Assembly: GCA_026874595.1 (NCBI GenBank)
Contig: CM049308.1
Coordinates: 46,135,327-46,199,326 of the forward strand
Origin: Sipunculus nudus
Lineage: Eukaryota > Annelida > Sipuncula > Golfingiida > Sipunculidae
DNA: 64,000 bases
Direction of reading: 5' to 3'
Made by a program: the position numbers and the translations under genes. Positions 1-64,000 of the stretch are shown in pieces; within the stretch, counting starts at the first letter, position 1, and the number at the start of each line of letters is the position of its first letter. Below the pieces are notes generated by a model, which was given only the letters and a program-made list of their open reading frames with translations, did not search any database and was not told the DNA's origin.

Positions 1-80
1 CTCATTCCACCTATGTAATCAACGAGTCTCGCATTATTTGACTTCCAGACCCATCTGACTGGTTTTCCTGGATTTCCATT

Positions 81-296
81 ATGCTCCTTATGATAGCAGG
101 GGCTGTAGGCCTTATCATTCTTTACAAATTTAAACACATACTCCCCACATGCAGCCCAAAGGCCTGTAGTAAGCAACAACAAGACAATTCAGACAGTATT
201 CTAGATTCCAAGCCGCATCACGACCTTCAGCCACCCCGGTCAGGGAATTTGAACCCAACGTACACAACAGCCAGAAACTATGGAGGCTTTTCCTGA
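81..296 (+). pseudogene. env C-terminal tail (membrane anchor), left copy
   Basis: A 71-codon frame starts with a strong hydrophobic segment (residues 1-18, rich in L, I, A, G), followed by a short basic stretch and a polar, Pro- and Gln-containing cytoplasmic-type tail. It is nearly identical to the end of the env-like gene at 47,717-47,932, differing at a few residues. In the right copy this segment follows the env ectodomain, so this is the anchor and tail of the same gene. Only the end is in the window, and whether the upstream part is intact cannot be seen. Membrane location is inferred from hydrophobicity. Confidence 0.7.
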
Positions 297-428
297 ATAC
301 TTTTTCCAAAGTTAGTTAAGGCTTATGGCGCCACGGAATGTACTGAAAATATAAGCTTAACATCCTATGGATCTAAGGTGCACTTAAGGACTGTAAGCAC
401 AAACTCTAACGGCAAATAACCGCTTTTC

Positions 429-476
<48 letters not shown>

Positions 477-1299
477 AGGTATAGGTGTGTGTTGTATATA
501 TATATATGCATGTATGTATGTATGTATATGCGTATATCTATATGTGTATATAAATATATATACTTGATTTATCACTGTGCATGTTGTATACCATGATTTT
601 ATGTCACTTATATATTATTAATTATCAATTAAAGGTTACCTCCCTAAACTCCCACAACACTTATCAGACTGCTACTCCCTTTTTTCCTACTAGTACTGTG
701 TAGGGAGAGAACACTCCCTGCCCGCTGTTGAAGCACTGGAAAAACCTACCTCCCCCTCCTCACTTGGGAGTTTGGGTTGGGTAGCTTGCAGCCTTTACAC
801 AGACTATGGGGCCCTGTAAAAAAACAACTCCAGATGGTGATGTACTAGGACTGTGACCAGAAAAAATTGTAGCATCCCACTCTACATGATGCTTAACCTT
901 TGCTCTTACTGACCTCCTGTTGACCAGGGGCGAGGCATCCTGATGACTGACAGTCACCAGTTATGCCCTGACCAATCACCAGGCAGTGGGTACTTTACCC
1001 TGTCTCCCGCAGATAACATACAACTAGGCATCACTGACTGATTCGCTCTCTTTGGACCTGAGCATCAAGAAGAGTCGGTTCGTGCAGTGCACACCATCTT
1101 CGCTCGACCGGTGCAGTCCTAGGTATGTGTACTTATTATCTTAGATAACTTAGCAGTCACCATAAAGCAGTCTTGATAATGTGTGAGTGTAGTCTCTGTA
1201 TATATAACCAATACAAACTTGTTGTGGTTCTTTCAAATTTCCCTAAGTGGTATCACCCAATACATCTACATTCCCAAATTACAGTATTTTAAGAAAATA
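297..1299. other. Gene-free sequence downstream of env, possibly LTR
   Basis: No supported gene. The stretch holds (TA)n/(TG)n at 432-540 and a moderately GC-rich segment at 660-1,130. Its position right after env would suit a 3' LTR, but I found no matching 5' LTR upstream of gag in the other copy (39,811-41,181), so LTR status is unproven. It is repeated almost unchanged at 47,933-48,939. Confidence 0.45.
432..540. repeat. (TA)n / (TG)n microsatellite
   Basis: An uninterrupted TA run at 432-468 passes into TG and TATG repeats. The short ORF on its minus strand is an artefact of the repeat. Confidence 0.95.
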
Positions 1300-1645
1300 C
1301 TACAGTATAACAACAGTACAACAGCAAATCAATACAATTACACAGTATAATAAATAAAGTGTACAGTACCTGCATACCACCACTGTCACGGCGACAAAAA
1401 TTCCTTAAAAATGTATAATCAAGATGAACAGTTCACATAAATCTTCCCAGAGAATAACAGTCCAGTTCAATCACAAAATCAATTTGTTGTACTCCAAAAG
1501 TGAAGTTCTGATAGTGATCCCAAAGGCAAACCGAAGACTAATTTAAATCCGTTACAAATTCGAAGAAGTTCTGTAACTGCTGCAGTTATCGGAAAGGCCC
1601 ACAACTGACTCGCACTCTTCCGTGTACGCTGGAACATTTCTCTTT
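1300..1645 (-). repeat. LTR fragment of the Gmr1-like gypsy family
   Basis: This stretch aligns closely with 35,293-35,620, the LTR region next to the gypsy element at 36,032-39,810, in the same orientation. Shared landmarks are the CAGTATAACAACAG block, the AATAAAGTGTACAGTACCTG block and the CTCTTCCGTGTACGCTGGAA block. No internal coding sequence follows, so it is an isolated LTR piece. The copy at 48,940-49,285 came with the segmental duplication. Confidence 0.7.
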
Positions 1646-2166
1646 CAGGCTTCAAAATAGGTCTGATAGGATGAAAAAAGGTTGCGCCGGCTGAAAATGG
1701 CAACGGACCCTATGCATGGAGTCCCATTGGGTCCGCTTCTGCTGCTTATGAGGAATGCATATTTCTATTTCTTTCTTTAGAAACAGTTTCCTTGCAACGT
1801 ACATTTAATTAATCTTTCATGTGTTCCTCATATCAATCTATTCTTTATACGTCCAACGATAGAATCCATGCTGTCAAATATCATCGAAAACCTGAATGCT
1901 CCTGCGTCTCATTCCGGTTCGCAATGTAAACATCATCACTGACCAGGTAAACAAGTACTGGGGTATGAATTTCTTGCCATGAGCAGAGCGCCACAAAATA
2001 AATGTAAACAACATTTGTACATGTCTTATTGAGACAGACACAAATTAAAAACCTATATTTTCTTTTAACTTTTAGAATAAAAAAAAGAGCCAACATTACA
2101 TATCTCCTTTATATATCTCCCCAACCCCGGTGAAAAGCCCGGTATAATGGGTTTATCATGCAGCTA

Positions 2167-2175
<9 letters not shown>

Positions 2176-2218
<43 letters not shown>
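2176..2218. repeat. (TA)n microsatellite
   Basis: TA run preceded by a short GT run. The right copy is at 49,826-49,870. Confidence 0.95.
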
Positions 2219-2221
<3 letters not shown>

Positions 2222-2345
2222 AATTAATGGTATAGCCGTGTTAGTCTGTAGTCCAAGTATAGGTAGATAGAAAGAGTGACGCCTTTCAGATAGACTTATA
2301 ACACGTTTAAGTAAATAAACAAGTTGGTCTAAAAGGCGTCGATCT
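2219..2345 (-). mobile_element. Possible Penelope-like element 3' terminal remnant
   Basis: On the minus strand this holds the string AGACTAACACGGCTA close to the TA tract, with an inverted pair GACGCC...GGCGTC about 60 nt apart upstream of it. I recall that string from the ends of Penelope-like elements in animal genomes. No hammerhead core (CTGANGA...GAAA) or coding sequence is present, so the assignment rests on the short motif. It is also present in the right duplication copy. Confidence 0.3.
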
Positions 2346-3849
2346 TATATATATAATATATAAATATATTAACATGGCGAAAAGCAGGATAAGACAAACC
2401 ATGAATTAAGTAATTGTTAACAATATAGAAGACTATGAACAACACATGCTTCGAGTCACTTGTAGGACTGATACAATAAAATGCAATTTTGTCCTGTAAA
2501 TATATAGTAAAAGTTAAAAAGAAAATGTTTAACTATGTGTTCGTTGTAAGAGTTTAAAATGCAATCAAAAGGTGACCGTTGCAACATAAAAGGGCATAAC
2601 TTTAAAATACATCAACATGAACAAATTGCATTAATAAAAGTATATATTACTGTACATTACAATTTTTTTTTTTAGCAATGACGAAGAGGAAGAAAATGAG
2701 CCATGGTTTGTGAAGATAGGACCAATATTGACAAAGTTATGATCGAAATAAGATTTTGACGTGTTTGATGACCTATACCTTAAAATTCGACCTATTAAAA
2801 ATACACATACAGCTTCATGAAATCGTCCCGATATACGATATTGGTTAATACATAGTAATACCTGCAAAACTTTGGCATGTAGAATGCTAAATATAAGACA
2901 AAAGAACAATTAGCCAGAAGGCGAAATTGAGGACAACTGACAAACAGACATACAGACAAAGTGACACATCTGAGATAACAGATAACAGAGAAAATAAGCT
3001 AATGGAAAACTGAAGAGGAACAAAATACGCTATAGTTTATGTAGGAAAGGTTTATAGGTTTTGAGATATGGGCAAAAAATGATATGTTGTAATGTTTAGA
3101 GTGCCGCGCCCCCTAGCGGCTATTTTCCGCAAATGAAAAATCATTTTCGAGGTATAAGTATAATACAATAGACGTACCAGTTCCAAAAGGATTCTCTCAA
3201 AACTGTGGCCTGTAGAATGCTAATTGATCGCTAATTGAGATGATCGTACACATTATTTGATATTTGTGATCAAAACATACTCGGTTTTAATATATCTGAA
3301 AACAAAATAAGTAATATGTTTTAGGGAGACAACCCCTATGTATACATATAATTCAGAATAATCTTTAAAAACCTGCAAATAATAATAAGATCATACATTC
3401 TTCTCATGTTTAACAAACGATTCATGTTTATCTCATCAGGAAGACCTAAAAAGTATAAAATGCGATCTCTCGAAACGAAAATACTCACATTCAAAGAAAT
3501 AATGATATTCATCTCCAATGACATCAAGACTACATATCTCGCATTATCTTTCATCATAAAAATCCCTGGGAGACGTCCTGTCGTCACTGTTAAATGGTTG
3601 TTTCCAGCTCTAAATTCGCACACTAATTGACAGAATCCAGTCGGCAAAATAGTTAAGTGTGGTTAAAAAATATTTCTTTTAAAAATATGTATGCTCTACC
3701 TATTTGTGCCTCTGAGACAAGTTTATGCCATCTTTGTTGATACTGGTCGTGGAGTTTTAGTCGAAAACACAGGTATATACCACCTAGGGTTCATAACTTG
3801 CTGGCAAGACCATATGTTAAATAACCCCATAAATGCGGGGAACTGTCGG
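2346..3849. other. Gene-free AT-rich stretch
   Basis: No coding region is supported. Short ORFs on both strands have no recognisable motifs and are copied in the duplication only because it is recent. Positions 2,940-3,204 are missing from the right copy. Confidence 0.6.
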
Positions 3850-5150
3850 TTTTTCAGACTAATCTATGGGATTCTTTGCTACCATTGCGCATGGTCCAGC
3901 ACAACGCGGCACATCTTGCTACTTTTATGTGCTGAACGGCTATTCAGCGAAAAGTGCGCGGTAGCAAATAGCTGTCGCACAGTAGCATATGCTAACCTTG
4001 CGCATAGCTTGCCACATCGCGCAATTAGCTGCCACTGGACTTGCTACCATAAGACAGAGACCGGCTCATACGCATAAAGTGCGCGGTAGCAAATCATAAC
4101 TGCGCGGTAGCAAATGGCTGTCTTTGCTACCCATGTGGCCTATGCACAGACCGCCTCATATGTGCAAAGTACGCGGTAGCAAATCAGACCTGCGCGCTAG
4201 CAGGTGGCTGTCATTGCTATCATGGCGGCTATGGTCGCAAAATCTGCTTCTATTGACGTAGTACAAGTCTTTGCTGCCAGAGGTCGCTCGGACAGGACCA
4301 CTCAAAGCGACATGCGCGGTAGCAATTAATTGTCGCAAAGTAGCAAACAGATCTGCTCAGTAGCAAAGGCCATGGGTCATATAAAGCTGCAATCGCAATG
4401 CGCAATGTGCGCGGCAAACAGACCTGCGCGGTAGCAAGTTGCTGTCAGCTCCTATGCATGTCTTTGCGATCGCAAAATCTGCTAATGTTAACGTAGTGCA
4501 AGTCTTTGCTGTCAGAGGTCGCTCGGGCACGACAACTCAAAGCAATATGCGCGGTAGCAATTAACTGTTGCAAAGAGCAAACAGATCTGCGGGGTAGCAA
4601 ATGCTACGGGTCATATTCAGCTGCGATCGCAATGCGCAATGTGCGCGGTCGCAAGTTGCTGTTACCTGCTACCTTGGGGACTATGAATTTGCGATCGCAA
4701 AATCTGCTATTGTTGACGTAGTGCAATTCTTTGCTGCCAGAGGTCGCTCGGACAAGACCACTCAGACCAATATGCGCCGTAGCAATTAACTGTCGCAAAG
4801 CAGCAAACAGTCTAGATTTGCGCGGTAGCAAGTGCCATGGACCATAATATGCTGCGATTGCAATGCGCAATGTGCGCGGTAGCAAATCAGATTTGCGCGG
4901 TATCGAGAACCCCGTGGAGGCTATCTATTGCGATCGAAAATTTTGCTGGTATCGTTTCAGTGCAAGTCTCTGTAGCCATAGGTCGCCCGGATAGGCCTGC
5001 AACAAGCTTTGCATTAGGCGTGTAAGGAATTAGTAGTCGAAGAGTAACACATTGACCTGCGCAGAAGCAGGTGTAATGGGCCATATTAACTAACGACAGC
5101 AAAGCGCAATGTGCACGGTAGCAAAACAGACCTGCGAGATAGCAAGTGCT
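3850..5150. repeat. GC-rich tandem field built on GCGCGGTAGCAA
   Basis: The 12-mer GCGCGGTAGCAA and close variants recur many times. Longer units of about 225-240 bp can be aligned by the phrase ACGTAGTRCAAGTCTTTGCTG, with ACGTAG at 4,256, 4,491 and 4,716 and a degenerate fourth near 4,955. The octamer GCGATCGC and the phrase AATGCGCAATGTGCGCGG recur inside units. The 5' edge (3,870-4,040) has the core in opposite orientation (TTGCTACC). The 128-codon frame at 3,691-4,077 falls largely in this field and is probably not a gene. Confidence 0.75.
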
Positions 5151-5858
5151 TGTGACTTACTCATCCTAGCCATAATTCTGGAATAATATATGCTTCATTC
5201 CATTCAGGTTTTTTTTTTCAAATAATCACTAATGATATATTAACATTTAATTTAAAAACACTTGTTCCAAACCTTTGTCGCCCTTCTCTTACAAAATCTG
5301 CATGGTTTGAACATATTTATATTAACAGGATTACAAAGTAGCCATTGGCTAATAGACAGGCTATCCTGTAAACATTTAACATGTTAACAACATATATACA
5401 TTTAAGCATAAGTTGACATTTAAGCATAAGGTGATATATAAGCACGTAATTCAATATATACAACATAATATAGGCGACAAATAATCTAACAGAATGACCT
5501 AACATAAACAGACGTGAAAACAATACATGCAGTATAACCGTTAACTATATACTGCACTAGTAGCGGGTTCATATGGAGCCCCTAAAGTGAAATACGTAAT
5601 ATTTTTTTCTGGGTAAATATCGCGTTCCCTGGCGACCATTTTGTAAAATGTGAGAAGTATTTGGAAATCTCTCCTCAAGGAGAGTTGAGGCCAATGCAGC
5701 TCATCGTACATTTTGTTTGAGCTTGTTGTGATAAAAGCGCCGGTGCTGATACTTTCTGGATGCTTTCTAATTTTTTACTATGTTTCGTTGTGCAGCTGTT
5801 AAATACTTGTGATCTGTATTCTAAAACCGGAAGAACCATTGATTTGTACACCCGTAAG
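5151..5858. other. Gene-free AT-rich stretch
   Basis: No motif-bearing ORF. It ends at the terminal inverted repeat of the element that starts at 5,859. Confidence 0.6.
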
Positions 5859-6746
5859 CAGGGGCGTAGCTAGGATTGAGGGAGGGAAGGGGGCCATGAT
5901 CAATGGAGGATCCCGAAATTCGAAAACGGGGGGTGGGGGGGGGGTAGGGGCGCTAATATGCATGTAATGGTACTATGAAAACTGTTATATATACAAGTAT
6001 ATATATGTATATGTATATTATTATTATTATTATTACTATACGTTATATATTTTAGTGTATGAAAATATATTTTTTTGTTTATTTTCAATTATGAACCATC
6101 CTTTCATTATGGTTAGTTACAGGTACATGGGGAGGGTATGTGAGGGGGTATCCCCCTCCCATATTGGGAAATTTTTTTAATATACAATGTAAAAAGGACA
6201 TTTTGAAGCAATTTTTAAAATGTCTTTGCGTTATGTAGTCAAACTGTAGAGAAGTTCAATATTTAATATTTATATTTCTTCAAAATTAGGATATAATATT
6301 TCAGTCGTTTTCAAACAAGTCAATGGCACAAAGGCGCAATAACTGATAAGTTGAATTCTTATGGTAAACTTTGCATTTTACCGGGTTCCGTGGTCTCGAC
6401 AGCACACAGGACTCCTCAGAGCACAGATCGCGAGGTCGAGTACCGGTATCACCAGAGGAGCCGTAAGATTGTTCCCGGACCCAAACCAGGGCCTGGTGCT
6501 CGATCGATCTGCAGTTGTTCTGCAGCTGTTCATAAATATCCTTATACTCAACTAACAAATTTGTAAGAAATAAACTGCAGATAACTTAAATAAAGTCTAA
6601 TTCCGTATTAATAATACGAAAAATGAAAAACGAAAATTAATCACGAAAATAGGGAATTAGATAAAATGAGAGATATTGCAGCTCAACGGGGGGCAGCGCG
6701 CCGAAGGCGCCCCCTCTGGATCCTCGATTGATAGCAAAGGCAATTT

Positions 6747-6798
<52 letters not shown>

Positions 6799-6906
6799 TA
6801 GTATTAGATTAAGTGAAATTCAGAAAAGGACGGCGAGTACTGGATGCGACCGGGGGTGGCATGGCCCCCTGCGCCCCCACACCCCCCCCCCTTGGCTACG
6901 CCCCTG
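5859..6906. mobile_element. Non-autonomous DNA transposon with terminal inverted repeats
   Basis: The left end reads CAGGGGCGTAGC and the right end GCTACGCCCCTG, a perfect 12-bp inverted repeat. The flanks carry the direct repeat CGTAAG (5,853-5,858 and 6,907-6,912), a 6-bp target duplication. The interior has G- and C-tracts near the ends, a (TA)n run at 6,749-6,799 and no transposase. The superfamily is not resolved: CAGGGGCG-type termini occur in hAT-like elements, but those usually make 8-bp duplications. The right copy at 53,263-54,279 has the same target duplication, so insertion predates the segmental duplication. Confidence 0.8.
6749..6799. repeat. (TA)n microsatellite inside the inverted-repeat element
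   Basis: TA run of about 50 bp. The right copy at 54,110-54,169 is longer. Confidence 0.95.
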
Positions 6907-7139
6907 CGTAAGTATTTTCATAGACATCTTGAATTTATAATATTTTAAAATGGTAATTTATTTTGGAAGCTGTAAGACATAAATTATTTATATGTTCGGA
7001 TCATGACAAGTTTTTAGAAAGTATATCCCCGACGTGTTTTACGCTGGTAACGTCAGTCAGTTTGACGTCATCAAAATGCAGCAGTAGATGAGTATTGTAC
7101 GATCTTTTACTTGAAAAAACATATAACTTTAGTTTTTGA

Positions 7140-10100
7140 TAAACCATTTACTGGAGTTTTTCATGTCTCAAGGCTTAGGGTCACCCGTATCCAGGATATA
7201 CCATATATCAATAGTGACAGACACTTACTGGAATTTACACTAACTGGTATTTTTCAGGTCTTGGATATATCATATATTAATAGTGACAAATACTCACTGC
7301 AGTATTTCATGTACAAAGGGTTAAGGTAACTTGTATTATGGATATAGCATATATCAATAGTGACAACACTTACCGGAGTATTTCATGTCCTAAGGGTTAG
7401 GGTAACCCGTATCCCAGATATAGCATATATTAATAGTTACCATCACTTACCTCTAGTCTTTCATGCTCGAACGGTAAAGGTAGCCCGTATCCCGGATAAA
7501 GCATATGTTTAAAGTGACTAACACCTACTGGAGTATTTCATGCTCGAAGAGTTAAGGTAACCCGTATCCTGGATATAGCATATATTAATAATAGTATATA
7601 CTTACTGAAGAATTTCATGTCTAAGTGTTAAGGAATTCGTATACCGAATATAGCAAATACTAATAGTGACAAACACTTACAGATGTATTTTATGCGCGAT
7701 GTATTTCATGCCAGAAGGGATACAGTAACCCGTATCCTCGATATAGCATATAGTAATAGTGACAAACACTTAGTGAAGTATTTCATGTCGGAAGGCTTAG
7801 GGTCGTCCGTATCCAGGATATACCATATATTAATAGTGAAAACTATTATTGGAGTATTTCATGCCCGAAGGGTTACGGTAACCCGTGTCCCGGATATACA
7901 ATATATTAATAGTGACAAATATTTATTGGAGTATTTCATGTCAGAAAGTTTAGGGAACTCGTATCCGTGATATACCTTATATTAATAGTGACAAATAGTG
8001 AAAACTATTATTGGAGTATTTCATGCCCGAAGGGTTACGGTAACCCGTGTCCCGGATATACAATATATTAATAGTGACAAATATTTATTGGAGTATTTCA
8101 TGTCAGAAAGTTTAGAGAACTCGTATCCGTGATATACCATATATTAATAGTGACAAATATTTATTAGAGTATTTCATGTCAGAAGGTTTAGGGAACTCAT
8201 ATCCGTGATATACCATATATTAATAGTGACAAATATTTATTGGAGTATTTCATGTCAGAAGGTTTAGGGAACTCGTATCCGTGATATACCATATATTAAT
8301 AGTGACAAATATTTATTGGGGTATTTCATGTCAGAAGGTTTAGGGAACTCGTATCCGTGATATACCATATATTAAAAGTGACAAATATTTATTGGAGTAT
8401 TTCATGTCAGAAGGTTTAGGGAACTCGTATCCGTGATATACCATACATTAATAGTGACAAATATTTTTTGGAGTATTTCATGTCAGAAGGTTTAGGGAAC
8501 TCGTATCCGTGATATACCATATATTAATAGTGACAAATATTTATTGGGGTATTTCATGTCAGAAGGTTTAGGGAACTCGTATCCGTGATATACCATATAT
8601 TAATAGTGACAAATATTTATTGGAGTATTTCATGTCAGAAGGTTTAGGGAACTCATATCCGTGATATACCATACATTAACAGTGACAAATATTTTTTGGA
8701 GTATTTCATGTCAGAAGGTTTAGGGAACTCGTATCCGTGATATACCATATATTAATAGTGACAAATATTTATTGGAGTATTTCGTGTCAGAAGGTTTAGG
8801 GAACTCGTATCCGTGATATACCATATATTAATAGTGACAAATATTTATTGGAGTATTTCATGTCAGAAGGTTTAGGGAACTCGTATCCGTGATATACCAT
8901 ATATTAAAAGTGACAAATATTTATTGGAGTATTTCATGTCAGAAGGTTTAGGGAACTCGTATCCGTGATATACCATATATTAATAGTGACAAATATTTAT
9001 TGGAGTATTTCATGTCAGAAGGTTTAGGGAACTCGTATCCGTGATATACCATATATTAATAGTGACAAATATTTATTGGAGTATTTCATGTCAGAAGGTT
9101 TAGGGAACTCGTATCCGTGATATACCATATATTAATAGTGACAAATATTTATTGGAGTATTTCATGTCAGAAGGTTTAGGGAACTAGTATCCGTGATATA
9201 CCATATATTAATAGTGACAAATATTTTTTTGAGTATTTCATGTCAGATAGTTTAGGGAACTCGTATCCGTGATATACCATATATTAATAGTGACAAATAT
9301 TTATTGGAGTATTTCATGTCAGAAGGTTTAGGGAACTCGTATCCGTGATATACCATATATTAATAGTGATAAACACTTATTGGTGTATTTCATGTCTGCA
9401 GTGTTAGGGTAACATGTAACACGGATCGAGCATATCTTAATAGTGACAAACACTTACTGGAGTATTTCATGTCCGAAGGGTTAGGGGAAGTGTCCGAATA
9501 CAGAATAGATCATTTGTGACAAATACTGACTGGAGTATTTCATGATCGATTGCTCAGGGTCACCCGTATCCAGGATATACCATATATTAACAGTGAAAGA
9601 CACCTACTGGAGTATTTCTTGCCCGAAGTTTTAGGGTAACCCGTGTCCCGAATATACCATATATAAACAGTGACAAATACTGACTTGAGTATTTCATGAT
9701 CGAAGGCTAAGGGTCACCCGTATCCAGGATATCCCATATATTATTAATGACAAACACTTACTAAAGAATTTCATGTCTAAGTGTTATCGTAACTCGTACA
9801 CCGGAGATAGCAAATACTAATAGTGACAAACAGTTACTGATGTATTTCATGCCCGATGTATTTCATTCCCGAAGGGATAGGGTAACCCTATCTCGGATAT
9901 AGCATATTTTAATAGTGACAACACTTACTGGAGTTAACACTTACTGGTGTATTTCATGCTCCAAGGGTTAGGGTAAACCGTATTCTGAATATACCATATA
10001 TTAATAGTGACAAACACTTACTGGAGTATTTCATGTCCGAAGGCGTAGGGAACTCGTATCTAGGATATACCATATATTAATAGTGACAAACACTTACTGG

Positions 10101-11490
10101 AGTATTTTATGCCCGAAGGGATAGGGTAACCGTATAATGAGTATGACATAAATTTAAAGTGACAAATATTTAATGGAGTATTTCAGGCCCTATCGGTTAG
10201 GGTAACCCGTATACCGGATAAAGCATATATTAATAGTGACAAGCACTTAATGGAGTATTTCATGCCCGAAGTTTTAGGGTAATCCGTATCACGGACATAC
10301 CATATATTTATAGTGAAAAACACTTACTGGAGTCCTTCATGCACGAAGGGTTCGGGTAACCCGTATCCCGGATATAGGATATATTGATAGTTACCATCAC
10401 TAACCTCTAGTATTTATGCTCGAAGGGTAACGGTAGCCCGTATCCCGGATAAAGCTTATATTTTTAGTGACAAACACTGACTGGAGTATTTCATGCTCAA
10501 AATGTTAGGGTAACCCGAATTTCGGATATAGCAGATATCAATTACCCAAACACTTACTGGAGTATTTCATGCCCGAAGGACTGGGTAACCCGTATTTCGG
10601 ATATAGCAGATATCAATTACCCCAAACACTTACTGGAGTATTTCATGCCCGAAGGATTGGGTAACCCGTATACCGGATATACCATATGTTAATAGTGACT
10701 AACACTTTTTGAGGTATTTCATGTCCGAAGTGTTAGGGTAACCCTTAACCCGGATATAGCATATATTAAAAGTTACAAACAATTACTGGAGTATTTCATG
10801 CCCGAAGGGTTAGGGTAACCTCTATCCCGGGTATACCGTATATCACTAGTGATCAACATTAACTGGAGTATTTCATCCCCGAAGGGTAAGGGTAACCCGT
10901 ATCCTGGGTATAGCATATATTAACAGTGACAATCACTTACTGGAGTATTTTCTGTCCTCAGTGTTAGGGTAACCCGTAACACAGATATACCATATATATA
11001 GTTGCAAACATTTAATGGAGTATATCATGTCCGAAGGGTTAGGGTAACCCGTATCCAGGGTATAGCATATATCACTAGTGACCAACATTAACTGGAGTAT
11101 TTCATCCCCGAAGGGTAAGGGTAACCCGTATCCCGGGTATAGCATATATTAACAGTGACAATCACTTAACACAGATATATAGTATTTCATGCTCGAAGGG
11201 TAACGGTAGCCCGTATCACGGAGAATGCATATATTAATAGTGACAAACACTTACTGGAGTATTTCATGCTCGAAGGGTTAGGGTAAGCCGTATCCCGGAT
11301 ATAGTATATATCAATATTATCTAACATTTATTGAAGTAATTCATGTCGAAGTGTTATGGTAACTCATATACCCAATATAGCACATACTAATAGTGACAAA
11401 CCCGTATCCCGGATATAAGTGACAACCTCTAACTGGAGTCTTTCATGCCCGAAGTTTTAGGGTAACCCGTAACTCGGATATACCATATAA
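7140..11490. repeat. 76-bp satellite array
   Basis: Tandem units of 76 bp are recognised by GGAGTATTTCATG, a middle block CGTATCC..GATATACCATATAT and TAATAGTGACAAA. From about 7,930 to 9,370 some 18 units are almost identical (homogenised core, variant GGTTTAGGGAACTC). The flanks at 7,140-7,900 and 9,370-11,490 hold diverged units, many with the hairpin-capable string GGGTTAGGGTAACCC. There is no spacer structure and no gene. The right duplication copy keeps only the first part of the array (54,510-55,420). Confidence 0.92.
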
Positions 11491-11493
11491 TAT

Positions 11494-12270
11494 TGTCAGG
11501 GGTTGCTGACTTGCAGGTTCTCTCGTCAAACTCCAACTCAAGGCAGTCGTTAAGACGTTGTATAATCAATTCATATCAAAGCCGTATAGGTTCGCACCAT
11601 GCACATACATTAAAAATATATTGAAACAGCAGGCTACTGGAGACTGACTACCAGGTGCCCTCCCTCAATACTTGTACTATCCAGAGGCCCGAGTGAGGAC
11701 CTCAACGAAACAAGGGTTACAAGGCTGATGCTGGTATCGTTGTCTGTCCACTACAGAGTAAATGTGTGTTTCCTGTCTGCTCTTTAAATGCTTATTAAGC
11801 AAAGACTATTATAATTTCAACAAAAAATATTACCTTCCCAGATTACTCAAGGAACACTTAATCAGTGATACTAATTGTTACGTAATGACGAATTAGGCTT
11901 AAATAGTAATGAGAAATAAACTTAGATTATACTATGTGGATTTTAATTTATCAACTGAAAAATGATTAATAACTGGAAATTTAAATAAGGTAAGGTATCA
12001 TGACATATATGTACTTACAGAGAACAAAGAGGCCCACCTGATACTATATTATTCTAAGAAATATAAATTAGGACCTGCTTGCAAATAAAGAAATATACTT
12101 TGACAGAAAACACTCCATATATATCCATATAGGATATTGAGTACTGGGCTTGTGGCATCGCCTTTCCGCTTACGCAACAGGCCGGGGCGACAGGGACCAG
12201 AGCTAATTGATAACGGCTGGACGTCAAGTGTACGCCGAGACCTGGGTGTACTAGTGCGTACTCTGTAACA
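11494..12270 (-). repeat. 3' LTR of chromodomain gypsy element A
   Basis: In minus-strand sense it starts TGTTACAGAGTACG and ends CTGACA, so it has the usual TG...CA ends, with a length of about 777 bp. It aligns along its length with 17,721-18,508 and partly with 30,838-31,198. A polypurine tract lies directly upstream (12,271-12,284, minus strand TTAGGGGGTAGGCA). The element inserted into the end of the 76-bp satellite. Confidence 0.85.
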
Positions 12271-12870
12271 TGCCTACCCCCTAAGTGTGAGGGTCCTCGG
12301 CACACTAATTAAAAAAATAGATCAGCTAGATAAATAAATAGAAGCTTAGATATACTAACTGAATTACCAAGAGCACCTATGAAACAGACTAGCCTGTTCT
12401 TCACTCGGTCAGTATATTTCCTTTATAGAATATGAATGTACTTTATCCACTTGCTAGTTAGCTAACCTATGTACTCCTTAAGTATGACCCGACCACCAAT
12501 CGGTGGGTTCCGTTTCCACGAACACTGGCCGATCAAATTAATTTTAGAGGTGCACACTGATCAACCTATCTCCTTCATATCAACATGTAAATATATCCTT
12601 ATGCTTTCTTTTTGATGACCACCTAAATTATACTTCTCACTATAGACCTCTTGCAAGCACCTATAATGCAATTAGACGAACCTACACTGTGTTCCTCTCC
12701 ACTTGTTAACTTAATAATAATTCCTGAATTTGCACGTCAACACATGAAACCTAAAATATATGAGCACTTATCCCTAATATAGTATCCCTACATTGCTAAG
12801 ATTCCTTAATTCCTCAATGAGACTGGCATTAAATATGCACATATAATTAAACCCAAGAGTCCTTTTTCTT
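12271..12870 (-). other. Polypurine tract and untranslated 3' part of element A
   Basis: It contains the purine-rich tract next to the LTR and otherwise AT-rich sequence without an ORF. It matches the corresponding region of element B (18,509-19,088). Confidence 0.65.
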
Positions 12871-13287
12871 TCAATATTTCATTTCAAAGTCCTGAATCAA
12901 GTCCTTATCACCAATCACTAGGTCTGTGTACTCCCAGTAGTTGTGTTCCGGCCCGAGGCCTTGCCACTGCACGAGGTACTTTGGTTCCAATCGTCCCGCG
13001 GCGTTCCGGGTCCACATCTTATCTAAGATGCGCTCGGGCTTTTTGTGGTCGGTCGCGAGCGGGTCATCTGAGGTCGAGGTTTCTGGAACTGTGTCTGAAA
13101 TTTGATCACCATTATTATTTACGTTCTTTTCAACTTCCGTGTCGTCTTCAAAGTCATCGATCGGGGTTCGGATCGGCGCATTATCCGGATCGACGTAAGG
13201 CTTTATACAATTAACATGCACTATGTGTTGCTTCCGCCGGTTATCACATGTTTCCACGCGGTAGTTCACGGGAGATGTTTTCTCCAT
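12871..13287 (-). pseudogene. Integrase C-terminus with chromodomain, element A
   Basis: This 138-codon minus frame begins with the integrase C-terminal subdomain (basic, with HIVHVNCIKPYVD at residues 21-33) followed by an acidic linker. Its last 55 residues form a chromodomain-like module: RILDKMWTR, then YLVQWQGLGPEHNYWEYTDLV, with the aromatic residues of the fold kept. Chromodomains at this place mark chromovirus-type Ty3/gypsy integrases and are thought to guide integration to chromatin. The frame continues from the integrase core just upstream after a frame break near 13,290-13,306. It is part of a 5'-truncated element and probably inactive. Confidence 0.8.
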
Positions 13288-13305
13288 TATCCGGTAGGGC
13301 CCATG

Positions 13306-14055
13306 TCAGGAACGCGAGAGTTTTGGCGACAGCCCAGGACGTTTTACAGGAGTATATAGCCAAACGCAATGCCCAACTTGGTAATCTGTATCTTGTGCAC
13401 ACTCATCGAATCGTAGTTTAAGTTTCTGTTGTGCTAGTTCAGTGTTCCCTTTGACTAAATGAAATGCTTCCTGCAGCCGCGTGATCATTTCAGTCCGATA
13501 CTCGTCTGTGGAGGTGTATATGACCGCCGGACTCTGCAACGTAGCTTCGAGCGGTAGCACCATGTCACGTCCGTGACATAAGAAGAACGGTGTTTCCAGC
13601 GTGGTGTCATGTAAGCTAGACCGGTACGCGGCGAGCGCAAACGGAATTAACTGGTCCCAGTCTCTTTGATGGCTGCTCACATACATTGATATTTGTTGCA
13701 CCAACGTGGCGTTGAATCGTTCCACGAGCCCATCAGTCTGCGGCCTATAGGCACTCGTGTTTATCTTTTTTGTATTCATAATTGTACATATTTCGGATAG
13801 CACTTTCGACAGGAAGTTCCTCCCGCGATCGGAGAGCAGTGTTCGGGGTGCGCCGTGCCGGCAAACAATTTCTTCCACGAATGCCCGGGCAGTGGTAACG
13901 GCATCAACTGCTCTAACTGCACGTGCCTCAGGGTATCTTGTAAAATAGTCACTGAAGACGATAATATACCGGTTGCCGGAATCAGTAGGTGGTAGGGGTC
14001 CAAGTACATCGGCTGCCACACGGTCCCATGGGCCAGCCGCAGGTATTGGTAACAA
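13306..14055 (-). pseudogene. Integrase catalytic core, element A
   Basis: This 249-codon frame covers the rve integrase core. The catalytic triad is complete: Asp16 (in AADVLGPL), Asp76 (in LLSDRGRNF) and Glu112 (in GLVERF), with exactly 35 residues between Asp76 and Glu112. The end (PVKRPGLSPKL) enters the GPY/F-type C-terminal subdomain. It would join retrotransposon DNA ends to target DNA in the nucleus. The same region of element B is broken by frameshifts. The parent element has lost its 5' half, so expression is unlikely even though the core is intact. Confidence 0.85.
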
Positions 14056-14088
14056 TGGGGCCAGTTTTCTATTGCTCGGTGTCTTTCT

Positions 14089-14687
14089 TGTGGCACAGTG
14101 AACGCACGACTAACACCAGAATTCTACGTCGGCGTACATGAGTTTCCAGTAGAATCGCTCTTCTATCTTGGTATACGTTTATGGAAGGCTAAATGGCCAG
14201 CCGTTGGGTCGTCATGGCAACAGTACATTATCTCGTCTACGAGAACACGCGGTACTACTAACTGTCGGCGAGTTAGCTGTCGTCGGCGGGGGCCGGGACA
14301 CCACAGGTGGTACAGCACTCCATCTTTTAATATATATTCCCCCGATTCTGCTGCTATTCGGCGGGCATCCGCCGAGTTAGTGGGGAGTGTACCATCCTGT
14401 AAATACTGGATCAGTGGCCTCAGACTGGGGTCACGTGATTGTTGGTCGACGGCCTCCTGTTCCATATGGTCACTCAGGTCAGCGAGTTTTTCGATGGGTG
14501 CCACTGCGGTTTTCGGCATAGCGCCGATGTTGAACGGTGTTAACGACAGGCCGTCAGCATTCCCGTGCTTGGTTCGGTGTTTTACTTCTAAGTCATACTC
14601 TTGAACTTTCAATGACCAGCGTGCCAGCCGGCTGGCCGGGTCTTTGATGTTCATCAGCCACTTAAGGGGATTGTGGTCAGTGACCAC
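14089..14687 (-). pseudogene. RNase H end and integrase zinc-finger domain, element A
   Basis: The frame starts at the end of the RNase H region (TDHNPLKWLMN, then DGLS for the usual DxLSR end). It continues through the tether into the integrase N-terminal HHCC domain, with the His pair near the end (CCHDDPTAGHLAFHKR). The Cys pair (CVHC) follows near 14,090-14,115 but after an in-frame stop, so the domain is interrupted. The catalytic core follows directly downstream at 14,055. Confidence 0.75.
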
Positions 14688-14702
14688 GGTGAACTTACGC
14701 CC

Positions 14703-15080
14703 CTACAGGCAGTGGCGGAAGTGTTGCACTCCCCAGACTATTGCCAGTGCCTCCTTTTCGATCACAGCATAATTACGCTCATGCTTTCGAAGGTGGCCAC
14801 TACCATAAGCGACAGTAGTTTGACCATGTCCCTCAGTCTGTTGAGCTAACACAATCCCTAATCCAGTATCACAGGCGTCCGTATAGAGCACAAAAGGGGG
14901 AGAAAAGTCTGGGTGTTGTAGTATCATCTCACATGTCAGCGCTTTCTTTAGACTTTCAAAGGCATCGGCGCATTTATCGTCCCAGCAAAATTCAACATTC
15001 TTCTTCATCAACCGATGTAGCGGACTCGCAATACTAGCAAAATCCTTCACAAACTTTCGGTAATACGAAGCCAATCCTAG
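14703..15080 (-). pseudogene. RT thumb/connection and RNase H start, element A (truncated)
   Basis: This 123-codon frame reads ASYYRKFVKDFASIASPLHRL, the RT-RNase H junction of Ty3/gypsy polyproteins. It then gives the RNase H motifs YTDACDTGLG (first catalytic Asp), EKEALAIVWG (catalytic Glu) and QHFRHCL. The palm with YxDD is missing. Similarity to element B stops at about 15,080, so the element is 5'-truncated there. A single stop separates this frame from the next RNase H segment at 14,687. Confidence 0.8.
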
Positions 15081-15147
15081 CTTTGCATATGGACTGCCTC
15101 TGACAGTGACGTCACTTTGCCTAAGAAAAATATGATGGGATATTTCT

Positions 15148-15729
15148 TTGCTATTTCTTGAGGAGATAATCCACTCCCGATGGGAGGTGGTAAATCAAGA
15201 ACCAACAGCAGAAAAATCCATCCAATCCTTCCGAGAGATAGAGAGGAAGTGTTGTCACACAGTGTGTCACTTGTCTACAACAAGAGCTTCCGACTCCAAA
15301 AAATCCACCAGGAATAAAGAATTGCCAAAACATCTGCGGGACTGCGCACATTGTGTGGCGTGCCTGAGGTTAATCCAATGGACGGGATGTCCTGCCACCC
15401 CAGGATTCGTAAAGACTTTCCGGGAAGAAGCCCGTAGCCTGCTGACCGGGTTGTCTACTTCCAGAGAAGCAGATATAGTACAGACTGGTCTACAGAATAA
15501 GCCTCGTAAGGAAGCAGAGGTTGTGGCAGCTGAGACCTCTTCCTTGGATGAGGATTCGTTGGCTGATGGACGACCAGTGTCTCCTGAGTCAGCAGGTCTT
15601 ATAGACCTCATCTTAGAACCGGGTAACCAAGTCCGGACTCAGGGGCCCCACGATCCCAGAAATGTGTCAGTCGACAGGAACCAGAATCATCTGGCGCTAA
15701 GGTCGACTGGCAGGAGAGGGCGCTGGTAG
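15148..15729 (+). CDS. Unknown 193-codon ORF
   Basis: I do not recognise this protein. It is open for 193 codons and runs opposite to the truncated gypsy element A next to it. It has a Cys cluster in the first third (KCCHTVC and later CAHCVAC), a charged Ser/Glu-rich middle and a basic end (STGRRGRW). No domain, signal peptide or membrane span is evident. It could be the end of a retroelement ORF, since a TATA-bearing LTR-like stretch follows, or a chance ORF. Confidence 0.25.
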   Translation: MLFLEEIIHSRWEVVNQEPTAEKSIQSFREIERKCCHTVCHLSTTRASDSKKSTRNKELPKHLRDCAHCVACLRLIQWTGCPATPGFVKTFREEARSLLTGLSTSREADIVQTGLQNKPRKEAEVVAAETSSLDEDSLADGRPVSPESAGLIDLILEPGNQVRTQGPHDPRNVSVDRNQNHLALRSTGRRGRW

Positions 15730-16168
15730 TGGAGAACGCGGAACCGGTTGGTCTACCGGTTGAAGTGGAAGCTAAACAGTAGACGATGATAGACTGTCTA
15801 TTGGTCTCTTACGGGTCTTAACATGCTTCGATATGGATTTTTCTAATATTGAACTCGATTTCACTGCCTCTCTGTTTCGCACCTGATGTTCTGCTCTATA
15901 AGCAGTGACTGTTTCACTAAGAGGAGACGGTCCCTCAGTCGGGGTAGAACCCCGTGTTTAATATAAGCCTGTGGCCACAGAGATCGGGGTCATTCAATCG
16001 TATATTGTTTCAGTGTAAAGTTTGTATCTAGAGTACGGTTGACCAACCCTACAAAGATTTTGACTGTATACAGTGCCTTTGAACCAGTGAAAAATTTTTC
16101 TATGCCAGGGAGAAGAAAAAACAGGGGCCATTCTGCAGAAGAATACTACTAAGTCCAGTTTTCTTACA

Positions 16169-16170
<2 letters not shown>
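15730..16170. other. Gene-free, LTR-like stretch
   Basis: It contains a TATA-like TCTATAAGC near 15,895 followed about 30 nt later by TCACTAAG. It could be a promoter or LTR of an unidentified element, but no partner LTR was found. Confidence 0.25.

Positions 16171-16220
<50 letters not shown>
16171..16220. repeat. (TA)n microsatellite
   Basis: Uninterrupted TA run of 50 bp. Confidence 0.95.
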
Positions 16221-16221
<1 letters not shown>

Positions 16222-16224
<3 letters not shown>

Positions 16225-16371
16225 ATGAAGAAAAATTGCTCAGGGAAACGTATTGGGCTGATCCGGGAATCGAACCAAAGTCGGTGGCGCACATGTCTGG
16301 CGTTCCAACCGCTGGAAATGTAAGCTTGCCTAGCATGACAGTTCGGTCTACTTTTATGTCACCCCGTAACA
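16222..16371 (-). mobile_element. Short tRNA-like repeat, copy A
   Basis: About 150 bp, alignable with copies at 17,397 and 17,542. The minus strand carries a Pol III B box GGTTCGATTCC (16,266-16,276) and ends like the other copies (TGTTACGGGGTGAC as its start). A tRNA-derived SINE-like origin is inferred. The plus-side end is slightly decayed (GTAATG for GTTACG). Confidence 0.55.
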
Positions 16372-17180
<809 letters not shown>

Positions 17181-17396
17181 TTCTTGTCTCTGCTTGCATG
17201 AAACTGTGTTTCCACGTACTGTATTTGATTGTTTGATGAGAGGTACCTTTTTAAGAGCATTCTGCTATCAGAACAAGATTAACTTTCAAAGGAGTCACAC
17301 TTTTGGTGAACCAGGTGGCGGCAATTGCCCGATTTATTTTCAAATCACCATTCCCCTGGCCACAAATTTAGCCGTCACTTTGGATAAGCCCCCGTC

Positions 17397-17537
17397 TGTT
17401 ACGAAGACAAATTGCTCAAGGGAAAATATTGGGCGGATCCGGGATTCGAACCAATGTCTAGCGTTCCAACCGCTTCACCAGAAGAGCAAGCTTCATTAGC
17501 GATACAGTTTGGTCCGATTTTATGTCACACCATAACA
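17397..17537 (-). mobile_element. Short tRNA-like repeat, copy B
   Basis: It starts TGTTACGAAGAC on the plus strand. The minus strand has a perfect B box GGTTCGAATCC (17,442-17,452). It is separated from copy C by only a few bases, so B and C form a near-tandem pair. Confidence 0.6.
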
Positions 17538-17541
17538 CATT

Positions 17542-17700
17542 TGTTACGAAGACATATAGCTCGGAGGGAAATATTGGTGGATCCGGGATTCGAACCCATG
17601 TTGATGGCGCATATGTCCGACGTTCCAACCCCTTTGTTGGAAACGAATCTAAGCTTCACCAGCGAGACAGTTCGATCAGCTTTTCTGTCACCCCGTAACA
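17542..17700 (-). mobile_element. Short tRNA-like repeat, copy C
   Basis: The best preserved copy: TGTTACG at one end and CGTAACA at the other form a 7-bp inverted repeat, and the minus strand has a perfect B box GGTTCGAATCC (17,586-17,596). The combination of an internal Pol III box with inverted ends is unusual for a plain SINE. Confidence 0.6.
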
Positions 17701-17720
17701 ATATAGATAGATAGATATAG

Positions 17721-18508
17721 TGTCAGAGGTTGCCGACTCGCAGGTTCCCTCATCAAACTAGAACTTAAGGCAGACGTAATAAGACGTTGTGTAATCAATA
17801 TATCATATCAGAACAGGTTCGCATCATGTACATATGCGAAATATATTTAAACAGCAGGCCACTGGAGAACTAACTACTCGGTGCCTTCCCTCAATACTTA
17901 TATACTCTCTAGAGGTGCGAGTGAGGACCTTAACGAAACAGAAGCTATACGGCTGATGCTGGTATCGTTATCTGCCCTGTCAGAGTAAAAGTGTGTTTTT
18001 ACTTAAAATGGATATTTTCAAAGACTCTTACACTCTCAACTATAAATATTGCATTGCCAGATAACTCGCAGAACACTTTAAAAGTGATACTAATCGTGAC
18101 GTAATCACGAATTAAAGTTAACTTGTAATTTGGATTTTAATCTATCAACTGAAAAATGATTAATAACTGGAAAATGAAATAAGGTAAGTTATCTTGGCAT
18201 ATATGTACACAAAGAGAACCAAGGGCCCACATGAAAATCTATTATTCTAAGAAAAATAAATTAGGATCTGCTTGCAATTGAAGAAATATGTTTGGCAAAA
18301 ATACTCTATACACATCCATATGGGAAATTCAGCATGTGAGTTAAGGGGTCGCCGAGAGCCATCAGTTTCAGAGCACAGGCGATGGGCTGGTGGCATCGCC
18401 TGGCCGCTTACGCAATCGGTCGGGGCGACAGGGACCAGAGCTAATGGATAACGGCTGGACGTCAAGTGTACCCCTAGACCTGTTAGTATAAGTTCGTACT
18501 CTGTAACA
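17721..18508 (-). repeat. 3' LTR of element B
   Basis: Minus-strand sense TGTTACAGAGTACG...CTGACA, about 788 bp, homologous to the LTR of element A. It is preceded by a polypurine-like tract at 18,509-18,523. Confidence 0.85.
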
Positions 18509-19088
18509 TGCCTAGCTCCCTAAGTGTGAGCGTCCCCGGCACACTAATTAGAAATAGATTAACTAAATAAACATACAGAAGCTTAGATATACTAACTTTT
18601 AAGCTATTAAGGACACCTAAAACACAGATTAGCCTGTTGGTCACTCGGTCAGTATATTTCCTTTAAAACACCCGAATCTGAATGTACTTTATCTACCAGC
18701 TGGTTAGTTTACCTATGTACTCCTTAATTATGACCCGACCATAAAAATCGAACACTGGCCCATCACATTAATACTAGATGTGCACACTGATCAACCTATA
18801 TCTTCCATATCAACATATATATATACATCCCTATGCCTACTGTCGGATGAGCACCTAAATTGTTCTTCTCACTTTAGACGTCTTGCAAGTACGCATAATG
18901 CTATAAATCAAAACTACAGCGTGTTCCTCTAAACATGTTCATTTCATAATAATCCTTGGATTTTCATTTCAACACATAAAAACTAAAATATATGAGCAGT
19001 TATAGTACCCTAACATTGCTAAGATTCCTTACTTCCTCAATGAGTTATGCATTATGTAAACAGGCTGACTTTAAATATGCACATATAA

Positions 19089-19316
19089 TTAAACACAAGA
19101 ATACTTTTTCTTTCCATATTTCATTTCAAAGTCCTGAATCAAGTTATTATCACCAATCAGTAGGTCTGTGTACCCCCGGGAGTTGTATTCCGGCGCGAGG
19201 TCTTGCCACTGCACAAGGTACTCTAGTTCTAATCGTCCTGCGTTCTGGGTCAACATCTTATCTAAGAAGCGCTCGGGCATTCTGTGGTCGGCCGCAAGCG
19301 GGTCATCTTGGGTCAA
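19089..19316 (-). pseudogene. Integrase chromodomain fragment, element B
   Basis: A 75-codon frame with RFLDKMLTQN, LEYLVQWQDLAPEYNSRGYTDLL and LIQDFEMKYG, homologous to the element A chromodomain. The second aromatic of the NYWEY-type motif is lost (NSRGY), so the aromatic cage is probably damaged. It is separated from the integrase by further frame breaks. Confidence 0.7.
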
Positions 19317-19419
19317 GGATTATGTTGCTGTGTCTGTTTCATCATCATTACTATTTACGGTCATTTCAACTTCTGTGTCGTTTTCATAGTCATCAATGGG
19401 GGTTAAGATCGGCGCATTA

Positions 19420-20400
19420 TCAAGGCGCTATTTGCTGCTTCCGTCGGTTGTCAAATGTCTCAACGCGGTAGTTCACGGGAGATGTTTTTCCATTATCCGG
19501 TAGGGCCAATGCCAAGGACGGCAGTTTGGGCGACAGCCCAGGATGTTTTACAGGAGTACAATCCAAACGCGATGCCCGACTTGGTAATCCGTATCTTGTG
19601 CGCACTCATCGAATCGTATTTTAAGTTTCTGTTGTGCCAGTTCAGTTTTCTCTTTGACTAAATGAAACGCTTCTTGCAGGCGCGTGACCATTTCAGTCCG
19701 ATACTCATCTGTTGACGTGTATGTGACCGCCTGGGTATGCAACGAAGCTTCGATCAATAGCACCATGTCACGTCCGTGACATAAGAAGAACAGTGTTTCC
19801 AGCAAGGTGTCATGAAAGCTAGAACGGTACGCGGCGACGCAAACGGAATAAACTGGTCCCAGTCTCCTTGATGAATGCTCACATACATTGATATTTGTTG
19901 CACCAACGTGGCGTTGAATCGTTCCATGAGCCCATCAGTCTGCGGCCTATAGGCACTCGTGTTTCTCTTTTTTTGTGTTCTAGTTGTACATATTTCAGAA
20001 AGCAATTTCGACAGGAAGTTTCTACAACGATCGGAGAGCAGTGTTCGCGGTGCGCCGTGCCAGAAAACAATTTCTTCCACGAATTCCCGCACAATGGTTA
20101 CGGCATCAGCTACTGAAACCGCATGTGTCTCAGAATATCTAGTAAAATAGTCACTGAAGACGATAATATACCGGTTGCCGGAATCAGTAGGTAGAAGGGT
20201 TCCAAGTACATCAACCGCCACACGGTTCCATGGGCCAGCCACAGGTATTGGTAACAATGGGGCTAGTTTTCTATTGATAGGTGTCTTTCTTGTGGGACAG
20301 TAAACGCACGACTTTCACTAGAACTCTACGTCAGCGTACATGCCTTTCCAGTAGAATTGATCTTGTATCTTGGTACACTTTTTGTGGAAGGCTAAATGTC
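19420..20400 (-). pseudogene. Integrase, element B (several frameshifts)
   Basis: Three overlapping minus frames (20,257-19,754, 19,805-19,548 and 19,605-19,420) cover the integrase core to the C-terminal subdomain. Catalytic residues can be seen in the contexts AVDVLGTL, LLSDRCRNF and GLMERF. The frame changes near 19,800 and again near 19,600. The HHCC region upstream (20,258-20,400) is present but degraded. This is a decayed copy of the element A integrase. Confidence 0.75.
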
Positions 20401-20623
20401 CGGCAGTGGGGTCGTCATGGCAACAGTCCATTATCCCGTCTACGAGAGCACGCAGTACTACTAACTGTCGGCGAGTTAGCTGTCATCGGCAGGGGCCGGG
20501 ACACCACAAGTGGTACTGCACTTCATCTTCCAATATATATTCCCCCAGATTTGGCTGCTTGGCGGCGGACATCCGCCAAGTGAGAGGGGAGCGTACCATC
20601 CTGTAAATACCTGATCAGTGGCC

Positions 20624-21366
20624 TCAGACTGGGGTCACGTGATTGTTGGTCTTCTGTTCCACATTGTCACGCAGGTCAGCAAGCTGTTCGATGGGTGCCA
20701 CTGCGCTTTCCAGCATCTCGTTTGAGTTGAACGGTGTTCGCGACAGGCCGTCAGCTTTCCCGTGCTTGGTTTCGGGTCGGTGTTTTACTTCAAAGTCATA
20801 CTCTTTGAGTTTCAATGACCAGCGTGCTAGCCGGCTTGCCGGGTCTTTGATGTTCATCAGCCACTTAAGAGGATTGTGGTCAGTGATCACGGTGAACTTA
20901 CGACCGTACAGGTAGTGGCGGAAGTGTAGCACTCCCCAGACTATTGCCAGTGCCTCCTTTTCGATCACAGCGTAATTCCGCTCGTGCTTTCGTAGCTGGC
21001 GACTTCCATAATCGACAGTAGATTCACCGTGTCCCTCACTCTGCTGAGCTAACACTATTCCTAATCCAGTGTCACAGGCGTCGGTATAAGGCACAAAAGG
21101 TCGAAGAAGGTGTTGGTGTTGTAGTATCGGCTCACATGTCAGTGCTTTTATTAGGCTTTCAAAGGCATTGGCACATTTATTGTCCCAACAAAATTCAAAA
21201 TTCTTCTTCATCAACCTATGCAGCGGACTCGCAATACTAGCAAAATCCTTCACAAACTTTCAGTAATACGAAGCTAATCCTAGGAAGCCACGGAGTTCCG
21301 ACACATCTCTAGGAGCCGGAAAGTCATGGATGGCATTTATCTTATCGGGATCCGGTTCTACTCCGT
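20624..21366 (-). pseudogene. RT connection and RNase H, element B
   Basis: This starts at 21,366 with the thumb/connection motif GVEPDPDKINAIHDFP. One stop (Tyr-Tyr-stop for Tyr-Tyr-Arg) precedes a 209-codon frame with YTDACDTGLGIVLAQQ, EKEALAIVWG, TDHNPLKWLMN and the end DGLSRTPF, so the RNase H is nearly complete. The RT palm is not here; it continues beyond the insert at 28,522. Confidence 0.8.
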
Positions 21367-22330
21367 CCCATGGACCAGTCGACCAAGACATGATACTGTA
21401 GCGATCCTAGCTCCGGCCAGGGCTAGTGTGACAACCGAGGTGGGTTAACTGGATAAGTGGCTGTAAGGCGTGTATTCTCGTTGTGATAAGGTCGATGGGT
21501 GGTTTGGTTAACACTAGCCATATATCAGCCCACCAGGCGGAACGATCTCTGGATTGGGGCCTACTATGACAGCAGGTTACAGAATGATAAATTGAGGGGG
21601 AGGAGAGAAAAGCAGGGGCCTCGATGTATAATAAAAGACGGAACTACAAATACCAATTTAAATTATTCGGTTTATTGAATTTACACAGCAATCAAACATG
21701 TAATGTATCACGCCCTGGCTCAGCATTTTATCTATTTCTTCATTCGCTATCTTGCGCTGAGCCGGAGCCATCCGTCATGGAGGCAACCTGATAGGTCTTG
21801 TATCCCCTGTGTCTATCAAGCTTTATCAGATCCGTCCTCCCTAGCATTCCTCCTGGTACAGCAAAAACATCCGAATACTGTCAAAGCAATTGCATCAGTT
21901 GGGTGCGCTCCATAGCAGAAAGTTTATCTGACGCATTTTCTAAAAGGCTCTGCATATGTTCTGGTAGACAAGCCGTAGATTCCTTTTTGTCATTTTTCCT
22001 TGCATCAATGACACATACCTTGGTAGTTGTGGACCCTTATATGGCCTCCACTGTTTGAGCGCTGGCTACCTCTATTCCCCGTTTCAAGGTAACCGCTTCA
22101 CTATTGAGATTCGTCACTCTTATCGGAACCTCATTTGCCACGTCTACCAATGCCCTTGCTATGATTATATGATTATACCTGTATCCTCTGAAAAACATTT
22201 AGGTTCTATCATTTTGTTCCCTGTTGTAGCACTTCTTTGAAACTCGGAACTGGCTAAATATCCTGTGATTAAAAGCTCCGAATTCGTAGGAATGACCATT
22301 TCATCCTTAACACAAACTGCAACATGACCA

Positions 22331-22671
22331 TCAATCCGAGGTGTATCGGAGCAAAGACGCCCCATGAGTAGACATCTTTAGGCGCCCTGCCACAACATCA
22401 ATAACTGCTCTAGTGCCTTCTAGAAAGTCTATCCCTAGGATGCCGTCCATTTCACACAGATCAGTAACCACTAGATTCCACTTGTAGATTCCAACTTGAA
22501 CGTGTAGTTCGAACTCGACCTCCCCATATATTTGCATATCCATCCCCGTAGCTGTGCACAATCGGGTTTTTCCTGGCCGAAGAGTATGGCCACCAGACCA
22601 GCTGCACAACTGTTCAAACACATTCCCATTGAGCAAGCATGGGGTGATCCAGTGTCAACCAGCATTTTCAA
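22331..22671 (-). pseudogene. Retroviral-type aspartic protease, unit 1
   Basis: The catalytic motif LVDTGSPHA opens the domain on the minus strand at about 22,665, and GILGIDFLEG near its end is the typical second conserved motif of retropepsins. Between them the frame shifts by one base near 22,630, so two frames (22,671-22,471 and 22,636-22,331) share the domain. It would process the Gag-Pol polyprotein. No RT follows downstream in this unit. Confidence 0.75.
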
Positions 22672-22879
22672 GGACAGATGTCCGATACGGACTGGTTAAT
22701 AAAAACAACCTTTGTTACTTACATTGAGTTGGGCAGGTGACCTAATTTCTGATAGTTTGTTCAATTGGCCTGTGTTTCTGGCCGCAAACGCAAGCCATCC
22801 TGGTTAAACGCTTCTTCGTCAAGCACTTCTGCTCTCTCATGCTGCACCGCGCCGGTTTGGGCTGGCTGGTTTCTTTGGT

Positions 22880-23176
22880 TCAAAGGACACTGACGGGCAA
22901 AGTGCGTCTTATCCGAACAAATGAAACATCCGGCATCTCGCTGATGTCTCCTGCTCCTTGAAGCTTGTCCTGTCTGACCATCTGTCCTGCCTGCGGTATC
23001 GTTACAGTGTCCGGGGTAGATGTATTACATCGCACCACTGGCGAAACAAGCCCCGAAGGTTTGCGGATACCTCCGACTGCCGCAAGCGACTCAAACTCGA
23101 CTGCCAAGTCGACAGCTGCATCTAGATCTTCTGAGTGCCCAAACTGGACATGTTTGGTAACATCTGGTCCACCCAA
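22880..23176 (-). pseudogene. Gag C-terminal part with zinc knuckle, unit 1
   Basis: A 98-codon frame; in an adjacent frame a CCHC zinc knuckle (CFICSDKTHFARQC, 22,887-22,928) is preserved, followed by a Gln/Pro-rich tail. The frame change inside the nucleocapsid region shows decay. The knuckle would bind element RNA. Confidence 0.7.
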
Positions 23177-23275
23177 CCCAAAGATGAACTAGACAACACA
23201 TAGAGCATCCCTATTCACCTCAGATAACTGATGATGAGCTTTACTAGCCAACCTGCGTAAAGCTGATGAAAATGT

Positions 23276-23869
23276 TTATGGGCTCTCGTCTCTCCGACGT
23301 TTCCGATAGCGGAAATCGTTTCTGTAAGAAGGTCGCCGCTGGGTCGGACAGTAGCAACGTGAAAGGACCGCCTTCAATGCCTCGAAACTTCCGAGTTCCT
23401 GTTCCGTCAGCCCTCCCAGGACTGTTTGTGCCTTACCCCGAAGGCTCATGGCTAGTTGTTGGTCTTTTTCTCTTTCTGACCAGCCATTCCACATCGCCAC
23501 TGAAAGGAAATGTGACAAGAAGTCCTCCCATTCCCATACTGTATAATCAAAGAGGTCGGTTGTTTCTCCTCTCTGCTGGCACGTGGGCCCTTCTGCGGGG
23601 GCGGCCCACCATATGCAGTTAAACTCATCCGAGGTCCCTGGTAAGATGGCGGTGGCGCTTCCCTTCCGACCACGTTGCATGTTTTCACTATGCCTTGTAT
23701 GCCCGAAGACGGGCCTTTGATCTCTCCCGGTCATCAGAATATCCGCTTCCTGTGGGTATGGCGTAGAAACATGTGCGAGACGAGGACCGGAAGGAAAACA
23801 AACTTGTCTCCTCGTCACCTCTGCTCCAGGACACATCCGAACGAAGAGGCTTCTGGTCGGTTGGCTCAT
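23276..23869 (-). pseudogene. Gag capsid-like domain, unit 1
   Basis: A 197-codon frame. Residues 107-170 resemble the retrotransposon Gag capsid region: WEWEDFLSHFLSVAMWNGWSE, then LAMSLRGKAQTVLGGL and LKAVLSRCYCP. These match the pattern of helices around W..F...F and L...L.G.A. The start is a non-ATG opening after an upstream stop, so the N-terminus is uncertain. It lies between the N-terminal gag frame (24,484-23,972) and the zinc knuckle. Confidence 0.7.
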
Positions 23870-23971
23870 ATCTGTGTACAGACTGGTGTCTCCCTGAAGG
23901 AGTCCGTCAGATGACTCTGCATACCTCTACGAAATATCCGAAAAAGGACTTCGGGGTTGCTGCTCATTCTG

Positions 23972-24484
23972 TCACAGATACGGAGAAAATAACTCTTCCC
24001 CAGAATCAGCACATTTTGCTCGTGCCTGGTCACAGGCAATCTCTGAACGCCTTGGCGGTGTTAAATAACTGGGATCCGGACTGGAGAAAATACCTCCGTC
24101 TCTGGATTCAGCAGCCCTGTCGGGCATTAATCCGAATGAACTGTCCGGCATAGTCTTCTCAATATTATCAATCAAGGCTTCGTATTGTCCCCCATCGCTG
24201 TGCGGGCCCTCCCATCTCACGTTGCGTTCACTTATTGGCCGGTCTGACATGATGTCATCTGTATCTCCTGACAGCACCTCTCTGTACGAATCCTCTAAAT
24301 CAGACTCGTTTTCGTTACTACCTATCGATGGTGGGGGTGAGGTAGGATGAACATTTCGGGGAGAAATGCCTTCATTTCCATCAGTTCTAGGGGCGGATAA
24401 AGCACTAGGAAGCACAGAGACTAAACCCCGCCTAAGTGTCCCAAACAAAGTACTATATGACTCGATGGGTGGTTTGGCTGCCAC
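23972..24484 (-). pseudogene. Gag N-terminal region, unit 1
   Basis: A 170-codon frame, low in complexity, rich in Ser, Pro, Glu and Asp, without a known domain. The frame opens at a GTG codon where an ATG would be expected; a related leader at 21,488 has GTT there. It is assigned to gag by position, upstream of the capsid-like frame. Confidence 0.5.
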
Positions 24485-25298
24485 TAGCCATACATCAGCC
24501 CACCAGACGGAACGATCTCTGGGGGGAGGAGAGTTAAGCAGGGGCCTCGATGTATAATAAAAGACGGAACTACAAATACCAATTTAAATTATTCGGTTTA
24601 TTGAATTTACACAGCAATCAAACATGTAATGGTGATGGTCGGAGCAGCTGTGTCATTAATCAAACATGTAATGTATCACGCCCTGGCTCAGCATTTTATC
24701 TATTTCTTCATTCGCTATCTTGCGCTGAGCCGGAGCCATCCGTCATGGAGGCAACCTGATAGGTCTTGTATCCCCTGTGTCTATCAAGCTTTATCAGATC
24801 CGTCCTCCCTAGCATTCCTCCTGGTACAGCAAAAACATCCGAATACTGTCAAAGCAATTGCATCAGTTGGGTGCGCTCCATAGCAGAAAGTTTATCTGAC
24901 GCATTTTCTAAAAGGCTCTGCATATGTTCTGGTAGACAAGCCGTAGATTCCTTTTTGTCATTTTTCCTTGCATCAATGACACATACCTTGGTAGTTGTGG
25001 ACCCTTATATGGCCTCCACTGTTTGAGCGCTGGCTACCTCTATTCCCCGTTTCAAGGTAACCGCTTCACTATTGAGATTCGTCACTCTTATCGGAACCTC
25101 ATTTGCCACGTCTACCAATGCCCTTGCTATGATTATATGATTATACCTGTATCCTCTGAAAAACATTTAGGTTCTATCATTTTGTTCCCTGTTGTAGCAC
25201 TTCTTTGAAACTCGGAACTGGCTAAATATCCTGTGATTAAAAGCTCCGAATTCGTAGGAATGACCATTTCATCCTTAACACAAACTGCAACATGACCA

Positions 25299-25639
25299 TC
25301 AATCCGAGGTGTATCGGAGCAAAGACGCCCCATGAGTAGACATCTTTAGGCGCCCTGCCACAACATCAATAACTGCTCTAGTGCCTTCTAGAAAGTCTAT
25401 CCCTAGGATGCCGTCCATTTCACACAGATCAGTAACCACTAGATTCCACTTGTAGATTCCAACTTGAACGTGTAGTTCGAACTCGACCTCCCCATATATT
25501 TGCATATCCATCCCCGTAGCTGTGCACAATCGGGTTTTTCCTGGCCGAAGAGTATGGCCACCAGACCAGCTGCACAACTGTTCAAACACATTCCCATTGA
25601 GCAAGCATGGGGTGATCCAGTGTCAACCAGCATTTTCAA
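25299..25639 (-). pseudogene. Retroviral-type aspartic protease, unit 2
   Basis: Identical copy of 22,331-22,671, offset 2,968 bp, with the same DTGS motif and the same internal frame change. Confidence 0.75.
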
Positions 25640-25847
25640 GGACAGATGTCCGATACGGACTGGTTAATAAAAACAACCTTTGTTACTTACATTGAGTTGG
25701 GCAGGTGACCTAATTTCTGATAGTTTGTTCAATTGGCCTGTGTTTCTGGCCGCAAACGCAAGCCATCCTGGTTAAACGCTTCTTCGTCAAGCACTTCTGC
25801 TCTCTCATGCTGCACCGCGCCGGTTTGGGCTGGCTGGTTTCTTTGGT

Positions 25848-26144
25848 TCAAAGGACACTGACGGGCAAAGTGCGTCTTATCCGAACAAATGAAACATCCG
25901 GCATCTCGCTGATGTCTCCTGCTCCTTGAAGCTTGTCCTGTCTGACCATCTGTCCTGCCTGCGGTATCGTTACAGTGTCCGGGGTAGATGTATTACATCG
26001 CACCACTGGCGAAACAAGCCCCGAAGGTTTGCGGATACCTCCGACTGCCGCAAGCGACTCAAACTCGACTGCCAAGTCGACAGCTGCATCTAGATCTTCT
26101 GAGTGCCCAAACTGGACATGTTTGGTAACATCTGGTCCACCCAA
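25848..26144 (-). pseudogene. Gag C-terminal part with zinc knuckle, unit 2
   Basis: Identical copy of 22,880-23,176. The CCHC knuckle is at 25,855-25,896. Confidence 0.7.
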
Positions 26145-26243
26145 CCCAAAGATGAACTAGACAACACATAGAGCATCCCTATTCACCTCAGATAACTGAT
26201 GATGAGCTTTACTAGCCAACCTGCGTAAAGCTGATGAAAATGT

Positions 26244-26837
26244 TTATGGGCTCTCGTCTCTCCGACGTTTCCGATAGCGGAAATCGTTTCTGTAAGAAGG
26301 TCGCCGCTGGGTCGGACAGTAGCAACGTGAAAGGACCGCCTTCAATGCCTCGAAACTTCCGAGTTCCTGTTCCGTCAGCCCTCCCAGGACTGTTTGTGCC
26401 TTACCCCGAAGGCTCATGGCTAGTTGTTGGTCTTTTTCTCTTTCTGACCAGCCATTCCACATCGCCACTGAAAGGAAATGTGACAAGAAGTCCTCCCATT
26501 CCCATACTGTATAATCAAAGAGGTCGGTTGTTTCTCCTCTCTGCTGGCACGTGGGCCCTTCTGCGGGGGCGGCCCACCATATGCAGTTAAACTCATCCGA
26601 GGTCCCTGGTAAGATGGCGGTGGCGCTTCCCTTCCGACCACGTTGCATGTTTTCACTATGCCTTGTATGCCCGAAGACGGGCCTTTGATCTCTCCCGGTC
26701 ATCAGAATATCCGCTTCCTGTGGGTATGGCGTAGAAACATGTGCGAGACGAGGACCGGAAGGAAAACAAACTTGTCTCCTCGTCACCTCTGCTCCAGGAC
26801 ACATCCGAACGAAGAGGCTTCTGGTCGGTTGGCTCAT
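26244..26837 (-). pseudogene. Gag capsid-like domain, unit 2
   Basis: Identical copy of 23,276-23,869. Confidence 0.7.
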
Positions 26838-26939
26838 ATCTGTGTACAGACTGGTGTCTCCCTGAAGGAGTCCGTCAGATGACTCTGCATACCTCTACGA
26901 AATATCCGAAAAAGGACTTCGGGGTTGCTGCTCATTCTG

Positions 26940-27452
26940 TCACAGATACGGAGAAAATAACTCTTCCCCAGAATCAGCACATTTTGCTCGTGCCTGGTCA
27001 CAGGCAATCTCTGAACGCCTTGGCGGTGTTAAATAACTGGGATCCGGACTGGAGAAAATACCTCCGTCTCTGGATTCAGCAGCCCTGTCGGGCATTAATC
27101 CGAATGAACTGTCCGGCATAGTCTTCTCAATATTATCAATCAAGGCTTCGTATTGTCCCCCATCGCTGTGCGGGCCCTCCCATCTCACGTTGCGTTCACT
27201 TATTGGCCGGTCTGACATGATGTCATCTGTATCTCCTGACAGCACCTCTCTGTACGAATCCTCTAAATCAGACTCGTTTTCGTTACTACCTATCGATGGT
27301 GGGGGTGAGGTAGGATGAACATTTCGGGGAGAAATGCCTTCATTTCCATCAGTTCTAGGGGCGGATAAAGCACTAGGAAGCACAGAGACTAAACCCCGCC
27401 TAAGTGTCCCAAACAAAGTACTATATGACTCGATGGGTGGTTTGGCTGCCAC
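26940..27452 (-). pseudogene. Gag N-terminal region, unit 2
   Basis: Identical copy of 23,972-24,484. Confidence 0.5.
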
Positions 27453-27626
27453 TAGCCATACATCAGCCCACCAGACGGAACGATCTCTGGGGGGAGGAGA
27501 GTTAAGCAGGGGCCTCGATGTATAATAAAAGACGGAACTACAAATACCAATTTAAATTATTCGGTTTATTGAATTTACACAGCAATCAAACATGTAATGG
27601 TGATGGTCGGAGCAGCTGTGTCATTA

Positions 27627-28510
27627 TACAACAGTCCTGTCTAAGCTGTATCCTACAATAAGAGGTTTACCTATTAATTACCCCCTAAATCCACGTAAAA
27701 CAGCCTTGTAAACTAGCCAACTCCGTCACGGAGAGCCAGTTACTACTGAAGAAAATGTATTCTTACCGCGTTAGCTCCGTCTTAACTTCAAATCATCAAT
27801 TAAAATTACGTCCGGTCCCTTCTATGTTCCGCACACCTCTCCCCGGTTTGTTAAAACTGCGCAATTCCTTAACACATGTCCAGCATTTTTAATATTAATC
27901 CACGTAGGGTAATTTAGTCAGATTTACATGTTATTACATTATAAAACCCACCCTGTATCAATCCGCGACAACCCGGTTACTTTTTTTCTGTCAATCATGC
28001 GTCGGCATATAGTCCCGCTTTTAAAGCGTATAAAAAGCTATTTATCTTTATCCAATCTTTTTACGTAATCTAAAATACGATTCTTACCAGAAATTAATAC
28101 TAATGTTACTAGCTTAATTTATAATGGGTGAAAGATGAACCATTAATTTTCATAGAAACTGACCATACCACGATAAACGGTCGCTTGTCAGACAAACCAC
28201 GAGAGCGGTACACGACTGCCGAGACAGGTTGGTCCATAAATGGGAGCAGGGGTGTTGGGTTGAAATCACCACATCAATAGCCCGTATTGAGAGAAAACCT
28301 GTATTATATTAACATAAATAAAAAGAAAGATGATGACCAATTAAGCCTTTTGCCTATATGGCCAAATAGCGAGCACGGAAGATGCACATATAACCATGTC
28401 CAAGGTGTTGCTCACCCTACCCTGTACATGGTTTTGACCTACACGCTTATCTCAGCCACGCTCCCCACTCAATGTACCCAGGAAGCACTCGCTAGTACCC
28501 GGCTTGTCTG
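27627..28510. other. Gene-free right part of the insert
   Basis: No ORF with motifs. By position upstream of gag on the minus strand it should include the 5' LTR and leader of the inserted element, but no second LTR is available to define its ends. Confidence 0.35.
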
Positions 28511-28521
28511 CATCAAAAACG

Positions 28522-29305
28522 TCACAATATCTTTGGGTTGTAGAAGGTATATTCCCTACCTTTTAGTTTAAGTCCAGCTTCTCTGAAACGTCCAAAGATT
28601 TCTCCTTGTCCTTCCAGGTGCTCATCAAACGAAGATGAGAACACAAATATATCGTCCAGGTATACGAGACATTTCTGCCGTTGTATGCCACAGAGTAAAA
28701 CGTCCATTGATCCTTGGAACGTGGAAGGAGAGTTACATAATCCGAACGGCATGGTATTGAATTTGAACAGTCCGCAAAAGGTAGTGAATGCGGTTTTCTC
28801 CTCGTCTTCTTCAGTGACAGGTTTCTGCCAATAACCAAATGATAAGTCCATGGTTGAGAAATATTGCGATCCTTTGAACGCATCAAGCATATCATCAATG
28901 CGCGAAAACAGGTACACATTTTTTTTTCGTAACAGAGTCCAGATGACGGTAATCCACACAGAAGCGCTCGGAGTTATCTTTCTTCTTTACATGTAAGATC
29001 AGAGCGCCCCAGGGGCTCTTTGGTGGCTTAATGATATCACGGTCAAGCATATTCTGTATATGTTCTAGTATCACCTCTCTCTGAGACATGGGAACACGGT
29101 ATGGTCTCTGTTTAATCGGAGCATGATCACCAGTGTTTATGTGATGTTCTACAAGGTCGGTTCGGCAAAAGTCAAGCCGTTCTGAGTAACATCTGGAAGT
29201 TTCACCTTGAGTCGGAGTCTCAATTGTTATTCCGGAACGTGCTCGGATCTCTATCATTTCCAGCAAATTCAGAGACCATTCACGTACAGGTGGGTTGTTT
29301 GACAA
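28522..29305 (-). pseudogene. Reverse transcriptase fingers and palm, element B
   Basis: Two minus frames form one RT. The first (29,305-28,895) has the N-terminal motifs HHINTGDHAPIKQRPYRVP, SPWGALILHVKKKD and RFCVDYRHLDSVT. The second (28,959-28,522) has FSTMDLSFGYWQ (first catalytic Asp), MPFGLCNSPSTFQ and LVYLDDIFVFS with the catalytic YLDD at residues 100-103. The frame changes at a T-run near 28,920. The end at 28,522 falls just before the region that resumes at 21,366, placing the insert in the RT thumb. Confidence 0.82.
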
Positions 29306-29342
29306 CCTGACTTTTTCTCCTTGCCAGATAACACACTGATCG

Positions 29343-29629
29343 TAAAAGTTTTTTTAACATTCCAACAGAATAAAATAAGTCAGTTCCTACCAGGCAGTCG
29401 TATGGGAAATTTTGGCTACCTGGGCGTTGCGTATGACTTTAGGACCAGCGATTAAGAATTCAATCGACACCTGTCCTATAATGTTTATTTGGTCCCCGAT
29501 AGCTGACACAATGGGCCTAAACGCGGCGGGGAGAATTTCTGCGACACCCATTTCAGTAGGCAATATGTGATTTACTATGGTTATTCCCGCACTAGTATCT
29601 ACAAGAACAGTAACGGGCACTCCATTCAC
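29343..29629 (-). pseudogene. Aspartic protease, element B
   Basis: An 80-codon frame with VLVDTSAGITIV at residues 8-19. The usual Asp-Thr-Gly-Ala catalytic triplet reads Asp-Thr-Ser-Ala, so the conserved glycine is lost and activity is doubtful. A GTDLF motif of the flap-distal part follows in another frame near 29,370. It lies between gag and RT as usual in Ty3/gypsy. Confidence 0.65.
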
Positions 29630-30021
29630 TTTTCCGGGGACCCTATGCGACCTAACGGGCGGGGAACATACCGTAACATGCGCGGCAGGCGGACGGTTCT
29701 AGTTTATAACTGAACTTGACAGACTCACTGAGTTGGCTCTGAGCTGGCATCTTGAATTGCAATTGACATTCAGCTGTTGATTGATTTTTCATACCGAAAT
29801 TTATACCGGTAACGTCCTCTGCGGTTGTAAAACAAGCGTTTGAACCATTAGGCTCTTCACTTAACCGATTTCTAGTACTATATTCGGTAAATCCGTAGCT
29901 TTCATCACGAATACAGGCAACAATATTTGGAGGATTTCCGACAGAAGCCCCTTCACCTCCAATGAAAGAGGCGTAAGTTAGTTTTTTGGAGTGTCACTGC
30001 GGCCGTGTTTCTCTTCACATC

Positions 30022-30799
30022 GTGGCTCGGTGTGTCCTACGCGTCTGCACCAGTTGCAGATAGGCTGCCCGTCTGTAGTCCTGAGCCCATCTGTACGGCG
30101 CTTTGGTGCTTGCCTGAATTTATCAGCAGTAGGCCGAGATGAGCGGTTATATCTCACTGGTTGCTTTTGGACGATTTAACTTGCCAGTTGGTCTAACTTT
30201 TCAGTTAGTGAATTAAACAGAGTGTTTATATTACTCACAACTGCAGCCTCGCCCTGTACGCTTTTGCAAGGGATGGGTCCGCGTATAAATTGTTCGTGAC
30301 ATTCATCGCTTTTAGCCACGCGGAAAGCTTTTTCGAATGACATTGGGTCCGCTAGCATCATATATCTACGTAATTCCGGGCGCGGTCCTTGCAGGAAGTG
30401 TTCGCGTTTAAAATTATCTTGCACGTCTTTGTGCAATCCTGCGTGTGCACAACAAGCGAGGGACAGAAAGACTTGACTGAAATCGTCTACTGACTCACCA
30501 GGCAGCTGTTATCTCTGGAACAGTTCTGCATAGTGTAACCTTTGCAACTCCTCCGGCATAAACCTATTGAATAAGGCAGCGCATTGTTCACCGTAATTTT
30601 GCTTTATACTATCCTATAAGTCCTCATATGCATCGGCCGCACGTCCTCGAAGAAATGCTGTCAGTACGTCCAGTTTCCGAAACTCGTCCAAGGTATTGGC
30701 TTCGGCTATACGGTCGAATGACTTGAGCCAGGGGTCGATATCTTCTTTTGGTTCTCCATGGAACCGCGCTGGCGTGACGAGTCCACCAACCTGGGCCAT
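30022..30799 (-). pseudogene. Gag of element B
   Basis: The frame at 30,799-30,614 opens with MAQVGGLVTPARFHGEP and WLKSFDRIAEAN, the start of a retrotransposon Gag capsid domain. A frame at 30,436-30,176 has the C-terminal capsid region (HFLQGPRPELRRYMML, FRVAKSDE). A CCHC zinc knuckle (CNWCRRVGHTEPRC) follows at about 30,022-30,065. Several stops and frame changes separate the parts. The ATG at 30,799 is a plausible gag start, close to the LTR remnant. Confidence 0.75.
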
Positions 30800-30837
30800 T
30801 TGATTTGATTCGCTTACTTAGATAATACCATGTTGAG

Positions 30838-31198
30838 TTTAATCTATCAACTGAAAAGTGATTAATAACTGGAAAATGAAATATGGTAAGGTATCTTGGC
30901 ATATATGTACATAAAGAGAACCAAGAGGCCCACTTGATAATCTATCATTCTAAGAAAAATAAATTAGGAACTGCTTGCAATTGAAGAAATATACTTGGAC
31001 AGAAAACACCCTATATACATCCATATGGGAAATTGAGCGTGGGTGTTAAGGGGTCACCGGGAGCTATCTTTGTCAGCGCACAGGCGCTGGGCTGGTGGCA
31101 TCACCTAGCCGCTAACGTAATCGGCCGGTGCGACAGGGACAAGAGCTAATGGATAACGGCTGGACGACAAGTGTACGCCTAGTTTGTACTCTGTGACA
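30838..31198 (-). repeat. Partial 5' LTR of element B
   Basis: It matches the U3-side half of the LTRs at 11,494 and 17,721 up to the terminal TGTCACAGAG on the minus strand. The U5 side and primer-binding site are absent: LTR sequence joins directly to the gag leader at about 30,838, so an internal deletion has occurred. Confidence 0.75.
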
Positions 31199-31204
31199 AT
31201 ATAG

Positions 31205-33455
31205 TATATATATAGATATAGTTTATCTTCATTCAATGTTCTTTCACAGAATTCTTACTTTTTAATAAGTCTCGTATTATTATGTTAGCGTTAACGTAAC
31301 AGTTAATTTTGGTTACTTTTATCTAATTGTACCCGTCGTGGCTCCGGAGCTCAGATGTTGGATGCCCATTTGCACAGCATGAGAGTTTACCTTATATAGG
31401 TTTGTGGCTCAAGACTGTCTTTGTTGTCTTTTGTATCTAAGATGACAGTCATGCTTGTGGTGTTCAGTAAATCAGTACATCAGTGTAAGAGTGATTTTCT
31501 CTGTAATGACCCAAGTGCTTCCCGTGTCATACACAGCAATGGATGGTTTCTGTGCGAACTATATAAAGCCAGCAGGCTAGTGACAGGCAGAAAAAGATCA
31601 CATAAATCTAAGATTACCTAAATAGAGAAATACAGCTATTCAAAGTAAAATTTACATAAATTGTACAACAAATAACATCCTAATAATTCTGTTTCCTACT
31701 AATTCACTAAGAATATCAGCAGAAAATGTTGTACTGCCTCTGTTTTGGTTCAGAGACTGCCTTGGATCTGCCTGTTGTCAGGGAAAGCCTGGGCCAGCTT
31801 CTGTTTATATAAGTAATGACCAGTGGTGCTAATTGGAGAAGAGTACTTCACTTGGCAGTACTGGTTTCAACCGGAAGATAACCAACTGAACTACATAGAC
31901 TAGCTATCTGGTCTTTGATGATGGTCATGGATAAAAAGAAACACAGTCGGTCTTCTTCCGGGCATTAATCTGCTACTGTTAAGGGCTACAGCAATGATCA
32001 GACCCAACATTATCATGATAACTGGCTAATTTGTTTTTGAAAGGTGACAAGAATTGGAATGGAAAACTCTTACTGACTGGAGAAGAGACTTATGACTAGT
32101 TTTCTTATCAAGATTATAAATGGTCTAGCAGCATTATCTGAAGAATATCTTTAAAATACCAACAAAGACTCTACACTCAAAGGCAATAATTAATGTACTT
32201 ACCCCCGATACTGAAACATGAACATTCTGCTATTTCATAAAGAGATATAGACTGGAACCAGCTACGATAAGAAATTATCATCACGGAAACAAATGAACAG
32301 TTTGAAGCAGCCTATCATGACTTCCGATAATTCAAAATAATATTCAAGCCCACCACCTACCCAGGAAGATTATTGCTGAGCAATGAGAAACCTTCCAGTA
32401 CCAACAGATACAGACATTAAAAACTATATCTCTTCAGGAACAGTTATATATTCATTATACACATGAGCCCCGGACAAGTTTATTGTTCCTCATATTTGAG
32501 ATTTCTGCTACACTTGATTCAAAAAATTTATCACACAATGATCAAATATTATTCTAATTTTGCCAAGTACTGTTGTAGTCATCCTAGTCTGATGATGCAG
32601 ATAAATCCCATTTTCTATGTACTGAGCTGTTCTTATCATATTGTGGTTCTTTGTAGTTGAAGATTTATGTGATAAAGCACGGAAAATAAGGCATTTATTT
32701 TAAATTTGCCACTTTTTTGCCAGGGGTTGCCAATGCCGGCCTTGCCTGGCAGTGGCAGTTACCGCCGTGGCCTTTGTCGCCTATGCATTTACTGCCATCC
32801 TTGGGGTTCACTCATAATTAGTTGTATAAAAGTGTTATTCTTTTTACTATTTATTTACTTTGATCATTCTGTAACTTGTATGGTCAACCTTTCAGGACAA
32901 GTGTACAGCCCTGTGCAGTGCCACTTCAGTATGATGACATGACCATGATCTTCAAGTTGCCCCCTGGACCGATGCAGCCTCTTTAATCGTCCCCTGGCTG
33001 TAGCAGTTTAGCTTATTTTATGTGAACCCCAGTCACTCAGTTTATTATTACGAAAATTAATATTCAACCCGATCTTGATGAAACATTTAAATTAAACATA
33101 ATACATTATAACAAAGTAAACTGACCATAACGTACGTACTAGTAGGCCCATGCCTTATTTCTTGCCGGAAATCGAAGATTTCTACAAACATATTGGTCAT
33201 TTGTGTATGTCTGTTTGTCACGTTGTGTTTGTGTGTTTGTCCCCACTCTACTGGCGACAATTTTGCAGCTATCGATCTGACACTTGCAACAGTCGTGGAA
33301 GCCTATTGTTTTTGGTCAATATATGTCAATGATCAAAGTCATCTAAAAATGTCGAAAATTTAATTTTCGTCATCACTTCGTCAATATTGGTTCAATAAAA
33401 TAAATCGAACGAAATTATGATTAAAATTGTTACAGAAAGGTATTTGGTAAATTAT
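31205..33455. other. Gene-free unique sequence
   Basis: No motif-bearing ORF, repeat family or RNA gene recognised. Short plus-strand ORFs (for example 31,421-31,621 and 32,463-32,660) show nothing to support them. Confidence 0.55.
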
Positions 33456-33790
33456 CGAGATCTATATTTGAATTGTATATGAATAGAAAAAATGTGTATT
33501 TTGATTGATGAATACAGATATGATTTTTACGCGAGAGATGTTGGTTTACGACAAGGTTATTATCTATCTCCGCTGCTTTTTGCGTTGTTTGTGAGAGATT
33601 TAAACTGTAGGCTTACCGCAAAAATGTAAAGGTTCAAAACTGTTAAATAATTTCAGACTTTATCTCTATCAGCCCGCGACATCCTTGTAATGCAAAACAT
33701 TCATGTTCTTCTTTATGCAGGCGATACAGTGATCTCAGCTGAAACTGACAAGCAACTGCAAAAGGCATTTAATATTTTGTATACCTGCAG
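33456..33790 (+). pseudogene. LINE reverse-transcriptase fragment
   Basis: Read across small breaks on the plus strand, this shows non-LTR RT motifs: GLRQGYYLSPLLFALFVRDL at about 33,541-33,600, which matches the G.RQG..LSP.LF...I.DL block. After a frame change, VLLYAGDTVISAE (about 33,707-33,745) matches the catalytic LLYADDT block with one of the two Asp residues changed to Gly. Stops and frame changes in under 350 bp mark it as a dead fragment. The clade is not resolved; the rest of the LINE was not found. Confidence 0.72.
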
Positions 33791-35250
33791 AGGGGCCCCC
33801 GGGAATCGCACGGGAAAATAGCAGTTATTTGCTACCACAAAAAGTGTCAAGACTGCCGCCAGGGGGAGTGGACATGAGAGCGGGCATACAGAGGTTCCCC
33901 TATGAATCGTACGCGCAAATAGCACCTATTTGCTACCCTAAGAACTTAAGTGGGGGTAAAAATTCTCTGATGAACAGTGATGAACATGCCAAATTTCAGA
34001 CCAAAACCTTAACCCACTCCGGAGATAATTTTCACCCAAAGCACATGTATGGATGGATGCCACGGGTACAAGATGGAGGAGTCCAAGATCTATGTATATG
34101 CACCATTTTATGCCAATACTTGGAATCACTCCTGAGAAAAGGGAATTAATTTATTCTATTAAAACGGAAAGTTGAGTGGCGCGACCTGTCTTGTTTATGA
34201 GAAAACTTTCCAAGATGGATGAACATGCCAAATTTCAGACTAATATCTAACCCCCAGCAAGGTGAAACTAAACTGAACTTAAGAGCCCTGACAGTTTCCA
34301 GGGCTACAGGCATCCATTAGGTGTCAACATTCAGCCTTGGGGGCATGGCACCCATGAAGTGATCACATGCAGCCTTAAGGAAAAGGGAGCTGAACTGATC
34401 TTATGACCCCTAGGAAACTCTGTGCACTCATTAAACTTTTGACCTGTAAGAGGCTGCACTGAGTGAACTCTTGACCTATATCTATAGCTGCACTGAGTGA
34501 ACTCTTGACCTGTTGTGAAATCTGATACAGTTTTATAGATACAGACACAATTTTGGCCTGTTGGTAAATCTGTTTACACATACTGAAAGACTTTAGCTGA
34601 AATGATTTTTTTTTCAAACTGACATATAAGACTTTTATCAAAATGTTTAGAATAATGAAAAATGCAGCTCCTGCTGTTCCTGAAAAATTATGGGTTAATG
34701 TGTCAAGATAAACGATGACCTCCGCACAAGAAAGGTTGATGCAGGTGGCGCCACCAATACCTAAATTTCAGATATGACTCATTTGACAAACATTAGCATA
34801 AAATTTGGTGATGATAGCTCCAGCCGTTTCTGAGATGGTAATTTTAGTATGCTTTTTATGACAGATGAAAAAGTTCAACTTCCTGTAATTAACTCAGCCA
34901 AAAATCACCGAACAAGGGCCATTCGAACGAAATTGAGAGGGACTGTTCTGGGAATAATTTCTGTGAAATATTGGACAATTTGGCTGAACAGTTTCGGAGA
35001 AAAAAATTGTAAAATATTTTGTAGCTTTTCTACTATAAAATCTAAGAAAATGCAGTTAGCCAATTTTAATGTACTGTTGCGGAACCTAATATCAACAGAT
35101 CACGCAGTTGATTACAAATTCTGTTATGGAGATAAAAAAAAATGATTCTGTAACACTAGGCAGCGTGAAATGTCTAGGGGAATGAATAAAGAATTCAGTG
35201 TTTTTTTTCTTTAAAATAATTTATTTTTTTTATTCTTAAAATAATTTATT
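33791..35250. other. Gene-free stretch with short dispersed repeats
   Basis: The phrase GATGAACATGCCAAATTTCAGAC occurs at about 33,979 and 34,220, and a GCAAATAGC..TATTTGCTACC phrase occurs twice at 33,810-33,950. This looks like an old repeat, not a gene. Confidence 0.5.
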
Positions 35251-35254
35251 CTAA

Positions 35255-35926
35255 AAAAAACTAACATTACAATACACTAAATCAATACAATTTCACAGTA
35301 TAACAACAGTACAACAGCAATTCAATACAATTACACAGTATTAAAAATAAAGTGTACAGTACCTGGATGCCACCTCTTTCATAGCGACAAGTCCTTTAAA
35401 ATGTATAATCCAGATGAAAAGTTCACATAAATCTTCTCAGAGAATAACAGTCCAGTTCAATTTGTTGTAATCCAAAAGTGAAGTTCTGAAGGTGATTCCA
35501 AAGGCAAAATGAAGACTAATTAAAATCCTATACAAATTCGAAGAAGTTCTATAAATGCTGCAGTTATCGGAAAGGCCCACAAACTCACTCGCACTCTTCC
35601 GTGTACGCTGGAATATTTCTCTCTCCTCTCTCCTCTAAAACACATCCCCCTATTTATAACTTTTCATACGAAAATTCTAGAAAATTCTATTTCACCAACA
35701 ATCCAAAAGAACCTAACATAAAACACACGCCCAAAGAACATCACAAGACACGCGCCCAAAGAGCGCGACCAGCCAAGAAAGTTCCAGATTAGTGTGGTCG
35801 CTGTATTTCTACATACCGCGAGAGTTCAGCAGGTGCGGTTATTTATAGCAGCGCACAGGTTTTGGGACTGACACGAAACTGAATGCCTATAGACACATGT
35901 ACCACTGTAAAAGAGAAATCTGTAAA
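35255..35926 (-). repeat. 3' LTR region of Gmr1-like gypsy element C
   Basis: It lies downstream (minus strand) of RNase H and is preceded by a polypurine tract (35,927-35,940, minus strand ACAGGAGGGGAAGT). Part of it recurs as isolated fragments at 1,300-1,645 and 48,940-49,285. The ends are not sharp: a T-rich tract lies at 35,200-35,260 and no TG...CA pair is clear. Confidence 0.65.
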
Positions 35927-36031
35927 ACTTCCCCTCCTGTAAGAATTGCGATCACAGTCACTTAATTGTTACAATATTTTAAAAAAATCATCCTATTTAT
36001 AACATTTACAACATCCGCTTACAACATTTCA

Positions 36032-36711
36032 TTAACATCTTGATAAGCAGTCAGCAAGTACATTGTCTTTCCCTTTAATGTGTCTGATTTCAAGATTGTA
36101 ATCCTGCAAAAACAAACTCCATCTCAACAATCTTTGATTTTTACACTTCAACTTGTTCATGAACGTGAGGGGATTGTGATCACTGAAGACATTGATAGGC
36201 TTGACTGATGAAGTAACATAAACTTCAAAATGTTGCAATGCCAAAATCAAAGCCAAACATTCTTTTTCAATAGTGGAGTAGTTTTACTGGTTTGCATTAA
36301 ACTTTCTTAAAAAATTACAAATTGGATGATCTATGCCATCACTGCCTCTTGTAACAACACAGCACCAGCAGCAGTATCACTAGCAACTACAGCTTACTTA
36401 AAAGGTACAGAAAAGTCTGGAGCTACCTAAACTGGTAAACTTTGCAGAATTGCTTTCAAATTCTGAAATGCATTTTCACACTGAACATTCGATACAAACT
36501 CTTGTTTCTTCTTAAACAAATTAGTCAAAGGTTCAGCTACAGCAGAAAAATTTGGACAAAACAACCTGTAGTATCGAACCATACCAAGAAAACGCATTAT
36601 TTGCTTTTTTTCTGGTCTAGGAAATGAAGAAAGGGACTTATTATAGCAACAACATGTTATACTTGACCCTGCCCTACAATATGACCCAAAAATGTTACTT
36701 GTGCATGACAA
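36032..36711 (-). pseudogene. RNase H and RT connection, element C
   Basis: The frame 36,711-36,427 gives the connection region (MRFLGMVRYYRLFCPNFSAVAEPLTNLF). After decayed sequence, the frame 36,256-36,032 gives ALILALQHFEVYV, FSDHNPLTFMNKL, LRWSLFLQDYNLEI and the ending KGKDNVLADCLSR. These are the RNase H motifs of Ty3/gypsy. No integrase follows; the LTR comes next. This places RNase H at the end of pol. Confidence 0.82.
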
Positions 36712-36719
36712 AACTCAGA

Positions 36720-37423
36720 TTTTACTAAGTTGATGGTCAGACGTGCTTCACTGAGTCTTTCAAAGAGGTCGCGAAGAATTTGCAGATGTTTTTACCCAGG
36801 TGTCGCTGTACACGATAAGGTCATCAATATATGCGTCGCAGCCCTGAATATCCTTGACAACCATACGGATGAGGTGCTGGAACGTGGCTTGTGAGTTCTT
36901 CATGCCAAACGGCATAACTTTATACTGGTAAAGTCCTCGCGGCGGACACTTCTTCCACTCGTTCTGTCAGCGGAACTTGCCAGAATCCTTTTAGCAAGTC
37001 AGACTTGGAGACATATCTGGAGCTACCGACTCTATCAATACAATCATCGATCTGCCGAATCAGGAACGTGTCAGTCTTGGTGACAGAGTTCAGTTTTTGA
37101 TAATCTGTGCACATATGGTAACTTCCATCTCGTTTTGGCAAAAGAATACATGGTGAACTCCAGTTACTGTTACTAGGTTCAATAAAATCATTGTCCAGCA
37201 AATATTGAACCTCATCTTGTAGATACTTTTGCTTTTCTGGATTCAGTCTATAAGGATGTTGCTTGACTGCGCTTGCCTCGCCAACATCGACGTCATGGTA
37301 CAATATGTTAGTTCGCGTTGGAATGTCACTAAACAAATGTTCATAAATCTGCAGCAGGTTCTTGAGGTCTTTTAGTTGTTGTACAGTAAGGTGTGACAGT
37401 TTGGCATCCAGGTTCTTAAGCAC
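36720..37423 (-). pseudogene. Reverse transcriptase, element C
   Basis: A 167-codon frame (37,423-36,920) has the finger motifs KQHPYRLNPEK, SSPCILLPKRDGSYHMC, DYQKLNSVTKTD and the first palm motif SKSDLLKGFWQVPL (catalytic Asp). The frame then changes, and MPFGMKNSQATFQH and AYIDDLIVYS follow, with YIDD at 36,820-36,831. All catalytic Asp codons are present but in two frames. Integrase lies upstream of this gene, not downstream. Confidence 0.83.
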
Positions 37424-37507
37424 GTCTGAGTTTTAAAGTGGTACTGTCTACACTGAATGTCTACATCACACAATCAGTATCTACTTTAACTGGGTCCGGG
37501 TCAGTAT

Positions 37508-37756
37508 TTACACAATTAACAGCAGTAACATTATGTACAACATCTGATGTTCTATGTTAACATGGCACAGTTGTTTTTTCTGGTGCCTATCTGGTGTTAA
37601 CAGTATGTAATTTAAATCACTGACTTTCTTGTCAACAATGTTAGAACCAAAATACCTAGCTTGCAGAGGTCTGCCAGGGATAGGTAGTAAGGCAAGGACC
37701 TTTTCACCAGGCTCAAACGTCCTGCTTACAGGGTGCTTGTCATACTTTGCCCCCAT
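37508..37756 (-). pseudogene. Integrase C-terminal domain, element C
   Basis: An 82-codon frame with FEPGEKVLALLPIPGRPLQ, then YFGSNIVDKKVSDLNYILLT and HVN, the GPY/F-type C-terminal integrase subdomain. It sits between the integrase core (38,308-38,030) and RT (37,423), which fixes the order integrase then RT. Confidence 0.75.
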
Positions 37757-38029
37757 TTTACTTTGTGCAGATTTTAGATTAGACCTTGCAATCTCACAAG
37801 CATTGTGTTGTTTAGTGCGAAGTCTGAGACATATTGCAACAAACTAAGAGAATCAGGATTTTCACACAAAAGTTTTTCGTAAAGCAGTTTCAATGGACCG
37901 TGAACTCAGTGTCCGAAAACTAGTTCAAAGGGACTGAAACCCAAGGACTCTTGAAAGGATTCTTTGACAGCAAACAGCAATAGGTTGGATTCCTTCATCC
38001 CAGTCTTTCTAGGGTCATAACAATAAGTC

Positions 38030-38621
38030 TTAATCATGTTTTTTAATGTTTGGTGAAAAACGCTCGAGGGCATCCTGACTTTCAGGATGGTATGGCGAAG
38101 AGCTGTACTGTTTTATACCAAGCTCAAGCATAACTTGCTGGAATATGCAAGACCCTTGCATAAGACCCTTGGTCAGACTGGACAGATTTTGGTAATCCAA
38201 AAGTTGTAAAAAAAACTTGGTCAGAGCCTTGACAACACTTTTGACATTAATTTTGCGCAATGGTATTGCCTCAGGGAACCTGGTAGATGCGCACATAATT
38301 GTCAGCAAGTATTCATGTCCAGATTTTGTTTTGGGCAGTGGTCCAACACAATCAACAATATGCCTACTAAATGGTTTCTCGAATGCAGGAATAGGCTTAA
38401 GTGGGGCTTTAGGAGGATTCTTATTGCCTGAGGTTAGGCCAATAGAAGTGTGTACTAACTTTCTGATAAGTTTTATTTATACCTAAATGGCCAGACAAAG
38501 GAGCCTCATGTGCCATGCTTAGAACTTCTTTGCGAAAGATTATGGGCATTACTATTTGATGTTTGATGGCCCACTCATCATCAGCGCATACATCAGGTGG
38601 TCGCCATTTACGCATAAGCAC
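38030..38621 (-). pseudogene. Integrase zinc-finger and core, element C
   Basis: The frame 38,621-38,421 carries the N-terminal part with His residues of the HHCC domain (MAHEAPLSGHLGINKTY) and the typical YWPNLRQ. The frame 38,308-38,030 carries the core: TRFPEAIPLR, a decayed second-Asp region (SLTKGL), YHPESQDALERF with the catalytic Glu. The second catalytic Asp is lost. It is decayed but unmistakable by order of motifs. Confidence 0.8.
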
Positions 38622-38700
38622 TCAATGTTTGACATCGAAACAAACTGGGTTCTGTGACAGTTCATCTTTAAAAACTGCCCTGGGAAACACACATGAAATA

Positions 38701-38931
38701 TCACGGTCCTTGTGCTGTCTGCGATAAGTTCTGACCTTGAAAATGCTGCATCCTGTACGGGCGAGTCCTTAGATGAGCCACTAGTGACTCCCAGAGTGTT
38801 ATTGTCTGGACCTTTTTCCTCATGTGTGTTTTCTTGGCCATAGATCTTGTTACAGCAGATGAAGGATACAAACCAGGAATTTCCTGACTTTCAGGATCAG
38901 TTTCCTGATTAAGTGACGGCTTTTCTGTCAC
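38701..38931 (-). pseudogene. Linker between protease and integrase, element C
   Basis: A 76-codon frame, polar, with VTRSMAKK. No domain recognised; assigned by position and orientation. Confidence 0.4.
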
Positions 38932-39266
38932 TATTGGTACAGGCTGTACTTTGTCACCTGCAACATCATGCCTAGCAGCAACTGAATTCCCTTAAAAGGT
39001 AAAGTAGTTCTTATGCCAACAGTAAAATTCCCAGAAATCAAATCTGAATTTAAATGTGTACTGTGAAGCAGAACTGAAGTGTGCTTGTCTGAAAACACAC
39101 CATTAACAAGTGCGTGTGCACCAGTAAAAGACCTATTAGAAAATGGCAAAGTGTTTGCTAAAATAAGAGTTTGGCCTGAACCATTGTCCCTCAAAATTCT
39201 TATAGGGGTAGAATCTGAAAAATCACTTGAAAGTGATAAAAAAACCGTCATGTATGAATGGCTCAA
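38931..39266 (-). pseudogene. Aspartic protease, element C
   Basis: A 111-codon frame. IRILRDNGSGQTLIL sits where the catalytic DTG/DSG motif is expected (here Asp-Asn-Gly) and GIQLLLGMM near the end resembles the second retropepsin motif with its Asp lost. The domain context is supportive, but catalytic residues are substituted. It lies upstream of integrase. Confidence 0.55.
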
Positions 39267-39377
39267 ATAACTCCATTTCAGAGTCAGGAGAGGAATCTGC
39301 TACCTCAGTTTCATCCAAAAAAGAACTGACACTGACAGTGTCAGGCATAAACTCTTTTTCATAGCCATTAAAGGAAT

Positions 39378-39810
39378 CTACATCCTTATTACAATCAAAC
39401 TCTTCATGGGAGTCAACTTCTGTTTGTCATAAGAGGACCTGGCCTCATTTAAGATACTCTCGCAAGAGTCATAAAAGGACTTAGCTTTATTTAGAGGATA
39501 CTCCTCGCAGGAGTCTTGAAAGGACCCAGCCTTATTACGTTCCTCGCAAGAATCAAATGAGGTTTTTACCCCGCAAGCTACGGATTCTTCTTTGGCTTCA
39601 GACGGCACGTTGGCCTCCGTAGCATAAAACTCTTTTTTCAGAGTCAATAAAGGAGTTGTACCCCTTATTTGCATGAAAGAGACTGGCTCTTGTACTATGC
39701 TATGCATAGATTTTGAGACACAACCAGAAGGTTTACGCTATGGTTTATTTGCAAGTTTCCAGCAGTCAGGTATTAGATGACCTTTTTGCAGTAGTTATAG
39801 ATTTTCTTAG
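39378..39810 (-). pseudogene. Gag end with repeated DSCEE motif, element C
   Basis: The frame 39,707-39,378 contains four repeats of the type F/Y-D/Q-DSCEE or YDSCES, an acidic Cys-containing repeat. Upstream, at about 39,770-39,810 on the minus strand, the pieces YNYCKK and KGHLIPDCWKL in two frames look like a broken CCHC zinc knuckle. Together this suggests the Gag C-terminus. Nothing of the capsid domain was recognised upstream. Confidence 0.5.
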
Positions 39811-41181
39811 AAAATGACTGGCCTTGGTTGGATTCAGACGCAGTGGACGTGGACTGAGGTGTAGCAGTGGACTTTGCTAAACTATCAGGATTACCCCAAG
39901 TTCCCCTACAGATAAAGATATAAATATTATATGATGTGCTAATGCCTAGGCTGTTTTATCTTAGATAGCCGCCTATTCTTAGTATATTTTCTACCTCATT
40001 TAACATTTCATAAAACGTATAGATAATTACAAGCATAAATAAATCCTAAAAATAATAAAACAATACAGGTAATTAAAGCCCAACTTTTAAGAATACTGAA
40101 AAGCCCGCTCATCTTTTGCAGCCCTAAAAAGTTCTAACCGAATTCTCAGGAAATTCTACATAAAAGTACAGTAACTTCAGGTTGTATCTCTCAGTTTATG
40201 AGACAAACTAATATATTCCTTTTTTTCTTCATAATTCCATAAAAATACCCGTATCTTTCATAAGACATTTTTTATATTATATAACTGCATATATATTATC
40301 AAAAACACATTTCAAATCTTACAAATAATACATACAGCTCATATTACCATTCTAGTCACTATAAGTAAAGTAAAGGAACACTGGTGTACATAGGCACTGT
40401 ACCCTACATACACCCCAAATCCCTCCTTTGTCTTATTTGAATTCAAATCATATATGTACCTAAATTGTTTTTGCACAACCTTGCCCTGTGACTCTTTGAA
40501 CTGTACCCCTATGTGATACCGCTTCTCTCTGTCAGCCAAGCAGGCTTACATAATCCCACTACATAACACCAGACCCTACAGCCTCCTGGGCTTATCCAAA
40601 TATCACAGCCACATGCACCTGCCCGAGATTAATCCCTCAAGCATATACATTTACCTCCGTGAGATAAGCAATTTCTAAATCCCTCAACACTGTGGGTCGT
40701 TAGTAATTAATCACAGCCTGACTGATCTTACCAACAGACACACCTCACACCCTTTGCCTTTGGTATAATTAAGCACACACACTATTTCAATTAAGACAGT
40801 TGTGCACTTACTCATAAACCATTTTCTCCAGCTGTTTTACTTGGCAGCCAATAGCCCCATACTATATACATATCCTTGACTGTAATGATTAATTGATCTA
40901 ATAATCTGTTCCTAGGTAAGCGTTACACTATATCTTATTTCAATACACAGTCCTTTTCCATACTGATTATACACCCCTCCCCTTCCCTCCTAGACCAATG
41001 CCCTGTCGTGGGACATTCTTTATTTATTTCTTTCTTTTCTTCTGCGACTAGAAATCTTTACCAAGTCCCCCCCCCCCCCCAACCCCAACTTACCTACAAA
41101 CATCAAACAAAGTCACCACATTTGACAACACATTTTAACACCTACAGGTAATTAAATAATTAATTACCCTTGCCACATTTC
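39811..41181. other. Gene-free stretch upstream of the env-bearing element
   Basis: AT-rich, with a poly-C run at 41,067-41,081 and no ORF with motifs. A 5' LTR for the gag-pol-env element would be expected here but no match to sequence downstream of env was found. Confidence 0.5.
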
Positions 41182-42483
41182 ATGAGTGACTCTGATCACC
41201 ATATACCTACTGACAGTGACGACTCTGATTCATACACTACTAGTCTAGATGAGACTACGGCGTTAAATCTCTCTCGAGAATTTAACTGCCTACATATAAC
41301 AGAACACAACATGACGAGCACAACTGAACAACTCACTCTAGCATTACAAGAGTCCACTAACACAAACAAACTTGTCTCTCTCCAATCTAACCTTGAGAGA
41401 ACAATATGCAGAGTAGGCCAGTGTGCCTGCAGTAACCCAAGACAGATCAGGCATTATACAGATCAGATCAAACAGGCGGCTATCGACCTGGGAAATGACG
41501 ATAATCTTGTGAAGTCAGTGATTCGGTCCACTCTAGTGGGTAGAGTCTCCAGATCTGTGGAATGTTTCTTGGCCAGAAAAACAACAACAGACAGTGAGGG
41601 CAAGTTTGCCCAAAATATCACTTGGCAGGAAATCATTCAACATATAAAATTTACCTTCCTGCCACCTGATGACAATGACTATCTAAAACATAGACTGACC
41701 AAATTCCGACAGAGGCCAAATGTGACACTGGAGGAGCACAATGACACATTTATACAAATGGTTGTCGACCTGTATGGCTCTAGCCCTCCTGCAGAGAAAA
41801 ATAAAGAAATTGTTGAGCATTATGCTCGCAGTCTAAGCAGTGCTGTTACTGCAAGGGCAGTCATAAAATGTCAAGCCATAGACCAGGCAATGCAAACAGC
41901 TAGAAACATGCTGCATGATGATCCTGCTTTCGAAAAATTGGGGAGAGACACTGACACAAGAGAAGAAACCCCCATGGAAATAGATCTGATAAACAAACGC
42001 TTCCAAATTTTTAGCATCAGGAAGACACAAAATAGACAATACACTAACGCTAGACAGTCACAGAATAAAAGACCAGACTGCAGCTTTTGCTCCAAACTGG
42101 GTCACAAACGGAGCCAGTGCTATGCCCTCAAGAGAATAAATTCACAGGGCCAAGAAGCCCCACGGGCCCCTCAGAACCCCACTTGGGCTAGAAACCCGCC
42201 ACACCATATGTACAGACACAACCACAGCACAATACACAATTACCATCACGACAAACAAATGGACCCAGAGGGAGCTACACTGATCAGTATGGGCGGCAGA
42301 TTGAACCCATGGTCAGTCAGGTACAGCAGTCTAATGTACAAATTCACGCTGTGCAACCATAGGAGCAGAAATACCCTGACCCTCCTCAAGATATTCTGCA
42401 TGAGGGATACACATACAGCCTTAATCGATCAGGCGAACAGTCCCCAAATCATTTATACTTGTGAAAGCCGCATCACAGTATAA
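41182..42483 (+). CDS. gag: Gag polyprotein of the env-bearing gypsy element (D)
   Basis: The frame is open from 41,170, but the first ATG is at 41,182 and is the likely start. The N-terminus is acidic (MSDSDHHIPTDSDD). The middle (frame residues 90-250, counted from 41,170) is the helical capsid region, with WQEIIQHIKFTFLPPDD and L..R..RPNVTLEEHNDTF typical of retrotransposon Gag. A CCHC zinc knuckle is complete: Cys304, Cys307, His312, Cys317. It would form the particle core and bind RNA in the cytoplasm. It overlaps the protease frame by 23 nt, so Gag-Pol probably needed a frameshift. It is the only long intact ORF in this element. Confidence 0.85.
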   Translation: MSDSDHHIPTDSDDSDSYTTSLDETTALNLSREFNCLHITEHNMTSTTEQLTLALQESTNTNKLVSLQSNLERTICRVGQCACSNPRQIRHYTDQIKQAAIDLGNDDNLVKSVIRSTLVGRVSRSVECFLARKTTTDSEGKFAQNITWQEIIQHIKFTFLPPDDNDYLKHRLTKFRQRPNVTLEEHNDTFIQMVVDLYGSSPPAEKNKEIVEHYARSLSSAVTARAVIKCQAIDQAMQTARNMLHDDPAFEKLGRDTDTREETPMEIDLINKRFQIFSIRKTQNRQYTNARQSQNKRPDCSFCSKLGHKRSQCYALKRINSQGQEAPRAPQNPTWARNPPHHMYRHNHSTIHNYHHDKQMDPEGATLISMGGRLNPWSVRYSSLMYKFTLCNHRSRNTLTLLKIFCMRDTHTALIDQANSPQIIYTCESRITV

Positions 42484-42853
42484 ACACGGACGCCCCTTCA
42501 TTAGACTACAATATGCCCAAGCAAGCTTAGAAGCTCTCATTGATACTGGGGCGGCTGTTTCGTTGATGCGGCATGACACCTTTATGGAATTAAATAAAAT
42601 AAATAAAAACTTCACCCTCAATGTCCCTCCCCATGGCCTGCAGTCAGTCACAGGTAACAAACTCGTCGTTACTGGCGTAACCTTCATGCAATTCCTGCAT
42701 CCTGACACTGCACTACGCCTCTTTGTGGTACCAGATTTTCCACATGACATTATTTTAGGGTGTGATGTCCTGAATAGGGGACATGCTACACTTGACCTTA
42801 AACAAAATATATTAACATGGTACAAACGCATGTTCAAGGTCAAACACGAATAA
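42461..42853 (+). pseudogene. Aspartic protease, element D
   Basis: A 130-codon frame with LEALIDTGAAVSLMRHDTF (catalytic Asp-Thr-Gly-Ala) and DIILGCDVLNRGHATLD as the second conserved motif. The domain itself is intact and overlaps the end of gag in a different frame. A stop at 42,853 separates it from RT, so the pol frame is not continuous. Confidence 0.83.
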
Positions 42854-42960
42854 ATGGGAACACCATCTAAAATCTTCATCACACGGCCATGTTATGCTGA
42901 TGCAGACCTGGATCATCACTTAGACAGTTCAGTGACGTATTCGCCTCATCTGAGGAAAAA

Positions 42961-43684
42961 ATGTCTATTTCAAGTCTGCCGCCTCTAAAAGTCAGATCAA
43001 ATGGAATCACATCCCTTCCCCCATATAGGGTTCCCCTGGCAAAGAAAACGGTGCGCGAACAAGAAGTACGAAGACTACTTAAAGAAGGAATAATTAGACC
43101 CAGTAGGTCACCCTATAGTAGTACTGTGTCCCTTGTAAACAAACTGGATGATTCGGTGCGACTGGTAGTCGACTACCGGAAGGACATTCTGATAATTCAG
43201 GCAGACAAGTTCCCTCTCCCACGCTTGGCTGACACTTTTGATGACTTACAGGGAGCCAAGGTTTTTCCACCCTCGATTTGAAGTCAGGGTACCATCAATT
43301 AGCTATGCACCCGGACAGCATACCCCGGACAGCAATGGCGACACCTAGTGGACTATATGAGTTTGTCCGATGCCCATTCGGGCTCTCAGTAGCGCCCTCT
43401 GTATTCCAAAGAGCTATAAGCTGGGCCCTTAAAGAGGCTCTGCTAGACAATTGTGCCCGTGTCTTTATAGATGACATTGTTGTTTTTAGTAAAAGCAGAG
43501 AGGAACATGTCCAACACTTGTAAAAGATATTTCGTTGCCTTAAACAATACATCCTTAAACTCAAGGCCTCAAAATGCAATTTTGCAAAACCAGCAGTAAA
43601 ACTGCTAGGCCACATCATATAAGCAGAAGGGAAGCTGCCTGACCCCGAAAAGACTGAAGCCATAAGAAACATGGGTGCACTCAA
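42961..43684 (+). pseudogene. Reverse transcriptase, element D
   Basis: The frame 42,961-43,281 has the finger motifs LPPYRVPLAKK, SPYSSTVSLVNKLDD and RLVVDYRKD. The frame 43,278-43,523 resumes with SGYHQLAMHPDS, CPFGLSVAPSVFQR and RVFIDDIVVFS, with FIDD at residues 63-66 as the active site. Stops interrupt the thumb at about 43,521 and 43,619. One frameshift and two stops make it inactive as it stands. Confidence 0.82.
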
Positions 43685-44461
43685 AAATGTTAGGGGTGTC
43701 CGCAGTCTGCTAAGCAGCTGTGGGTTTTACAGGCAATTTGTAAAAAACTATGCCGAAATTGCAGCCCCGCTGTTGGCACTGACAAAGAAACATGCTAAGT
43801 TTCACTTGGGACTAAAGCAAAAAATGAAAGACCTGCTAGTTTTACCTCAGCTAATGGCCTACCCAGACCCTGCAAAGCCATATCACCTATACACCGAGGC
43901 TTCAAATGTAGCAGTAGGTGCTGTCCTAGTCCAACTAGACGAGAATAACACAAAGAGAGTTATTGAGTATGTGTCACACACACTTAACCCAGCCCAGAGT
44001 AATTACTCAACCATAGAGCGTGAAGGTCTAGCTGTCATGGTGGCACTGACAAAGCTTAGGCATTACCTGCTTGGTAGCGAGTTCACATTCTATACTGGCC
44101 ACAGACCTTTACAATGTTTGTTTACCTCCAAAATAAACAACACAAGGGTACAGCGCTGGGCACTTACACTGCAGAGTTCAACCCGAAAATTGTGTATAAG
44201 AAAGGCTCCTTGAACATAAAGGCAGATATGTTATCAAGATTGCAAAATTCAAAGCAGATACCACCAGTGCCGGAGCCACCAGTCATCGCTTGTGTCTTCC
44301 CAGGAGCAGTAGATTTGGTGGACCTGGAGGAGGATAGTGAAGCTGAGGATTTAATTCCAGTTACAGCACGTAATGTTTATGATGACATAGACCTTGACGC
44401 CATTGTTGAAGCCCAAACACTACATTTCCCACTCCTGAAAAAAACAAGCTCAAAGGGGTGA
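43671..44461 (+). pseudogene. RT connection and RNase H, element D
   Basis: The frame 43,671-44,213 starts with the connection (LLSSCGFYRQFVKNYAEIAA). It then gives the RNase H motifs YTEASNVAVGAVLVQLD, where the usual first catalytic Asp is Glu, and IEREGLAVMVALTKLRHYL. The second frame (44,114-44,461) carries the end (KGSLNIKADMLSRLQ) and a long acidic tether towards integrase. A frame change lies near 44,120-44,210. Confidence 0.8.
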
Positions 44462-44530
44462 CCCATATCTCACACTGATTGATGGAGCCCTCTATAACTT
44501 ACGAATGCCCCACAAGAGGGCGCCACAGTT

Positions 44531-45618
44531 ATGCCACCACCCTACCCAGGAGAAAGTAATAAAAAATGCGCACCTTCAATTAGGTCATCTAGGGATGATC
44601 AAAACCACGATAGAGTAAATGAGGCTTACATGTGTCCTGAATTAAAAAAAAAGGTTCAACGCGTCATTCATAACTGTCCAAACTGTGCCTTACAAAAAGT
44701 ACCTAAAGACAAAGTAGCTATTCAGAAAATGCCCGTTCCCACACAATGCTTCCAGTTTATCTCATGTGACCTTATAGGCCCATTTATTGTAAGTGTGAAT
44801 GGCAATAGATATGTTCTTACAGTCATGGAACACCTCAGTTCATTCTTAGACGTCTTCCCCATCCCAGATAAAATATGCAAATCTGTATGGACAGCTCTGC
44901 ACCAGCAATACCTTGCTCGCTACGGCACACCTAAAACCATCCTTACAGATAATGGCCTGGACTGGAATTTAATGCCAGAGCATGGGAACAATATCTTAAT
45001 GAATTGGGCATCGAGCACAGAAGATCCACTGCTTATCACCCACAATCAAATGGAAAAATTGAGAGAGTCAATCGGACAGTAAAGGAACTCCTGTCCAGGA
45101 TACTTGCAAATAACCCTGAACAATAGGAATCTGCCCTCAGTGATGTACAATTGGCTCACAACAGTTCCCATAATGAAGCTACAAGTAATAGCCCATACTT
45201 TGTGGTATTTGGGAGACATCCAAATGCTCCATTACGCCACATCAATCCAAATGTTGCTTACACATTAACTGACAGAATACAGAGGATGCACAGCATCTGG
45301 CTTGAGACTCAAGCCCACATTCAAGCTAGCCGCATACCAGACAGACTGAGGTCTGAACAGAAAGCTTCTGCACCAGAAATGGCAGACAGTACCCCAGTTA
45401 TACTAAAAGCAGAGAACCCTCTTACTTTTAGTGCTAAATGTGACCCCAACTGGGTGATCACACAGCAGCGAAACACTACCTGTCACATCAAGAATCAACA
45501 AACTGGTGCAACAAAGAAAGTGCATCGCTCAAAAATTGCACATGCTCCAATCAATGCTGACTGGACCATGATCAACACAAAAAGGCCATCCCACAAACAT
45601 CACATTCGCAAAGATTAA
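44531..45618 (+). pseudogene. Integrase, element D
   Basis: The frame 44,531-45,082 includes the Cys pair of the HHCC domain (HNCPNCALQK) and the core with two catalytic Asp residues (ISCDLIGPF and ILTDNGLDW). The catalytic Glu lies in another frame at about 45,034-45,085, in a typical context (YHPQSNGKIERVN), so a frameshift splits the active site. A stop near 45,123 precedes a last frame (45,151-45,618) with AHNSSHNEATSNSPYFVVFGRHP and the C-terminal domain. No chromodomain is present, unlike elements A and B. Confidence 0.82.
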
Positions 45619-45652
45619 AAAAATCCCTGTTCTGACCCAGCAAACAGACAGA

Positions 45653-46123
45653 TTGCAAAGAAAAGGCAGACTTTCCGCTAAGCGCCCTGGTAACATACGT
45701 TCAACTAATCCTTTCACCTGGAATGGTGAAACACCGAACTGTTACGAATGTGCACGAGCCGGTCATGTCGCGGATGACTGCGACGTTAGATTATACAGGG
45801 TTCAACAGGGAGATTACTCAGGCATTCCCCCAAAATCTCTAAATAGAATTCGGGCCCGGCTGAATAGGTCTAGCAAAGGTAAATCTCCCCTAGATAAACT
45901 GTGCCCATCAAGGAATAAAAAAAGCCCTACACACATCAATGATGAACCTGTAGCAGGCCCATCACAGGCTTATATTCATAAGCCCACAGTTCTTAGACGT
46001 AGTAGCAGGAATACTAGAAAACTAAACTACACACGCCTTCATGAACAAGGCTATGAACATGACTACAAGAAAACCTTACCTATCAAATCTTACATATTTT
46101 CAGATTGTGGGAGACACTGTTAA
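45653..46123 (+). CDS. Zinc-knuckle ORF between integrase and env, element D
   Basis: A 156-codon open frame without a clear ATG at its start (opening TTG), so it may be the end of pol or a separate ORF. It has a complete CCHC knuckle, CYECARAGHVADDC, at residues 30-43, followed by a basic Arg/Lys/Ser-rich region (NRIRARLNRSSKGK, RRSSRNTRKLNY). It overlaps the env start in another frame. A nucleocapsid-like module is normally in Gag, and this element already has one there, so a second knuckle after integrase is unusual. It may add RNA- or DNA-binding to the integrase end. Confidence 0.6.
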   Translation: MQRKGRLSAKRPGNIRSTNPFTWNGETPNCYECARAGHVADDCDVRLYRVQQGDYSGIPPKSLNRIRARLNRSSKGKSPLDKLCPSRNKKSPTHINDEPVAGPSQAYIHKPTVLRRSSRNTRKLNYTRLHEQGYEHDYKKTLPIKSYIFSDCGRHC

Positions 46124-46157
46124 CAAAAAGAAGGTCAATATTAAATACGCATCAAAC

Positions 46158-47932
46158 ATGGCACCCCCTGTCCCCGTGTTGGTTTGGCTGTGTCTTCTGT
46201 GCTACTCCCAAGCTGCACATTCAGGTAATGTCTCAACACTTTTCAACTTTACACCCATAAGACATGGTATTGTTGTCCATGAACAAGGGGAATGTTTCCA
46301 TAAGAAAGGTTCATGGTCACTGTTGGTTTTTTCTCCGCATCGAACCCTACATAGCAACGTCTTGTAAACTCTGTTGACGTTTAATGCTTCCAACCAACGG
46401 GCTAAAACATATCACCGTTCATGTCCTCTCTGGACACGGAAAATCAATAGGCTAATAAAGTATCTGCAAAACCATGACGCCTCACATAGAGAAAAACGAG
46501 GGCTGTTAGATTTTGTGGGGAATTCTCAAAATCCCTATTTGGAATAGCAACACAAAAAGATTTGGAAACTTTCAGAAAGGCATTTAAAAAATTGGCTAAG
46601 TCACAAGAAGACACTATCAGTATCTCTTAGAAAATGGTCACAGCAGCTAATGAGATAACAGTAGTCGCAAATGAGCATTCAAACCAACTTACCCTACTTA
46701 ACAGTACTTTAAATCTCTGGAAAAATACATTAGAATATAACTTAAGGACATTGGCTGGCACTACAAAATTATTACAACATGCTCGGGAAATAGACTTACA
46801 CATTGATTACATGGAGGATATTTTCCAAGAATACCGGCTAGCATGTGAAGTATATAAACTAAAAAGTGCATCTGTTATGCACGGGTATATCTCTCCCGAT
46901 GTTCTCCCCATGAAATACTTAGAACCAGCCCGCAGCAAGATTTCAGCTCTTGGGTTTGGGATACCCCCACCAGGGTGGATATATAAATATGTCAAGACTC
47001 ACCTTGTATTTGCGTTAAATCTAACTTTAAAATATGCTATCAAAATTCATGTTTTCGAGAAAAACCCATACTTATGCTATAACCTCCACTCATGGCCTTT
47101 ACCTATCAAGCCAAATTTTGCTGTCACCTTTAAGATTGTGACCTCAGTCCCAATAAACATGCAGCAACAAATCTTATTCATTCCAAGAAACTGCTCAGGG
47201 TCTAGCCCTTTTCTCTGTAAGGGTACCCCGGTACTCTCAGAATCCCACTACAGGTGTGAAAAGGCAATAATCCATGGCAACCAGGCACTCAGGAAACACT
47301 GCCTGTTCAATGGGTACATTTTAATATTTCTCAGGTTTTCCGGCCATCCCCTCTACACAGTGTTCTTAGCTTTGCCGGAAAACCTTTATCACTGCACTGT
47401 ATGCACGAGCGGCCCTCAAAAGTGGCCCTGCAACCGATAGTTTATTCTATATTCCTTCACCATACATGCTTCTTATTTTACCCTTCATGGCACATTCAAG
47501 GCTTGCTAACAGAAGCTTCGATGATCGATCTTGCCAGTGCTCTCTTTCAATGTCAACCCCCATAAGAAATACAGATGTAATAACATTGAAACACCTGGCT
47601 GCCATCCCAAGCTGGCACAGCTTCAAACATTTATCCCTCATTCCACCTATGTAATCAACGAGTCTCGCATTATTTGACTTCCAGACCCATCTGACTGGTT
47701 TTCCTGGATTTCCATTATGCTCCTTATGATAGCAGGGGCTGTAGGCCTTATCATTCTTTACAAATTTAAACACATACTCCCCACATGCAGCCCAGAGGCC
47801 TGTAGCAAGCAACAACAAGACAATTCAGACAGTATTCTAGATTCCAAGCCACATCAGGACCTTCAGCCACCCCAGTCAGGGAATTTGAACCCAACGTACA
47901 CAACAGCCAGAAACTATGGACGCTTTTCCTGA
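46158..47932 (+). pseudogene. env: env-like fusion glycoprotein, element D (broken)
   Basis: It begins at ATG 46,158 with a signal-peptide-like stretch (hydrophobic residues 5-17). A basic cleavage motif of R-x-K-R type near 46,490-46,500 is followed by a hydrophobic Gly-Leu-Leu-rich start of the kind seen in F-type fusion proteins of errantiviruses. The ectodomain continues in the frame 46,634-47,440 with many Cys residues. The membrane span and cytoplasmic tail lie at 47,690-47,932. Stops and frame changes near 46,365, 46,545, 46,630 and 47,440 break it into at least four pieces, so no full product can be made. Family assignment is by architecture only. Confidence 0.68.
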
Positions 47933-48064
47933 ATACTTTTTCCAAAGTTAGTTAAGGCTTATGGCGCCACGGAATGTACTGAAAATATAAGCTTAACATC
48001 CTATGGATCTAAGGTGCACTAAAGGACTGTAAGCACAAACTCTAACGGCAAATAACCGCTTTTC

Positions 48065-48112
<48 letters not shown>

Positions 48113-48134
48113 AGGTATAGGTGTGTGTTGTATA

Positions 48135-48167
<33 letters not shown>

Positions 48168-48939
48168 ATGCGTATATCTATATGTGTATATAAATATATA
48201 TACTTGATTTATCACTGTGCATGTTGTATACCATGATTTTATGTCACTTATATATTATTAATTATCAATTAAAGGTTACCTCCCTAAACTCCCACAACAC
48301 TTATCAGACTGCTACTCCCTTTTTTCCTACTAGTACTGTGTAGGGAGAGAACACTCCCTGCCCGCTGTTGAAGCACTGGAAAAACCTACCTCCCCCTCCT
48401 CACTTGGGAGTTTGGGTTGGGTAGCTTGCAGCCTTTACACAGACTATGGGGCCCTGTAAAAAAACAACTCCAGATGGTGATGTACTAGGACTGTGACCAG
48501 AAAAAATTGTAGCATCCCACTCTACATGATGCTTAACCTTTGCTCTTACTGACCTCCTGTTGACCAGGGGCGAGGCATCCTGATGACTGACAGTCACCAG
48601 TTATGCCCTGACCAATCACCAGGCAGTGGGTACTTTACCCTGTCTCCCGCAGATAACATACAACTAGGCATCACTGACTGATTCGCTCTCTTTAGACCTG
48701 AGCATCAAGAAGAGTCGGTTCGTGCAGTGCACACCATCTTCGCTCGACCGGTGCAGTCCTAGGTATGTGTACTTATTATCTTAGATAACTTAGCAGTCAC
48801 CATAAAGCAGTCTTGATAATGTGTGAGTGTAGTCTCTGTATATATAACCAATACAAACTTGTTGTGGTTCTTTCAAATTTCCCTAAGTGGTATCACCCAA
48901 TACATCTACATTCCCAAATTACAGTATTTTAAGAAAATA
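47933..48939. other. Gene-free sequence downstream of env, right copy
   Basis: Counterpart of 297-1,299; contains TA/TG repeats at 48,068-48,190 and no supported gene. Confidence 0.5.
48068..48190. repeat. (TA)n / (TG)n microsatellite
   Basis: Right-copy counterpart of 432-540, with different repeat numbers. Confidence 0.95.
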
Positions 48940-49285
48940 CTACAGTATAACAACAGTACAACAGCAAATCAATACAATTACACAGTATAATAAATAAAGT
49001 GTACAGTACCTGCATACCACCACTGTCACGGCGACAAAAATTCCTTAAAAATGTATAATCAAGATGAACAGTTCACATAAATCTTCCCAGAGAATAACAG
49101 TCCAGTTCAATCACAAAATCAATTTGTTGTACTCCAAAAGTGAAGTTCTGATAGTGATCCCAAAGGCAAACCGAAGACTAATTAAAATCCGTTACAAATT
49201 CAAAGAAGTTCTGTAACTGCTGCAGTTATCGGAAAGGCCCACAACTGACTCGCACTCTTCCGTGTACGCTGGAACATTTCTCTTT
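48940..49285 (-). repeat. LTR fragment of the Gmr1-like family, right copy
   Basis: Counterpart of 1,300-1,645, offset about 47,640, similar to 35,293-35,620. Confidence 0.7.
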
Positions 49286-49816
49286 CAGGCTTCAAAATAG
49301 GTCTGATAGGATGAAAAAAGGTTGCGCCGGCTGAAAATGGCATACGGACCCTATGCATGGAGTCCCATTGGGTCCGCTTCTGCTGCTTATGAGGAATGCA
49401 TATTTCTATTTCTTTCTTTAGAAACAGTTTCCTTGCAACGTACATTTAATTAATCTTTCATGTTTTCCTCATATCAATCTATTCTTTATACGTCCAACGA
49501 TAGAATCCATGCTGTCAAATATCATCGAAAACCTGAATGCTCCTGCGTCTCATTCCGGTTCGCAATGTAAACATCATCACTGACCAGGTCTTCAAGGTAA
49601 ACAAGTACTGGGGTATGAATTTCTTGCCATGAGCAGAGCGCCACAAAATAAATGTAAACAACATTTGTACATGTCTTATTGAGACAGACACCAATTGAAA
49701 ACCTATATTTTCTTTTAACTTTTAGAATAAAAAAAAGAGCCAACATTACATATCTCCTTTATATATCTCCCCAACCCCGGTGAAAAGCCCGGTATAATGG
49801 GTTTATCATGCAGCTA

Positions 49817-49825
<9 letters not shown>

Positions 49826-49870
<45 letters not shown>
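49826..49870. repeat. (TA)n microsatellite
   Basis: Counterpart of 2,176-2,218. Confidence 0.95.
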
Positions 49871-49873
<3 letters not shown>

Positions 49874-49998
49874 AATTAATGGTATAGCCGTGTTAGTCTG
49901 TAGTCCAAGTATAGGTAGATAGAAAGAGTGACGCCTTTCAGATAGACTTATAACACGTTTAAGTAAATAAACAAGTTGGTCTAAAAGGCGTCGATCTT
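49871..49998 (-). mobile_element. Possible Penelope-like 3' terminal remnant, right copy
   Basis: Counterpart of 2,219-2,345, with the same AGACTAACACGGCTA string on the minus strand. Confidence 0.3.
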
Positions 49999-51239
49999 AT
50001 ATATATAATATATAAATATATTAACATGGCGAAAAGCAGGATAAGACAAACCATGAATTAAGTAATTGTTAACAATATAGAAGACTATGAACAACACATG
50101 CTTCGAGTCACTTGTAGGACTGATACAATAAAATGCAATTTTGTCCTGTAAATATATAGTAAAAGTTAAAAGAAAATGTTTAACTATGTGTTCATTGTAA
50201 GAGTTTAAAATGCAATCAAAAGGTGACCGTTGCAACATAAAAGGGCATAACTTTAAAATACATCAACATGAACAAATTGCATTAATAAAAGTATATATTA
50301 CTGTACATTACAATGTTTTTTTTAGCAATGACGAAGAGGAAGAAAATGAGCCATGGTTTGTGAAGAAAGGACCAATATTGACAAAGTTATGATCGAAATA
50401 AGATTTTGACGTGTTTGATGACCTATACCTTAAAATTCGACCTATTAAAAATACACATACAGCTTCATGAAATCGTCCCGATATACGATATTGGTTAATA
50501 CATAGTAATACCTGCAAAACTTTGGCATGTAGAATGCTAAATATAAGACAAAAGAACAATTAGCCAGAAGGCGAAATTGAGGACAACTGTGGCTGTAGAA
50601 TGCTAATTGATCGCTAATTGAGATGATCGTAAACATTATTTGATATTTGTGATCAAAACATACACGGTTTTAATATATCTGAAAACAAAATAAGTAATAT
50701 GTTTTAGGGAGACAAGCCCTATGTATACATATAATTCAGAATAATCTTTAAAAACCTGCAAATAATAATAAGATCATACATTCTTCTCATGTTTAACAAA
50801 CGATTCATGTTTATCTCATCAGGAAGACCTAAAAAGTGTTACGTATAAAATGCGATCTCTCGAAACGAAAATACTCACATTCAAAGAAATAATGATATTC
50901 ATCTCCAATGACATCCAGACTACATATCTCGCATTATCTTTCATCATAAAAATCCCTGGGAGACGTCCTGTCGTCACTGTTAAATGGTTGTTTCCAGCTC
51001 TAAATTCGCACACTAATTGACAGAATCCAGTCGGCAAAATAGTTAAGTGTGGTTAAAAAATATTTCTTTTAAAAATATGTATGCTCTACCTATTTGTGCC
51101 TCTGAGACAAGTTTATGCCATCTTTGTTGATACTGGTCGTGGAGTTTTAGTCGAAAACACAGGTATATACCACCTAGGGTTCATAACTTGCTGGCAAGAC
51201 CATATGTTAAATAACCCCATAAATGCGGGGAACTGTCGG

Positions 51240-52540
51240 TTTTTCAGACTAATCTATGGGATTCTTTGCTACCATTGCGCATGGTCCAGCACAACGCGGC
51301 ACATCTTGCTACTTTTATGTGCTGAACGGCTATTCAGCGAAAAGTGCGCGGTAGCAAATAGCTGTCGCACAGTAGCATATGCTACCCTTGCGCATAGCTT
51401 GCCACATCGCGCAATTAGCTGCCACTGGACTTGCTACCATAAGACAGAGACCGGCTCATACGCATAAAGTGCGCGGTAGCAAATCATAACTGCGCGGTAG
51501 CAAATGGCTGTCTTTGCTACCCATGTGGCCTATGCACAGACCGCCTCATATGTGCAAAGTACGCGGTAGCAAATCAGACCTGCGCGCTAGCAGGTGGCTG
51601 TCATTGCTATCATGGCGGCTATGGTCGCAAAATCTGCTTCTATTGACGTAGTACAAGTCTTTGCTGCCAGAGGTCGCTCGGACAGGACCACTCAAAGCGA
51701 CATGCGCGGTAGCAATTAATTGTCGCAAAGTAGCAAACAGATCTGCTCAGTAGCAAAGGCCATGGGTCATATAAAGCTGCAATCGTAATGCGCAATGTGC
51801 GCGGCAAACAGACCTGCGCGGTAGCAAGTTGCTGTCAGCTCCTATGCATGGGGACTATGTCTTTGCGATCGCAAAATCTGCTACTGTTAACGTAGTGCAA
51901 GTCTTTGCTGTCAGAGGTCGCTCGGACACGACAACTCAAAGCAATATGCGCGGTAGCAATTAACTGTTGCAAAGAGCAAACAGATCTGCGCGGTAGCAAA
52001 TGCTACGGGTCATATTCAGCTGCGATCGCAATGCGCAATGAGCGCGGTCGCCAGTTGCTGTTACCTGCTACCTTGGGGACTATGAATTTGCATTCGCAAA
52101 ATCTGCTATTGTTGACGTAGTGCAATTCTTTGCTGCCAGAGGTCGCTCGATAAGACCTCACAGACCAATATGCGCCGTAGCAATTAACTGTCGCAAAGCA
52201 GCAAACAGTCTAGATTTGCGCGGTAGCAAGTGCCATGGACCATATTATGCTGCGATTGCAATGCGCAATGTGCGCGGTAGCAAATCAGATCTTCGCGGTA
52301 TCGAGAACCCCGTGGAGGCTATCTATTGCGATCGAAACTTTTACTGGTATCGTTTCAGTGCAAGTCTCTGTAGCCATAGGTCGCCCGGATAGGCCTGCGA
52401 CAAACTTTGCATTAGGCGTGTAAGGAATTAGTAGTCGAAGAGTAACACATTGACCTGCGCAGTAGCAGGTGTAATGGGCCATATTAACTAACGACAGCAA
52501 AGCGCGGTAGCAAAACACACCTGCGAGATAGCAAGTGCTT
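51240..52540. repeat. GC-rich tandem field on GCGCGGTAGCAA, right copy
   Basis: Counterpart of 3,850-5,150. Units differ by point changes and small indels; for example the phrase GGGGACTATG is present at 51,849 but missing from the left counterpart. Confidence 0.75.
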
Positions 52541-53262
52541 GTGACTTACTAATCATAGCCATAATTCTGGAATAATATATGCTTCATTTCATTCAGGTTT
52601 TTTTTTCAAATAATCACTAATGATATATTAACATTTAATTTAAAAACACTTGTTCCAAACCTTTGTCGCCCTTCTCTTACAAAATCTGCATGGTTTGAAC
52701 ATATTTATATAAACAGGATTACAAAGTAGCCATTGGCTAATAGACAGGCTATCCTGTAAACATTTAAAACACATGTTAACAATGACGGTAACAACATATA
52801 TACATTTAAGCATAAGTTGACATTTAAGCATAAGGTGATATATAAGCACGTAATTCAATATATACAACATAATATAGGCGACAAATAATCTTACAGAATG
52901 ACCTAACATAAACAGACGTGAAAACAATATATGCAGTATAACCGTTAACTATATACTGCATTAGTAGCGGGTTCATATGGAGCCCCTAAAGTGACAAACG
53001 TAATATTTTTTTCTGGGTAAATATCGCGTTCCCTCGCGACCATTTTGTAAAATGTGAGAAGTATTTGGAAATCTCTCCTCAAGGAGAGTTGAGGCCAATG
53101 CAGCTCATCGTACATTTTGTTTGAGCTTGTTGTGATAAAAACGCCGGTGCTGATACTTTCTGGATGCTTTCTAATTTTTTACTTTGTTTCGCTGTGCAGC
53201 TGTTAAATACTTGTGACCTGTATTCTAAAACCGGAAGAACCATTGATTTGTACACCCGTAAG

Positions 53263-54107
53263 CAGGGGCGTAGCTAGGATTGAGGGAGGGAAGGGGGCCA
53301 TGATCAATGGCGGATCCCGAAATTCGAAAACGGGGGGTGGGGGGGGGGGGTAGGGGCGCTAATATGCATGTAATGGTACTATGAAAACTGTTATATATAC
53401 AAGTATATATATGTATATGTATATGTAAAATATATTTTTTTGTTTATTTTCAATTATGAACCATCCTTTCATTATGGTTAGTTACAGGTACATGGGGAGG
53501 GTATGTGAAGGGGTATCCCCCTCCCATATTGGGAAATTTTTTAATATACAATGTTAAAAGGACATTTTGAAGCAATTTTTAAAATGTCTTTGCGTTATGT
53601 AGTCAAACTGTAGAGAAGTTCAATATTTATTATTTATATTTCTTCAAAATTAGGATATAATATTTCAGTCGTTTTCAAACAAGTCAATGGCACAAAGGCG
53701 CAATAACTGATAAGTTGAAATCTTATGGTAAACTTTGCATTTTACCGGGTTCCGTGGTCTCGACAGCACACAGGACTCCTCAGAGCACAGATCGCGAGGT
53801 CGAGTACCGGTATCACCAGAGGAGCCGTAAGATTGTTCCCGGTCGACCCCAACCAGGGCCTGGTGCTCGATCGATCTGCAGTTGTTCTGCAGCTGTTCAT
53901 AAATATCCTAATACTCAACTAACAAATTTGTAAGAAATAAACTGCAGATAACTTAAATAAAGTCTAATTCCGTATTAATAATACGAAATATGAAAAACGA
54001 AAATTAATCACGAAAATAGGGAATTAGATAAAATGAGAGATATTGCAGCTCAACGGGGGCAGCGCGCCGAAGGCGCCCCCTCTGGATCCTCGATTGATAG
54101 CAAAGGC

Positions 54108-54172
<65 letters not shown>

Positions 54173-54279
54173 TATTAGATTAAGTGAAATTCAGAAAAGG
54201 ACGGCGAGTACTGGATGCGACCGGGGGTGGCATGGCCCCCTGCGCCCCCACCCCCCCCCCCCCCTTGGCTACGCCCCTG
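53263..54279. mobile_element. Non-autonomous inverted-repeat DNA transposon, right copy
   Basis: Same ends CAGGGGCGTAGC and GCTACGCCCCTG and the same flanking CGTAAG repeat (53,257-53,262 and 54,280-54,285) as 5,859-6,906, with a longer internal (TA)n run at 54,110-54,169. Confidence 0.8.
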
Positions 54280-54509
54280 CGTAAGTATTTTCATAGACAT
54301 CTTGAAAATAATATATAATAAAATGGTAATTTTTTTTGGAAGCTGTAAGACATAAATTATTTATATGTTCGGATCATGACAAGTTTTTAGAAAGTCTCCC
54401 CGACGTGTTTTTCGCTGGTAAGTCGGTCAGTTTGACGTCATCAAAATGCAGCAGTGGATGAGTATTGTACGATCTTTTACTTGAAAAAACATATAACTTT
54501 AGTTTTTGT

Positions 54510-55420
54510 TAAACCATTTACTGGAGTTTTTCATGTCCCAAGGCTTAGGGTCACCCGTATCCAGGATATACCATATATCAATAGTGACAGACACTTACTG
54601 GAGTTTACACTAACTGGTATTTTTCAGGTCTTGGATATATCATATATTTATAGTGACAAATACTTACTGCAGTATTTCATGTCCAAAGGGTTAAGGTAAC
54701 TTGTATTATGGATATAGCATATATCGATAGTGACAACACTTACCGGAGTATTTCATGTCCTAAGGGTTAGGGTAACCCGTTTCCCAGATATAGCATATAT
54801 TAATAGTTACCATCACTTACCTCTAGTCTTTCATGCTCGAACGGTAAAGGTAGCCCGTATCCCGGATAAAGCATATGTTTAAAGTGACTAACACTTACTG
54901 GAGTATTTCATGCTCGAAGAGTAAAGGTAACCCGTATCCTGGATATAGCATATATTAATAATAGTAAACACTTACTGAAGAATTTCATGTCTAAGTGTTA
55001 AGGTATTCGTATACCGAACATAGCAAATACTAATAGTGACAAACACTTACAGATGTATTTCATGCGCGATGTATTTCATGCCCGAGGGGATACAGTAACC
55101 CGTATCCTCGATATAGCATATAGTAATAGTGACAAACATTTACTGAAGTATTTCATGTCGGAAGGCTTAGGGTCGTCCGTATCCAGGATATACCATATAT
55201 TAATAGTGAAAACTATTATTGGAGTATTTCATGCCCGAAGGGTTACGGTAACCCGTGTCCCGGATATACAATATATTAATATTGACAAATATTTATTGGA
55301 GTATTTCATGTCAGAAGGTTTAGGGAACTCGTTTCCGTGATATACCATATATTAATAGTGACAAATATTTATTGGAGTATTTCATGTCAGAAGGTTTAGG
55401 GAACTCGTATCCGTGATACC
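54510..55420. repeat. 76-bp satellite, short right copy
   Basis: About twelve units, nearly all of the diverged type; only about two to three units of the homogenised variant occur at the end (55,300-55,420). The array then stops abruptly at unrelated sequence. Confidence 0.9.
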
Positions 55421-55499
55421 CCATTTAATACATCTAGTCATCTATTACCTAAGTATGCCGCTTTCTTTGCTCTTAATTATTTTTTTTATCAGTGTTAAA

Positions 55500-55833
55500 C
55501 ATTGAAACATTAACTGTAACTGTTTAAAATTGGAAAATACAAAAGTAATCAATGTAATCATATCTTATTGTCATGATTATGATTACATTTGGAGAGTAAT
55601 TGATTACAATTACAATAACTTTCTTTTTAAAATGAATATAATTGATTACAATTACGATTACTTTAAAAAATGTAATTTGTTACAATTACTGATTACGATT
55701 ATCCAATGTCTGCCTCTCACCCATATCTATACACATGTAATGCTTGATAAAGATCTGTGACATATTTTTTTTAGTTATCTAGCTCTCAAGTTTTTTCTTC
55801 ACCGGTGGAAATTAATTGTTTGAATAATAAACA
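55500..55833. repeat. GATTACAATTA-rich stretch
   Basis: Within 55,540-55,705 the strings GTAATC, GATTACAATTAC and their reverse complements recur about ten times in both orientations. Such clustered subterminal motifs are common in hAT-type non-autonomous elements, but no ends were found. Confidence 0.4.
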
Positions 55834-56350
55834 TACTTATTAAGGGTCCCATAATAAAGGGCTCATGTGCGTCTGTATCTAAGGGGCTTTATTATACTCT
55901 GGCATTGTCCAATAATTAGTGACTTAATCTTTTAACTAATAAGATTGTCATACTTAATAATCAACATACTTAGGGTCCAAGAATTAAGGGCTTTTGTATG
56001 TCTGCATGTATAAAAGAGGCTTTATTATACCATGGTATTGTCTAATAATTAGGGGCTTAATCTAATGACAAGTAGGACTATCATACATACTTAGGGTCCA
56101 AGAATTAAGGGATTTTGTATGTCTGCATGTTTAAAGGGGCTTTATTATACTGTGGTATTGTCTAATAATTATGGGCTGAATCTAATAACAAGTAGGACCA
56201 TCAAACTGGATAATCAACATACACGGGGTCCAAGAATTAAGGGCCTTTGTGCATTTGTATCTAAAGGGCTTTATTATACCCTGGCACTGTCCAATAATTA
56301 GGGGCTTAATCTAATATAAAGTAAGACAATCATACTGAATGATCAACATA
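55834..56350. repeat. About 120-135-bp tandem repeat, four units
   Basis: Units start with CTTAGGGTCCAAGAATTAAGGG (or a variant) at about 55,838, 55,968, 56,091 and 56,222. Each contains GGGCTTTATTATAC and TCTAATAATTAGGGGCTTAATCT-like phrases. Confidence 0.8.
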
Positions 56351-56404
56351 ATATTACATTGGCGGCGAAACTAAATTTTCATTGGGGGGGGGCCCAATAG
56401 TAGA

Positions 56405-56466
<62 letters not shown>

Positions 56467-57219
56467 CACACATATTTATACATATATATATTAGTTGTAT
56501 ATATATATATTTATACATATATATATATATATTAATATAAATATCTATATTAATACATAGGTACATAGGGGTAATATGAGCATACGGGATATATGAGCAC
56601 CCCGGGATAAAAAATTTTGAAAGCGTCAACGTGCTGCCCTCTGTTGTTTTTGTGTGGCAAACGCCCAGACAAGGTCGATGGAAGCAAAGGCCGAGGCGCT
56701 TTAAGACTTGCTAATGAAATTTCCATTGAAACAAATTTAAGCCCATTTTGTTAAATTGTTGATTTATATTGAAAGCTTCAATTTGCACATAAGATGCATT
56801 ACAACTGAAATATACAATATTAACCCTTATTGCTTGTTTTAAAGGGTAATAGTGGAGGTATATATTGTAACATGATTTAACTTTCACATAAATGTGAAAC
56901 GTGTCGCTTTGGGGAACATGAGCATACATGCCATGGGGTAATATGAGCATATGACTTAGTGGGTGCCCATATTTCCCTTGCAACAGGAAAAAGCAGGAAA
57001 AGGTAATTTACATGCAAACAAAGGGTAGGAAACTGTTAAATTAGGTTGAATACTTATGCTTAAGATAAATATTTAAGTTCAGATATACATAAGGCATCGT
57101 TTATTTCACAGTCGCTTAAATTATTAATTTAAGGGAGTTTAAAAAACGATAAAGCTCAGGAGAAATAGAATGTCTGTTAGAGACACAATCTGTGGTGAAT
57201 TATAACCTCTATTTTGTGG

Positions 57220-57269
<50 letters not shown>

Positions 57270-58333
57270 CCTTAAGTGCAGAGTTCCGTCCATTTCATGT
57301 CACCTGTCACACATCAGGATTCTTGTAGTGACTGAGTGGGTATGAAATATGTTTATAGGGGGCGGTGGAAATAAAGGTAAGGTCCCTGGTACTTTAATGA
57401 GGGATTGTGTGTGACCAGCTAAAACAGTAACTGTATCTGGAAAAGACGTATGTTAAATGTCAAAACAAGTGGCCCATGGGATATGACGCTCAGCTGATAT
57501 GACATACAGTTGATCGACGCCTGCATTAATTACTGATGTTATGATCTGGTTAAAATGATTTGATAAAGACCATGAACATATGGGTAGAATGACTTCTATA
57601 GTAATCAGAATCATAATTTTTGTCCATCGTCCTCGATAAATAGGTGACAGTGACCTTAGTTAGGGTTTCCAAGAAGATTTTAATAGGACCTCCATAGATG
57701 TCAAATTTAAAAAATAAAGGTGCAAGGGTAAAGTAATGTGCCTTGCCAGACTGTCTTGATGCTTAAAATCATGTTTTCGACCGGTAATTCGAAAATACAT
57801 AGGTCAATGTGACTTAATTTCATTTTCCAAAGTAGATTTGCTTAGTACTTCCCTGGATGCACAGTTAAAAGTTTCTAGGTCTTACGGTTACGGATCACGG
57901 TTATTTACACACAGGTCGTCATTTCAAGATAAGATTCAAATGGAAAATCAGTTCTTTCAAATACATCAGCATATTATAAATATTGATATATTGTCATATA
58001 ATTCTATATAGCACCGGTACACCAGATGTCTGAAATGCACTGAACCCACTTCGTACTCTACCTGTGGAAAGGGAATCCTCAGAAAATGCACGTATACTTT
58101 CATCTGTATAAAAGATTTGAGAAATAAATACTACATATATAAGTTTATGTAGGCCTAAATGTGCGTTAGTTATATTTCTTATACGTTCCTTTTTTTTGGG
58201 TGCATTTTATTTTTACGAAGTGCATATATATACCTCATCAATGGCGTAAATTTTTCTCCAAGAGTTGGTAGGGGGGGCACTATATGGGCAACCTTTTATT
58301 GTTTGTGTGACACATTGACAACATATTACAACA

Positions 58334-58339
<6 letters not shown>
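56351..58339. other. Gene-free stretch with TA microsatellites
   Basis: TA-rich tracts lie at 56,408-56,530 and 57,227-57,267. No ORF with recognisable content. An AT-rich unique region with no assigned function. Confidence 0.55.

Positions 58340-58388
<49 letters not shown>
58340..58388. repeat. (CA)n(TA)n microsatellite
   Basis: A CA run followed by a TA run directly next to the Penelope-like element end. Confidence 0.95.
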
Positions 58389-58389
<1 letters not shown>

Positions 58390-58421
58390 ATTATACAAAA
58401 TGAAGACGAGTCAAGTATTTT

Positions 58422-58486
58422 CAGACATTTTATTACTACGTAGTTTCGTGCAAGATGTTGTTGCACTCGTCAGGTAATGCTGTCTG
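58422..58486 (-). ncRNA. Type I hammerhead ribozyme motif
   Basis: On the minus strand: outer stem I CAGACA (58,486-58,481) pairs with TGTCTG (58,427-58,422), with an internal loop. The core CTGACGA is at 58,473-58,467. Stem II is GTGCA/TGCAC closing a 9-nt loop (58,466-58,448), then GAAA (58,447-58,444). Stem III is the palindrome ACTACGTAGT (three pairs and a 4-nt loop in the monomer), followed by the GUA cleavage triplet. Predicted cut is between 58,434 and 58,433. One deviation is a C-A mismatch at the innermost stem I position. Hammerheads with short stem III are known at ends of Penelope-like elements, which fits the GIY-YIG remnant upstream. Confidence 0.75.
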
Positions 58487-58847
58487 GCTGAAATGGAATA
58501 GATCATACTGGTATATATGTGTTACATAGACTTACATAGATATGCGACCTTGAATGTATATATGTTACTTGCCTGCTGTGTCACTTGTAACCAAGACTGT
58601 TAAGTGTAAATGTGCGCACTGGGGCAAAGATATACCAGGGTCAGATAATGAGAGTCGGGATACAGGAGGACTGGGGTCAAAGGTCGCTCTGTGAGGGGGG
58701 CTGTAGTGAGAGCAGTTAGTGACAGTGCTTAAAGACGGCTATATGTGTATAAACATGGGGCTCTACATGTGTTTTCTTGTGGCTGTTATGAAAGAAAGAA
58801 GGAGAGAGAGAGAGAGAGAGAAATGGGAGTATCCTATAAACTTAAAT
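58487..58847 (-). other. 3' untranslated part of the Penelope-like element
   Basis: No ORF on the minus strand; it links the GIY-YIG stop codon to the hammerhead motif. A GA-rich tract lies at 58,796-58,822. Confidence 0.5.
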
Positions 58848-59180
58848 CTATGTTATGAAATTCTTAAGGAGGAATTTGTTCGCATGTCTACAGGCGGTGA
58901 CAAGTTCGTTCCGTTTATTCAGGGTGGCCAAATGGGGGTTCCAAATGATATAGTATTTTTTCCATAAGCATAGGTTACATCTGTTGGTAGCGCTGTTATA
59001 AGCCTTTGCCTGTTTCAGTATTTTCCATGTGATACTGTAGTCTACACCTTTGTCTTTCAACTGCCATATATATTTGCTAAGTTCTGTGTTAAATTTCTTA
59101 GATTTGTTCATGAAGGATGATTTGTGATTTGCATAGCGTGACTTGAATGAATTTTCTGTTAATCCTAAGTAGTTATATTA
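58848..59180 (-). pseudogene. Penelope-like element, GIY-YIG endonuclease domain (5' truncated)
   Basis: The minus-strand frame is open from just after a stop at about 59,180 to the stop at 58,848. It begins YNYLGLTENSFKSRYANHKSSF, the second half of a GIY-YIG nuclease domain, with its Arg and the following N-H-K-S. It continues with NTELSKYIWQLKD, YSITWKIL, the Cys pair CNLC and the end CRHANKFLL, the typical C-terminus of Penelope-like proteins. The RT domain and the first half of the nuclease are missing. The stop codon is probably the natural one, as the frame ends at the family's usual end. Confidence 0.82.
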
Positions 59181-59216
59181 TAGTTGAATGAGGAGCAAAA
59201 AAATGCAGGGAAACCG

Positions 59217-59375
59217 ACCAAGGTCAAGGGCAAGGTCACAGAGTACGAACAGGTGGTAAGTCACCAGAGGGTATATAGAGGGAGCCTGCCCAAGGTCAAG
59301 GTCGGGGGTCATAGGGTACGAACAGGTGGTGAGTCACGAGGGGGTTATAAAGAGAGAGCCCGCCCAAGGTCAAGG
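59217..59375 (+). promoter_or_regulatory. 73-bp tandem repeat with AGGTCA half-sites and TATA-like boxes
   Basis: Two units of 73 bp. AGGTCA occurs at 59,221, 59,233, 59,293 and 59,367, with AGGTCG at 59,299 and GGGTCA at 59,306; several are preceded by TCA or CA, giving extended half-sites of the nuclear-receptor type. Each unit has a TATA-like box (TATATAG at 59,272, TTATAAAG at 59,344) about 30 bp after GTACGAACAGGTGGT. This looks like a duplicated enhancer-promoter module at the left edge of the virus-like gene block. Function is inferred. Confidence 0.45.
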
Positions 59376-59783
59376 CCGTGCCCTAGATGGGATTGCATCA
59401 CGCAGTGTGGTCCGTATATGGGTCACACTGTCCAAGCAGGCCCTGAGGTGTGTGTGTGTGTGTGTCGAGGGTGATGTGCGTGTGTGGAAGGTGGAATTAA
59501 AATGATGGGTAGAGTTAGAAAAGCATGGGATCATGAAAAGGCTTGCTTACCTAGTGACAGAGATATGTGTTAATGATTCCAGATGGCAAAGCTATTAAGG
59601 TCAGACACTGTCTATGTAAGCAAAGTCGATATATGGGTCGGGGTGAGAAACTGGGACGGCATTGCTGATGGAGATTCAAGCGGGATGCTTGGGTGAGTGG
59701 TAAACTCATTAACTCCCAGCGATTTGTTTTTGTGGCTTGGAGTCCAAAGTCCAAAGTCAGGACCGGTTGTGTGTAGTAAATAA

Positions 59784-59839
<56 letters not shown>

Positions 59840-60003
59840 CAGTATTTAGCTGAGGGAAGCTTCATGGTGGCATCCGTGTGTGAACCGAGTAATGGACTTA
59901 CCTTTACCACTATTGGTGATCGTGACATGCATCTGGTCATTTCTGCTACCGTGACGTTGGTTGTGTGAATTGCTTGAGCATACGATCAACGTAAAATAAC
60001 AAT
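59376..60003. other. Leader region of the virus-like block
   Basis: It contains a (TA)n tract at 59,789-59,834 whose end forms TATAAAA (59,831-59,837). About 33 bp downstream, at 59,864, is a possible start TTCATGG. A 34-codon ORF (59,864-59,968) precedes the first larger gene and could be an upstream ORF. No other gene was recognised. Confidence 0.4.
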
Positions 60004-60654
60004 ATGTGTTTTGAAGAGGACGAGGTGTACCGGCCCTGTTCTGGGCGGAACCCTTTAGTTCCACTGAACTTGGCTCGGTGTGAACAATGTGAGTTACCGT
60101 TGTATGTTACTTGTCGGGGCCATTGTTGCGACTGTACGTGTCGTTCTGTGGACCTGGGTCCCATCAAGAACCCCTCGTGTGAAAAGTGCGGGTCACCCAA
60201 AGTGGCGCGATGTAAATGTCATTGTTGCACTTGCGCTCGTAAGAGTTATGATTTTGTGGGAAAATTCGAGGCTGACGAGGCGGCCTGGGCTGCTGGTGTT
60301 ATAACAGAGAGGGAACTCGACTGTCGCCCAGAAGGTCTGAGTCAGCTGGATGAAGATTTACTGTTGATGACCCCACCCAGCAGCCCGAAACGTCAGTCTC
60401 CTGCTACTACCCTTCCGCTACCCTTACGGATTCGTTTACCCTCACCTGTGAAGGAAGTCGGTGAGCTGACTCCGACACCATCGCCACCATTACCACCGAC
60501 GAACCCCGTGCCCGTGGTTGAAAGGTCACGGCGCAGGCGTAAACGAGGGGGTCGGAATCACAGGAGGCAGCGCGAGAACGCTATAAAAGCGATACGTGAA
60601 ACTGCCGGTGCAGCATATCATCAGCGGTTATGCTTCCGGCAACACCTAACATGA
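60004..60654 (+). CDS. Cys-rich, basic-tailed small protein with duplicated zinc-type module
   Basis: 216 codons from ATG 60,004 (context AACAATATG). Two matching Cys modules: Cys26, Cys29, Cys37, His40-Cys41-Cys42, Cys44, Cys46; and Cys59, Cys62, Cys70, Cys72, His73-Cys74-Cys75, Cys77. Both keep CxxC, seven residues, Cys and a HCCxC end, so one arose by duplication and each probably binds metal. An acidic-hydrophobic patch (QLDEDLLLMTPPSSP) is followed by a Pro/Ser-Pro-rich linker and a strongly basic segment (RSRRRRKRGGRNHRRQR), a likely nuclear or nucleic-acid-binding tail. No known family recognised. First gene of the block; a regulatory role is only a guess from position. Its stop overlaps the next start as ATGA. 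Confidence 0.72.
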   Translation: MCFEEDEVYRPCSGRNPLVPLNLARCEQCELPLYVTCRGHCCDCTCRSVDLGPIKNPSCEKCGSPKVARCKCHCCTCARKSYDFVGKFEADEAAWAAGVITERELDCRPEGLSQLDEDLLLMTPPSSPKRQSPATTLPLPLRIRLPSPVKEVGELTPTPSPPLPPTNPVPVVERSRRRRKRGGRNHRRQRENAIKAIRETAGAAYHQRLCFRQHLT

Positions 60655-61076
60655 ATCAGTATAACCACGAAATGCTTCCCCTACCCCCTCCGCCTACGTC
60701 TATACCTATGGAGAACATGAGAAGGGGTGGTTATTCGAAAGGGTTCAACATGGGTCCTACATTTTGTGTCGCTGGTAGCGACGCCGGGATGAAGAACCAC
60801 GACGAGTCACGGCAGGTGCGCACTGACTGCGGTGTTTTCACGTGCAGGTGTTGTCAAGGGAAAGGTGTGGTAGCTAGGAAGCCTGGCCCCCCACCAGCCG
60901 TGCAGAACGCGAACCGTGAGTACACGGGTAGTGTGTCCACGTTCGAGGCCAGGCCAGGTGACCGACCTGCTACACCCGCCGCGCTTGAGCTGTTCAGTGG
61001 TTTAGGCAGTGGAATCAACACAGGTGGGGAAATGTTTAAGCGTGATGATGTGGGCAAGCACACGCATCTGTTTTGA
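60651..61076 (+). CDS. Small Pro/Cys-containing protein, start overlaps previous stop
   Basis: The frame has ATGs at 60,630 and 60,651. The second overlaps the upstream TGA as ATGA and gives 141 residues; I prefer it, but 60,630 (148 residues) is possible. The N-terminus is Pro-rich (LPLPPPPTSIP). The middle contains CGVFTCRCCQGKG, a Cys cluster reminiscent of the modules of the previous gene. The C-terminal third has LELFSGLGSGIN. No membrane span or known domain. The stop/start overlap suggests translation coupling or at least very tight packing. Not recognised as a known family. Confidence 0.65.
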   Translation: MNQYNHEMLPLPPPPTSIPMENMRRGGYSKGFNMGPTFCVAGSDAGMKNHDESRQVRTDCGVFTCRCCQGKGVVARKPGPPPAVQNANREYTGSVSTFEARPGDRPATPAALELFSGLGSGINTGGEMFKRDDVGKHTHLF

Positions 61077-61083
61077 GAGCGGG

Positions 61084-61119
61084 TATATAAAGAGACGCTG
61101 CGTGTGCGTCGCTTCAGTT
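61084..61119 (+). promoter_or_regulatory. TATA box and initiator
   Basis: TATATAAA at 61,084-61,091 and the initiator TCAGTT at 61,114-61,119; the A at 61,116 is 32 bp after the TATA start, the textbook Pol II spacing. It lies 8 bp after the stop of the preceding gene and 32 bp before the next ATG. Confidence 0.75.
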
Positions 61120-61147
61120 GTATCGTTTTGTGACCAGTGCTACAGAC

Positions 61148-61369
61148 ATGTCCAGTACCTTCCTGGCCGTTGCAGACGGATTGATATTTTTGGCCGTGGC
61201 GCCTCTCTACCTCCCTTTGTTGGGGTGTCTGATCCTTAAAGATAAGATTCAGAGCGGTAGTTTCACGTGGGATAAAGTGAAACGAAAGCTGGGATTTTTC
61301 CGCTGTTGCTGTCGTGTTCCCCAGGAAGATGTGAGAGATGCAGGTGGCAGGGAACCGGGAGCATTATAA
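61148..61369 (+). CDS. One-span membrane peptide
   Basis: 73 codons from ATG 61,148, the first ATG after the predicted transcription start at 61,116. Residues 4-27 form one hydrophobic span (VADGLIFLAVAPLYLPLLG). A Lys/Arg-rich stretch (KVKRKLGFF) and a CCCR cluster next to it could be acylated, then a polar tail. The positive side after the span suggests a cytoplasmic C-terminus. It has its own TATA/initiator and an AATAAA signal downstream, so it looks like a separate mRNA. Small membrane peptides are common in DNA viruses, but no family is recognised. Confidence 0.68.
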   Translation: MSSTFLAVADGLIFLAVAPLYLPLLGCLILKDKIQSGSFTWDKVKRKLGFFRCCCRVPQEDVRDAGGREPGAL

Positions 61370-61495
61370 AAAAACTGTGTTGGCAATTGACAAGCGTGTA
61401 TTCAAACACGCACTGTTTGGCTATTGTTGTGGCTATTTTGTTTTAATTATACCATCTCCCCTCCACATAATGAATACTCTGCCTGTTGATTATAC

Positions 61496-61501
61496 AATAA
61501 A
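61496..61501 (+). terminator. Polyadenylation signal AATAAA
   Basis: Canonical hexamer 126 bp after the stop of the membrane peptide gene and followed by T/GT-rich sequence (TTTTCTTGTTTTGTCGTG), as expected for a cleavage site. The same stretch (ACAATAAAAGG) could alternatively serve as a TATA-like element for the next gene. Confidence 0.6.
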
Positions 61502-61563
61502 AGGGTAAAATGTTATTTTCTTGTTTTGTCGTGTTTTTGGTGTGTAGCAATTGCAAAGTGCAC

Positions 61564-61770
61564 ATGGCGAAACGCAAGAGAAAGGCAAGCAAGGGTGTGA
61601 GAAAGCAAACCAAAGGTTTGAGAAAGACGCAAAAGGGAGGTATATTACCCTTTTTACCCTTACTGTTAGCTGCCGCGCCTGCCATCGGGAAAGCTGTCGC
61701 GTTGGGGGCTGCCGGTGGGGCCACGTCTTACGGCGACACCAAAGCTTTACAGGCTGCGGTGGGGCGGTAG
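61564..61770 (+). CDS. pX/mu-like basic-hydrophobic core peptide
   Basis: The frame is open from ATG 61,510, but the start at 61,564 (MAKRKRKASKGVRK) gives a sensible 68-residue protein and avoids an N-terminal extension that overlaps the polyadenylation region. Residues 3-23 are strongly basic. Residues 24-56 are a Gly-Gly-Ile start followed by a Leu/Pro/Ala/Gly-rich hydrophobic segment (GGILPFLPLLLAAAPAIGKA). This basic tract plus GG-hydrophobic design is that of the small DNA-binding core protein X (mu) of adenoviruses and of similar small ORFs in Polinton/adintovirus-type elements. A splice-acceptor-like TTTTTGGTGTGTAG ends about 16 nt before the ATG. Assignment is by composition and motif order. 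Confidence 0.65.
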   Translation: MAKRKRKASKGVRKQTKGLRKTQKGGILPFLPLLLAAAPAIGKAVALGAAGGATSYGDTKALQAAVGR

Positions 61771-61828
61771 ACGGACAATTTGAGTTCCCAAATGTATATA
61801 TTCTCATTAGATACTCTCTAAAGCAAAA

Positions 61829-62077
61829 ATGTTGTCACGTGAATCTGAAACAGAAACGACCAGTCAGGCCAGCTTTGCACAGCAGATGAACCGGCGTTCG
61901 TTTGCGATGTTTTGCTGTACAATTTTCGTGATCGCCTTTGTCGTGGTAGCGTCAGTGGTGAACTTGTCTTTAAACGGTATTGAGGGCGAAGGTCGCGATA
62001 TCTGGATATCGTTGCTGTTTACGTGTTTGGGCGTATTGTTCCCGACACCTAAGATCCGTAAAGACCGAAAGCCGTAA
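61829..62077 (+). CDS. Two-span membrane peptide
   Basis: 82 codons from ATG 61,829. A polar Ser/Thr/Glu N-terminus is followed by a hydrophobic span at residues 25-48 (FAMFCCTIFVIAFVVVASVV), a short acidic loop (GIEGEGRD), a second shorter span at 58-71 and a basic end (PKIRKDRKP). It overlaps the next gene: stop TAA 62,075-62,077 and start ATG 62,077-62,079 share one base (TAATG). Pyrimidine-rich AG acceptor-like sites (CTCATTAG, CTCTCTAAAG) lie just before the ATG. Family unknown; membrane location predicted by hydrophobicity only. Confidence 0.68.
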   Translation: MLSRESETETTSQASFAQQMNRRSFAMFCCTIFVIAFVVVASVVNLSLNGIEGEGRDIWISLLFTCLGVLFPTPKIRKDRKP

Positions 62078-62991
62078 TGCTCTCTGTGGAAGGGGAGGAG
62101 GACGAGCACCTCCTGGTCATGCCTTCTGACGCCGATAAAGAACAGCACCCAAACAACACAGCAGCAGAATTTAAAGTCAGTCTGAGGCAACCCATCCATT
62201 TACATTCGGAGAAAAGATGGGAGATCGCATTGGTGAAACTGTACGTTCCGAGGCAGGTGCCACAGCCTATCATCCCGATAACCTTCGACATCTTTTACCT
62301 CTGGGAACTGCCAGAAGGTGCCCTAACCAGCCCTAAATCGAGCACCCATTCTTTCGAGGTGACAGGACGGCAAAGCATGATCACGGATTTGACGAGGTAT
62401 TTTGACATGGCCGCCAAGTCAGGTCTCCATTCCGATGCCGTCGAATACATGAAGAACAACACCGTTTCTAACGTGCCCCAAGGGTTGAACATGGAGCGCG
62501 TGGGTACAAACCAACTGCGGATCCGATGGGTGTTAGCCGGCAAGTTCGTGGATGTCACATGTTACCGTATCCCGCCCATCATTATTGATTTCGGAGAAGT
62601 GTTCCCGAAGCTGGTGTCTCTGCCACAGAGACGGGTGGAGCTGGCTCAGTTTATGGGCCCCGAGAAATTGTTGACGGGTGGGTCTTCGTATTATTTTAAA
62701 TTACGTATCATAACGGGAGGTGATGTGATAAGTACCTATTTCCAAGCATTCGAGAGTAGGCAAGAGGAGAAGACGTTTTATCTTCCCAAACAAACGACTG
62801 CTGGTTTCGGTGCTATGTTTAACATGATCATGAAAGATGTGTACACCCATCCTGAGAAGTACGGGTTTGCTCCTGTCATGAAAGGGCGTACGGAAGCCCG
62901 TTACACACAGGGTGAAGACTGGGTGCAGATGAGGGTGGGCTGTTCGTTTCAGAAGGTGGGGATTTCAAACATTTCCACTTACCGTCATTAA
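62077..62991 (+). CDS. 304-aa structural-protein candidate of the virus-like block
   Basis: 304 intact codons from the ATG in TAATG. The N-terminus has LLVMPSDADKEQHPNNTAAEF, then FKVSLRQPIHLH and KRWEIALVKLYVP. This pattern (short beta-type opening, P.N..A.F.V.L..PI.L....WE.AL) occurs, as I recall, in uncharacterised ORFs of repeat or virus-like elements of many invertebrates. Later parts are beta-rich with no membrane span. The ORF at 63,292 shares general features, so two related surface or minor capsid proteins are possible. No named domain can be assigned. Codon use is more GC-rich than nearby retroelement ORFs. Confidence 0.7.
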   Translation: MLSVEGEEDEHLLVMPSDADKEQHPNNTAAEFKVSLRQPIHLHSEKRWEIALVKLYVPRQVPQPIIPITFDIFYLWELPEGALTSPKSSTHSFEVTGRQSMITDLTRYFDMAAKSGLHSDAVEYMKNNTVSNVPQGLNMERVGTNQLRIRWVLAGKFVDVTCYRIPPIIIDFGEVFPKLVSLPQRRVELAQFMGPEKLLTGGSSYYFKLRIITGGDVISTYFQAFESRQEEKTFYLPKQTTAGFGAMFNMIMKDVYTHPEKYGFAPVMKGRTEARYTQGEDWVQMRVGCSFQKVGISNISTYRH

Positions 62992-63072
62992 GAGACCACT
63001 TCTTATTCAAGATTGCGATTTATCTTCAGCCACGCCCTGGCTTCAGCGTTAAGGTTGCACCCTGACCCGGGG

Positions 63073-63273
63073 ATGGAAGTGGAATGGGACTTCCGGGAGA
63101 AGCAGTCATTGGCGAAGTCGGCTTGGGACAAGGGCGGTGACAGGATTTACGACGTGCCCCACAGTATTTCCAGTGAATACATTAAGAGGTCAGAGTACTC
63201 TCAGACCAAGTCGAAAGCAAGCAACGGGAATTTAAAATATTTTTTCGACTGGGAGGCGGATTATTTCATATAG
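63073..63273 (+). CDS. Small 66-aa protein
   Basis: The frame from ATG 63,073 encodes a charged, aromatic-rich protein (MEVEWDFREKQ, KGGDRIYDVPH, FFDWEADYF). It is in the same frame as the 304-aa gene and open from its stop codon (62,989-62,991) onward. A TTG-initiated or spliced N-terminal extension from about 63,013 is therefore possible; acceptor-like TTATCTTCAG lies at 63,020-63,029. Not recognised. It ends 18 bp before the next ATG. Confidence 0.5.
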   Translation: MEVEWDFREKQSLAKSAWDKGGDRIYDVPHSISSEYIKRSEYSQTKSKASNGNLKYFFDWEADYFI

Positions 63274-63291
63274 ACACACAGGTTAGAGGGG

Positions 63292-64000
63292 ATGGAGCCG
63301 AAGGGCAAGAAAACCACCGACTACATCCGCATGGACGCTGAAAGATATCAGCTCACCGGGACGTTGTTCAGTCGCGATATCCCCAAGTTTGAAACTGACG
63401 ATCAGGTGTGGGTAAAAGTGAAGATGGAGGACACGTTGCAAGAAGGGCACGACGTGATCCGAGCTCTAGAGCGGCGGGACGAGATCCCTTCCTCTGGCGT
63501 GAGTGCTTCTGACGTGGTGGACGTGCCCGTGTTAGTGCCCGAATACCGCCCCTTGACGGCTGGCAAACGGAAACTGGACCAGGTGTCAATCCGGTTGGAG
63601 GATGAGTACGGGAAGAAGTTACGGTTCACTGACGGGGGGTTTTCAGGCGTGAGTTTGCATTTGAAGACGGTCCCTCTCCTGTCCCCAGAGCACATACACC
63701 TTTTAGTACCTTGCGACGTCCTGTACACTTTGCCTCACCTTAAGGACATTTACATCCAGAACAAGTACGTGGCGGGTATTACCAGTTTAAAACTGCCCAG
63801 GACGTACGTGAACGTGAAGGAGAAGGAATATGTCGTCACCGTGAAAAGGAAGAAAGCGGGCGAGGAGGATCAGATCTTGACGGAATATTGGTTGCCAGAA
63901 GGGCAATACCTGAACGAAAGTTTAGTGCAAGCCGTGAGCGTCGCGGTGGACCAGATGGGCGAGGAAGGGTTTTGTACGGGGATGCCATGCACACCCAGGT
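63292..64000 (+). CDS. Large ORF, truncated by the window end
   Basis: At least 236 codons from ATG 63,292 (context AGGGGATGG, favourable), open to the last base. Begins MEPKGKKTTDYIRMDAERYQ. It is charged, without membrane spans, with beta-type alternation. Near the visible end, EYWLPEGQYLNESLVQAV resembles the recurring L.P.G.Y.....L...V phrase I associate with the same group of uncharacterised element proteins as the 304-aa neighbour. A structural role (capsid- or surface-associated) is inference. Not a pseudogene as far as visible. Confidence 0.62.
   Translation, partial: MEPKGKKTTDYIRMDAERYQLTGTLFSRDIPKFETDDQVWVKVKMEDTLQEGHDVIRALERRDEIPSSGVSASDVVDVPVLVPEYRPLTAGKRKLDQVSIRLEDEYGKKLRFTDGGFSGVSLHLKTVPLLSPEHIHLLVPCDVLYTLPHLKDIYIQNKYVAGITSLKLPRTYVNVKEKEYVVTVKRKKAGEEDQILTEYWLPEGQYLNESLVQAVSVAVDQMGEEGFCTGMPCTPR

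Follow-up and report, generated by a model that had tools for sequence, protein, structure and literature searches.

The window analysed here, a 64,000-nucleotide stretch of the Sipunculus nudus genome (assembly GCA_026874595.1, contig CM049308.1, positions 46,135,327 to 46,199,326), ends in a compact block of open reading frames (ORFs) on the + strand. Five of them lie upstream of 62077 or end there (Table 1), and 62077-62991, 63073-63273 and 63292 onward follow. ATG ORFs of at least 60 aa cover 92% of the + strand between 60001 and 64000, against 18% on average and never more than 54% in 200 dinucleotide shuffles, and on this basis chance ORFs were rejected. An earlier reading of this DNA made from the letters alone, hereafter the sequence-only reading, had noted tight spacing, and we recovered its 194-bp gap (61369 to 61564) and its overlaps at 60630/60654 and 62077/62077. 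The TATA box and AATAAA that it had described as framing a self-contained unit are also present.

Table 1. Features of the element and its flank in the window
Feature	Positions	Strand	Basis
Expected site of the left half of a 6-bp target duplication, ATCCTA	59162..59167		window sequence
Left terminal repeat, begins AGTAGT	59168..59473	+	similarity to both C9 copies starts at 59168
Cys-rich basic protein, 216 aa	60004..60654	+	18 Cys, net +10
Protein of 148 aa, overlaps the 216-aa ORF	60630..61076	+	aa identity in C9 copies
Peptide of 73 aa, one hydrophobic segment	61148..61369	+	hydropathy 2.51; own TATA box 61084, AATAAA 61496
Basic-hydrophobic peptide of 68 aa, adenovirus pX-like by appearance only	61564..61770	+	net +14
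Membrane protein, 82 aa	61829..62077	+	hydropathy 2.81
Capsid-module gene, most likely single, with two in-frame stops	62077..64000 (on to 64506)	+	frame, sister copies, other loci

Family-profile searches placed none of the window ORFs in a named family above cut-off, and we compared them with two sister copies on C9 and with other loci of the same genome. The 216-aa protein, without a family in Pfam, PHROGs or NCBIfam, shares 86% identity with one C9 copy (L012) across its first 158 aa and has no counterpart in the C9 plus copy. Its dN/dS against a C9 copy is 1.01, so that constraint is not apparent; a zinc-binding or early role would be speculative. The 148-aa protein is 93% identical in L012 and 79% identical over residues 62-148 in L014, with dN/dS of 0.18 and 0.13 against the C9 copies; for several window ORFs this ratio is near 1. 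The 73-aa peptide retains 81-86% identity in both C9 copies, where a break in its frame divides the two halves and where the TATA-like box and AATAAA are kept. The 82-aa protein is conserved at 94% in both C9 copies and at 41-75% at 10 of the 12 other loci, and the hydropathy of this ORF and of the 73-aa ORF fits the small membrane peptides of the sequence-only reading. The same reading had compared the 68-aa peptide with pX; its basic, hydrophobic character holds, and the identity with pX goes no further than appearance. This peptide exceeds no Pfam family cut-off, is 70% identical over 47 aa at one other locus (L022, C2:67.45 Mb) and matches the C9 copies only in end pieces.

The last three ORFs most likely represent a single gene interrupted by two in-frame stop codons. 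Its pieces are 62077-62991 (304 aa), 63013-63273 (with a TTG start; the ATG is at 63073) and 63292 to C3:46199832, past the window end (404 aa). All three share one frame, with in-frame stops at both junctions. Neither junction has a stop in either C9 copy, though stops occur elsewhere in them, and at 3 of the 12 other loci a single ORF of 716-731 aa covers both the 304-aa and the 404-aa ORFs. The eight reading frames counted earlier are present, and as a gene count eight is too high. The N-terminal domain of this gene recurs in the next gene, of 171 aa (hhalign probability 97.6 against the 171-aa family). Searches of 5.8 billion proteins with the 304-aa and 63,292 ORFs (at E 0.001 and E 10) found nothing, neither ORF had a relative in IMG/VR viral contigs, and a phage collection gave a single chance match at E 3. 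A model of the 304-aa protein predicted without an alignment was too poor for a fold search (mean pLDDT 45.7). The 171-aa family profile drew 30 PDB entries at E 5 or better, which we do not believe: they are mainly short WD40-like stretches that fail on their own (one passes, in Crov588), together with integrin and S100. No penton (single-jelly-roll) gene was identified in the element, and the 171-aa profile had no credible PDB match. The repeated-domain family adjoins the major capsid protein (MCP) gene wherever both are readable, which makes it a candidate for an unrecognised vertex protein.

Past 64,000, the + strand continues with two tandem double-jelly-roll MCP genes and an adenain-type protease, after which an rve integrase, an A32-type packaging ATPase and a type-B DNA polymerase (PolB) lie on the - strand. 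Thus MCP, FtsK-type ATPase, adenain, PolB and integrase, the hallmark genes that the sequence-only reading had proposed to look for, are all found within ~17 kb downstream of the window. The polymerase, of the viral/organellar type, scored 37.2 bits against PF03175 (cut-off 25.8) and carries the motifs DxxSLYP, Kx6YG and DTDS; a frame change separates its N-terminal from its main part. The integrase scored 35.0 against rve PF00665 (cut-off 32.6) with D-65-D-34-E spacing, and the ATPase scored 31.1 against PF04665 Pox_A32 (cut-off 22.8) with a Walker A motif, GPSQSGKS. For the cysteine protease, a seven-member family profile matched the adenovirus protease in PDB at E 2.7e-4, and the single sequence reached only E 0.16 against the same entry. 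A relative, instead of the broken window copy, served as the basis for the MCP fold model. In a viral structure library the predicted fold ranked a bracovirus-labelled protein at the top (23% identity) and a 'Penton capsid protein [Adintovirus sp.]' second (12% identity). PolB alone found nothing in PDB at E 0.01, the MCP profile found nothing there at E 1, and scans of viral contigs with a 481-aa MCP, PolB and the integrase found no relative.

The left edge of the element is at 59,168, where similarity to the C9 copies starts, and not at 59,217 as first placed. The left terminal repeat holds a 73-bp tandem repeat at 59214-59375 with two TATA-like boxes. At the right ends of the C9 copies it recurs inverted, with bases 1-90 at 90-91% and bases 36-306 at 79-80% identity, an insertion splitting it there. 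Both C9 copies have the AGTAGT terminus inverted at both ends and 6-bp TACGGT duplications on both sides. An (AGT)2 terminus is reported for vertebrate Mavericks (PMC8097293). Terminal inverted repeats and a 5-6-bp duplication, which the sequence-only reading had suggested looking for, are seen in the two C9 copies (6 bp), and the window copy offers a left end only. No target duplication is demonstrable for it, because the right partner was lost with the right end. The window copy spans ~22.0 kb (C3:46194494-46216511) and stops where a ~120-bp satellite begins; without a right inverted repeat it was rejected as a complete element. The C9 copies were likewise rejected as complete references, since each has lost genes and the full set is in neither.

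Related copies are present in the 1.43 Gb host genome, with the same block at 12 further loci, 11 of which have the capsid gene and the protease. A second Polinton lineage (L027, L029, L030 and L031) shares the gene order of the capsid module and has homologous integrase, MCP and protease. It differs in that its integrase lies upstream and shares the strand of the capsid genes, and in that one 716-731 aa ORF replaces the three window ORFs at three of the four loci (it is shorter in L031). The 481-aa MCP of L030 has eight stop-free matches at 99-100% identity, counting its own locus, so this group moved recently. The presence of this recently multiplied second lineage in the same genome makes comparisons possible.

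Together, the hallmark genes, the left end, the ends and target duplications of the sister copies, the synteny and the defects are established, and we are highly confident that the block at 59168-64000 belongs to an endogenous Polinton/Maverick (class Polintoviricetes), comprising its left end and some of its capsid module. This supports the earlier proposal of the left end of an integrated Maverick-type virus or transposon continuing past 64,000. The window copy is a defective provirus, a fossil ordinary in kind: its right end is gone and both MCP genes and the polymerase are disrupted. The block had been called intact, which the two in-frame stops at 62077-64506 and the broken capsid genes and polymerase contradict. 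An unannotated, compact ORF block in which no hallmark gene is visible can thus be assigned by reading its continuation and its sister copies.

That the ORFs are ordinary host genes or a host-domesticated cluster is hardly credible. Several have dN/dS near 1 or lack wide homologs, and hosts may use single Polinton genes; however, the block is present in multiple copies, syntenic across 12 other loci, inverted repeats bound the sister copies, and the genes are readable without introns and are interrupted by stops and frame changes. We recognised no host gene within the element, and the copy numbers speak against conserved single-copy host genes, which the sequence-only reading had named as evidence against itself. 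Very improbable, too, is an undescribed non-Polinton dsDNA virus lineage with only its capsid-type genes in the window. In its favour, the window ORFs alone match no family, and for two of them no relative outside this genome was found. Against it stand all five Polinton hallmark genes and the Maverick-type ends, which belong either to this element or to its sisters, and the undescribed lineage of the sequence-only reading survives at the lineage level only.

Filing the same element more narrowly, as an adintovirus in the strict sense, is unlikely. The gene set is compatible, since adintoviruses share hexon, adenain, packaging ATPase, PolB and integrase (PMC11071296, which also mentions duplicate hexon ORFs for some of them), and the second-ranked match of the MCP model agrees at the fold level. 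On the other side, the top match is the bracovirus-labelled protein, and nothing linked the element to a named adintovirus at the sequence level, which is not decisive. Nor is it decisive that the N-terminal PolB piece matches only zinc-finger-type models and that no Pfam model of the C-terminal chromodomain expected of a strict-sense adintovirus matched the integrase at E 0.1 or better, where a divergent one could be missed. For the N-terminal OTU-like domain expected of adintovirus PolB, neither PolB piece drew a Pfam model, which does not decide the matter either.

Returning to the Polinton/Maverick assignment, we infer by analogy that virions form and what part each window ORF plays. The rve integrase would insert linear viral DNA, generating 6-bp target duplications, and the family-B polymerase would replicate the element genome. 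The + strand module would build a capsid of double-jelly-roll MCP from the two tandem genes with an adenain-type maturation protease, and would also supply accessory peptides, both small membrane and basic ones, along with the repeated-domain protein whose broken gene begins at 62077. The A32-type ATPase would package the DNA. We tentatively entertain a more specific, somewhat doubtful possibility, namely a Polinton lineage whose capsid is made of two different, tandem-encoded double-jelly-roll proteins, with a new vertex or surface family (a single unnamed domain repeated in the 62077-64506 gene and again in the 171-aa gene) and an integrase that has moved to the strand of the polymerase. If true, the hexon shell of such Polintons would consist of two proteins, and their vertex would differ from the known penton.

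Compared with Maverick/Polinton elements (PMC8097293 and PMC4028283), the element shares PolB, rve integrase, A32/FtsK-type ATPase, adenain-type protease and double-jelly-roll MCP. Two gene modules on opposite strands, the (AGT)2 terminus, decayed copies and 6-bp target duplications (here in the sister copies) are also common to both. Unlike those elements, it has two tandem MCP genes, no recognised penton and, upstream of the MCP, a large repeated-domain gene for which no relative was recognised. Its integrase is on the polymerase strand, whereas the Mavericks covered in PMC8097293 have it in the capsid module. The known range of Polinton architectures gains a lineage in which the MCP genes are duplicated and the integrase is placed differently.

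The window, C3:46135327-46199326, belongs to a genome comprising 1.43 Gb in 153 contigs, and it holds every ORF, gap and overlap listed by the sequence-only reading as well as the TATA box and the AATAAA signal. ORFs cover 92% of the block. In 200 shuffles the coverage averaged 18% and never exceeded 54%, so their packing is far above chance expectation. GC content is 0.33-0.34 at window 54-58 kb and climbs to 0.51 from 60 kb on. Reading on past 64,000, we met all five of the genes that had been proposed as the check: MCP (double-jelly-roll major capsid protein), ATPase, protease, PolB and integrase (table). The MCP resembles 'F54H12.2-like' proteins of animals, a term absent from the 20 papers listed among 136 matches. 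The element is thus a Polinton/Maverick provirus of an already known kind. It had been described as intact; it is instead defective, truncated at the right and with broken genes.

Features of the element, its sister copies on contig C9 and its relatives (dN/dS of window ORFs against the minus, plus C9 copies)
Feature	Position	Strand	dN/dS
216-aa ORF	60004-60654		1.01 (minus copy only)
148-aa ORF	60630-61076		0.18, 0.13
82-aa ORF	61829-62077		0.37, 0.87
304-aa ORF	62077-62991		0.65, 0.70
Middle ORF	63013-63273		1.41, 1.00
63,292 (404-aa) ORF	63292, ending past window	+	0.45, 0.38
171-aa ORF	after 63,292 ORF	+	0.72, 0.91
204-aa ORF	after 63,292 ORF	+	0.27, 0.40
114-aa ORF	after 63,292 ORF	+	0.84, 0.96
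Two tandem MCP-like genes	past window	+	
Protease gene	past window	+	
233-aa ORF	flanked by protease and 235-aa ORF	-	
235-aa ORF	past window	+	
238-aa ORF and other ORFs	past window	-	
296-aa Cys-rich ORF	past window	-	
Integrase gene	past window	-	
Two further ORFs, no name given	past window	-	
ATPase gene	past window	-	
PolB gene	past window	-	
C9 minus copy	C9:50770151-50795479	-	
C9 plus copy	C9:50737930-50756230	+	
Integrase, 7 places	window copy, C9 minus copy, C2:67.46, C9:69.10, C11:50.51, C8:27.35, C13:44.68 Mb	opposite to nearby capsid block	
Integrase, 5 places	C3:34.57, C5:32.10, C6:72.90, C15:53.99, C16:32.65 Mb	same as capsid block	
Stop-free MCP matches at 100%, distant sites	C2:3.37, C7:12.32, C8:64.90, C9:65.23, C3:34.63, C15:53.98 Mb		

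The left edge lies at window 59168, where similarity to both C9 copies starts and all three copies begin with AGTAGTTATAT. At the far end of each C9 copy the left-end sequence is present again, inverted, and TACGGT flanks each copy as a 6-bp target duplication; the anticipated inverted terminal repeats and 5-6-bp duplication therefore exist in both sister copies. For the window copy itself, similarity and whole-genome DNA searches found no right inverted repeat. The whole-genome search with the left 593 bp, scoring the best candidates and skipping simple repeats, gave 8 matches, which comprise the left end of all three copies and parts of the right end of each C9 copy. Similarity of the window copy to the C9 copies ends at L010:9012 (C3:46216511, in the piece past the window), adjoining the PolB start, and 22.0 kb remain. 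A ~120-bp satellite runs from L010:9017 (9017-9299) and recurs at window 55821-56353 in direct orientation, with the element in between; its right-hand block abuts the truncation point.

In both C9 copies a 2-3-kb insertion interrupts the right terminal repeat (L013:4152-6784 and L015:1032-4231, in C9 pieces). The two copies lie in opposite orientation ~14 kb apart, with an identical TACGGT duplication and a common left flank (92% over 1.9 kb, repeated sequence); the right flank is not shared. The surviving genes of the minus copy keep the window copy's order. It retains a single MCP gene, while its protease is reduced to the final portion (residues 122-197), integrase and ATPase are both shortened, and the 238-aa ORF is mostly missing. 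The 296-aa ORF had no match there, and ~7.7 kb more extend past the PolB start to the right end. The plus copy, in four overlapping pieces, gave no match to integrase, ATPase or protease. Because of these losses, the window copy is the fullest of the three despite its truncation.

The eight ORFs reported earlier are present as such; as eight separate genes they most likely do not stand. The 304-aa, middle and 63,292 ORFs share a frame with two stop codons between them, and neither junction carries a stop in either C9 copy, where stops occur elsewhere. A single ORF of 716-731 aa matches the 304-aa and 404-aa ORFs at 3 of 12 other loci (L027, L029, L030); at L022 one ORF covers the second and third, and at L025 a single ORF starts in the final part of the first and takes in most of the third. 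On these grounds we read the three as a single gene. The N-terminal domain of its product has a homologue in the N-terminal domain of the separate 171-aa protein (hhalign probability 97.6), and a C-terminal motif repeats weakly (probability 21.1, E 0.001; tblastn E ~2e-4 at two loci). Given the repeated domain and the nearness to MCP, we suggest that the product may have a vertex or surface role; a profile of the 171-aa family gave no credible PDB match. The dN/dS values against both C9 copies point clearly to constraint on three genes, and one of two comparisons suggests it for the 82-aa ORF. Constraint was not visible in the remaining ORFs, as is expectable because the copies compared are decayed.

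The 304-aa query gave 21 matches at 15 places; besides the window and both C9 copies, these are 12 other loci, all of which were read. Among these 12, the 82-aa ORF is present at 10, and the 404-aa ORF (the twelfth, L028, by blastp only), MCP and protease at 11 each; the piece read at L026 stops short of MCP's expected place. Genome queries gave 139 integrase matches, with 136 of 1922 candidates scored, and 102 matches to the 481-aa MCP of L030, with 89 of 320 scored, numbers that are not element counts because they include fragments and distant kin. Among the integrase matches listed, none lies close to the C9 plus copy, C10:62.42 or C5:66.36 Mb. Eight matches to the 481-aa MCP among the 89 of 320 candidates scored, its own place counted, are stop-free at 99-100% identity, and the distant ones at 100% show that the genome holds a second Polinton group, one that has multiplied recently. 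At C3:44381592-44407875, seven MCP-like matches on one strand, in ~4.26-kb steps and each with a 284-aa frame, form a tandem array including part of a capsid gene.

Left of the element, an ORF at window 58851-59177 (minus strand) extends to its edge. It looks like a retroelement GIY-YIG domain, although Pfam gave no match at E 0.1, and since it reaches that edge it may have been the Polinton's insertion site. Within retroelement-like sequence, window 21690-27626 holds an exact (100%) 2,969-bp head-to-tail duplication (21690-24658 / 24658-27626), either very recent or an assembly artefact. Some 8 kb occur twice, 47.6 kb apart (1-8052 and 47637-55412, 96-99% identity), either through segmental duplication or because one element is present in two copies.

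The literature compared comprised parts of PMC4028283, PMC8097293, PMC11071296, PMC11071308 and PMC3671162. PMC8097293 reports that vertebrate Mavericks end in (AGT)2//(ACT)2 motifs and make duplications of 6 bp, which fits the ends of the C9 copies.
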